Origin: Siniperca chuatsi
Lineage: Eukaryota; Chordata; Actinopteri; Centrarchiformes; Sinipercidae
Length of the DNA stretch: 64,000 bases
Direction of reading: 5' to 3'
Assembly: GCF_020085105.1 (NCBI RefSeq)
Contig: NC_058043.1
Location: forward strand, 18,148,667-18,212,666
In this document: positions 1 to 64,000 of the stretch, in pieces
Layout of the letters: the number at the start of each line of letters is the position of its first letter
How positions within the stretch are numbered: the first letter of the stretch is position 1
Notes under the pieces: generated by a model
Databases searched by the model: none
Seen by the model: only the letters and a program-made list of their open reading frames with translations
Told to the model about the DNA's origin: nothing
Made by a program: the position numbers and the translations under genes

Positions 1-3000
1 CAGAGACATCTCCTGACATGAATGCAACTGTTTCTCAGCAAACACGCCTCTTCCAGCGCTTCGCTACTGTAGGTTTTTTCATATATTGAATTTTCCTTTT
101 TCCCCTTTCGCTCCTGCTGTCACATCAACATGTTTTGACTCTTTGCTGGCTGTCAGAACCTGTACTTCTCTGGTATTATGCAAAGGTTAAGCAGAAATAG
201 AGGTTAAATAAAAATAAATATTAGAAAACCCAGCAGGAAATTGAAAACACCAGACCAATCATGCATGCCCTCCAGGGCTGAACCCCTTCTGGGTGAATTT
301 CATGGGATAATTTTTGTCCCTCAGTTCCACTTATTGACCCATTTTGTCGCATGATGGCATTTTTCATGTTTGTGAAGGCACCTTGGTGGACGGTAACACA
401 GTTACAACCACACAAAAGAGATTACATGAACACTAAAAGCATCCTCTTGTTTTTGGAATGAGCATCAATTGATATTTATCAAGGTAATAGTAGTATTGCT
501 ATGAGGAATAATTAAAGCGTTTGGCGAAATAAAAAACACCCCTAAAATGATATTTTTATTATTTATTATTGGCAATATATTTGCTGATAACCACTGACAC
601 TAGTATTTTTTGTATTCCACTTCTCAACAATCACTTCAAAATCACAGTATGAGGAGTCTTTGTTCATGGATGTTTTTCTTGATGGCTTTTTCTTAGTACC
701 AGCCTTGTCATTTGTCAGGCATGGAGGATAATGCTGCTCATGATAAGAACTCAGTTATTTATTTTCATTCTGAACTTTTGTTGCAGCTGAGTCATACTTT
801 CCTGTGTGCGATTTTCTTCTGGATAAAAATTAGTTGAAGCTGTGTATTTCAAACAGTAAATGTAAAAAATTTTGAAACTGAAATTGGTACGTGTTACTGT
901 ATCAATCATCAAATGAGAGCGGCATAACAATGACGCTCATATAAGAATGTCATGGGTTATTGCCCTTCTTCCAAGAGTTATACTGTAAATGAAGGTTTGG
1001 AGTCTCTAAGTGATGTACAAAAGGAGACTTTAACAGCTTATTTTGGGCTATTTTGTGTTTTTTTTTCCAGAGTTAAAAATGAAGAGACACGAGAGATCTG
1101 GGTGATGTGATGTGGAGTGTAAAAACAAAAAACGTCTTTAAAGGCATTTTTCTCATGTGATTTGTTACAGTGTGTCTTGTTAAAGGTCAGAGAAACCATT
1201 TCTTTTAGAAGAGCAGTGCTCCCCGCTGGATGTTTTTTATGAGGTTCTTATTTAGTACTTTGTGCTTGTACCATACTCCAGCAGCATAATCCCTGTCTGT
1301 CACATTATTGTAGGGATAAAGACCTATGGTCAGGCATGCTGTGCATAACAATGTGTTTCTGCATTTCTCATGACAACACACAGTAGCTTTGCCATAGCAA
1401 AGAACACAGCTGCCCTTCCAGCAACATTTAATTTGCTTTCTTCTCATCTGCCGATATGCCGCAAACAATTGGATTTGTTATTGTTGCCATTCGGTCGAGG
1501 CTGGGCAGGGTGCAGGAGCGATCCATCTCTTAGCTGCGGTGAAAGAATGTAGTGAGATTTATGAAAACAATAAAACTCCACAGAACGTTAATATTTCAGA
1601 AGGATTTCAATAAACAAGAAAATGAATTTAAGAAACAAAAATAAAGTGTGAATGCTTGTGAGGTGTTTTCCAACAGGTGAAAGAAAGATTGGCAGAGCGG
1701 TCACAAGCTTGTTTGTCTTTGTAAACAGGTCAGTGTTTTCCTAGTCTGCTGACATTTTGACTGAGTTGATTTTATTAACTCATGCACTGCCATTTCCATG
1801 AATCTTCTGCTGTCTTCCCCTGGTGTGCCCCTGACTGATCACTGTCAGAGCATGAAATGGACAGAGAATGAAATGTGTTTTAATAGAGCCGGATCACAGC
1901 ACTTTCAGTTGTCAAGGGGATTGTAAATACGATGGGAGGGGCAGGGAAAGAAAACATCAGCTCTGTGTTAATAGGTTCAGAACATTGTGCATGTAATTAT
2001 TTCAACAGCTTGTAAAATTAAATGGTTCCTTGGAGACAGCACACAGTGTTCATGTTGTCAGATCTATTATCTGAAAGAGGCTTGTCACTGGAGGCCATCT
2101 ACATAATCCTGTGTGCTATGACATTGCAACTGTCCACAGTTACCTTGTGTGTTATTGACTGTACTCTCTGTGCTATCTACTGTGCTTCATCATGCTGTAG
2201 GACGACACATTTAAACATGAAATGTTCTTTACGGCCTGTACTGACAGATGCTTCAGGGTGACAGATGTCATTTACATCCACAAGCCGCTTACTCCCCCTT
2301 GCTGCTGCCTTAAAGTGATTGCGACATTCTTCATATGATGCTGCACGTACATTTATTCACTTACATTTAGTACGTCTAACAATGTATTCCGTTCCCTATA
2401 AGGAAAATAAAAGTGTGGAGTTTCCACTAAACTGCTGCAGTACATACATAATGCATGGTTATGAGATATAGAGTTCACAGTTTCAATGTCTTCTTCATTT
2501 GGCTTCAAACTTCATAAAAATATATGAAAGACATCCTCATTAATCTGAAGCCAAAATACAAATCTGGAACTGCGGTACTATTCTTATTCCTTTACCCTCC
2601 TAAAACTTTGATAACCTTAAAAAAGCTCATACAGCAGAAGCACTGTAATCTAATTGATAGCTGTTAAATGTTGTTTTGCACATTTTGTGTTGACAATACA
2701 GTATGACCATGGCATAAAAAGACACTGACTGTGGACACCAAATGAGAAACTGGCTACAGAAAATGTAAAACAGCACAAGAACATTTACATTCTTATTAAT
2801 TTCTAGCGTTAAATCCTGTTTTCAAATGAACTTAATTTGCTTTCCATGGTAATGCTGTAATTCCTACAAACTGGGGCTAAAGCAGTCGCCTTTGAGTAGG
2901 CTGGCGGTAACATTTCAATTAAGGTGCAGTGGAATGCCATACTGTGAGATTTCTGGATGGACTTAACCACAGTGGCAATTTCTTGTCCGACTTCCTGCTC

Positions 3001-6000
3001 TGTGATATGACTCTGTCCCTCTCTGTTCCAAGGAGCCTCTGAACTGAGAGACTCAGTGTGAATAGAAAAGAGCCTGCAGGTATACAGTTTGCCATACAAT
3101 TCAGGAAACATTTCAGTAACTACTCGTCCTGCCTGTCAAGCTGTGTATGAAGCAACGAGTACTAACAGAACTAATTATAGGAGATTAGTTGTTTGTTAAA
3201 GCTACAAAATATGTTCATTGAGGTGGGAAAAATCCTGAAAAATATTCCCCAAACCTCTGCTATTTATTTGTGTTTGTACGCAGCTCTCTGTTTGTGTAAA
3301 CCTGTGCTTAATAAAGACTTAGACCCCAGGGTTCATCCTGCCACTCATCTCTCTCTCCTCACTAAAATTTCACCCTGTGATGTGAAGATTTGCACAACCT
3401 TCTCCATCTGCAAGCCAAGAAGCATTGTTTTTTCATTCACATCAGTTACAATTCACTCTATCCATTTGTGTGAGTCAAAACTTTGCCAACAGATCACTGA
3501 GCCCTCATGGGCTGTTTGACAGATATTGTCAGTTCCCTTCATCTGGTTTGGTTCGTGTAATATTTTGGAAAATAGAGTTAGTCTCTGAAAATTTTATATG
3601 TTTTGAAGCAGTTTTGGAGTTTCATGAATGCACAAAAAAAAAAGGAATGGTAAAAAAGGAATGTTTTAAGGTTAAAAATAATTCAACTCCATTCGAAGCA
3701 GGACATTAAGAAAATAATTATTTTGAATCCTGCTATCTGCTCTCCACACTGGATAGTAACTTAACCTCAGTGGAACTAATTAGGATCCCACATTACACTT
3801 GCCTGGAAGTATTTCCAGTATTCCCAGGCGGCAATTCCAAACCAAGTCTGCAAGTCAAACATATACACAAAACAGTCAGACAATCTGATTGCACAACTGG
3901 CCGCCATGCCTCACAGATTTTTGAGGGGAATTCCTCTGTAATAGCGACACTGTCGAGTTAATTGAGCTGTCTGCATAGATGCAGTGCATATTTTGGTGGC
4001 ACAGATGGTTGATTTGATTTCTGTCTCAGACTATCCCAAGATCACTTTAGTTCTTTTCTAGACATTTCACTCAGATTATTTTACTAAACTAAACTAATCC
4101 TTTTGGGATTTATGTCTGGGTGCAGAGGCACGTATGCTAGAGTTCATTGTTTACATGCTTAGGATGGATGATATCAGCTCTCCTTTGCACAGTTTAACAG
4201 GCTCAGCACCACTGAGACACAGTAATGGACTAGCTTAGAAATGAGCCCTCCTCATCCATCACAGCAAGCTTGGGTGGAACACCATGACCTTACTATCTTC
4301 AACAAAATGAATGACCAGTTATGGCTTAAAGGTCCTTGTCATCATATGAGGGTATCCTTTTATCATTCTTGTCTTGTTTTAAAGCAACTACAAGGAACTT
4401 TCATTTTGTGTTGATTCTGGCGGCCCCTGTGGACAAAAGCAGTAGTGTTTCCACTGCCTTGTGTCATAACTATCTTGATCTGGCTAGCGCGTGCTTTTGT
4501 TTTGGAAGTGAGTGAAAGAAAGACGCAACTTTTTTTGACGGAACAACACAGCTGTTTGAAGTATGCCTAGCGATGACATAATGTATCTATTTGTGGTGAT
4601 GTAAGATCAATAACTGTAATATGATGATGGTGAAACAATGTGAACTTTGTTTTAGTACCGTTCATACAACCAACAGATTCAGTTGCTCTGTAATAGTAAT
4701 TTTGTTGAGAAAGCTAAAGTTATCAACATTCCCTAGTTATGTTATGTCTTCATAATAATAAGCCAACAGCAAGATATAGCTTGGTAGCAAGGCCAACATA
4801 AAATGTTATGTTATAAGCCAGCTGTATTGCAGTAATGTCCACCATGACCTATACCTCCGTGGACTGTACACAGCCAAATAAAATAGACATATTACACACC
4901 TGTCTAGTAGGAAGAGGGCCAATTCAGGATTGGTTTTTAGTCCATTGAAATCCCGCAATTCTCTCCTAATGTTAAATTGATAAATTGTGTTGAAATACGT
5001 TTTGATGGAATGTCAAAACATGTTTAAGTATTACTATCCAGTGCGCAAACAGGCTCTTGAGGGAGAAATATTTTCCACTTACACTGTCAGCAGGCTTCAG
5101 TGTATTATTGTCACTTTGAGGAATGAGTTCAGAACCATACAAAAACTGTTAATGTAAAAACAATCTCTGAATATTCTCCTATTACTTTCTATTGTTCTCG
5201 ATTTGAACATCACCTAGCCTGATGATGTTTTTCCATTTATATCCCCGATGATGTGTATCATTTGAATGTTATGTCTTGTCAGGATCATTCATTTTTAAAC
5301 ATAGCTCAAGGTTGCATTTCAGAGACATTATTACAGTTCCTGGAAACAATTATCACACAATTTAATAATGTGTAATCTTATTTGAGGCATAGTTCAGTGA
5401 CTTAATTTAACATACAAGCAACAAATCAGATAAAAGATCAAGATGTTTAATGAAATCATTAGGAAGAAATCTACTTTGTGGTTTCCCACAGGGCATATAT
5501 CACTAATATAGTTAGTTGAAAAATATGGAGACCGTCAGATGATAGCAGCTGAGATTACACCTCTGCATGAAACCAGGCCCAAAATACATTAAGGTTATGA
5601 TTGGAAAACACTGCTCCAATAAAACTCTGTCAAAACATTTCCTCATATGACCACTTAATGCTGATAAATACAGTGGGTTGCACCGTTATAAATGAAAGTG
5701 ATTGAAATATCTGCCTTGATCAATGTGTTCATTCCCATCTGTGATTTCCTCCTTTTGACTTGTGTTGTTTCTAAATTAGTTGGACTCATATTATTGGCAA
5801 TAACTTTAATCAGTCCAGTGATGCATGTTCATTGCAGCTGTGGCTGACGTCAAACATTGTCTGTAATGATACTTAGCATGGATAAGACAGGAAATTATCT
5901 AACAAATAAAATCAACTCCAGTTACTGCTCTGTGTTACATGGGGCTGCTTTGGAGCTTGACATACTTGATTCAACAGAAGAGGTTGTTGCATTTTTGTCC

Positions 6001-9000
6001 ATCTGTCATCAGTAGTTTCCCATTCAGTGAGGGGTTTGGCAGCAAGTTTACTTAAATTACTTAATTAAAGTTACAACATATGGGCAATGGTGTTCTCTTG
6101 CTGAGAAGAGAATGGCTGATGCATTGCTTATCGCCTTATGACCAGAACCTGTCCATTTACTTTCAGTGACATCAAGGAGCTCCAACTTGTAGCCTACTAT
6201 TTGATTTTAATGCTCAAATGTCAACCCCTTGAAGGGCCACAAGTTATTTTTACAGGAACATGTACATAACATCAACCAGTGTTACTTACCACAGAATGTA
6301 TAGGCTAAGCTAGTTTGCAACACCAGTCTCTTCATGAGTCTTATACAAAAATACTGTATACAAATACACACAGCTCAGCAGGAAAACACAAAACTTGTCT
6401 GTCTTTTAATCTAAGAGTTTTCTGGCATGGTTAATTGTGCCAAGGGCTTTAAGGCTTTTACGCTTTCTTTGATGCATTGCTTGAAAAGTCTACAAAGCAG
6501 AGAAACAATCATACAAACGTTGAGGTAAAAACATGGGAGGATGGGAAGGATGATTGGCACAAGCAGCTTCAAGAGGTGACCTACTGAATCCGCTCCCTAG
6601 TATCCTTCATGCTCTATTCCTTTGTGCTACTGATTATAAAGGATTTGAACACAAGTTGCTCATGACAACTATTTGTGTGAGAAAATAACAGGGCATCATG
6701 GACATGGAAATATCAATCAGAACAGTAAGAGACTAACTGGCTTTGTTCTGAATATGCATATTCCCCATCAAAATATCCACAGACTAAATTAAATGTGTCC
6801 TTATAAACAAGAAATGGCATCAATCACTACTAAATGCAAGGTCCAATCTGGATGCAAATGTCTACAGAAATCATTACTTTTCTGATTGGCACGTCCTTGA
6901 AACTGTGCACAGCAAAGCTAAAGACTGAGTTCACCATAGACCTGATCAGGAACTACTTTGTTGCACTGAAAAGCTTCACTGAGGAAAGTGTTGAGTGTTT
7001 AGATGCCAAAGCAGCGAAAGTTGTGCTTGGCTACTAGATGGAAAGCCTACAGAGTTGCTAGGACTTAAGTAAGACTGAGGAAAGAAGCCCAACAATTGAC
7101 ACTTTGCTAAACACCTTCCCCGAACAACGATTTTCCAGTCATAGTTTAGCTACCGTAACTAGGCACAGCAGGCATGTCAAACTTTAGATTTCTCCACATG
7201 TTGAAGCGGTGTGTATGGGGCTGTATTAAGAGTGATACTCAGTCAGTGTTTGGGCTAACGTTGGCAACTCTATCCTGCTCTATTGGATTTGAGATTACAC
7301 TTCAGCAACCTCAGCCAAACTTGTTATCTGAGATAACGTTACGTTCACCATGTAGATTGGTCAGTCTTACAGTCTTATAAAGCCTTTTCTCTTATAACGT
7401 TATAAGTAAAATATACTGTTTGAAAATACGAGCAATAAAGCATAAATCTAACCCATCTCTTGCTTGTCAAAGTTTGTAAACTAAGCAGCTAAACAGGGTT
7501 ATGTTAGAATGAAATAACACTCTGACCTCACATTTTCCCTAATCATACTGTATAACACAAGGATTGACTATCTCTACACTGCAATACCAATATTGCTCCT
7601 ACAACCTATAGCTTATAATATTAGCTAGTGACAGTTATCATTTCAGCTGCCAAAATTACAGTTGCCGGCTAGAAATGAGAAGCTGCTTTTGTCTCCCACT
7701 GTCTGAAAGGACCCATTGTTTGAAAAATGAAAAATGAAATGAATTTAGAGTGGTAAATCTGCCCCTGCCCCCTCAAGTTCATATGTCCTGAGTGAGAATG
7801 GAAAGCTTCACAGATGTAGCAACAGTAACTAATGGGGGCAGGGTTTGGCGAAAAGTCAATTGCTGCTGAGTGCAAAAATGGCCACAAATTATTGAAAGAG
7901 TGAAGAATGTCCATTTGAACTCCTTTTATCCTCACTTAAGTAATGACACAGTTGACACTGGCATCGTCCAATAATAAACTGATAAATGGTAAAGATCCAG
8001 GTTGCCTTTTCTCTCTGTTGCCATCAATAGCAACAAGAGTAGATTCCCAAATCATTTCATCAAGATCGGGAATACAACAGGTGAAGTATAGCCTCCCAAC
8101 TATCCTAAGCAATATTTCTGTTACTCTCCTACAAATAAATACTACATACATAAAGGTAGAGAGTGGGAGCTGTGACAATCACAGGTTTTTGGTATGGAGA
8201 TACCAACAACTTGAGACATATGGAAGATTTTGGTGTTTGTTCCCAAAGCCTTGATGTTTTGGTTCTTAAAGATGGCCATGTTGCTGAGCATAGACATTGA
8301 ATGACGACATTTTATTTATTCTAAAAAACAACCAATCAGCCTTTTAAGCCTCATAAGTTGACTGACTGTTCTACTGATATTTGAGTTGGAATTAGTTTAA
8401 GCCCATTTATGCATTGTATTTTCTCTGCAATAGAAGATAATAAAGGGAAAATGACGAGAAATTCATCACAGGCACAATGGACCCTTGGCTATTTGGACTA
8501 AATGGAAAACTTGACATTAATGCAGAGTGAGCATAATCCTCAGTCTTTCTCTTAATGGGGTGATAAAGGGCTAACTAATAAGCTAAGTTTCACTTGCTAA
8601 GAGGATTATGTTTTGTTTCAACTAAATAGGATTATTATCCAGTGATTCCATACTCTTTGGTGTTGGGCAGGATCATGAGCAGAAGTTCACTTTGATGACT
8701 GTCACCCACTATCTAACAATAACTTCATTATACTCAGACGATTGTTGAAGCATGGAGTTGGAAACCTGGATGAATAGTTGGTGCAGTAACAAACTCTTTG
8801 TAGGACAGTTACATAACCATCAACATAAATCTAATACAAGTAAAACCCTCTTATTTTCTGCTAAATCTCAAATCAATAGTCTGCTGGATTTGAGGAGCTT
8901 TACAAGGGCATTTGTGAATACACTTGATTTTATTGTGACCTCTTTGAATAGTGTAATACAGCATACAGTATACAGTACATGTACATGTACTAGACTATAA

Positions 9001-9140
9001 ACCTTCTGGTCTCTTATCTGGTATATTTCAACAGTTTGGTTATTGTTCCTCCCCTAGACTGCTGTCAGATAGTAATTTTAAAAAATACAGTTTGAGAAAG
9101 GTAAGATGATGTCTATTTATACCTACGTAAACATAATTTA
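1..9140. other. Intergenic, AT-rich, no gene recognised
   Basis: No open frame here resembles a known protein. Those present are under about 110 codons, on both strands, without splice-consistent neighbours, and many are simply stop-poor AT-rich DNA. A stretch near 4390-4560 looks like an interspersed repeat but I cannot define its ends. Either the 5' flank of oxtr or plain intergenic DNA is possible. Confidence 0.6.
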
Positions 9141-9142
9141 TT

Positions 9143-9252
9143 GTTAAAGCTACATGTTCATCATTACTTTACAGGTGATAAAATGTCAGTGTTGTGTTCA
9201 CAGTTTGTTCCGCTGCCCCTAAGTGGCCAAAATCAATTAATGCTGCTTTAAT
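9143..9252. repeat. Possible small MITE-like repeat
   Basis: The segment starts TTAAAGC and ends GCTTTAA, giving short terminal inverted repeats around about 110 bp that contain CTGCCCCTAAGTGGCC, a phrase typical of fish interspersed repeats. No coding potential. The assignment rests on remembered resemblance and the short inverted ends. Confidence 0.3.
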
Positions 9253-11324
9253 AGTTGCAGTATTTACCCCTAAAAGTCAGAGGGCTATAATATGTAGCTG
9301 CGAAAGAGTTTATATAGCTGTTCATTGTTTTTAATAATCACAATTATTCTTGTTTGATTATTTTCTATCTTTATTTCATTATATGATTTTATATGGTTTA
9401 TTTTATAAAATAAACGACAAAGGTCAGCAGACAAGCAGCGTGCAGCAATAATGGACAACAAACCCCACACCACGCCATAGATTTTCTGTCATAAAAAAAA
9501 AAAACATTTTAGCTCCTTCAAAATGTTCAGTGTTGATGTGTACCACACAGGAAAATGTTTTGGGATGATATTGTTTTGTTTCTGAGCCTGCAGACAGTAA
9601 AAGATACTTCTTATATGGAAGAGTCTCAGACTCAATTTTTGCAAAACAGTAGTGCTATTTGTGTGTGGGTGTTTAAGCTGCTGAGACCTGACTCATTTCA
9701 GAAAATTGTTCTTGAAATGACCAACAGGAACTTCCTGCTGGCAGGTGTGTGTGCATACTAGCTTCACAATTGTGACTGGAAATCAGAGATGGCCATGTGG
9801 CGAAATTACCTTTCTGTTTCATATTTAACCAGTTGTGCTACATTATGTAATAATTGGTAATAATTCAAAAAGGTAATTCTGATCAGAACACAGAATTAAC
9901 ACAGAGCACAGACCACAGCTGACCCTGTCAAGTTATGACCAGGATGAGGTTGAAGATTTCCCTCAGGGCAGTGTGGTTTTATGGTACTGTATGTAACTTA
10001 CTATTTGCATGTATTTCATCAGGATATTGATTTGCTTGCTTGGATGCTGTGTTATACATTTACCACTGTATTTCTATATTGATTTTGTTGCTCAAACTGT
10101 AATAAAAAATGTATTTTTGTAAGAAGAGGTAGGTGTAAATTGTTATTCAAGGTCTGAATGAGCTCGAACCTTTCAGATTTACAATTGGAGAAAGTAGCAC
10201 AAATCCAACACTTAACTTAAAAGACTTTAAAATGCACAGGCACATTCTCCAGACACGGGCATACCGAGTTTACTGATGGCAGTTTTCAAATAGGTTTTTG
10301 AAATCACTGTGACTTTATGGCTGGTGGTAGAATTAATCTGATATGAATTACATTTGAAATGAGAGCCACAGCCTTACTGTTGGACAGATATTAGAGCCCA
10401 GCCATGCAGTTTTTCAGGTGTATGTAATGGTGCCATAGACTTAGAAATCCACAGCAACACACACACACAGACACACACACACAGGATAACAAACAGTCCA
10501 GTGGCCAGCAGCTAACTGGTGTATTTGGAGGTAATGATCCGAGAGAGCTACCGATATTTCAAACAGCTCTGATTATCCTTGCTCACGTACAGCTCTGTGC
10601 CAAGTCTACTTTTCTTGATAAAATGTAAGTCCAATAAGCGAGTATCCCTTATCATTCTGTGTCTCAGGTAGTATGATAACTTTAAAAGCAACACTTGCTT
10701 AAATCCATGCTCATACAAGCCACACCTAGTTCACTTTTCAAGCACATCACAGTGGTCAATTTCTAAGGCCTTTTAATGTAGTAAACACAGATGTATATAT
10801 TCACATAAGACATCCATAGAACTCAAGTCATTACTTTTTTCTTCCATTGTCAATATATAGCAGGTGAATTCTTTGTTAATTCAAATTCCTATCTTGGTTG
10901 CACAAATACAAAGGCTTGATTTTGAAAGTATTTAACAGAAATTCAGCATAAATAGAACATGTGTTAGACCTGTAGAGCAAATAAGTTTTTTTCTGACCCA
11001 CTCCTATTTTGTATTATTTTGAATGTCAAAACTTTCAAAATTCAAGATTTAGTATTACCCCTTTCCTTTGCCCCCATTTGTGAGGCATGCATGTGAGGTC
11101 AGAATGTTTGAGAGACGTGAATCTGACTCTGTTTCTTGCTCCATGAGAGACTCAACAATGTCACATTGAGGCTCTGATATATTGTCACTGTGTCCACCAA
11201 CAGTGATGTCCTTGGCTGTGGTGCTTATTCCCCCGTTTTAACTATCCAAACAAACAAAACAAACAATATGTCCTTTTTCTCTCTCTCTCTGCTCTCATGT
11301 CCTTGTCTTTCATGACCCTTATTT
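9253..11324. other. Intergenic, nothing recognised
   Basis: AT-rich sequence with a short CA-rich run near 10457-10483. I see no gene, RNA or complete mobile element. Confidence 0.5.
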
Positions 11325-11405
11325 GCTGCACTGTGTGTGAATAAGGTGAATGTGACATGTAGTGTAAAGCGCTTTGAGTGCCGTATAAATACTCTTAAGT
11401 GTGAG
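11325..11405 (+). repeat. 3' fragment of a tRNA-derived fish SINE
   Basis: The string AATGTGACATGTAGTGTAAA followed by GCGCTTTGAGTGCCGTATAAATA matches the 3' body and end of the common teleost SINE whose tRNA-like head is preserved in the copy at 56.3 kb. Only the tail survives here; no A or B box is visible upstream. Confidence 0.6.
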
Positions 11406-11579
11406 GTTTGATTTTTACGTGATTTGACTATCCAAAACATCTAATAATAATCATGCAACAAAGCCGTGGTTGCAGAATAAGTTGCAGAATGATCAAACAC
11501 CAACTGTAACCTGACATCCATAGGACTTGTTGAGCAAATCTGTAAGTGAACATAAATTAATCTGGACTATGGGATAAGA

Positions 11580-12260
11580 TTGTTAAAGTCATAGTCCAGA
11601 ATTGCCATCATTTTGATATCTCTTTTCTCACTGCCTGCAACAAGCTGGAAATTTGTTTTTGAGTCCTTCATATAAGTGTATGTACACATAAATATAAATG
11701 TCATGAATGTCAAACAAGACTGAGAGTCTATAACCATGCTAGCGGCTCTTTGAGGTTGTACACAGCAGTGCTTTGAGTTAAATGTTGACACATCTTAGTC
11801 TAGCGTGTTAGCATGTTAACATTTGCTAATTAACACTAAGTACAGCTGAGGCTGATGGGAATGCCTTTAGTTTTTGGTATTTGGTCATAAACCAAAGTGT
11901 TATTAAAATTTTGATCTGATGGCGCTAGATGAAAAGTCAGGGGATCACCAAAGTGTTTACAATTCATCCTAAGGGGGAAAATGCATACCAAAATAGTTGT
12001 CAAGACATTACACTAAAAGTCGAAAGTGTCGACTTGCTAGTGGCGCGGAAGGAAATGTCGGGGGATCACCAGAGTCAGTCTGGGAACCATGAATGTTTAG
12101 ACAAAATTTCATCTCAATCCAGTCAGTAATTATTAAGATATTTCAGTCTGGACTAAAGTGGTGGACAATACAAACAATATGTCCTTTGAACCGACTGACC
12201 AACTGACATACCTAAATTGCTATCCCTAGAGCCATGCTGCTGGCATAGCCAAAAATAATA
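11580..12260. repeat. Interspersed repeat, same family as the copy at 24.7-25.8 kb
   Basis: The segment contains 'ctagcggctctttgaggttgtac', 'gcgtgttagcatgttaacatttgcta', 'gtcaggggatcacc' (with a second, diverged GGGGATCACCAGAG) and 'ccgactgaccaactgac'. The same phrases recur in the interrupted copy inside the oxtr intron. This is a frequent teleost non-coding repeat, probably a non-autonomous DNA element. The open frame at 11929-12129 lies in it and is not a gene. Confidence 0.6.
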
Positions 12261-13925
12261 ACTTTAGGCTTTAGACAACTCCTCTTGGTAGTTGTGGTAA
12301 AAAGTAGTTTTTATAGCTCTACAATTAGTTTATTTATCAAGTCACTACTATGTAGTAGACGTCAAATTTACAACACACGTTTTACCACAGCTACAGTAAT
12401 CAGCACAGCAAGTTGTGTTCATATAATGGAAATTAGAGTATGATGGATGAATTTAGCAGAACTGATTTATCTCACCAATAAAAGCAACAGGAAGAGAAAT
12501 ATAGTTTACTGGTCAAGACTAATGTCCCTTTTATAAACTAAGGCATTGTGAATGTGGAAAACCCAATTATGTTTATCTGACATCACCGCAGTAATGTATT
12601 GAATTGTGATTCACAATAACACATCTCTAATCATTTTGTTCTACCGAGTTTCCTTCACTCTTTTGTGGCACAAGTCATATGTAGCTGTCTATTTATTATA
12701 ATTTTTTCAGCAAACAGACCAAATGTGATTTATGGGTTGCTACACAGCCTCAAACAACGTGTGTTCTGTCACACAAACCAGAAACGGGCATTAGGTAAGG
12801 GGTATTGTTGAATTGTTTGCTTTATATCCATTCAAGATCCACTGCCACTTCCTATAAGTACCCTTCAGAGTGGTCAAACCCAAATATAAGCAACTTTTCC
12901 AGATGCACCACAGGAGGCCTTATCCTGTTATTGTTTTGGAAGCAGATGTCTTAGATCCTGACGTTTTAAAAAAGCCCAAGGCAGAAACTCAGGAAGCCCC
13001 AGTAATGAAGCAGGGCATTCTCTCAGAATTGAGGCCCACCTGAAGAACCCTGCATGCAATATTGTCTGACACATTTGCCAGTTACAACTCTTGCAAATCC
13101 ATGCTTGAGTGAGATATGTCTCGAGCTGGTGCGATGTATGATTTAACTTCACTTGTTTACACTCAATCTTACCTCTAAAACATGTGGCTATAATCTCAGG
13201 AATCACCAACACCCTCTCCTCCATAAAGCTAATGGCTCACTATAGTGCTTTAAGTGATATTAGCATGCAGAATATATAATGCACCCATGGGCCAGTAGTG
13301 ACAGCATCTGTCTACACCCTACTCTCTGTTGGTCTACTTTTTACACACACCTCATGACAAAAGATCACGAAGAGGGAAATGGTAGGCTGAGAACCTCATG
13401 TACTGAGTGATTACATAAGCAGCAGGAGCCAAAAGTATTAGCGTGCAGATCCTTTGTATCTTACTTCATCAGGGGCTTGGGCCTGAACCTTGTCTCTAAT
13501 TAGATCTGTCAACTCAAAGCCCAATATCTGTGGGAATGGCACAGAGAACTGCTGAGTAACTGGAATCAGTCGGGGGGATGGAAGAGATATGCTTCACAGG
13601 TTTCCATGGCAGGAGCAGTAAGGGAAAATATGATTTTATTTCTATAATACTGGGTGTGATCACCAGCAAAGAAGTTATCAGTGTTTAAAATGTGCACTTT
13701 GCCAGTGTTTACTATATCTCCACTGTCCATAACCATCAGTTAATTTAACACTAAATTTAGTTTTTGCAGCAGCTCTCCCAGTGCCATATTAGATGTATAA
13801 CTAGGCAATAAACATCTGTCAACTCACAATAACTTTCCCTAAAAAACTCTTTCTAAAAGTGGGACATATGCCATGTCGATATTAGTTGCCAACAAGAGGA
13901 GGTCTTCAATCATGTCTTTTGTATT
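12261..13925. other. Intergenic, nothing recognised
   Basis: AT-rich sequence. The longest open frame (12928-13224, minus) has no resemblance to a known family and no splice-consistent neighbours. Confidence 0.45.
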
Positions 13926-13927
13926 TT

Positions 13928-14320
13928 AAGATAAGACTTTATTGATCCCCGATGGGAAAGTCACATGTTAGAACAGCACAGAGAAAGAGTTTAGAAAACA
14001 GATATAGAACTATTTAAATTAAATAAATGAAAAATAAAATAAGAAATGAAGAAATTAGAGGTGAAATTAAAAAAGTTATATACAATGTATACATTACAAT
14101 ACCTATATATACCTAAGTGAATTATGCAAATATTTGTGCAAAAGAAGTTGAGTAGCGCAACTCCGGCAGCCATGATGTGTGAACTCTATAGATAGTTTGA
14201 GTATATCGGTATAGGTATGAATAATAAGTACAAAACACATAATAATATAATAATGTAGCGTAGGCATGGGTATACCCCCAAGTCTTTTTGATGTTCACAG
14301 GAGTCATTTTAAATTATAAC
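13928..14320 (-). repeat. Retroposon (LINE/SINE-type) 3' segment
   Basis: On the minus strand the segment ends GGGGATCAATAAAGTCTTAT, the characteristic 3' tail of a common teleost retroposon family ('...gatcaataaagt...'). The body extends right to about 14320, with TTTGTGCAAAAGAAGTTGAG typical of the same family. No intact reading frame remains. The family name is not assigned. Confidence 0.55.
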
Positions 14321-17300
14321 ATTACATGTGTGCAGACTTAATTCACCATCTTCTCCTTCATCACTCTGAACTGGGCCTGAAGTTATATAAATCCCTTTCA
14401 GTATTTTTTGAAAGATTTTCTCTGGCAACGTCATTAATATCAGGAAATCCTAGAGCATCATTGTTTCCATCTGTAATCTTTCTTGCTTTCACTCTATTTC
14501 CATGATAGTTTATGCTCACCGCAAGGAACCTGGACTTCTCTCAGCCTTGTCATCTTAATGTGCTGTCTTCATGGCAAGAGGAAGTTTTCCTCCATACTCC
14601 TCTCTAAGTTTTCTAGGCTCCTACTGTCGCAGCTGTCTATCTTTTTAATCCATCAGCAGAGACTTCGAGCCAGACCTCACGCTGTTCACCTGAATTCACA
14701 ATGCCTCACGTGCAGTCACATCCATCAGCAACACTTCATTTGGACTGTGTAACCGTTTTCCTGACTCCATTATTAAATCTATAAACCACACCCTAATCTG
14801 ACACTGTACTTGTGTCCAATTTCAGAAAATGGATCTTTTGCCCTCAAAAGCAGACATATTGGTAAATACCAGTGGTAAACAAGGGTCAGTTTTAGTTTAC
14901 AGTATAAATTGTGCCATTTAACTTTGATGGAAAATTGGCGAAATTTGTTCCAGATGAATCATAAATACCCATATATTTTTCTGTAAGGACCCTGATCAAC
15001 AACATACCCACGCTGTCAACAATAGCAAATGGTTGTCTTGCCTCCATTTTCTACATCTTGCTGTAGCTTTTTCATGGTGTAGTGTGTTATAGTATGTACT
15101 AACCAGCTGAGCTTGAATATCTGGTAAATATGACATAGTCCCCTGATATTTCTGGACTTTACGAGTTGATGAAGAACACCTGAATGCGCCATTAAACAAT
15201 TTAGCAGCACACTGTGGATTGCAGGATACTCAGGGCTGCAAAGTAAACATAGGTTGTGCGTATTTCTTGGCTGCATTTGGTGGAATCTTTGAAATGGGAA
15301 AGGCCGTGCCAACTTGTTATGACATATTTACTCTAGAAATGCCAGCTTTGGAGGATCCAGTCCCTGAAACAGGACACAGCTTATTTCTAATAACCCCAAC
15401 CCTAATACTAAGTCTACTCTTACTGTATTTGAGTGACCATTTGAGACACTTGACAGGAAGTTGAGTATAAACAGACTGTACAACTTTAACCGCTTACATC
15501 TTGCACATGGTGTACATCTTCTATCACATACTCACTACACACTAACTTAGAAAGCCCAAACTCCTGACACTAAGATGACTTGACTTCAGTCTTTCCCTGT
15601 AATCAAATAGTCTCAGTAAACCTTCCCCTTAAAGTTTTGCAGCACTGACTAGCCCTTTTCTTTTTCACAGTCATAAAACTGTGGAAAACACATATCTACC
15701 ACTTCCATGAAATAATGAGCACTCAGCAATCCACGAATTACTCTCTGCTGAGCTGTATCAATGTTCTAGCTATCCCAAACTTTTCCCATTTTCAGTGCTG
15801 ACTTTGTTACAGTGGGGCAATTGCATTGATTATTTTGTTGTCATTGTCGTTTTCAGACTATATCCAGTTTCATCACTCACATGCTGGCTCATTTCATGTG
15901 GCTCACCAAAAGTGTAGTTTGTAAAGCCATTAGGCATTTTCATTCCAAATTCACAAGTCACATCATTAGATTTAATGTGCCATTCTTCTTCTTTTTTCTT
16001 GTCCTTTTAATTTCCAGTCAGTGCTAAATCATCTTCAGTCTTCATGCTACTGCTTTGAAATTCCTGTAGATCTGCCATTTTCCAAAACCCAAAGCCACAA
16101 AAAAAAAAAGGGGGACTCTCTGACATAGATAGGACCAGAGGCCTTTTCCCACAGGGTTTGCAACTGTGTGTTGCTGGAAATTTAAAGAGCCACACAATAG
16201 CAGACAAATCCCACTTTTCAGTACTTCTAAGTCTGTTTGTATTGGTGTAACTGTGTTTGATAAATCATATAATCCAGCATTTTCCTACATTTTAGAAAGT
16301 GAGTTGTTTAGCCTTAGTACTTACTAATGGTCATTATCTACAAAGTATTTGACTTTTTGTATTTTATGGTGTGTATCATTTCTGTACCACAGGGCACTAA
16401 AACAGAATTTAGGCAGCAGAATGACAGGCGATTGGTGTTTTACATGGAGATGAATACAAATCCTCCTTCTTTGATGTACCTGTACTTCTCATCTGTCCAG
16501 TTTCATTCATTCACTGAGAAGTTTCTGCATTATACTTTCTACACTCGTGTATCTTGGTTTTCATGTTGTTAAAATTCTTGAGTAATGCATTTCACCATCA
16601 ACATCATCAATTAAGTAATAATAATCACCATTATCAGTGTAGTCCCTGAATTCCAATGCAGTGTTGCACTTGGCAGCACAAATGGGAAGAAGGAAGAAAT
16701 GTGTGTTCAGAGGAATCACTGGAATGTAGCACATGGACATTAACATAGGCATCACACAATATTGCCAGTAAAATTTCAACTGTATATGTTTGTTTTGTGT
16801 GCGAGGGTAACAGGTAATCATTGTCACTTGTTGTCCTTATGACAATCCAAACAATATAATGTATAAACAGCATAATAACACTGAGAGGCTTTCTCACTTG
16901 TGTCAACTCTAAAATAAAATGTTATTCCTGTCATCCTGAATCCTCAGTACATCAACAAGGTTTTTCCAAAGCTTAATGCAACCGATTCATGAATCCAGTC
17001 TATGGACTATAAAAAACACATGCTGACAGCACCTAGTGTAATTTTCTACGAACTTGTGTGCAGAGCTTTCTACGGTCTTATTGCCTCTCCTGAAAAAGCT
17101 TGTGGCTGAAATATTTTATGTGCCAGCAAACTCATCATCTCATTCATAATCAGTAGATCAGAGGGCATTGCCCTAATGATGTCACACTACTGAGTCCATT
17201 TACTTTTAAAGCATGGTTTATAAAATAACTATTTGAAAATTTTCTCTGTCCTCTTATATAGACAAACTGGGTATTTCTATTGTTGTGGGTTATAAAATTG

Positions 17301-18459
17301 ACCACGAAATTGAAGAGAAACTATGTTTGCATGTTTTTTTCAAGCACTTCCCCTTACAAATTAATTTTAATAATGATATTTTCCTATAACCTGTAATGAT
17401 TTTTATTATTATTATATATTTTATTATTTATTCAGATTTTGCCACTGAGTGGTTTGGGAGGTTATGAATGAGCTTTTTTTTTTTTTTTTTAAAAATAGCT
17501 GTTTACTTATCATCCACTATAGTTCAAACCAAACTGAAGTTTAAGTCTCCAGGAAAATGTTTAGTCTCATTTACTCCCCACATTTTAGCAAAATATGAAA
17601 ATATCTCATAGCGACATGGATGCTTTCTCATCACATGCTTCACTGTGCAGCCACTGAGGTCTCCCCAACACCACTATGGACAGCTTTCTAATTCCACACC
17701 AAGTCATACAGTATCTGACAGCAAAAATCTTCTCAGGCTTGGTTAGAACCTGAGATCCCTGATTCAGAGCAGATCTGGGGGTTCATGCTTTGAAGAGCTC
17801 CAAGCAGCAGTCAGGACATGGAGGGTATTGATGAATGACTCACATCGCCACCTAGTAGTGGTGATGGGTAAGACTATTTACTGTTATACTGAACCGGGGA
17901 CTGATAAGACAGGGTGCTGTAGTGCTGGCCATTCCGATTCTTACCAGAGATGATGATGGAGCTTTCAATTTCTGCAGCATTTTTTTTTTGTCGTAGTATT
18001 TTTTTTTAAGTAAATATATATACATTTTTTTTGCTCGACCATAAACCTGCTAATTCTTTGGATTTACTGAACTATGATTTTGGACAATTACCAGTGACCA
18101 GTGAGGTGTATTACTCACGTATTTTAGAGCCTAGTTTTGCTGTTTTGAAGGTTCACATTGTAGATTTCTGCACCTTAAGTTTACCTTTCTTTTAGATCCC
18201 ACTTTTTGTCAAATGTTTCATATTATTTAGATGATTGGAAATTTTTGCTCTTCTCCTCTCACGCGTCTTCAGTTTTTAGAAAGAATGGGTGACTCAGTTT
18301 CAACCATTCTTGTTTATCCCTTCAAAAACATGTTTTGAGCCTCATCATACCCCACCCGTCATCTTGTCACCTGTGAGGACGCGAGGAAGACTGCCACTTA
18401 AAACCCTTCAGGTGACTGTTTCAGCCATTGCATGACTGCACAAACCTGACGCATCTGCA
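14321..18459. other. Intergenic / oxtr 5' flank
   Basis: AT-rich flank with poly-T runs (17474-17490 and near 17980-18008). No gene was recognised. A putative acceptor GCATCTGCAG ends at 18460, 17 bases before the oxtr start codon, so at least one 5' untranslated exon may lie in this stretch; the pyrimidine tract is weak and I could not place the exon. Confidence 0.4.
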
Positions 18460-18477
18460 GAGGACAAGGCTGCGGCA

Positions 18478-19405
18478 ATGGAAAGTATTTCAAATGAAAG
18501 TGACTTTTGGCAATTCAACGAATCCTGGCGAAACTCAAGTCACGTTAACGCGACCGGTTGGTTGAATCAGACGAACCCTCTGAAGCGGAATGAAGAGGTG
18601 GCGAAGGTGGAGGTGACTGTGCTCGCCCTGGTGCTGTTTCTGGCGCTGGCGGGGAACCTGTGCGTCTTGCTGGCCATCCGCACAACCAAGCACAGCCAGT
18701 CCCGTATGTATTACTTCATGAAGCACCTGAGCATCACCGATCTAGTTGTGGCAATATTTCAAGTTCTCCCTCAACTTATCTGGGACATTACATTCCGGTT
18801 CTATGGACCGGACATTTTGTGCAGGTTGGTGAAATACCTACAGGTCGTTGGGATGTTCGCCTCCACTTACATGTTAGTTTTGATGTCCGTAGACAGGTGT
18901 TTGGCAATTTGTCAGCCTCTTCGTTCTTTGCACAGGCGAAAAGACCGCTTCTATGTCATATTTTCCTGGGTCTTGAGCCTGCTCTTCAGTATCCCGCAGA
19001 TGTTCATTTTTTCCTTGAGAGAGGTTGGCTCGACCGGATCAGGAGTGTATGACTGCTGGGGCGACTTCGTGAAGCCCTGGGGAGCCAAAGCTTATATCAC
19101 ATGGATCAGTCTCACCATATATATCATTCCAGTAGCAATACTGAGCATTTGCTATGGGCTGATAAGCTTCAAAATATGGCAAAACTTTAAACTGAAAACT
19201 AGGCGGGAGCAGTGTATAAGCCTGACGCCCAAAACCTCCAAAGGGAACACACTGACCCGTGTGAGCAGCGTAAAGCTCATCTCCAAGGCGAAGATAACCA
19301 CAGTGAAAATGACTTTTGTGATCGTCGTGGCTTATATCGTCTGTTGGACCCCCTTTTTCTCTGTCCAGATGTGGTCTGCGTGGGATCCAGCAGCGCCCCG
19401 TGAGG
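18478..19405 (+). CDS. oxtr: oxtr coding exon 1 (TM1-TM6)
   Basis: ATG at 18478 is the first in frame and gives the expected N-terminal length. The exon ends with GAG G before the donor GTAGGT at 19406. Reading through the donor adds only seven residues before a stop, which explains the 316-codon open frame. Confidence 0.95.
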
Positions 19406-22400
19406 GTAGGTTGAATTTTAAAGTTTAATGTTATATTGCGAGCGTGCCAATACTTCGCAAAAGCTGATGTAGGCTACCCATAATGTCATTATGCATGTGA
19501 GACATTCTGAAACACACCATCCATATTTTCCATCCTTCTGCACATTTTATTGCCCAGTGCAAATTAATGGAGCTTTTTAACTGCTTTTTACAACCTTGCT
19601 GTGCGCATCAGTGCTCTTAACGCAAGAGGATGCCAGCTCTTGGTTATCCCGTTGGAGCAAACTGAGACAATAAAAACACAATTTTGAGATGTGTTTGTTC
19701 TGGTTTACTCATTCAGGTGGGTCACGCACTGGAGTTTTATGGTTGACTAATGCAGAATCGGGTTCTGCTGTTTTAGGATCAGGGTAAATGACCCAGCCAG
19801 GGTGCGGTGCGGATGACAGAGACTTTACAGTAACTGAGCAGCAGCTCTGACCGATCACGGTCGAGGAGGTTTGACACAAGGCCAAAACGAAAACAAAAAG
19901 CCAAAACAAAAACAAATTACTCTGTCTGCTAAAAACACAAATGCTTGGAATTTCATAAACACCCATGTATGTGACATTTGAGTGTTTGTGACATTCGCAA
20001 TTTTAATGGAAAACTATCCTACAATATACACCGTTTAAATATACAGTAGTCTGTCCCTGTTGCCTAACCACCAACATTTGAAACACATTATTAGAACATG
20101 CTATTATTTCCAGATTGACTGACAGGTCTTACAATAGACAACTAGTTAATCTTACCTATTGATCTAATGTTTTCTGATGCTGTTAATGGTTTGTTTACAT
20201 CAGGAATGTAGAGCAGGAAAAAACAGACCTACAGTATGTTTAGTTTTTTCATATATGCTTAGTTTATATATAATAATGCACCATAATACACTCATACTCA
20301 ATAATACAATACACAACAATTTGTGATAAGACCTTTAAAGTGCAAAAGCTGCATACAGAATTTTCTAAAATTCCTCTGACCCTCGTCACGCTGCAGAGAC
20401 CGACTTACGGCTAATCATTAATCAAATTAGTGTGCCCACCACGTGCCAAACAGCTTGTATTTGCGCCTGTGGGGCACGTTGGAGTGTGCCCTTGACATTT
20501 AACCACAATAGGCCACTAAGCAGCCATCTACTGTATGTGGTCCCTATATTTATCGATCTGTTGGTGGCCACACCCATATAACAACAGAAGATGATGCCAA
20601 TTTGATTTAACAAAGTATTTACACTGTGCCATTCCAAGTAAATGGAGCCATTTATGTAATAGCCTTGTGAAAAGTAAAGATGTGTTTAATTTGAAAGGGG
20701 CTGTCATTTGTCTATTTGATGTAGGGTAATTTGTTGTACTGGAAAAGTGGAGGGTAAATCTTATTAGAGCTGTTAATTTGAAGACTTTGCAGAATAATAT
20801 ACCTGCATCTCCTCATGAAAAGAAACAATTACCCCAAAGACAAAAAGTAAAAAAGAAACATTTTTTTTAAAAAACAGACTGTTAACAACACTGTTTATGC
20901 TTAAAATAAACAATAATGTCAGGAGGTTTCTTGATGAGTAGAGAGTAAACAGACAGTTTTTCAACCCTTGATTCTTTTCTTTAGCTTCTGTGGGATTGTG
21001 TACAAGGTTCCAGCTGACTGGTTGTGTGTCGCTGTTATCCTCCTCAAGCTGCATTTTTCACACCAGCTATTTACACTTTGGAGCTTTTCTGTTGCACAAT
21101 ACACTTAGCTGTCATCCAATTCTTCAACACTGAGGAGGCATATTGCTCGATGCACTGATGAAATGACAGTAATTGGCTCTGATGCTACATCTTACAACAA
21201 TATTCAAAGTTACAGGAGCCAGAAAAGAGCAGCAAAAGTGCTCCAGCCCTTGAATGGAATTAATTTTCTGTTGCTGGATCAGTGCAGGGAGGAGGCTGAT
21301 GTCTTATGGCTTTCCTCCACGTGAGCAGCACTCAGAATTGCCAGAATTGGCAGTGACACGTGCCAGTGTTTGTGTACAAAAGATATGCTGGAGTGTCACC
21401 TGTGTGTGTGCAGATAAAGTGTCCATTAGTCATACTCAGCAAAGTGAGCCCAGATCACACAGCTTAGAACAGAAAGCCCTTACTAAGGAAGAACCTCTAC
21501 ATTGGAAAGGTCACTTCAAACTTTTATGATATAAATAAACCATAAACAGTTTCAGAAAACATTAGGCTAATAAGTGAGCTTTTGTAGTTTTTTTGTAGTA
21601 ACTATAGTTAATGTAGTCAATTTTAAAGCGATACCAGATTGTAATAATAATTTTAGTTGTGGGGCAACTAAGTTACAGACTGTACCTTTAAAACTGTTTC
21701 CATTGTAATGAAAGATTATTCACCAGCGAGGAGCATATACAGTAAAACTGATTATTAATGTGTAATCATTGTTTATGAGGTAAATGTTTAGATAGCAGCA
21801 GATCTCAAACACATATTATGATATTACATAGGTCATTCCATATAATCACTTTTATTATTTTACCATGTCATATATCCATAAATATAAACAGACACAACAT
21901 TATTAGAAGACTAGTCATGAAAATTGATTATTTTCACTGGTGGTCATTTTTCCATGGTGCAGAAAAAAGTCTACTGTTGCAGCATGTTTGTGAGTGATTG
22001 AAACCATCATGGAAAATGATTACCATTCTTCTGAGATTCATCTAATAAAGACATCTTTTTGTTCCATTTTCACCATCAATCAAACTGACGCTTCGACATA
22101 AATGGAGGTTTACTATACTTAAAGGTTGCTGTCTGTCTTTATATTGCCACTCTTAGCATAAACAGTATGTACAAGCAGCAGTTTCTTTGCCTGAGTCTAT
22201 ATGCAGACTTTCTGCCCTGGCCCATTACTAAAGTAATCATACCTTCTGCAATGAATGATTCAGAAACCCTTTGAGACAATCAACAACCAGATGCATAATG
22301 TCTCCAAGTTCATAGTTTTTCATTTTAGGAAATATGCTTATTCACTCTTGTCGAGAGTTAGATGAGAAGCTAGCCTGGCTCTGTTCAAAGATATTTCTGG

Positions 22401-25400
22401 CTTTGTGCGGAATATTTCTTGGCTGGGACAGGCTGGCTGGTTTCCGCCAGTCATCTGGCCAAGAAACAGTCCAGCACATAGCCCCCTGTAAAACCGCAAA
22501 TTCTCGTTTTTACCCTATAATTTTTGTAGAGACAAACAAACAAAATATGACGTGTTAATTAGCGAGCTTTAGAGGTTCTGGTAGGTGGCTTTTGTTACCT
22601 TTGAACAGAGCCAGGCTAGCTGTTTCCTCCTGTTTACAGTCTTCATCCTAAGGTAAGCTAACAATTGCTAGCTGTAGCATCATATTTACTATACAGATGT
22701 GAAAGAGGCACCGATCTTCTTATCTAACTCTCATCAAGAACATGAATAAGAGTATTGAACTATTCCTTTAGCCAAAATTGGACCAGTGGTGTAGCACACA
22801 CAGCCTTTTGGCGTATGAAATTTTGACCCTTAGATACAATGTCCTCATCAAGCCAATCAGTGTAATTGTTTAGATGATGAACAAAGAGCCAAATTGCATC
22901 ATCCCTCGAAGTTCCACCCAAACTATTGCAATATTAGATTTATTACATTTTGGGACTTGGATTTACTGTGAAGGAGCCAGGACCTTTCACAGATACAAGT
23001 TTACCATTTTTAGCACCCCATTATGGCTTATCAGTTCAATTTTTGGAAATGTCAGAAGATGGTAAAATGCCCCATTCCTCTAAGCTTTGTCAGAGTGACA
23101 TCAGTGGCGTCTGTGATTTCACATTTAACAGCCAGACAGATTTCATTATGTAGAGGACAAAAACACCTGAAGGTTAAACCCTGACTCACACACTCACACA
23201 AGCTCCCAAAAAAAATCTGTGAACACAAACATCTCCCCCCTGCTGAGCCTGGTGCCCTTGGACGCTGACTCACACTCCGTGTTCTATTGATTTGCAGTAA
23301 GTGCTTGATGGACACAAAGCCCAGTGTTCAATCTCCAAGTGTTAACCTTTTTTTTTAAATAAAGGTCAGTTCCTTTATAGTGTCTTTACAAGCAGTGAGA
23401 AAAGCAAGGCAGTGTCATTTGTACAGAAAAACCTTTCAAAGCAATTTTGCTTATAAATATCATTTAATGTTAAAATCTAAATTAGATTACTGCTAATGCT
23501 TGTTTACCTTCAGGGAGCAAGAATCAGCATTAAGAGTTTTCGTTAATGAATTGCTGAAGAGTCTTCAGGGCTTGCCCAGTATCAGCTCTGACAGTCTGAC
23601 AGATGTACCGAGGAGGGGATATTTATTCTGCCTTTTCATGTGCTGTGTGATTTATCCTTCAGACACCGTGAGCTAATTCAGTAAAGACTTTTTCGTGATA
23701 GTTTCCCCTATTATTCAAATTAGATCCAGGCTCTGCTCTCATCCACCCTGATAAGAATGCTTGATAACCACCAGTTGGTCTTTTGCATTGTCTCCAATTA
23801 AGTGTATTCCTCTATCCATGTCAGCAGCATTTTATTAGAGCAAGTTGATGCATGGCTTGCAAGATTTGTTGTACAATTGTGTCAGACCAGCTGGTAAATT
23901 AACACATTTTTTGCTTGCCTTTTTGTAGAATGTTACATAAATTAGCATTTTCTTGCTCAGGTTAAAATATAGCTTCAGTGTTTGCCATTTTCAATTGTAT
24001 ATCTGAAAGATTACAATGCAGCACTTACTCTAAAAGTGATTATAAAACCTATGTCACGGTAGAAGGGTAATTGAATGATCTACACTCAGTTAAACTCATG
24101 TTTTAGTCATAAATCAAACCCTTTATGGCTGATGATCACTTCTTATTAATCATGCATGTGACTTTCGTGCCCTTCCAGAGATCATTTACGCTGAACAATT
24201 TTTGTTAAAGCTCAGGGACTATCATTAGAGACAAGATGAGAATAGCAGGAGCGCAGACAGGCTGAGAGAAAGATTAGAAATCAGTAAGAAGAGGTTAAAT
24301 ACAGGATACGAGCCAATTACAAAATCCGAAACTCATTTGCCAAATGTCAGTTGGTGGATGGTGTAGTTGGCTTGGTGTAAATGTCATCCAACGTACCACT
24401 GCAGGTTACTTGTTGTGATGTATCACCACAATGTTGCGTGAGGAACATTTCCTCCCGTTCCTTGAAAGTGTTTTTGTAGGAATTTGCTTTGTTTGAGAAA
24501 ATCAGTACTTTCTTGCTTGTTTGAACAGGTCACCTTTTAAATTATTTTCTGTTTATTTCTCACTCTTGAACTGCAAGTATTATGAAACTCTCTCCTTCCT
24601 CCACGATCTCTGATTTCAAGGACTAAGAATCCCTCCAGCTATAATCATACAGTTATAACTGAATGAACTGATTGAAACTTGTAATTGAACTGATTCTGCA
24701 TTGACAGAAAATGGCAAACAGGTAAAAGGAAACAAGACTAGGCTATATGAGTCTACAGCCATGCTATCTGCTCTGTGAGGCTGTACTAACTGCTAGCTAG
24801 CATGCTGTGCTAACGTCAGCATGATAACGTGCTCGCAATGATAATGCTAACACGCTGATGTTTAGCAGGTAATGTTAAACCATCTTAGTGTGTTGGTGTG
24901 CTAACATTTGCTAGTAAGCTCTAATCACAAAGGAAAAAGGGAAAATTATTAGTTTTGCAGGTTTAGGTTTAGGTCATTATTAGTTTTGGTCATATACCAA
25001 AGTACTGGGCAATTTAAACATTTGACCTGATATTTTTGCTAGATTAAAAGTAGGGAATTACCAAAGTTGTTACAATTCATCCTAAAGGTGAGCATGAATT
25101 TCTGTACCAAATTTCAAGGCAATCCATTCAATAGAGACATTTCCAAACCATAAATGTTGACCTTATGGTGTCATGGTTTTGGGTTTGTGTTCTATTTTTT
25201 CCTGTTTTATTTTGAAATAGTCTCCTTCCCTCAAGTGTCTTTTAGTTTTGCTTCCTATCTTTGATTGCTTTGATTGTTTTCACCTGTGTCTCATTGTCTC
25301 CCTAACCTAAGTCTATATTCTTCCTTTGTTCTGTGTCAGTATCATCATTGTACACTGTGTCTAGTGTATTATTGTACTGTTTACCTGCTCTTCTGGTTTT

Positions 25401-26263
25401 TGGATTTAGGATTTGGGATTTTGCCTGCTCCCTCTTGGATTCATTTGCCTGTTCGGACTGCTCTCCTTGTTTTTTTTTTTTTTTAATCTCTGGCTGCCCG
25501 AATACCCCAGTAAGCTTGTCAACATTATTAAACCGTTTAGCTGCACCTGCCCTGCCTACGTGTCTGCATTTTGGGTCCTATTCCTGCTTTCCTGCTCGAC
25601 ACACCATAACACGTGGTGGTGCTAGATGGAAAGTCATGTGATGGTCAATTATTAAGATTTACCCTCTAGGGAACATGGCTATCTGTACCAAAATTCATGG
25701 CAATTCATCTAATAATTTGAGACATTGCAGTCTGGACCAAAGTGGGGAACCGACTGATTGACCAACATCGCTACTAGCATGGCTAAAAAGCACTAATTGA
25801 GACAAAGTTGTAAAACAATGTGTGTGCACAAACTTGTAAATTATGTATATTCTTTTTGTCACTGCACATGACAAGGCTGGCAATAGATAAACTTTCAGCC
25901 AGCCACTAACACCTTATTTGAATCAAAACTTTCACAGAGAAAACAAGCTGCTGGTTCACTTTTGTAGTCACAGCACGCTAACTTTCCTCTCTTCTCTCAT
26001 CTCCTGCAGCTATGCCCTTCATCATCTCCATGCTGCTGGCCAGCCTCAACAGCTGCTGTAACCCCTGGATCTACATGTGCTTTGCCGGGCATCTGTTCCA
26101 GGATCTTAGGCAGAACTTTCTGTGCTGTTCCACTCGATACCTCAAGTCATCCCAGTGCCGCTGTGAGCGTGACTTTGATTCCAGTCACAAGAGCAACTCC
26201 TCAACCTTTGTCATTAAGAGCACTAGCAGTCAAAGGAGCATCACACAGACTTCCACCACATAA
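18478..26263 (+). CDS. oxtr: Oxytocin/isotocin receptor (two coding exons)
   Basis: Class A GPCR for the oxytocin-family nonapeptide (isotocin in fish), Gq-coupled at the plasma membrane. The coding sequence joins 18478-19405 and 26010-26263 with a phase-1 junction that creates an Ala codon; 393 residues, close to the family length. Visible: an N-terminal tail with five N-glycosylation sequons (N6, N14, N19, N24, N30); TM1 Asn60; TM2 Asp88; Cys115-Cys193 disulphide pair; DRC at 139-141 in place of DRY, as in this subfamily; CWTPFF at 289-294; NPWIY at 327-331; palmitoylation-type Cys348-Cys349; Ser/Thr-rich tail. The intron between TM6 and TM7 is at the position known for vertebrate OXTR/AVPR genes. 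The APREA...[15 protein letters not shown] stretch favours OXTR over V1 receptors. The convergent neighbour cav3 supports OXTR orthology. Whether this is the a or b teleost copy cannot be said. Confidence 0.95.
22325..22752. repeat. MITE-like repeat, copy 1
   Basis: The left end has 'gagagttagatgagaagct' and the right end 'cttatctaactctcatcaag' then 'ttgaactattccttta', so the ends are inverted relative to each other. Internal phrases 'agctaacaattgctagctgtagc' and 'ctggccaagaaacagtcc' recur in the copy at 32.7-33.24 kb. This is a very common teleost non-autonomous element family; there is no coding capacity. Confidence 0.65.
24740..25167. repeat. Interspersed repeat, left part, interrupted
   Basis: Contains 'ctctgtgaggctgtac', 'gctaacgtcagcatgataac' and 'attcatcctaaaggtgagcatg', phrases shared with the copy at 11.6-12.26 kb. 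It breaks at about 25167 and resumes at about 25613, so a second element has inserted into it. Confidence 0.6.
25168..25612. mobile_element. Short element nested inside another repeat
   Basis: About 445 bp. The left end reads GTGTCATGGT and the right end, on the opposite strand, GTGTTATGGT, giving 9 of 10 matching terminal inverted bases. The body is T-rich ('cctgtgtctcattgtctccc', then a T-run and 'ttcctgctttcctgctcgac'), as in a widespread teleost repeat. The host repeat reads through on both sides ('gaccttatg' and 'gtggtgctagatggaaagtca'). Exact borders and target duplication are uncertain within a few bases. Small open frames in it are not genes. Confidence 0.55.
25613..25790. repeat. Interspersed repeat, right part
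   Basis: Continues the repeat broken at 25167: 'ggtgctagatggaaagtcatg', 'gtctggaccaaagtgg' and 'ccgactgattgaccaac', matching the order of the uninterrupted copy at 12.0-12.2 kb. Confidence 0.6.
26010..26263 (+). CDS. oxtr: oxtr coding exon 2 (TM7 and C-tail)
   Basis: Starts directly after CTCCTGCAG. It completes a split Ala codon, then encodes TM7 with NPWIY, a helix-8 region, two adjacent cysteines and a Ser/Thr-rich tail ending in TTST-T before TAA. The ending is the family pattern (SSQRS...QxST). Confidence 0.95.
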
Positions 26264-26725
26264 GCACCCTCCCCTCCCTTTCAAGCTGCCCACCCTGCCT
26301 TTCACCTGAAGTGGTTGCCCATAAAATATCCAGCAGTTCAATTCCTTCTGATACCTCTCGCCCTGAGGCTTGCTATTCAAGCCCAGAAGGGGGAAAGTAA
26401 TTATTTTATTTACAGTGTAAAGTAGAAATGGAATTGTGAAATAGCAAAATGTACAGAATATTAAGGGTGCAATATTTTGTTCATAAAACTTAAGAGATAA
26501 TCACAGACCAAGCTGAGCATTCACTTGAATCTTTGTTTGTTTTGACATTTTTCCTTGTTTTATATGTACAGTATATATTTGCAGTGCAGAGAAAAGAAAG
26601 GAAAAGAGAATATTTGAATTGTTTTTTAAACAACCTTGGCAACCACACTATTGATTCAGTTGTCACCAGCAAAGCTTATGGATCCTGTTTGTCTGTATGA
26701 TGAAATTGCTCACCTGCTATAAATA
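26264..26725 (+). other. Probable oxtr 3' untranslated region
   Basis: Sequence directly after the oxtr stop codon, with no open frame of interest. I did not find a convincing AATAAA close to the stop, so the transcript end is not placed. Confidence 0.4.
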
Positions 26726-26729
26726 TTGT

Positions 26730-27080
26730 ACAATGTTGTTCACTGTTACATTTGCAATAGACTGTCTATGGATTACCTTTTGAGTCCTGAAATGACTGAA
26801 GAAATAATTGGCACAGTTGCTGGAAATGTTGTAGAGGGATGTTTGTCCACTCTGAATCAATAACTGAGTTCCTGCAACTTTTTGGCAGCACATCGGACCT
26901 TTGAACATCCTGTTCACCTCAGCCTCAAAATGCATTATTGGGCTGAGCTCTGGAGACTGTGCAGACCACTGGAGTGAACTAAAGTGACTCATGTTTCTGG
27001 AGGTGTCTCGAGGCAACAATTGCTGCGTGACATGGTGCGTTATCCTGCAGGAAGTGACAAGGTAAACGGTGGCCATGAAA
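26730..27080 (-). pseudogene. Decayed Tc1/mariner transposase C-terminal fragment
   Basis: On the minus strand the segment encodes, in more than one frame, QDNAPCH-like (about 27046-27026), then LQWSAQSPELSPI (cf. the Tc1 motif LQWPxQSPDLNPI, which carries the last catalytic region) and WTNIPLQ-like residues. These are hallmarks of the C-terminal half of DD34D/E Tc1-like transposases. Frameshifts, no terminal inverted repeats seen, and no N-terminal half: a dead fragment. The 119-codon open frame is one of its frames. Confidence 0.65.
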
Positions 27081-29024
27081 TCACTCTAGCATTCTTTGTT
27101 GTAAAACTAATTAAGTCTGAGGCTCTTGTTTAGTCAGCTGTGTTTATATTCATTGTAAAGGTTGTCAAGTATATGAACTAAGATGTGAACAATTTATTTT
27201 AATTACAGCACCTCAGTTATCATTGCCAGTAATGAGTGGCCTAAAAAAAAGCAAAAGCTGTAAAATTAAAAACAATCTAATATCTCTGAAATGAAAACTA
27301 CCTTTGTGAAGTTTATTATAATCAATTTTAGTTGTGACACTGTAAGACGTGTTGATTCAGCTTTCAACTCTATTCTGCTCATCCTGATGAGCACTGTACT
27401 CACAATATAATGTAACAAAGTACAATACAACAAATGACAGAATTATCATTACAAGCTTTGCAGGAGTATTCAACAGCATTATACTGCTAAGGTGTTGCTT
27501 TGATAATATGTGGATTACAAGATTAATTAATGAAGTGCCAAAATTATATTTTTCATATTTGTCTTGAACAACTGTACTGCCACTGTATACTATGTTTTTT
27601 TTTGTCTTTTTTAATCTATTTTAGGGGGTGTTTACTTCCATTGTAACCTAGATAATTTGACCTTTCATAAGACAATCTTGCGCCGAACATAATGTGATGT
27701 TTCTGCTCATGTAAACTCTAACGTTTTCTAGCACAATGAAGGGCTAGAATGAATCGGCCAGGAAGAAAGACACTGAGGTTATGAACAAAGACGGGTGTGG
27801 TGACACTGAATCATCAATAATGGATTTCATCCACAAAAGAGAAGCATATGAAAGATACACAACAGAAACCTGTACTTCCAGGCTTACTGAAGTTATCAAA
27901 AATATCACTGAAACACATCAGATGTGTGGCAAATCTTAAAAATTTATTTTTTAAGCCTCTCAGAATGATTTGAAATAATACACATAATATACTTTCCATC
28001 AAACACTGAACCAGTGAAATATACTTATTATAAGGACAGTTTCATCTCTTGCAAAGTATCTTTAAATTACTTTCAGCCCATGTATAATGTGCCTTTCTAC
28101 ACTGAAGGTGCACAATAGCAGCGAAGGTATTGTACTTTTCTACATAATCAAAAGAACACAGTGGAATATTAAAATGGGTCTCATTAAGAGGTTTTTACTT
28201 TGCTCCATCAGGAGTTAGGTCCATACTTGTTTACACATATTTGACTGAAATATGCAAACAAGTAGGTTTAATATTCCACTCATGATGCTATGATAAAAGG
28301 AAGTAGATTATCTGCATGGTTGGTTCAAAACATATTTCTTACGTCTCCAAAAAGTCTGTTAGTTATACTGTGGAATCATCACAAATTAAGAGGGAAACAT
28401 ATCAGAATAGATTTTTTGAATACATAAAGAAATCAGACAAAATAATAATAATAGAGAATTTTTTTCCATTCCTTTCTTTTTGTTAGAGCTTTTCTAATAA
28501 GGTTACATGTATGATTGTCAAATTCAAATCAATCAATATAAAGTTAAACAATACCAGACACAGCAACATACAGCATCAATATAACTTGTAAGAATGGCCA
28601 AATGTAATGCATACAGACAGCATTGTCCACAGGTGCAGCAATTTTGGGGAGTTAATTTCATTAGTTGTGAATGAGTAGCTATTGTCTGAGCTTTTAGTGA
28701 TACAAATAAATGAGGGTAGACAGGTCCTCCTCATGGCAGGCAGCCCTCTTCTCCCTCAGTGAGGAGCACTGAGCCCTCCAGGAGTGCCAGAACCGGAACC
28801 ACGCTGTCTGCTGCAGCTGTCGCAGAGCTTCTGGTGGCAAAAGGCACACCGGCATTTCAGGACTCAGAGCTGAGAGCTTGAGGGTGGGAGGGTGGGGAAC
28901 AGCATGTTATGAAGGGAGGAGGAGGAGTATCAGGGAGTAAGTAAGATGCCAGGACTGATCTTCTGGTGTATAAAAAGATACCGCACTTCATCCAATCATA
29001 CTACAAACACTACTGTGTGAGTTC
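27081..29024. other. Intergenic between convergent oxtr and cav3; includes cav3 3' UTR
   Basis: AT-rich with no gene recognised. The part next to 29024 (roughly 28.7-29.0 kb) is GC-richer and is likely the cav3 3' untranslated region. Confidence 0.45.
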
Positions 29025-29366
29025 TTAGACTTCTTTGCGCAATGCAACGCGCACACTGCTGAAGATCTTGCCCAGGGCTTCGAAAAAGGGATCACAGAAG
29101 GTCTGGATGCAGAGAGAGTAGATGCGGTTGATGCACTGCGACTCAATCAGACAGCTCTTGATGCAGGGAACCACAGCCCAGATGTGGCAGAAGGAGATGC
29201 ATGCAAACAGGAAGCCCCAGAGCAGAGCAACAGGGATACCGAAGACAGCAGACAAGATGCGATAGCACCAGTACTTGGACACAGTGAAGGTGGTGTAGCT
29301 GAGCTTCCACACCCCATCCAGGCTGTGTGTACCATCAGGCTCTGCAATGACATCCTCAAACTCCAC
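29025..29366 (-). CDS. cav3: cav3 coding exon 2
   Basis: Begins with GTG (Val40) after the acceptor CCTGTTAG and ends with TAA at 29027-29025. It carries the signature, scaffolding domain, hairpin and palmitoylation region. The first codon is an internal valine, not a start. Confidence 0.95.
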
Positions 29367-30870
29367 CTAACAGGAAATTTAAAAGAGGCTTCCATTAATA
29401 CACATTCCTGAGTGCACACCGCTTTTATCCATCCACCAGACCTCTGTGGGCTCCAAGTAATATGCACATGGCAATGTTAAGTGTAAAGATTATGCTTGTG
29501 GAAGCTTGAGTGTTAGGGTTAAATGTTTGCAGAGAAACCAATTATCTGCTGCACTTCATAGAATAAAAGAAACATTTAGTGGCATACAGGCAAAGTTATG
29601 GAGTGGCTTTTAATGCTGGGTCCAAATCATTCTAACAGCTCTATTCCAACACATTTTTTAGTAACCGAAGTTCACCTCATGTAAAATGCATGAAAGCAAC
29701 TGTACAATAGTCCAATTCATTTTCAGTTTTCAGTATGTGCCACCTGGTCTTTTGGACGCTGTCGCATTCTGAACCGAGACATGTTAATTAACCTGTCTGT
29801 AATCATGGCAGGCAGATGCACCGCATGTCTAAAAGCCCTTTCTTTTCTTCCAGAAGATCGGATAGGATCAGCATGGGAAATAACGAGTCAATGTCCATTT
29901 CCTGCAGAGATAGCAACCTGAGATCATCATCTGAATGAATGGCTGGACATGCACTGTTTTATATTTTCTCTGCAAGGTATGGCCTCTTTAAACTCTTAGA
30001 GGGATTGCAGTGGAGTCAAATTCAGCAAAAGAACAATCAAAGATGGTAAATCTGATTACTCAGAAGATAAGATTCCCTGACTAATTAGGGACACTGTTTT
30101 AATAGATATTACCAATCCACTTTATTTTAATGGAAAGGCAAAGAAAAAATAAGAATTGGAAATGTTAACAGGAAAAAACATTTTTAATGCTAATTTATCA
30201 CTTATTGTAACTCCTACTGTAGACCAGACTATTGGGAGTAAGGTTAACAAACCATTCAGTTATGTACATAATCTTTATTTTGATGTCTGAAAGCAGACAT
30301 GAGCAGACATGTAAATCATTCCAAACTGAGCCATGCAGACACTAAACATATGCTCTACTCATAACTCAAGATTTACCATCTTCATTGACCATGTTTATAT
30401 GAACTCCTTCCAGTCAAACAAAATATAATCTAAATGTATATTCGGTCCTGTCCTGACAGAAAATATTTTGTGGTAATAACATGGCAACAATCACAGGATA
30501 AACAGTCAGCCCCAGTGTATCAGTTTCACACTCTTCTACCCCATTCCCAAAATAAACTTTATGTTCTACTCAGGAACAGGAATAGCTCTTGGTCTATTTA
30601 AGGATTTTCCAGACAGTATAATAACCTGTTCTCCTGTCTTTGTTCCTACTAACCACTTTATTTATTTTCTCCACATGCTTCCACACATGCCAAGACAGGG
30701 GTTACGTTCTTAATCCTTTCTGTAACAGGGTGCTGTCTCCATGCTGTACAAACCTTCACCACGTCCTCATTGATCTGCTTGGGGTCTCTGTTAATTAGAT
30801 CAATCTCCTTGGTGTGGCTGTCCTTCACAATCTTCTCCTCGTTGGTGTTGTACTGGTACTGATCCGCCAT
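29025..30870 (-). CDS. cav3: Caveolin-3 (two coding exons)
   Basis: Structural membrane protein that oligomerises to form muscle caveolae. The coding sequence joins 30870-30754 and 29366-29025 in phase 0; 152 residues against 151 in human CAV3. Visible: [10 protein letters not shown] in the N-terminal region; the caveolin signature FEDVIAEP at 42-49; scaffolding domain about 56-75 ([20 protein letters not shown]); membrane hairpin about 79-106 ([22 protein letters not shown]); cysteines 107, 117 and 130 at the three palmitoylation positions of caveolins; ending RKEV as in human. Convergent with oxtr, the arrangement known for CAV3/OXTR in other vertebrates. The isoform call as cav3 rather than cav1 rests on the DGVWK...[13 protein letters not shown] and ALRKEV sequence and on this synteny. 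Confidence 0.95.
29367..30753 (-). other. cav3 intron
   Basis: A 1.39-kb phase-0 intron, donor GTTTGT and acceptor TTAG. No coding segment or complete repeat was recognised inside. Confidence 0.9.
30754..30870 (-). CDS. cav3: cav3 coding exon 1
   Basis: 39 codons from ATG at 30870 (context GCCATGGTGG on the plus strand), ending NEDVVK before the donor GTTTGT. The [19 protein letters not shown] stretch matches the N-terminal region of caveolin-3. The open frame reads on into the intron as far as 30658. Confidence 0.93.
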
Positions 30871-31056
30871 GGTGGGGCTGCAGGTCCTGGACGGTCTGGA
30901 GACGGTAAGAGTAAACCTTCCTGGATCAAACGCCTCAGTTCACTTCTGAACCCCTGTATCACTACTGTGACGCTCCCTCTGGCATGCCAGTGGACAGCTG
31001 CTGCAGACGTCCTGGTAAAAATGGAGGCCTGACCCCCACCCTGCACACACATAGGA

Positions 31057-31059
<3 letters not shown>

Positions 31060-31097
<38 letters not shown>
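31060..31097. repeat. (CA)n microsatellite upstream of cav3
   Basis: About 19 uninterrupted CA units, beginning 190 bp upstream of the cav3 start codon. Several open frames in this region are artefacts of the repeat. Confidence 0.95.
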
Positions 31098-31099
<2 letters not shown>

Positions 31100-32700
31100 G
31101 TAATGCACACAGACAGAAAAGGCATGCCTTAAAGGAGAACCCAGGTTTGTGTCACATTTCACATAGGGTTGTGGGGCTAACTGGGCAGGGTTTGCACAGT
31201 GACATGAACTTCCACCACAGAGTGAGGCAGTAAGCACAAACACACCCTCCTGCTCTGGCTTTAGTTGGCACACAATGTTTTGTGTCCTAATACTGAACTT
31301 AATTTAAAAAACATACAAACTTGTGTTTACAGCTAAATTGCACAACAGAAGAGACAAACATGCTACCATGAGTACAAGGATTACAGTACTCTGTACTGTT
31401 AATGTAGATTCACTATTATTATAAGTCATCATTCAGAGGGAGGAATATGATTCACACTAAAATACACTTTACTGAAGCAGAATTCATCAACTCATCACCT
31501 TCATCATGCTTGATTCTGTAAGTCAGGTGGTGAGGTGGTCATAACAAAGTCCAACAAACTATTTGTTGACACTATGCCAGTTTGAAAGAATCTACTGTAC
31601 CTCTTCTGTCACTGTAACCCTACAGTTGACAAACAGTTGTTATTAGAGTTTTGCATGCTAAATGTATTTGCAAATGCTAATGTTTCTTTGCAGATGCAAT
31701 GCCCCAAAAGAGCCAAGTGGACATTAAAGAAAATTCAATTCAGGAAGTGGGACTCAGAAGGAGGTAAATTAAAATATATAATTTGCTATTATGTTCTAAT
31801 CAACGTGTTTACTTTCATAATCACAATCTTAACAATAAAGTGGTTTGGTCATTTAAATGTTTCTTAGTGGTGCATAACAGAGTTCACATAAGGCAGGTCC
31901 TGAGTCTCTCATTCCAGATTTTTCTGATTTTAGCGAGGCCCAATACATAAAATTCAATAGTCCCCAAAATAAAACTCTGATTCAGTCTTCCTTAAGCTGT
32001 GCAGTTGTTGCTATCAGTCATAGCTTTCTATATCAGCATGTTGCATAAACAAACTCCAAAAAGAGGGGGAAGAGGAGGAGGTGCCTATGAAAACTGGTAC
32101 AAGGACTCAGTGGGGTGTAAGAACAGTACAGGAAGCGTGACTTCGGCGCATGGCTTGGCATTCCTTGCCCTGGTTCCCTAGTGGTAGAGACAGAGACGAG
32201 GAGGGAGGGGTGGAATGGGATCAGAGTGCATGTGATCAGGAGCCAACCCAATTAGATGAGTATTCTTGGCGTGGCAATGGAGAGAGTAGAGGCCAGTTAG
32301 GCACGGAGGCAGAGGGACAGAAATAGCTCAGCAGAGAGTGGGCATACCTCTGCCTCTATGGGTGTCAATGCAGTCAGCTGAGACTGCACTAGCTCCTGTC
32401 TTCCATTTAATGTAGACAGACATGCAGGGCTCTCAGATCTATATTTAGAGTCATATAGAATGTAATGGTAAGAGTGGGTATCAGTAACTCCGGTTACTTT
32501 ACAAATATTGGTGGTGCTTCCTTGGAAATGAACATGCTGTTTGTGTCACTTGACCCATTCAAAATGCTTTTTATTATTTATTATACAAAGTAATATTCTT
32601 AGATATCTTAATTCCTGAGAGGAGTAATTTGTCACAGGATTTGAATGTAAATTTTCTTTGTTAAATCCTCAATGGTATCCTGGTCTAACCTCCAAAATTC
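31098..32700. other. cav3 upstream region, no gene recognised
   Basis: Mixed-composition flank with a GC-richer part at 32.1-32.4 kb. It likely includes the cav3 promoter, but no TATA box or other element could be supported. Confidence 0.4.
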
Positions 32701-32703
32701 AGC

Positions 32704-33240
32704 AAAGTAAAGAAATTGTTCCATATTTTGGGAAATACACTTGCTTTTTATGGCAAGAGTTAGATGAGAAAATTGACACCACTCTCATGTCTGTCTGTTC
32801 AGGAAACTATACACCCAGCATCCGGTTAGCTTAGTTTAGCATAAAGATTGGAAACTGGGAGCTAGCCTGATTCAGTCCGAAGGTAACAGAATCTGCCAGC
32901 ATCTCTAAAGCTCTCTAATTAACCTGTTATATTTTGTTTGTTTAATCCATAAAAACAAGAAAAACTTAGTAAAAATGACAAGTTGTAGTTTTACAGAGGG
33001 TCATGTGCCTTGGTTGTGCGCAATGACTTCCTGGAGTCTCTGCTGGTAGACTGGCAACCTCTAGGTGATAAGAAGACTCAAAGAAGTTACTGCACCTGGC
33101 CAAGAAATAGTCCCACCCATAAAACCTGTTTCCCTGTGTTTCCAGTCTTTATGCTAAGCTAACCGGCTGCTGGCTGTAGCTTTATAGTCACCATGTCGAT
33201 CTTCTCATCTAACTCTCTGTGTAATGTGAATGCTTCAATA
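32704..33240. repeat. MITE-like repeat, copy 2
   Basis: The left end has 'gttccatattttgggaaatac' and 'aagagttagatgagaa'; the right end has 'taagctaaccggctgctggctgtagc' and 'cttctcatctaactctc'. These inverted ends and the internal 'ctggccaagaaatagtcc' identify the family of the copy at 22.3 kb. It is about 535 bp and non-coding. Confidence 0.65.
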
Positions 33241-33379
33241 AGAGAAAGCATTGTTTTCTTGTCTTTTAACATTTTATTGTCATGTCCAGTTGATTTACTT
33301 TAATTTTGCTATATAAAGCACTTTGTATCAGATATTGAAAAGAGCTACATAATGTAAGTAATAATATTGTCTAACCTAG

Positions 33380-34175
33380 CTATTGTAATCAGATTACTTC
33401 AGTACACAGATTACTCTTGTAGTATATGTTTTTTTAAAGTATATTCAACTTTTTTCTTTTTGGATTTTAACCTGACGTAATCTAACACTTATACTCACAT
33501 TGTGGTTTCCACCCTGCTGCCTAAGACAGACGCCCCTCCTCATGTCATCCATGACATTAATATGGAGCTCAGAAGAGAATGTGCCACCTTAGCCAATATC
33601 CACCTGAATTCAATATTTTTTGGGTTGTTTTGTAGTAATCTAATACTGTAATGTAATCTGATTACACTGGTACTTAAGATTACTTTTGTAATCGGATTAC
33701 CCTTGTTATCAGATTACTTTTGTAATAGATTACTTTTGAATCAGATTACTTTTGTAATCAGATTACTTGGGTAATCAGAATACTTTTGTAATCAGATTAC
33801 TTTTGTAATCAGATTACCCTTGTATTCGGATTACTTTTTTAATCTGATTACTTTTGTAATTTTATTACTTTTGAAAATAGATTACTTTATAAACAGTAAA
33901 CAGATTACTCTTGTATATGTTTTTATAGTTTATTCCACTTTTTTCTTTTTGGAGTTTTTCCTGAAGTAATCTAATTTTATAATGAATCTGACTACTCTGG
34001 CAATCATATTACTTTTCTAAGTAGATTACTCTTCGAATAGAATTTTTTAAAATCATATTCAACTTTATTTGTTTTTTTCCTGAAGTTTTCTGATTCTGTA
34101 ATGTAATCAGATTACTTTTGCAATCAGATTATTTTTTAATTGGATTACTTTGGTAAAATGATTACCAATTATTAC
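33380..34175. repeat. Array of GTAATC-N-GATTAC palindromes, block A
   Basis: Irregular tandem repeat of a unit of about 17-20 bp, TTTTGTAATCAGATTAC and variants. Its core GTAATC-N-GATTAC is a perfect palindrome around one base. At least seven exact TAATCNGATTA cores occur in this block and many more diverged ones. A related block lies at 37.93-38.16 kb. A 110-bp piece at about 33498-33610 duplicates 35008-35105. Confidence 0.85.
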
Positions 34176-34179
34176 CGTT

Positions 34180-34425
34180 CTTTTCTTTTGTCATTTGTAA
34201 TAGCTTCCAATGAGTTCTACATCTGCATACTTTCAGCTACAGTCTTCATTTAAACTTTAAACGTGGCACAAGACTTTGAACTATTAAACTTGTAGTCAGC
34301 TTTTTACAGTTAACATCATTTAGAGTTTTTGAATTAGCACCATTTGAGTTTTATGCTTTTTTCAGTCCTTTTCTGAGTTTCTAATGGGTGTGTATTGCTC
34401 TCCTTAGAATGTGTCACATGAGCTG
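34180..34425. repeat. Duplicated segment, copy A
   Basis: Begins near 'gcttccaatgagttctac' and runs through 'cacaagactttgaactatta' and 'agttaacatcatttagag' to 'ctaatgggtgt'. The same string recurs nearly unchanged at 38.16-38.41 kb and, shorter, at 38.79-38.95 kb. Non-coding. Confidence 0.9.
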
Positions 34426-34589
34426 TGATGTCACAGCTGTGCTTTTCCCAAAATGTGTTATTTCAGTTCGTGTAACTTCCACAACTTACAATTTATACAC
34501 CAAATTGTAGATAAATTCACCCTCTTTTACACAATGCCAGTGTTTAAGCATTAGGATTTACAGTATCTGAATATCTGCCTCAAAGCACT

Positions 34590-35500
34590 AAGAGTTCAGG
34601 GACACAGAATTTTCCTGCCAGTGTCCCTTAACCCCTGCCTTTGCCTTGTCTCTGTCCCACCCTCTCTGCTCTGCACCCATCCCAACACTACCCTGGTACC
34701 TCCTGATCCATACACACAGCAAGCTGCCCACAGCCAGCTCTGCCCATCCCAGCTTCCCTCCACTTAGCCTGAAGACCAAGCCCCGCAAGTGGTCCTGCTT
34801 GCTGACTCTCATGGGAAATTCCTGGACACAAACAAGCTTTTTCCTGGTAAGAAAGTGCTGTCGAAATGCTGCAGCACCACAGGCCAGGCAATGAAACTGT
34901 TGAAAAAGGAGACCCTCGAGGGCCTCAATACCTGGTGATCCAAATGACCTGCTGAGGCAGTGAGGAAGATGGCGGAGCAGGACAGTAGGGAGTACCCTGA
35001 TACTCGCATTGTGGTTTCCACCCTGCTGCCTAAGACAGACGCCCCTCCTCATTAATATGGAGCTCAGAAGAGAATGCGCCACCTTAGCCAATGACCACCT
35101 GGCCCTCCACCCAACCATTGGCACCTGGGACCTCTATGATGGACTCCATCTACACAGAGAGAGGGTGAAGATATTTGCAAAGGCCCTCAAAGACACAGCC
35201 CTGGGATGCTTTCCTTCCACCCCCTCCTCTACTAGGAGCTTTAGAGACCATCCCACACCTCCTCCTCCCCATCACCACCCCATGATCATCCCCCTGCTGT
35301 GAGGAGACACAACAGTTCAGCCTGGACTTCCCACTACCCACGTGCCCACCACTGTGAAGCACAACCAGAGGAGGTTACCTTCCCGCTCCTCAGCCCCTGC
35401 CCACCAACCCCCTTTAGAGCATCAGCAGCAAAGATATGCAGCAGCACCTGCCCATTGTCCCCCTCCACACCCACAGCAGCATAGCTATGCAGCACTAGCT
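34590..35500 (+). pseudogene. Retroelement fragment with SGNH-esterase-like coding remains
   Basis: Frame-shifted coding remains. At about 34798-34860 the plus strand encodes LLADSHGKFLDTNKLFPGKK, a GDS-like block. Near 35007-35045 it encodes IVVSTLLPKTDAP, and near 35112-35160 in another frame HPTIGTWDLYDGLHLH, which carries the late Asp-x-x-His-like block of SGNH hydrolases. Fish retroelement proteins with this esterase-type domain are known; which family this belongs to is not established. Stops and frameshifts show it is dead. The minus-strand 178-codon open frame over it is a shadow. Confidence 0.5.
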
Positions 35501-35664
35501 GCTGTCACGTACGTAAGTTAAATACGTTACTTAAGTTGACTTACATACTTATGTTAACATAAGTCAACGCTGACAAACAGCGGGTCAAAGTCCTGTATTT
35601 GTTTGACCCATCCATCCTACTGACCTCGTCCCTTCACGGACTTTGTCATTCTTTATACTACGTC

Positions 35665-35677
35665 ACCTTACATTTTC
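35665..35677. repeat. LINE target-site duplication, left copy
   Basis: ACCTTACATTTTC, 13 bp, identical to 37447-37459 directly after the LINE tail. It defines the left border of the insertion. Confidence 0.9.
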
Positions 35678-37446
35678 CATGGCCATGGAGGAGGACTATC
35701 GGTCGGCCTCAAAGAAATTCTGGCAAACCGTCCGACGGCTCAGGAGGGGGAAGCAGTGCTTCACCAACACCGTGTACGGTGCGGGTGGAGAGCTGTTGAC
35801 CTCGACTGGGGATGTTGTCGGACGGTGGAAGGAATACTTTGAGGATCTCCTCAATCCCGCTGTCACGTCTTCCGAAGAGGAAGCGGAGGCTGGGGACCCG
35901 GAGGCGGACTCATCCATCACCCTGGCCGAAGTCACTGAGGTTGTTGGCAAGCTCCTTGGTGGCAAGGCTTCAGGGGTGGATGAGATCCGTCCTGAGTATC
36001 TTAAGTCTCTGGATGTTGTGGGACTGTCTTGGCTGGCACGTCTCTGCAACATCGCGTGGCGGTCTGGGACAGTGCCTCTGGACTGGCAGACCGGGGTGGT
36101 GGTCCTCTGTATAAGAAGGGGACCGGAGGGTGTGTTCCAATCACAGAGGGATCACACTTCTCAGCCTCCCGGTAAGGTCTACTCCAGGGTACTGGAGAGG
36201 AGAATTCGTCCGATAGTCGAACCTCGGATTCAGGAGGAGCAGAGTGGTTTTCGTCCCGGTCGTGGAACACTGGACCAGCTCTATACTCTCCATCGGGTGC
36301 TCGAGGGTTCATGGGAGTTTGCCCAACCAGTCCACATGTGCTTTGTGGATCTGGAGAAGGCATTCGACCGTGTGCCCCGGGCGCTTTGTGGGGAGTGCTC
36401 TGGGAGTATGGGGTCCGGGGCCCTTTGCTAAGGGCTGTCCGGTCCCTGTATAACGGAGCAGGAGCTGTGTTCGCATTGCCGGCAGTAAGTCAGACCTGTT
36501 TCCGGTGCATGTTGGACTCCGCCAGGGCTGCCCTTTGTCACCGGTTCTGTTCATAATTTATATGGACAGAATTTCTAGGCGCAGTCAGGGGCTGGAGGAG
36601 TCCGGTTTGGGAACCACAGGATCTCATCTCTGCTGTTTGCAGATGATGTCGTTCTGATGGCTTCTTCAAACCAGGACCTGCAGCATGCACTGGGACGGTT
36701 TGCAGCCGAGTGTGAAGCAGCTGGGATGAGAATCAGCTCTTCCAAATCTGAGGCCATGGTTCTTGACCGGAAAAAGGTGGTTTGCTCTCTTGGGTAGGTG
36801 GGGAGTCCTTGCCTCAAGTGGAGGAGTTCAAGTATCTCGGGGTCTTGTTCACGAGTGAGGGACGGATGGAGCGTGAGATTGACAGGCGGATCGGTACAGC
36901 GTCTGCAGTGATGCGGGCGCTGTATCGGACCGTTGTGGTGAAGAAGGAGCTGAGTCGAAAGACAAAGCTCTCGATTTACGGTCAATCTACGCTCCTGCCC
37001 TCACCTATGGTCATGAGCTCTGGGTAGTGACCGAAAGGACAAGATCGCGGATACAAGCGGCCGAAATGGGCTTCCTCCGCCGAGTGGCTGGGCGCTCCCT
37101 TAGAGATAGGGTGAGGAGCTCAGTCACACGGGGAGCTCGAGTAGAGCCGCTGCTCCTCCACGTCGAGAGGAGCCAGCTGAGGTGGCTAGGGCATCTGATC
37201 CGGATGCCTCCTGGGACGCCTCCTCGGGAGGTGTTCTGGGCATGTCCCACCGGAGGCGGCCCGGGAAGACCCAGGACGCGCTGGAGGGACTATGTCTCTC
37301 GGCTGGCCTGGGAACGCCTCGGGATCCCCCCGGAGGAGCTGGAGGAAGTGTCTGGAGCGAAGGAAGTCTGGGAGTCCCTGCTTAGACTGCTGCCCCCGCG
37401 ACCCGGCCCCGGATAAGCGGAAGAAAATGGATGGATGGATGGATGG
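35678..37446 (+). mobile_element. 5'-truncated LINE (non-LTR retrotransposon) with RT remains
   Basis: 1769 bp between two 13-bp target-site duplications, ending in a (GATG)n tail (37425-37446) after GGATAAGCGGAAGAAAATGG, the 3' end of a common teleost LINE. Coding remains of the reverse-transcriptase protein lie in several frames: EEYFEDLLN-like and GVDEIRPEYLK (about 35.84-36.0 kb), SGFRPGRG (about 36.24 kb), VDLEKAFDRVPR (about 36.34-36.38 kb), the catalytic FADDVVLM (about 36.64-36.66 kb) and the C-terminal GRPRTRWRDYV (about 37.26 kb). Frameshifts near 36.1, 36.4 and 36.55 kb and in-frame stops at 36795 and 37025 make it inactive. The endonuclease domain is missing through 5' truncation. 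The clade is not assigned. Confidence 0.92.
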
Positions 37447-37459
37447 ACCTTACATTTTC
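37447..37459. repeat. LINE target-site duplication, right copy
   Basis: ACCTTACATTTTC, identical to 35665-35677. Confidence 0.9.
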
Positions 37460-39250
37460 TTCTCGATGACATTCACGCATAAAATGACTTGCTGTCTGTA
37501 AGTCAGTAGAGAGTAAATGCCATGAAAAGAAAAGGTATTGTGATAACACACACAATGACTCAAGACACTGGCGTGTTATTCATACGCCATTTGGTGATAC
37601 CAGGTCTGGTGGAGATCTGCACTCTACCGAGTGCACACTTCTAGTTACTTTTGTACTTTATTCAAATGAAATCATGAATGTAGGACTTTAACTTGTGTTT
37701 TTTCTTAGGTAAAAGTCATGCGTACTTCCTCCACCACTGTATACTTCTACTCCACTACATTTCAGGGGAAATACTGTAGTTTTTTTTTTTACTTCACTAC
37801 ATGCATTTGGCAGCTATAGTAACTTCACAGACTGAAAAATTACTGTATCAAAAATTATTCTTTTGTTACATACATGAAGTTATCTTTTAAGACATGATGC
37901 ATTTCTTAAGATGAAAATGCCCAACACTATGAATTCAATATTTTTTGGGTTGTTTTGTAGTAATCTAATATTGTAATGTAATCTGATTACACTGGTACTT
38001 ATATTACTTTTGTAATCGGATTACCCTTGTTATCAGATTACTTTTGTAATCGGATTACTTTTGTAATAGATTTCTTTTGGAATCGGATTATTTTGTAATA
38101 GATCACTTTTGGAATCAGATTACTTTTGTAATTGGATTACTTTGGTAAAATTATTACTAATTATTACTGTTCTTTTCTTTTGTCGTTGCAATAGCTTCCA
38201 ATGAGTTCTACTTCTGCATACTTTCAGCTACAGTCTTCATTTAAACTTTAAACGTGGCACAAGACTTTGAACTATTAAACTTGTAGTCAGCTTTTTACAG
38301 TTAACATCATTTAGAGTTTTTGAATTAGCACCGTTTGAGTTTTAAGCTTTTTTCAGTCCTTTTCTGAGTTTCTAATGGGTGTATATTGCTCTCCTTAAAA
38401 TGTTTCACATGAGCTGAAGAAAAAAGAAAAAGTATTGTGATAACATACAAAATGACTCAGCCTGGACTTTCCACTACACTAAATGAAATCATGAATATAG
38501 GACTTTAACTTGTGTTTTTTCTTAGGTATACTTCCCCCACCACTGTATAGATTACTTTCGTAATCTGATTACTTTAAAAAATAGATTACTTTGTGATCAG
38601 ATTACTTCAGTAAAGAGATTACTCTTGCAATATATGTATTAAAAAATAAATTCAACTTTTTTTTCTTTTTTTCTCCTGAAGTTTTCTATTTCTGTAATGA
38701 AATCAGGTTACTTTTGCAATCAAATTATTTTTATAATTGGATTCCTTTGGTAAAATTATTACTTTTGTAATCTGAATTATTTTTCTTTTGTCGTTTGCAA
38801 TAGCTTCCAATGAGTTCTATTACTGCATACTTTCAACTACAGACTTAATTTAAATTTTAAATGCGACACAAGACTTTGAACTATTAAACTTGTAGTCAGC
38901 TTTTTACAGTTAACATCATTTAGAGTTTTTGAATTAGTGCCGTTTGAGTTTTGTCCCCCTCCACCCCCACAACAGCATAGCTATGCTACTATGCAATAAC
39001 TGCTGTTACGTAGGTAAGTTACATACATTACGTAAGTTGATTTACATACTTAAGTTACTTTTGCACTTTATTTAAATGAAATCTTCAATGTACATCTTCT
39101 ATTTTTTCTTAGGAAAATGTTAAGCGTACTTCTTCCACCATTACATTTCAGGGGAAATCCTGATTACTTTTGTACTTGGATTTCTTTTGTAATCTAATTA
39201 ATTTGTAATTGGATTACTTTCGTTATACAGGACAACAATTTTTTTTAACT
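37460..39250. repeat. Mosaic of duplicated repeat blocks (copies B and C)
   Basis: Contains a second GTAATC-N-GATTAC block (37.93-38.16 kb), smaller ones at about 38.55-38.78 and 39.16-39.22 kb, copy B (38.16-38.41 kb) and shorter copy C (38.79-38.95 kb) of the segment at 34.18 kb. The phrase 'gtccccctccac...cagcatagctatgc' at 38953 also occurs at 35458, and 'aaatgaaatcatgaatgtagg' or variants occur three times. The order suggests repeated local duplication of a compound unit, with the LINE inserted later. Confidence 0.8.
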
Positions 39251-39424
39251 GAATTCAACCAAAAAATTCTGATTGTCAACCATATCTCTGTATAAAACAA
39301 AACAGTACCTTACAATCAAAGAAAGACAAAACATTTACACACTAAGGAATTAGTATGCAATCGGTTATCACTTGTTTTTTCTCTGTATCCTCTGTTTTAC
39401 CAAAAATGTACACAGTGTGTTTTT

Positions 39425-39863
39425 CTATCTGTCTTCATATTTTGCCAGATAGATAGTGACTCGACCACAGCACTTTTCAGTACTGGTAAAGAAGGGGCTG
39501 ATGAGAAAGTTCAGTATGCTGCCCCAGTCTGAACCCAGTGCATGTTGATGAGAAGGAGCTGCACACAGGGCATGATCAACCTGGAGAGATGCAGGGAAGT
39601 GGACAAAACATGAGCTCATCTCAATAGTAAAAAAAATAGAAAAAAGTGTAGTAGTAGGGAAAAGGTAGAGTTACTATTTCTAATTCAACTACCTACTGAG
39701 TGATTCTTATTTACCAAAATGTTTAGCAGTTAATCCTTGCCTCTAAGACTACCTCATCTCAGTGTAACAACAGTCCTACCAGATGTGAAGGCAGCTGAGC
39801 ACAGCAAAGAGGAGCCCTGCTGCCAGTGCCAGTGTCACTGGCAATCACATCCTCAAACGTGAC
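39425..39863 (-). pseudogene. Caveolin-2-like pseudogene (last two exons)
   Basis: Minus strand. Exon remnant 39863-39780 encodes VTFEDVIA (caveolin signature), then in another frame LALAAGLLFAVLSCLHI; it ends ATC TG before donor GTAGGA. The last exon 39580-39425 follows acceptor CATCTCTCCAG and completes a Trp codon, giving HIW-LIMPCVQLLLINMHWVQT. After a frame change comes GSILNFLISPFFTS, then KCCGRVTIYLAKYEDR and TAG. This follows the order and the HIW junction of caveolin-2 (family known: SCLHIW/ILMPF, VQT, SVxRCxSxVSL). Lesions: about 35 codons missing between the signature and the hairpin, a 1- or 4-base deletion after VQT, and no AG before the upstream exon. No first exon found. It sits on the same strand as cav3, upstream of it, as CAV2 sits relative to CAV1. 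Name left open: cav2-like. Confidence 0.8.
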
Positions 39864-42800
39864 CACAAGACACACACAGAGACACAGATTTCAAGGGACA
39901 GTTTTTCCCAAGTGTGTAATACGTAATACTGAGAACCAGAAGCTTGGGTATGAAAGCGTGGAAGCTATATATGACAAAATCTTGACATGCAGAATGAGAA
40001 TGATGCGTAATATAGACAAATGTACTGCATTCAGCAGTTTTTAATTGCAAACAAAGTCATTTTTCATCACTTGTACTTTGTAATGTAGGATCTTACAGAC
40101 AGGGGCACAAATAGAACTGTGCGTATAATCACGTCCACTTGAGGTCAGTATTACGCAGCATATTGATATTTACCACGTTTATAGTAGTTGGTATTCTTAT
40201 ATTACCTGAGAACAAAAATGAAAATCATTGGCCTAGTTTACTTAACAAAAAGCTTCAAGTTTTATTTGTAAATTAACCAAAACCATACATTTCTTCTTCA
40301 CTTCAGCTTTGATTTATCAGTGTTACATCTGGTTCAATAGAGACAGAAGAAGTGGTATGCAGAGCATGTGCAGCAGGTTTATTTATTTTACTGGTCTGTC
40401 TCTGTTACTCCAGAAACATTTTGTGGCCTGTGCTGTGTGTTCTCTGTAAAGGTTTATGTGTGTTTCATGTTGATTACATCCCTCTGACGGTGCACATCAG
40501 TTACCTTAAGACTCCTGTTGATTCTTTTGGGATCCCTGTCATGAATCAGAGGCCTTGCATCACTGTGGGTGGAATTCAGATCTTCAGATTGCACATCTAC
40601 TTTGATTTCCATCCGTTCCCCTGCTGGTCTGTTGTCTTTTCACCACTGGTCCTCCATTTCCACTAAGTTGAGCTGTGTCTCGGCTTAGTTGACTGTTGTG
40701 GTCATGTCATTGGAAATATGGAGAATAAGCAGGGCGTAGCGGGAGGAAGGCTTACCACTCTAAACTCTGCAGGCTTGTCAGTGACACCCAGGTGGAACAT
40801 AGTGGACTGCTGATTGCCTTGCTCCTTGTTGAGGAATGCCTTTATTGGCTTTTAAAGGCCTAGTCTTCAGTGACATTTTCCATGTGACACACTACATGGA
40901 AAGTCTCATTTAGACCTGAATGTGAAATGTACAATGGCCATAGATAATAGCATAAAATCAGCCTTCACTTCCTGCTTAAATATTAAAGGAGTGATGGTGA
41001 TCAGTGGTCAATATTTTGGCACTATCATGGTTATACATCTCCTCCTCTTCTCATCATGAAAGCAGAGTTGGCAGTGTTGGTCCATTAACAACAGACTTCT
41101 CTGCCAAGAGCAGTCCTCCTAATCGTCCATCCAAACTGGAATTTACCTCCTCCACTGACAGTCTCTGCCCTGACTACAGAAACTGACTGTAGTCCCACTC
41201 ATGTGTTACTGTCGAGTGTGGCATTACACATAATGCCTGTGTGTGGTCTGTGCACACTTTACATCTCATCATTATCTAGTGCAGTTTGTGTAACTTGCAG
41301 TTTGGAGACTGTAGACAGTTTGCAGCAAAACTCAAACATCTCTAGACTTTTCACAGTTCTCTCAGGAATTAATCTCTCAGGAACTAATTGCTCCACAGAG
41401 TATGGAACTTCAGGCTTTCATGCATTCATTTCATGCAAACAGATCAATATACTGTAAGTACGTCTTAGTATATTGGTCTGGTGGTTGCAGTTTATGATAC
41501 ATGCCAAACTGTCCACATGCACCTCAGGTACTACTTGGACCCAGGTCATTAAAGTGAGTTTATTTAGGAATATCACGTTCCTAAATATAGACAATATCAA
41601 CTAATCTGCTAAAGATCCTGCTTTGACTGATTTTTGGTCCCTCTGGGATGCAGCACTTACATACAGTATTATCACAGTGTAAAGACGATATGAATTTGTT
41701 AGCAAACAGATGCTTATTTACACATCCAGCAGATACAAAGCAACATCATTCAGCATCATTCATTTGGAGTTGTGTTTCTGGCCACTTGATGAATGTAAGT
41801 CCATTATTCAGCTTATCCAGCTCTTCAGCTGCTAAATGCTCCACTATGTTCACCAGCTAATCGCTAACTTTGTCTGTGTGACATATGGGGCTGAGCAGGT
41901 AGTGTAAGCTACAGTGGGTTTTTAGAGGAAAAGTAAGGTTGCCAGCCTAAAAATCAAAATCAAAATCAACAATGCACTGCAGAGTCGGGTGATGATCCTC
42001 TGTAAGTTTGTCCCTGCGAGCTACCCCTTTGACATACAAGTAGTCATGTTAATATAATAGAATATTGAATTTTAAGATTAGCTTATGAATCAGGGCTTTA
42101 TTGTGTCAGTTGACAGTGTGCTTTAGTGGTGCATTTTCCCAAATAAATTAGCAGTTAATCAAATTACAGCAAACCAAATGACACAAAGTGAACCTGGGAC
42201 GTTCAGGGGCCCCTCAGGGTCTGGGGCCTTGGTGCAGTTGCCTGCTTTGGCCAGCCTTGTGTACATGTTTTGGTACATGTAGTCCACTTTCTGTTACATC
42301 CCCAGCACTGCCTTTATTCAGCATGACTGTGACTGTGAGGTCCTGTTTTCTCCAAAGTATGTTAGTACTGTATGAGCAAGATTCATTTGTGCATTTGTTA
42401 CACTGCATTATTTACGGATTTTTTTAAATGTACTGCCTAGTGCTTTCATTACTTATTGTGAGTAGTGTATGTTTGGTTAGTTTTTAACACACCAATGTTA
42501 TATCATTAAATTGCTTCACATTTTCTATGACACCAGAAGTGTTTCTTTCACAACACTGTCCCTCATTAAGCAGCCACACAATTACACAGTAAACATTCTC
42601 TTCTAACCTATGAATTATATCTGCCCTCCCTCAAGTAAAAAAAAATGTATCTGACTATACACACTGCATATTTCATACATCTGTAGTTTATAGATTGTGC
42701 TTGTTAACCCGCTGTTTATTCACATTGATCACAGACATTCCACAGGCAGACAGCAATCTGAATTCAATATCTTATGTAAACTGAGACGTCATTCACATTT

Positions 42801-43555
42801 TGAAAAAAGCATGACCAGACACTTGGCAGACAACATGTATCTCACTGTTTGTTGAAAATTCCTAAAAGCCTTCTTCTTGTCACAGAAGTCCAAACAAAGA
42901 CTGAGGGGAATTCACTGGTATACGGCGCACTCTGTTGGCCATGGTTTGTATGTGTAGTTTTTTATTTAAAAATCCTCATTATTTGTAACTGATGGTTAAA
43001 TCAGCTGTATTTTCCACTCACACATGCCCAAATAGCTAATTTTCTCCCAGTGCTTGCAATAATACCAAAGTACATGTTTTCCCAATCACAGCAGTACTGT
43101 AGTGGAGTGGAGGCAGTAGTCTGATTAGCAGATGATTAATAGTGTGTGTGTGGAAACCATAGTGATGAAGACCGCCCAATATTATGTTGTGATTGTGTCT
43201 GAAGTCTGTACATCCTCTAATTTAGTTACATCTGGCACATCTCCTGGCTTGTAAAATAATCATTTTAATCAAAAAGTGCATCATGAATTGAATGAAAGAC
43301 AAATAACACAGCAAAACAACTAACGCTGCCAATTTAAAATTCAGGCAATAAAGGCAACACAAAGTTAAAACAACTTTGCTTTTGTGCTTTATCCCAATTA
43401 GGTTCTGTCAATGCATGCTGTCTGACAGGGCTTCCTGAACCAGCAGAAGACAAATTTAACGTTCACTGGTTTGGTGAAATAAAAAAAAATCAGTATCCTG
43501 GTAATAAAATGTCTACTACTCTGACAGTTTGAATTGAACTGATAATATTGATGGT
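39864..43555. other. Intergenic, no gene recognised
   Basis: AT-rich sequence. The N-terminal exon of the caveolin-2-like relic would be expected here if it survived; I could not identify it. Open frames such as 40352-40666 have no family resemblance. Confidence 0.45.
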
Positions 43556-43559
43556 GAAG

Positions 43560-43926
43560 CTTTATTAGTCACAGTGGAATGCGCTTAGTGTGCTGGAGAT
43601 GGCTCGGGTAGCGTGGCAGACAGAGAGGTGGAGGCAGCTTGGCTGGAGACTGAAGAGATCGGGTAAACCGCAGTGGCTGGGATCACTGGCAGGGAATGAA
43701 TCTGAGGCAGAGACAGACAAGGACAAACAAGCAACTAGCAACTAGAAACTAGAAACTAAACTGGAACAGGCCATAGCAAAGGTATCACAAAGGTGCACTG
43801 AGACACTCTGGCAATAGTTGAATGGTAGAGCCAGGTAGATATATTGTGAGACTTGACTGGATGATGAGTATCAGGTGTGCCGGTGATCAGCAGTAAGAGG
43901 AAAAACCAGAGCCCTCTGCCCAGGAC

Positions 43927-43984
<58 letters not shown>

Positions 43985-44095
43985 TGCAGAGAGACAGACA
44001 GTACTGACAAGGAACACAGGGAGGGGAGAAACACAACAGAGCACACAAGGATAGGAGGAGAGATGTGGCTAAACTATGACACATTGATGTTTAGT
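43560..44095. repeat. Probable interspersed repeat containing a CA array
   Basis: Purine-rich text ('gacagagaggtggaggcagc', 'aagcaactagcaactagaaactagaaact') ending 'ggctaaactatgacaca' resembles a family of teleost repeats. Borders are uncertain. The internal CA array is listed separately. Confidence 0.35.
43929..43985. repeat. (CA)n microsatellite
   Basis: About 21 CA units (43930-43971), a CTCG interruption, then a few more CA units. Open frames rich in Cys-Val or Thr-His here are repeat artefacts. Confidence 0.95.
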
Positions 44096-45565
44096 TTTAA
44101 AAATACTATATCTATGTATGTTCCAACCCTATTTTTCTATCATTGTATGGACACAAGGGTTCATGAAATTAAAATCTCAGTATGCATGTAGTAGATTTTT
44201 TACCCTATGTTGTCAGCAGCTGTCGTGTCTTGAATTCTGAAATACCGGATAAATAATGTAAAATTTGCCTTGCTGGTCTCATTATTTAATTGCTTGACAT
44301 TTGTGAGGAGAAAATTAAATGAGATGAGACAAAGATAGAATGAGTATAAAGAGAGACACAGACAGATATAAAAATCATCCATTTGCATGGATAAAAATGT
44401 CTCATAGCATGTGTATGTGCTGTGTGTATTTATGCAGCACCCATATCCTTCTGTTAAGAAAGCTAATGCAGTATTCACCTCAAATGATTAAATACACAAC
44501 CACATTTATGTAAGAGTAGTGTATACTCTAGTTAGTGACAGGCATACAGCAAAATGGTGTTTGCCATTATTTGCTTTAACCATACTGTTCTACTTTATTC
44601 GTCATGTCTGCTGTTTGTGAAAGACTAATACAAACAGCAGAGGCCATAAAATAGCACTTTGTTACCACTCTCAGAGCATTATCAATGCCCAGTAATGATT
44701 TCCATTGTAAATTCACTATCTCTGCATCACCTTACCCATCTCACTATTATCGCAGTCCATATTCGCAGGGACTTGTGCTACCTTACCCTCAGCCTCTATT
44801 CACATGTTAATGAGCCTCTGTCTGAACTTATAGGTCTTGTGTAATCAGTCTGCATGTGAAAAGCAGGCATGAGCCAGAATTAGTAGACTCTAGTCAGGAT
44901 TTAAAGCTAAAGCATACATCCATCCGAAAGGTCCTTGTTGCTATGTGAGTCACAGGCTCGCTCAATTTCCATGACAACATGGGCAGATGACATTCACCGT
45001 CTATAAGTATATCTGTTGCGCACAGAAACACTGAGGTAGTGTCCCTCAGTTTCATGAGAGCTCCTCACACTGCGGAGGCCACTGTGTTAGTGCTCTGAAG
45101 GGATCATATAGTGCTATGTGTGAGTCACACTGTGCTGCTGTTTATCAAGTTGTTCCTTAGATATAAAGGACCACTGCTCAGCAACATTTCCATCCAATAC
45201 TTTAAAAAGTTCAACAGAGTCAGTCACCAGTATAATATTTGAATATATTTATTGTTATTGACATTAAAAAATAATACATGCGGAACCAACTCATATTCAT
45301 ATGTAATACAAATGGTTCCTAATTAAATACAATAAAATATTTAAACATCCATCCAGTCATGACTATTGTAGTTACACTCCAGATTTTCACATTTATAAAG
45401 ATAAAACAGTTCTACAAATGTCATTAAAATCAGGCCAATTGTAATATGGATGGAAAATATGCACTGGGGAACATTTATTGCAGTTTCAATATTTCATGTT
45501 ACAGTACAGCCATAGCACCTTGACCTAAAATGAGAAAGCCTACCTGAATTAGACAATAAAAGGCA
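44096..45565. other. Intergenic / possible gpr62 3' region
   Basis: AT-rich sequence with no gene recognised. The distal end of the gpr62 transcript may fall nearby, but no cleavage signal could be assigned with confidence. Confidence 0.4.
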
Positions 45566-45569
45566 CTGG

Positions 45570-45835
45570 GTGTATTTAAAGGATAGGTTCACATTTTTTC
45601 AAGTCTAGTGTTGAGGTACAGAATCCAGTCATTTTTCTGTGCAAAAAACCATCCTTAAATTCAGCTGAAGATAATATAAGGCTTCAGCAGATTGAGTTAT
45701 CCGAATCAAGTGGGGAGTTTTGCACAAAATAATGACTGTGGATTTTGTCCCCCATCGCTTACACTGAAATTTCTTTTAAAAAGGGATCTCTTTGTAGCCA
45801 GTATGGACAGGAGGAATGATTACGGCAACCGATAG
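45570..45835. repeat. Interspersed repeat (fish MITE-like)
   Basis: Starts 'aaaggataggttcacattttttcaagtc' and includes 'cccatcgcttacactgaaatt' and 'agccagtatggacaggaggaatgatta', the recognisable order of a frequent teleost non-coding repeat. Confidence 0.5.
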
Positions 45836-46230
45836 GGCTAGGTAGTGTTAAAACAATTACGATACCAGGACCAATACCAGTACCTTAAAGTGATACCGAT
45901 ACTAATAGAGTACTTCATTCAATATACTTTTTTTTCGGTACGCTGAACTGCCAATTTCGTCAAATATATCGCGCTCGACTTCACCACCACAGACTGTATG
46001 TAGCTGCTAGGTGCTAGCTGTAGCTGCGGCAGTAGGCCATTCACACATCTCATTAAATTGAAGAACGGTTGCGGTGATTGGCTATGAGCAAAACCATACA
46101 AATAGTAATTGTTTTCTAGATCTGGGTACAAAAAGGATCGAATGCAGATATTGTTTGACTGGAGAAGTTTCAATACTACTTGGTATTGGGTAATTTCGGT
46201 CTATACCTTAAAGGTATACCCAGTCCTAGC
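45836..46230. repeat. Second interspersed repeat adjoining it
   Basis: The left end 'gggctaggtagtgttaaaac...gatacc' and the right end 'ggtatacccagtcctagc' are roughly inverted, with internal 'agtaccttaaagtgataccgatac'. Non-coding; the 84-codon minus open frame here is not a gene. Confidence 0.4.
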
Positions 46231-46329
46231 AACCAATAATCATTTGAATGTACATATTGTCAGTATTGTTTTAAGATAGACTAAAAGTGGCTCGCAAACA
46301 TAAAAAAACTGACATGGCCTATATATTAA

Positions 46330-46375
46330 CACGCTTAGACATTGACCAACTCATGTTGGTCAATGTCTAAGCGTG
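46330..46375. other. Perfect 21-bp hairpin over the gpr62 stop codon
   Basis: 46330-46350 is the exact reverse complement of 46355-46375, with a 4-base loop TCAT at 46351-46354. On the gpr62 mRNA the upstream arm carries the last codons and the TAG stop (46369-46367), and the downstream arm is in the 3' UTR. Pairing stops outside these bounds. Confidence 0.95.
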
Positions 46376-47635
46376 CTCCTCAGGTATTTGTCCAGGGATC
46401 TTTATCCCCTGGTCTGTAATGTTTTTGGGACGGGAGTTGGCACAGCTGGACAGGGTTTCAGCTGTGCTGGTGGTTCTCTGGATGAACTGGAGGAAGTTCT
46501 CCTGAAGGGAGCCCTCATGGCTGGATGCCCCGAACTCCACCGGCTGGGTCAAGCAGCAGCGTCGAAACTTTACCAGCTCTTCTCTGATCTGTCTGTTTAA
46601 TAGGCCGTAGAAGAACGGGTTAACTGCAAAGGAGGAGTAGGCCAGCCAGGTGACTGCCTCCTCTAAGTCCCCGGGGCTCTGCATGGAGCCAGTCAGAGAC
46701 ATTTGCAGGTGGAAGATGAAGTAGGGCAACCAACAAACCAAGAACTGGCCCACAATGAATACCAAAGTAAGGGCAGCCTTGCCGCCACTGAAGGCCCTCT
46801 CTGGTGATAGTCTTTGGGGCAGAGTGCGGGTGGTGGTGATCATGGTGGTCTGGCTGTTGATGGAGTCCGAGCGATTCTTAGCAGGGCTCGCATTTGCCCA
46901 CGCTGGCACAGCAGGGACTTGCTGCAGGGCTGCAGAACGAGCAACCTTGTACACGGCACAGTAAACAGCAAAGATAACCACTGCAGGAACCAGGAAACAG
47001 ACCACACTGAAGAGCACAGCAAACACACTTCTTAGACGACTGTGGCTCGCATGGAGAGAGCAGTGAGCTGCAGCAATAGAGCTCTGATGTCCATAAGCTG
47101 GCCATCCAAACAGCGTGACCAAAGCTAAGAGGGCTGATTTAACCCAGATTAGGAGCATGACACCAATAGCGAGGTTGATGGTCATCTTGACTTCATATCG
47201 CATGGGGTGTACAATATAGAAGTAACGCTCCACACTGATGGCTGTGATGGTGAGAATGGAAAGACAGATGAGGAAAACATTGAGAAAGATGTAAACCTGA
47301 CACTCCAGAACAGTAAACACCACGGTGCCAAAAAAGGGAGAGCTGGATATGATACCCAAAGGCATGAGGAGGATGGCACACAGCAGATCCACTGCACAAA
47401 GGTGACACACAAAAGCGAACCTCTTCAGGTGAGGAGCACGAGCAATGGCCACCATCACACCAGTGTTGGCCAATAAAGCAATGAGGTTAAGGGTCACCAT
47501 GCAGAACAACCCAAAAAGGTCTTTGATCTGTGACTGGGAGCTTGTGACGACACCCACATCGGCAGGAACCGTAGGATTGGCCTCCCATAGGGCAGTGGTG
47601 CGATTTGATCTCATGGAATCGGTCTTGTCGGCCAT
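46367..47635 (-). CDS. gpr62: Orphan class A GPCR, GPR61/GPR62 type
   Basis: 422-residue receptor in one coding exon. Visible: N-glycosylation sequon N11; seven hydrophobic segments from about 38 to 346; Asp83 in TM2; Cys112-Cys192 pair; ERY (136-138) in place of DRY followed by YIVHPMRYEV; GGKAAL at the start of TM6 and CWLPYF at 301-306; NPFFY at 339-343; palmitoylation-type Cys360-Cys361; EGSLQENFLQFIQ at 374-386; IPGQIPEE at 413-420. The last two blocks are shared with GPR61. Next to parp3 in the same orientation, the position of GPR62 on human 3p21, so I call gpr62. gpr61 is the alternative on sequence alone. GPR61/62 are orphan receptors with constitutive Gs activity reported. ATG at 47635 is the first in frame. 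A leader acceptor CAACACAG lies near 47691. Confidence 0.85.
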   Translation of the reverse strand: MADKTDSMRSNRTTALWEANPTVPADVGVVTSSQSQIKDLFGLFCMVTLNLIALLANTGVMVAIARAPHLKRFAFVCHLCAVDLLCAILLMPLGIISSSPFFGTVVFTVLECQVYIFLNVFLICLSILTITAISVERYFYIVHPMRYEVKMTINLAIGVMLLIWVKSALLALVTLFGWPAYGHQSSIAAAHCSLHASHSRLRSVFAVLFSVVCFLVPAVVIFAVYCAVYKVARSAALQQVPAVPAWANASPAKNRSDSINSQTTMITTTRTLPQRLSPERAFSGGKAALTLVFIVGQFLVCWLPYFIFHLQMSLTGSMQSPGDLEEAVTWLAYSSFAVNPFFYGLLNRQIREELVKFRRCCLTQPVEFGASSHEGSLQENFLQFIQRTTSTAETLSSCANSRPKNITDQGIKIPGQIPEEHA

Positions 47636-50600
47636 TATTCATTCACAACTTCCTCCAGTTGTATCTCAGACGTTTTCATATGTGGATGTCCTGTGTTGAA
47701 AAGACAGAAAACAGCTAATTTCTAATTGGAAGCATGTAAACAGTTGCATACATGTTTTAAGTGCAAACAGATACACTTAAATTGGAAACAGTTAAAAGTA
47801 AAATACAGCAATGACTAGCTTTTTTTTGTAAAATCAGTATTATCCCCCTTGAGAGCCATTCTACTCTGTTGTGAAAGATGAGAGTTGTAAGGACAATAAG
47901 CAATGACACTCTTCAATAGTCTGAGCTCTTTGCTACCAGTGATCTCAGTTAAGGTTTTCCAGTGTGCTTTTGTTTTAGGTCCAACTCCAGTCAAATAAGA
48001 TCTAAGAAATGACAAGCCATGAAAAAGGAGTAACAAACTGATGTGATATACTGACATGATGTACAACCAAATGACAGCTTTTATGAGTAAACAAAAGCTA
48101 ATGTGCATATGAGTTTTTGTTCAACATATGGACAAAAATGTATTGTGATATTATAAGTCCATTAATATTGGCAAAATGCAAGTCCTATGTCAAGGGTGCC
48201 AAGCGCTGACAAGTTAAAAGGCAATCAAAGCTTTCACCTGCTCTATCTTTAAAAGCTCTGACACAGTCTATGCAGTTTCAAGGCAAAGATTTTTACCACT
48301 TTGCTTTAAGTACACTTTGTTACAGGCTGTTCCAGCGAAAACATTGGTAAAGTTAAATCAATTCAAATCAAGTTTTGTTCCCCAAAATAGTTGACCTGAC
48401 ATTCATCCTCTCTGCAGTATGCAATGATGTGCTGATAGAAAAATATACATTTTAAAAATATCAATACCTTCGTATCTCATTATGTGGTAAAACATATTGA
48501 TTGATTTTTGATTGAAAGTTAAATTCCATCTCGTTTTTCATCACCAAAAATAAAAATACAGCACTTACTTACCCATGATCCACCCTCTGTTTGTGTGGTT
48601 CAGTCAGTTCAGACCAAACAGGTTAACCAGGTCTCTGACTCGACAAAGCGCCTGTTGAAATCCCACGTAAGTTTATTTAGGCCCAAACCAGAGGAAGCCC
48701 AGTTTTATTTGTAGTCAACTGAAAATCCATGTTATCAAGTCCAGTTGAAGTTTGGTTCTTCTTTGGCTCCAGAGGTCTAGACTTATCACAGGTGCATATC
48801 TCCAATCAAACAAGTGCTGATCACTGATTCCATGATGATTTTAGATGGTCAATGATGCTTCCTCTCTCCTCTCTCTCATTCCTGTCCTGTGCAGTGTATG
48901 GCAGTGACAGTCACACATTGTATTGTGTGTGATTGTGTTTTTTTGCTTTCAAATAGACACACACTCCACTGTCCCACTTCCAGAGCCCAGTCTTCCCTGG
49001 GTCCTAATCTACACCAGTTTAAAGGGGAAACTCGTGTTCACCCTGATGCAGCCTCTGTATCTTACATGCATTTACTTACTTGCATAAGTAGTAGTATTTA
49101 TTGAAATCAGAGGCAACTGTAACATTGCTAGAAAATGGAACTACTCCATTGACTACAATAAGTAAGGGATTGACTGTTGTAGTCATAGAATAAAATGCAC
49201 TGCAACAAAATGCATGCTATTTTACATCTAAAGAGATGTTTGTGTTTTTTTTAACACCCCAATTACCTGTATTCCATAGCAGCGGTTCCCAAAAAATTCT
49301 ATATTGACCTGAATATTTTGTCCTTGTAAATAGGTCTTAGTGCAGAAGTATAAAAAGTAATAGTATAAATTTCCTCCGCACCAAAAAGTCTTCATCTGGG
49401 TTAATTTAACTAGTATGTTTAACTGTTCTGACCTATAATTGTAGCAGCCTTCTTGAGCCAATTAGTGTAAAAAAAATGCAGAGTGGGAACACCATTCAAT
49501 TTATGTACGTTTCCCACAATCTGATCAGCAGTGTCTGAATAATGTTTACACGCACATTTTTATCTCAAATTTAGAACCAAAGGGTCATGCAAAATGAACT
49601 TGAAAGTCCTGTTTATGTTGATTAGATTTTCACAATACAGTTATTCAAATCTGTAGTGTAGTCTTAAATATCTCCAAGTGCTTTAATTATATCTTTACTT
49701 CTCTCCAGGTCGGTCAGAGAGCAGGATTATTATCCGGACTCAAAGTAACGCAAAATGAGGGATATCAAAAATATTATTTGCTACACAGAATGTAAATCTG
49801 AAAATATTAAACAATCCCTTTAGGTTGAGATTAGATAGATAAGACTATCTGTTTTTTCCATTTGTTCACACACCATTATCACCATCTTTTTCTAGATGTA
49901 TAACTGCCATACAGACAAATTATATCGCTGTTAATCAAATGTCATCTAGCAGCATACTGAAACTTTCTTACATCAAAAACATTATTGGTAAAAAATGACC
50001 ATATAACCTGTAATACTGGAAAACACCTAAAATAGCAAGTATACAAAAAGATCAAAGTCTTCAAGCTCAACATCCAAAAGGAAAAACTTTGCAACATGTT
50101 GAAGAGACACTTTAGTTTATTAACTAATAATTGGTTCAAGTAATGTCTGCAAAAACAAAAGGCAATTACATTCAAGGAAGCTGCTCATTACTGACACCAT
50201 AAAGTGGCATTTGTAACGTAGCTAGAAGACCTACTGGGCAAGACATTTGCCCAGGTTATTCATAACTTACATGTTACATTACTTTGCATTGCAGAAACAC
50301 TTTCAGAGTCTTTCTCAACAGTGCAACAAAATTTTGATTTATAACAGTACCTGAACATAAACCACAAATTGCACTTTATACTTGTGCCTGTAAACATATC
50401 TGTGCATAGAGTCATTTTTTCTTCTGCTCTACTATACAACATTATTCAAAATGTCTATACAACTACAAAGTTATGCGGTAAATTCCTCTTACATGTCAAA
50501 GATATTTTCTTTCTGAGGGACAGGTTTATATTAGCATTACCACTTGGATTAAATAATGCAATATGTAAAAGGTAAGCTCCTCAAACAAAACTGTGCAAAT

Positions 50601-50953
50601 ATCTAAAAAACCTTTTAGACATTTAAAAATCAAGATCAAGTAAAAAGTGAAAAGGTAATCTTTTTCATTGTACAGGGAAAAGTAAATACAATGTGTCAGT
50701 ATGTGTCATATCGGAAGTGCAGTCTATCATACTCAGGCCAGTTTTAGTGTGCAAAATATAAGGCACAGAGAATTATTAGTCATTTATGCATCATGGTAGG
50801 AACATCTTCATAGTAACTGTAATAATAAAGACAATAGCCATATCATTATACGAAAACAGCATAGCCAAGCTTTTTAGGAAGCCCCTTATATAAAGGGAAT
50901 GAGGAACTTTTTGCTTTCAAAAGACCTGCTTCTTTCCTTGAGTTGAATTAGTG
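47636..50953. other. gpr62 5' flank and parp3 3' region
   Basis: No coding gene was recognised. On the minus strand a good donor GGATCATGG|GTAAGTAAGT occurs at about 48573 and an acceptor TTTTCAACACAG near 47691, so a non-coding gpr62 leader exon ending at about 48574 is possible. The part next to 50953 is parp3 3' UTR of unknown length. Confidence 0.35.
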
Positions 50954-51123
50954 CTACATGTTCAGCTCCAGCAGGTAGCGAAGGCGACACTGGCTCTCTT
51001 TGTAGATGAGATATTCGCTGTTGCTGAAGTAGCTATTTGAGAACTGGGGCTGAGCTATGGGCTTACCCTGCGGCACAGCAACCCTCTTGCCCTCCAGGGT
51101 GATGAAGACATCCTTGGAGGGAT
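50954..51123 (-). CDS. parp3: parp3 coding exon 10
   Basis: Completes a split Asp codon, then PSKDVFITL to LLELNM and TAG at 50956-50954; acceptor TGTTTTCAG. Carries catalytic Glu509 in SEYLIY. Confidence 0.94.
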
Positions 51124-54100
51124 CTGAAAACACGGGAGTTAACAACCTTATCAAACAAAAGATGCTGCATGATATCATTTAACACAGTGGTTCTCAAATG
51201 CTTTCATTTTTATCCATATTGGGAGAACTAGTAAGGATTGGATTGAAATAACATGATATTGAACATAAACTGTGTGTTTCTTTTATATGTCTCATGAGTT
51301 ACTGTTGTGCAAATTAAAAATACAACTACAATGTTTTTGGACACCAAAGACACATGGCTCTTTCAATATACTGACAGTGAACTTGAGAGCAAGATAGGCT
51401 TAATTTTACTGTATTATAAAATTTCGGAAGTATTGTACCTGGCTCCACTTTTCCTCGTGCCACCACACTATCATAGCCTGTAGGAGCCTTCTTCAAGGAA
51501 GAGTTGTCTTTGGTGATGGTATTTTCTTTGCCGAGGGCTACCTCACTCAGAAACATCACTCCAGTATTTTTAGAGGCGCGCACTAAAAATACATGGCAGA
51601 AAAATTTTATTTTTCAAACACCATATTATCATTATTATTGCAATCAATGTCATTATCTTCTTCAATCCCTGTATTTTCATACAGCCTCACCGTAACATGC
51701 AGACTTGCTGTTTTCAGATGCAAAATAAATACCGCAACCGACACGGCCTCCTGAATGGGGCATTATCCTCAGACCGCTCTTCAGGATAGCTACCACCACC
51801 GCTATGTTTGTACCATGCCACAGCAGACGCCGATTCTCCAGATTATCATTCTCGCTAAACCGCTCTCCCTGCAATGTGCAACGTATGTATTAGGTCCCAA
51901 GACTTGTCTGCTGTATTACATTAATTAAGATCGACTGTAGTTCCTACCTCCATCTCTCGATCGACTTCCCAAACGTTGACAATTTTTGGTTTATGATAGT
52001 CATCTGAAGTTACTTCCAGGTATTTTTCTATGATCTTTAAATGCAAAAAAACTGTGTTAATATTAGTAGACAAGAGGACAACATTAATGGATGATGATCT
52101 GAGATCAGTAATAACAGAACGAGCGCTTTGTATTTACTGAACCTTATTATCACTTATGACACAGTACCTTGAATGTTTCTGCATCTTTGTCCATTAGAGT
52201 GAGCCTGCATTTGAGAGAATTGTAGTCCTGGTCTAGAGGGTGAGGAACTGTCTCTATCATCTCTTCCTGAGCCTTTTCGGTCTCTGACTTCAGAGTCTGG
52301 GCAAGCTCGATGTCAGCCAGCACCTTTACAGAGCATGACTTTAGGACTCAGAAAACATCATAGAAAGACAGCTCATTCTAACATATAATCTATAAAAAAA
52401 ATCTTACCATAAGCATCTCTTTCTTCTTCTCCACAATCTCTTTGCTGTTGATGGTTGGCGGTCTGTTCCGGCCAAAGTTGTGTGGGATTGTGGTGAAGAA
52501 CTTTGAGGAAAGTTCCTCCAGACGTGCTTTTGTGCTTATTTGGTTCATGGCTCCCTCGATCTCCTCCAACACTTCAAAGCCCTTCGCAATCTGCATCTTA
52601 CTGAGTTTGCCCAAAGGCATCTTCTTGATGTCTGTATAACATCCACATCCACACACACAAGACCACAAATCCAAACCAGACTGGTTATTGTATGTTTTCT
52701 TTGTTTTTGCTAAGAAAAGGCATCTCACGTTGTGTATTTTGCCCATTTTAAAAGGTGCAAATTTTTATTTCACTTGCTTCCAAACGTGAGAAAAAAAATG
52801 TTAAATAACAATAATCTTGCAAACAAAGTCCAAGAAACTGATCAATTATGTTCAAAATGCTGAGATAAGGGGATGTGTTGTGTAAATGCAGACTTCACCC
52901 TTTGGTCAATCATTTACATGTGACATTCTGCACTGTTTGATCTCCAAGTTAAGCGAAATATACAAAATGCTCAGAGATTTTCAAATTAGCTCTCCATTTA
53001 GAGCAACAGGCCCTCTGGCCCATCAGACATGTTACAGAAAAGGTATTAATGCACACTGAACCTTTGCAGACCGCATGAACCTGTTTGTATTAAAGGGTTG
53101 GTAAACTGAGACACACCCACCTAGGTTCATGCATTCCATCGCCTCCTTGAACATGTCATTGCTGAAAATTAGCTCGATGAGGCTCTTTGTAGCATTGTTA
53201 AGGGTGCAAGGTAGAAAGTTTTTAGTCTTTCCATCGACACTGTCCACCTGCAATATTATAAAAAGTACAGCCAGTGAGAGTTTGCTAAGGTTGTCACTGA
53301 ATTTCAAAGATTTCAAATATTTTAACAATTTCTTTGATGAAGTCAGTCATGGATAGTGGTAACTGATTCTACGAGATGGTGCTTCTAAGTTTCATATTCA
53401 GTGCTCCATTTTCCAGTGAGATGTACATTTACATTACCTTGACCTCAGCATCCTGCTCTCCATCCACCTCGATCAGGGTGTACTTCCCAGGGTGGGACAC
53501 AAAATTCGACCGATCGCACCAGTTGTTCTTTGTCTTGTCCTTAAACTTTTTCTCAAAGTCCTTAACAGCATGCTCAGGCTCTTCAAAAGTGTTAAGTTTT
53601 CCGTTGCCCACTTCCCCCTGAATTTAGATTGGAGATGAGGCAATCAGGGGCAATTTGCTTAACATAACAACATTAAACACACTAATGTGCGCTGTATGAG
53701 CTGTCAAAAGTAAACCACAGTATATTAAACATCATCAGTAATGCTAATGTTACCATTAATAAAGATAATATATTCATTAGCAAATACTACTGTCAACACA
53801 CTTCTCTTCACAAAACGTGTGCAGTAATCATTTGAACTCATTAAGGATCCACTAAAGACATATGTTTCAACAAGCCCTTCGGAACATGGAAAGGATACAT
53901 GTACAATAAAATATCAGGAAAGTGTATGTGTACAAGTACAGTAGTTGCTAATGTTTAAACAATTTCATATAACATAAATGAGCAAAATAGAATAAAGTAA
54001 AGAAGGTAGTTTAGTAGGAATCTGTTGCAGGACAAAACTTACCACTCTACCCCATCTGTTCCATGAATAGTAAGTGTTGATTCCTTTAAGAACTTGAATG

Positions 54101-54510
54101 ACATAAAACTTATTATTGTTATGTCCAATGTTTGTCTGATTGAGCATGCAGTCATAGTCCTCATATACCTGTTGGAGACAACACAGAACATTTTTCAAAT
54201 TTCACAAAAAAACATTTTTCACTTTAAATATGATTGCATAACATTCAGTAATTTGCACTGATGTAAGTGAATGTATGCTGTGAGAATACCTAGTGTTACC
54301 CAGCATCTTTCTTACCTCTAGGGCAATGTTAGGGCCTAACTTTGAGTAGTGCTCATCCACCTTCCTCTTCCCTTTTACCTGTGGCCCTGCAGTCAGAAGG
54401 GCCTCTTTTGCAGAAGTGAAGGCATCCTTGGTCTTTGGTGTCTCAGGCTCCACTTTTATTTTCTTGCCACCTGCCTTGGCAGCAGAAGCAGATCGTCTCT
54501 TTGGTGCCAT
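50954..54510 (-). CDS. parp3: Poly(ADP-ribose) polymerase 3 (ten coding exons)
   Basis: Nuclear mono-ADP-ribosyltransferase that senses DNA strand breaks and promotes end joining. Ten exons joined with GT-AG junctions give 528 residues (human PARP3 533). Order: basic N-terminal tail (KRRSASAAKAGGKKIK); WGR domain from about 66 to 170 with WGR at 104-106; helical regulatory domain in the middle (KKMPLGKLSKMQIAKGFEVL); catalytic ART domain from about 330. Catalytic triad His383 (LLWHGTN), Tyr413 (GIYFASENSKSA) and Glu509 (SEYLIY). Ending CRLRYLLELNM as in human. ATG at 54510 gives MAPKRR, matching MAPK of human. Odd: Cys410 replaces the lysine before GIYFA, and the loop after SACY is about four residues shorter than in human. 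Between gpr62 and grm2, same strand, as in human. Confidence 0.95.
51439..51582 (-). CDS. parp3: parp3 coding exon 9
   Basis: Completes a split Val codon, then RASKNTGVMFL to GKVEP plus one base; acceptor TATTTTTAG, donor GTACAA. Contains SEVALGK and YDSVVARG of the ART fold. Confidence 0.92.
51691..51868 (-). CDS. parp3: parp3 coding exon 8
   Basis: Begins GERFSENDN and ends SKSACY plus one base; acceptor CATTGCAG, donor GTGAGG. Carries catalytic His383 and Tyr413 and the unusual Cys410. Confidence 0.93.
51948..52034 (-). CDS. parp3: parp3 coding exon 7
   Basis: 29 codons, IIEKYLEVTSDD to VDREME; acceptor GCATTTAAAG, donor GTAGGA. Too short to stand out as an open frame; placed by phase and by the VWEVDRE match to human IWKVNQE. 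Confidence 0.9.
52168..52323 (-). CDS. parp3: parp3 coding exon 6
   Basis: 52 codons, VLADIELAQTLK to DAETFK; acceptor CTGTAAAG, donor GTACTG. No long ATG open frame marks it; it was found from the splice signals and the VLADIELAQ and VPHPLDxDY matches. Confidence 0.92.
52408..52631 (-). CDS. parp3: parp3 coding exon 5
   Basis: Completes a split Asp codon, then IKKMPLGKLSKMQ to KKKEMLM; acceptor TTATACAG, donor GTAAGA. Regulatory domain helices. Confidence 0.93.
53121..53247 (-). CDS. parp3: parp3 coding exon 4
   Basis: 127 bases ending in phase 1, VDSVDGKTKNFL to ECMNL; acceptor ATATTGCAG, donor GTGGGT. Linker and start of the regulatory domain. Confidence 0.92.
53438..53617 (-). CDS. parp3: parp3 coding exon 3
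   Basis: 60 codons, GEVGNGKL to DAEVK; acceptor AAATTCAG, donor GTAATG. Contains KTKNNW and FVSHPGKYTLIEV of the WGR domain. Confidence 0.93.
54043..54168 (-). CDS. parp3: parp3 coding exon 2
   Basis: 42 codons, VYEDYDCMLNQTN to WNRWGRV; acceptor CCAACAG, donor GTAAGT. First half of the WGR domain. Confidence 0.93.
54316..54510 (-). CDS. parp3: parp3 coding exon 1
   Basis: 65 codons, MAPKRR to NIALE, then donor GTAAGA. Basic, disordered N-terminal region that links to the WGR domain. Confidence 0.93.
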
Positions 54511-54525
54511 GATCCTGGCTGAAAA

Positions 54526-54833
54526 CCCTGCACAGAAACGTAGAAAAGGTTTCAGTCGTAGTCATCTGGACACTGTTTTCAGGTCAGTTTCAGGTGAAAC
54601 TAGCTATTAACAGATACTCAGGTAGATTCCTTCCCGAGGGCAGGGCTTATGTAACACAGAGTAGCTTAAATTTCTAGTTCCCGTCCCATTTTTTCACAAT
54701 TGAGAATGACTTCCGGATGGGAGCCGAAACGTCTTGATACTGAAAACAGTGTCCAGATGACTACGACTGAAACCTTTTCTACGATGGAACACTCCTGGAT
54801 GAATGAGGGACTACACCGTCCCTGCACAGAAAC
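54526..54833. mobile_element. Inverted-repeat element in the parp3 leader
   Basis: 54539-54582 and 54740-54783 are perfect 44-bp inverted copies separated by 157 bp. The 14-bp string CCCTGCACAGAAAC occurs at 54526-54539 and again at 54820-54833, like a target-site duplication around an insertion of about 280 bp. The core includes GATGGGAGCCGAAACGTC, a phrase found in dispersed teleost repeats. Long inverted ends plus a duplication of this length would suit a Penelope-like terminal fragment, but the class is an inference. Confidence 0.6.
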
Positions 54834-54936
54834 ATTATGTAGTTTAGATGTGTTTTGGAACAAGGCAGCCAGAGGGCCTACGCCCTCCCCAGTTTATTCC
54901 GAAGACGAACTGAATTTCCCTCAGCTGGGTACTCAC

Positions 54937-55120
54937 CTTTTAATTTTAAACAGTGTCGGTCGGGCTGGGAAAGCAGACGGACAGACAGACAGGGTGTCCT
55001 CGCTGCCGAAGCTGTAACCGGGCTGGCTGAAGGAAGCGGTCTGACTCAAGTTTACATTCACTTTACAGTCAGAGGAAGAGGCGGAGCTCAGCTATCCTGT
55101 ATTTTCCCTTCTTGCTGCCG
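54937..55120 (-). other. Probable parp3 non-coding first exon and promoter region
   Basis: On the minus strand a strong donor AAAAG|GTGAGT lies at 54937/54936, upstream of the coding start. The matching acceptor would be GTTTCTGTGCAG, which is present twice (54528 and 54822 sides). The right border of the exon (transcription start) is a guess. The region is more GC-rich than its surroundings. Confidence 0.45.
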
Positions 55121-55570
55121 TTGGGAGACAGTCGATGGAACTGTAGAGCTAGCTAACGGCTATACCGCCACCTAGCTGCTTCCGGTATGTATTGTTCTCT
55201 GCCTCTCAAAAACTTTTAAATAATAAATAATGGGAGCCTGGCCGATTAAATAAACCCATTAATTTGACTCATCAATCTCCCTTCGCCGCTCATACAGTTT
55301 TTTCTTTACAAATGTTAACGTATTACTGTAAACAGACGGAAAATCTAATCTTGTCTCAAGTTTACCGTTAACGTTCACTGTTATCTTCTGTTAACATCTA
55401 GACACCATAGCTTCACAGTTGAACATATTTGATATTTCAGAGAAAAAGATAATAAGGATTTTTAGAATAGCATTATGTTGCTAACAACATTTAAACAAAT
55501 AACTAGCAGTAGGGCCAAAATCGGTTACAGATTTCATGAAAATCCACTTCCTACGGGCAGTGCTGAGCTG
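55121..55570. other. Spacer between parp3 promoter and repeat
   Basis: No gene recognised. In human a gene (RRP9) is divergent from PARP3; no sign of it is visible here. Confidence 0.4.
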
Positions 55571-55574
55571 AAAG

Positions 55575-55785
55575 CTTACTCAGATCTTTAAAAAAGTAGT
55601 AGTAAAAGTATCAGTAACACACTGTAGAAATAATCTGTTCCAAGTAAAAACCCTCCATTCAAAATTTTACTTAAGTAAAAGTACTAAAGTAGCTATTAGC
55701 ATCAAAACATACTTAAAGTACCAAAAGTAAAAGTATTCATTATGCAGAGCTGTCCATTTCAGAATAACGTAACGTTATATTATAT
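55575..55785. repeat. Interspersed repeat (AAGTAAAAGTA-rich)
   Basis: Contains 'attttacttaagtaaaagtac', 'tacttaaagtaccaaaagtaaaagta' and 'attatgcagagctgtccatttcagaat', the recognisable order of a very common teleost repeat. Non-coding. Confidence 0.65.
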
Positions 55786-56320
55786 TATTTAGCTTAATAT
55801 TCTTTAACCTTCACATACCTGTTGACACTTGTTCTTAGGAGTTGCTGCAGTACATGCTGTACCTGGTTTATATAATAACAGTAATTTGATGAAGGCCACT
55901 GAGCAGATCTAATAAAGTAAGACAGTGCTCCGATTATCTGTCCACTTCCTCCATATGCAAATACTCTATTTACAGCAAGCCCCAGGGCTGCATACATGTT
56001 GCAATGTGCAAGATTAGATCAAACAATTTGGACACAAGATGGCAGTGTTAAAGCATAGCTACTGTATGGGTCTATTTTCCAAAGCATCTGGGCTACTGAC
56101 TGCTGTGTGTATTCCCAGGACAGATTTGGTGGATTTTAACCCATAGCAGCAGATATTTGTGCTGGTAATTTCCATGTACACTGTTTGGTCTTGTTTGGTC
56201 AGATGGTGTAAATTGAAGCTGATAAATATTAGACTTATATTTTAAATAGTCAAGGAACTTGACTATCTGAATTATATTTCTTCCACAGAAGTCTTAAGTT
56301 TATATATGGTTTTCTTTTAG

Positions 56321-56585
56321 GGCTGTGGCTCAGGAGGTTGAGCAGGACGTCCGTTTGTTGCAGGGTGGATGGTTTGATCCCTGGCTCCTTCTGTCCACAT
56401 GTTGAAGTGTCCTTGAGCAAGACGCTGAACCCAAAACTGCTCCCAGTGGCCGTGCCAGTGCCTTGCATTGCAGCTCTGTCACCATCAGTGTATGAGTGGT
56501 GTGAATGGGTGAATGAGAGGCAAAGTAAAGAAGTGTAAAGTGCTTTGTCCAACGAGGTTGAAAAGCACTATATATGCACAATATA
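56321..56585 (+). repeat. tRNA-derived SINE
   Basis: tRNA-like head with A-box-like TGTGGCTCAGGAGG (56324-56337) and B-box-like GGTTTGATCCC (near 56370), then 'ccttgagcaagacgctgaaccc', 'tgaatgggtgaatgagaggc' and 'gaaaagcactatatatgcac'. This is the canonical order of a widespread teleost SINE. Not a functional tRNA: the 5' half has no proper cloverleaf. It is the same family as the fragment at 11.3 kb. Confidence 0.8.
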
Positions 56586-56824
56586 TGTGCAGTTAAATTA
56601 GGATATTATAGATATTTAGCTGTTTGCAGCAGTAGGCGATTACACAAATGACATGTAACAATGTAGTATGACAGCATGTTTGGCAGATTTGTGCAGGTTA
56701 CTAAAACTACAAGGTTTATTCCATTAAAGCATTTTTACATATACTATCATCTGGAATATGCATCTCATGATGATGTGCAAAGAAATAGACTATAAATCAT
56801 TTTGGTATCAATAAAAAACACATT

Positions 56825-57170
56825 TTTATTTACATAAATTACAAGAAAGCACAAACTGGTTCACCAAAATCTACATTAAAAACGTATTGTATATGTTACA
56901 TTTAACAGATTTACTATAATTTACTCCATTGTTGCAAGTAGAATCTTCAATAAAAACAAGGGCTATATGCGACTTTATTGGCATCTCATTTAAAATCGCT
57001 ACGAGTCAAAGAACAAAATAAAATAATCGGGACATTGTACTCACAGCACTTTGAGGACAAAAGTCAGGACGATCATTTGTGTGACCTCTTTAATATCTGA
57101 GACACCTGATTCAGGACTAGTGATTATATAACTCTGTTTACAATGCTTGGCAAAGGAACTCGGCTAATCT
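56825..57170 (-). other. grm2 3' untranslated region
   Basis: Minus strand downstream of the grm2 stop codon. AATAAA on the minus strand is present at 56830-56825 (and nearby), a plausible cleavage signal about 340 bases after the stop. Confidence 0.5.
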
Positions 57171-63228
<6,058 letters not shown>

Positions 63229-63751
63229 TTAGAAAATAAAAGGTATACTGGGGCCATCGTATGGCAAGTGCAACTACAATATAAAAACTGTCAAAGTGAA
63301 AGCAAAACATAAATATCACCATTTGTTTATTAAATGTGTGACAGTTGGACAGTTGTTTTGGAGCAACAAGACTTTGCACAATGAACCCATATCTTGTAGA
63401 GCATGTTTTTCTAGGAAAGTCTCATATTAAATCCATCTCTTTGTGTCTCTGCTGACATTTGATTTGTCTCGCAGTATAGACTGAACAGTGACTGTGACAG
63501 GACACAGGTGCAAATTGTCAATTTACATGATGGAACATGTTTGAGCACACACAATGTGAGCTCCTGGATTGAACACTGGAATGGGAACAGATGGCACATT
63601 ATATAAAATAATGTGGAATTTTCCTCATGAAATCAATGGCTGAAATAAACCACCATTTAAAAATTTTTAGAAATGACCTATCATTATCCAGTTTAAATTG
63701 ATGTTAATAGAAGTAGCAGTGCTAGATTTCTGCATACCTGGTCAGGAAATA

Positions 63752-63880
63752 GTGCACTAAGGGCTGCAACTAACGATTATTTTCTTATTTATTAAGAGTA
63801 CATCCGCTGTGTATAAGATTTATTTATCGATTAATCTGCAGATTATTTTCTCTAGTTGATTAATAATTTTAATGGGCCTT
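63752..63880. repeat. Interspersed repeat (GGGCTGCAACTAACGATTATTTT family)
   Basis: Begins 'agggctgcaactaacgatta' and includes 'atcgattaatctgcagattattttctc' and 'agttgattaat', a very common teleost non-coding repeat rich in ATCGATTAAT. Confidence 0.75.
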
Positions 63881-63884
63881 TTTT

Positions 63885-64000
63885 TGCCTTTATTTGACAG
63901 AGCAGCCGAAGATAGACAGTAAAGGAGGAGAGAGAGAGCGGGGATGACATGCAGTAAAGGTCCAGGGGCTAGATTTGAACGCAGGCCACTGCGGTAAGGA
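63885..64000 (-). repeat. SINE-like repeat cut by the window edge
   Basis: 'tttatttgacagagcagc', 'gagagagcggggatgacatgcag' and 'ggtccaggggctagatttgaacgc' form the recognisable order of a teleost retroposon. On the minus strand the last part has a degenerate B-box (GTTCAAATC). Continues past 64000. Confidence 0.6.

Follow-up and report, generated by a model that had tools for sequence, protein, structure and literature searches.

CAV2R has been described as a cav3-linked gene that lies beside CAV3 in other vertebrates. Of the papers found, only PMC12330381 deals with caveolin subfamilies; citing Kirkham 2008, it derives the Cav2 family from CavZ and both Cav1 and Cav3 from CavX, with Cav2/2R forming one clade; the string 'cav2R' in PMC7393500 proved to be part of a primer name rather than a gene subtype. 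Reciprocal gene loss, or divergent resolution, after the teleost genome duplication is also a known phenomenon (e.g. PMC1890551 and PMC7161988).

The window analyzed here, i.e. a stretch of DNA of 64,000 nucleotides (C2 18148667-18212666), contains an intact cav3 gene and, upstream of it, the remains of a second caveolin gene (Table 1); its gene content points to a bony fish. We consider it likely, at a probability of roughly 0.86, that a three-exon caveolin-2-type gene stood beside cav3, that the block carrying both was duplicated, and that the caveolin pair then underwent reciprocal loss. The finding adds an example to a family already described (caveolin-2-type) and to a process already described (duplicate-gene loss), the clean reciprocal split of a neighboring pair being the unexpected part.

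Table 1. Features of the window, in window coordinates
Feature	Position	Strand	Remarks
oxtr exon 1, within open frame	18436..19420	+	7tm_1 E 3.5e-43
oxtr last exon (open frame holding it)	25982..26260	+	64-65% to block A 60.07-60.27 kb
cav3 exon 2, intact, with stop	29025..29366	-	Pfam Caveolin 166.6 bits, E 3.5e-49 for 29028-29366
cav3 exon 1	30754..30870	-	coordinates counted from motif position
caveolin-2-type pseudogene, exon 3	39425..39580	-	LIMPCVQLLLINMHWVQT at 39526-39579, then frameshift and, in the other frame, WGSILNFLISPFFTSTEKCCGRVTIYLAKYEDR and stop at 39425; acceptor CTCCAG intact
caveolin-2-type pseudogene, exon 2 remnant	39780..39863	-	VTFEDVIA at 39840-39863, 104-nt internal loss, LALAAGLLFAVLSCLHIW; AGLLFAVLSCLHI and split Trp within 39780-39835; acceptor lost, donor GTAGGA intact
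caveolin-2-type pseudogene, exon 1 remnant	40505..40612	-	MEIKVDVQSEDLNSTHSDARPLIHDRDPKRINRSLK; tblastn with intact paralogue, similarity limited to 40505-40591; donor GTAACT intact
gpr62-like rhodopsin-family receptor, upstream neighbor	46370..47638 (stop-to-stop open frame)	-	7tm_1 E 7e-44
grm7-like metabotropic glutamate receptor	57170..63228	-	three exon-bearing stretches, ~57.17-57.35, 57.68-58.00 and 62.10-63.23 kb

The duplicate block and its caveolin pair

Comparison of the window with C2:15.78-15.90 Mb (block A), together with a genome search using the srgap3-like exon, reveals a duplicate block 2.2-2.4 Mb from the window on the same chromosome, which is inverted but with the gene order kept, both blocks having grm7-like, gpr62-like, caveolin-2-type, cav3, oxtr and srgap3-like genes in this order. 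The names gpr62-like, grm7-like and oxtr (which we take to be the oxytocin/isotocin receptor) are our presumptive assignments, with the families coming from Pfam where matched; the name srgap3-like is likewise our assumption, for a stretch without a significant Pfam match (best E 0.077). The grm7-like stretch at 62104-63228 contains 7tm_3 and NCD3G and matches block A at 91% over 357 aa, the two smaller stretches being assigned solely by similarity to block A. Identity between the blocks is 64-65% for the gpr62-like pair (paralogue at C2:15826641, 65%), 77-79% for oxtr (paralogue at C2:15843533, 79%) and 70% for the srgap3-like pair (C2:15874486 and C2:18086059). Further relatives of the gpr62-like gene are present at C2:17829497 and C10:14998016 (49% and 44%), one of which is on the same chromosome, ~0.32 Mb from the window. 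Between its grm and gpr62-like genes the other block has a BEN-domain gene (~C2:15816700-15822000, L012-L013, its limits being estimated from open frames; Pfam E 7e-8 for one of its exons), no counterpart of which was seen at window 47.6-57 kb in the block DNA comparison.

A genome search with the Pfam Caveolin model (719 Mb, 65 contigs) gave eight exon matches among 19 scored candidates, i.e. cav1, cav2 and an extra partial cav2 exon on C4 (28.615-28.638 Mb) and, on C2, the window cav3 and two loci at 15.836-15.840 Mb. The extra exon (L008, C4:28615189-28615302) is a partial cav2 exon 2 without its 5' part, ~3 kb upstream of the real one. On C2, an intact caveolin-2-type gene (C2:15835499-15837334; exons of 219, 188 and 151 nt, 185 aa, Pfam Caveolin 174.9 bits), with an open reading frame and all splice signals present, occupies the same slot as the pseudogene of the window, with the same relative strand and order with respect to gpr62-like, cav3 and oxtr. 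The intact gene has a long acidic N terminus, its exon 1 comprising 73 codons compared with 50 in cav2. About 2 kb downstream of it, on the same strand at C2:15839.3 kb, lies a broken exon of cav3 type. A TAG stop stands in place of one of its Trp codons, a single in-frame codon has been inserted, and the similarity breaks off at a TA repeat after ~145 nt of the 342-nt exon. This exon aligns better with the window cav3 (108/134 bases, score 146.5) than with cav1 (96/125, score 102.5); a motif search for an accompanying exon 1 found none.

The window block has cav3 intact and the caveolin-2-type gene dead, and the other block has the caveolin-2-type gene intact and cav3 dead. The original prediction had proposed, from its position relative to cav3, that the window copy may be what remains of the caveolin-2-type partner expected beside CAV3 after whole-genome duplication. 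The duplicate block, where this slot is filled by an intact gene of caveolin-2 type, supports the view that cav3 had a caveolin-2-type partner and that the window copy is a remnant of it; the lineage is, however, not extinct, since the other block keeps an intact copy and instead lost cav3.

The sequence of events that best fits these observations would begin with a three-exon caveolin-2-type gene (of the Cav2/2R type) lying upstream of a cav3 gene of like orientation, in the manner of CAV2 and CAV1. The entire neighborhood, from grm7-like to srgap3-like, would then have been duplicated long ago, giving two copies of the caveolin pair, so that one copy of each gene became dispensable; the window block would then have kept cav3 and lost the caveolin-2-type gene, with the other block keeping the caveolin-2-type gene and losing cav3, and the two blocks would have come to their present inverted arrangement on one chromosome. 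The surviving genes presumably cover the functions of the lost copies.

The high synonymous divergence of the block pairs (NG86 Ks of 1.0 for grm and 2.3 for gpr62-like, and saturated for oxtr) implies that the duplication is old and, combined within this one genome with six gene pairs in order, is consistent with the blocks having arisen in the teleost genome duplication (3R). They might alternatively stem from a local block duplication within teleosts, in which case reciprocal loss would still hold. The presence of both blocks on one chromosome, inverted and 2.2-2.4 Mb apart, speaks for a local origin, as does PMC3826523, which describes the teleost OTR pair (OTR1/OTR2) as local duplicates after 3R; that paper also stresses post-3R rearrangements. 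The Ks values and the common order of the six genes argue against it, as does PMC9606234, which reports both oxtr paralogues (oxtra/oxtrb) from all teleosts assessed and interprets them as a pair retained from the genome duplication at the base of teleosts. Placement on the same chromosome fits either a local duplication or a 3R pair later brought together; we regard a local origin as credible, if unlikely.

Homology and caveolin type of the window copy

The minus-strand pieces at 39425-39863 that were originally reported, their order and their split Trp codon were all found again in the sequence; both pieces are real, but their number has to be corrected to three by the addition of exon 1 (Table 1). 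The exon 1 remnant matches the whole intact paralogue at 46% over 35 aa (tblastn, E 7.8e-4) and the paralogue exon 1 alone at 42% over 33 aa (tblastn, E 1e-3), with an E value of 3.7e-4 in the reverse search; it ends in ...RDPKRINRSLK, followed by a good donor, and matched no Pfam family at E <= 1. The Trp codon of the HIW motif is split by an intron (TG/G) in the window copy, in the intact paralogue and in cav2 of C4, whereas the cav1 and cav3 exons of this genome are continuous across this codon, without an intron there. The window copy has, then, the exon arrangement of a caveolin-2-type gene, i.e. three coding exons and an intron in the HIW Trp codon.

When tblastn was run with the intact paralogue and HSPs of at least 18 bits were chained, the collinear chain in window 37440-46366 (gene strand) scored 147.5, whereas the best of 300 dinucleotide shuffles scored 75.5 (0/300 reach 147.5), the 18-bit floor having been chosen post hoc, once a first version of the chain had proved noisier, and the rerun made with the paralogue query only. 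The first version, which included weak HSPs, was too noisy, giving 174.5 versus a shuffle maximum of 160.2 with the paralogue query, and, with the cav2 query, 86.3, which is below the average shuffle score of 93.5 (maximum 162.4). The three top single HSPs with the paralogue query (35.0, 33.9 and 31.2 bits) each exceed the best of the 300 shuffles (24.6), as does only one HSP with the cav2 query (31.6 bits; shuffle maximum 24.3). The shuffles exclude chance as the source of the similarity to caveolin, and the window copy belongs, as a gene remnant, to the caveolin family by virtue of ordered homology beyond chance. It was not found by the Pfam Caveolin model alone at E <= 0.001, i.e. it is not one of the eight matches among the 19 scored genome candidates; its exon 2 piece (E 0.055, 13.9 bits, profile 67-84) and exon 3 piece (E 0.061, 13.7 bits, profile 106-131) fall at the correct profile positions, in each case below the PF01146 cut-off of 25 bits for a working caveolin. 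A search for relatives in viral contigs gave 39 pattern matches, none of which was a relative.

In a caveolin tree of eight rows and 154 columns, in which three provisional human protein sequences are the sole non-teleost ones, the pseudogene grouped with the intact copy with support of 87/88 (mixture model) or 94/93 (LG+G4). The pseudogene row is short, and the choice of its pieces for their similarity to the intact copy favors this placement and may also have shortened its branch. A four-row caveolin-2-type group that includes both stood apart from cav1/cav3 at 100/99 (mixture model) and 100/100 (LG+G4). AU tests reject neither a position of the pseudogene with cav2 (p 0.090) nor one with cav1/3 (p 0.088), and the tree is thus to be taken as support, not proof. 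The intact copy is the closest of the seven other rows by identity (51/103), the values for human CAV2 (provisional sequence), cav1, cav3 and cav2 of C4 being 44/102, 41/103, 38/103 and 38/102, respectively; by plain identity the pseudogene is no nearer to cav2 of C4 than to cav1 or cav3. The HIW-Trp intron and the slot in the block add weight to a caveolin-2-type identity that is independent of the tree. Overall, the window copy appears to group with the caveolin-2-type rather than with the caveolin-1/3-type genes, despite the AU p value of 0.088 for the latter, and the caveolin-2-type identity proposed in the original prediction is upheld by the tree group (100/99), the split Trp codon and the slot shared with the intact copy. 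The tree and the Cav2/2R clade named in PMC12330381 are also consistent with the pseudogene being the 2R ohnologue of CAV2.

A caveolin-2-type sequence beside cav3 could also be a segmental or tandem copy of ordinary cav2 (C4) that landed there, and the occurrence of a partial extra cav2 exon 2 near cav2 on C4 and the AU test, which leaves a grouping with cav2 unrejected, are in keeping with such an origin. The pseudogene is, however, nearer to the intact block A gene than to cav2, both in identity and in the number of HSPs above the shuffle maximum (three versus one), and its place among the collinear genes is the one that the intact copy holds in block A, making a copy of cav2 very unlikely.

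Lesions and age of the loss

Measured against the intact paralogue of the duplicate block, exon 2 of the pseudogene (39780-39863) has 84 nt rather than 188 nt, and the missing 104 nt (~35 codons), not being a multiple of three, break its frame. At the acceptor of the same exon, the ...TCTCCAG of the paralogue is replaced by ...TCTTGTG, and exon 3 is 4 nt shorter than in the paralogue just after VQT (by-eye reading of both sequences). The three lesions originally described, i.e. a deletion of ~35 codons, a frameshift after VQT and a lost acceptor, are all seen in this comparison, and with them the claim that the gene is dead stands: the window copy is a pseudogene of a gene duplicate, with its frame disabled and its introns retained. 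FEDVIA is present, but the next ~35 codons are gone, whereas a working caveolin requires FEDVIAEP and the stretch leading to the membrane hairpin. With the exon 2 acceptor and the post-FEDVIA stretch lost and the C terminus out of frame, the window copy is unable to yield a normal product, and it is most likely now without function.

The pseudogene keeps three of its four splice signals (the exon 1 and exon 2 donors and the exon 3 acceptor) and most of its codons can be read, as would be expected if a working gene had been misread through assembly or sequencing errors. Such errors would have to account for three separate lesions, one of them the 104-nt loss, and the assembly has no second copy or haplotype, the 1216-nt pseudogene region being single-copy (one match, itself), so that we consider a misread gene highly improbable. 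A retrocopy of a cav2-type mRNA, in favor of which no point was found, is refuted by the two introns, which measure 641 and 199 nt between the exon ends and are retained at conserved positions together with all but one of the four splice signals, and by the presence of exon 1, which makes the locus a three-exon gene.

With respect to the surrounding DNA, comparison of window 39-46 kb with block A (E <= 1e-3) found nothing matching beyond the exon 2 stretch and 41.69-41.89 kb, the latter being repeat-like in appearance and matching several places in block A. By eye, degenerate short repeats of the ggattacttttgtaatc type are apparent at window 37900-39240, directly downstream of the pseudogene, and LINE-type reverse transcriptase-like open frames at 35607-37416, between cav3 and the pseudogene.

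The pseudogene has few lesions, and its codons can still be read. A silent copy of 3R age would hardly be recognizable and so, if the blocks date from 3R, the gene was probably lost long after the duplication. The pseudogene differs from the intact copy at 42, 19 and 56 sites in codon positions 1, 2 and 3, respectively (101 codons), i.e. differences are most frequent at position 3 and least frequent at position 2, a pattern which also takes in changes on the still-constrained sister branch. The tip branch of the dead copy is shorter than that of the intact copy (0.25 versus 0.82; LG+G4, 0.24 versus 0.58), which also points to a late loss, albeit with a bias from the similarity-chosen pieces. 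It may even be that both pairs were intact through most of teleost history, that their reciprocal resolution was recent in this lineage, and that the surviving caveolin-2-type gene, unlinked from a working cav3, is changing fast, an extension that we consider doubtful. If it is correct, close relatives may keep a working cav3-linked caveolin-2-type gene, or have the opposite resolution.

Significance and comparison with described systems

What began as a suggestion drawn from a 440-base fragment is now a documented case of a duplicated gene pair being dismantled with a different member kept in each block. The survival of the caveolin-2-type gene and cav3 2.3 Mb apart suggests that close linkage of the two is not essential in this fish. 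The results raise a concrete question, i.e. in which fish a caveolin-2-type gene is still linked to cav3 and at what time the loss from each block took place, and should be useful to specialists on caveolins or genome duplication; to other readers this is ordinary duplicate-gene loss.

Compared with the Cav2/2R clade as presented in PMC12330381, the window copy is alike in its caveolin-2-type sequence and HIW-Trp intron (the structure having been compared within this genome), but it is broken, and was matched to the clade by description. With the intact gene of the duplicate block it has in common the slot, order, relative strand, three exons and C-terminal CCG....I.LAK; the intact gene differs in its longer exon 1 (73 codons versus ~36 in the pseudogene) and in that it is its cav3 neighbor that is broken. 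In the CAV2-CAV1 pair (C4:28.618-28.638 Mb), too, a gene of caveolin-2 type lies upstream of one of caveolin-1/3 type in the same orientation, although the pair is on another chromosome and the identity of its cav2 to the pseudogene is lower (38/102). As in the known reciprocal losses after the teleost duplication (e.g. PMC1890551 and PMC7161988), alternative copies have been lost from duplicated blocks; here, however, it is a neighboring pair that has been split within one genome, with one member remaining in each block.
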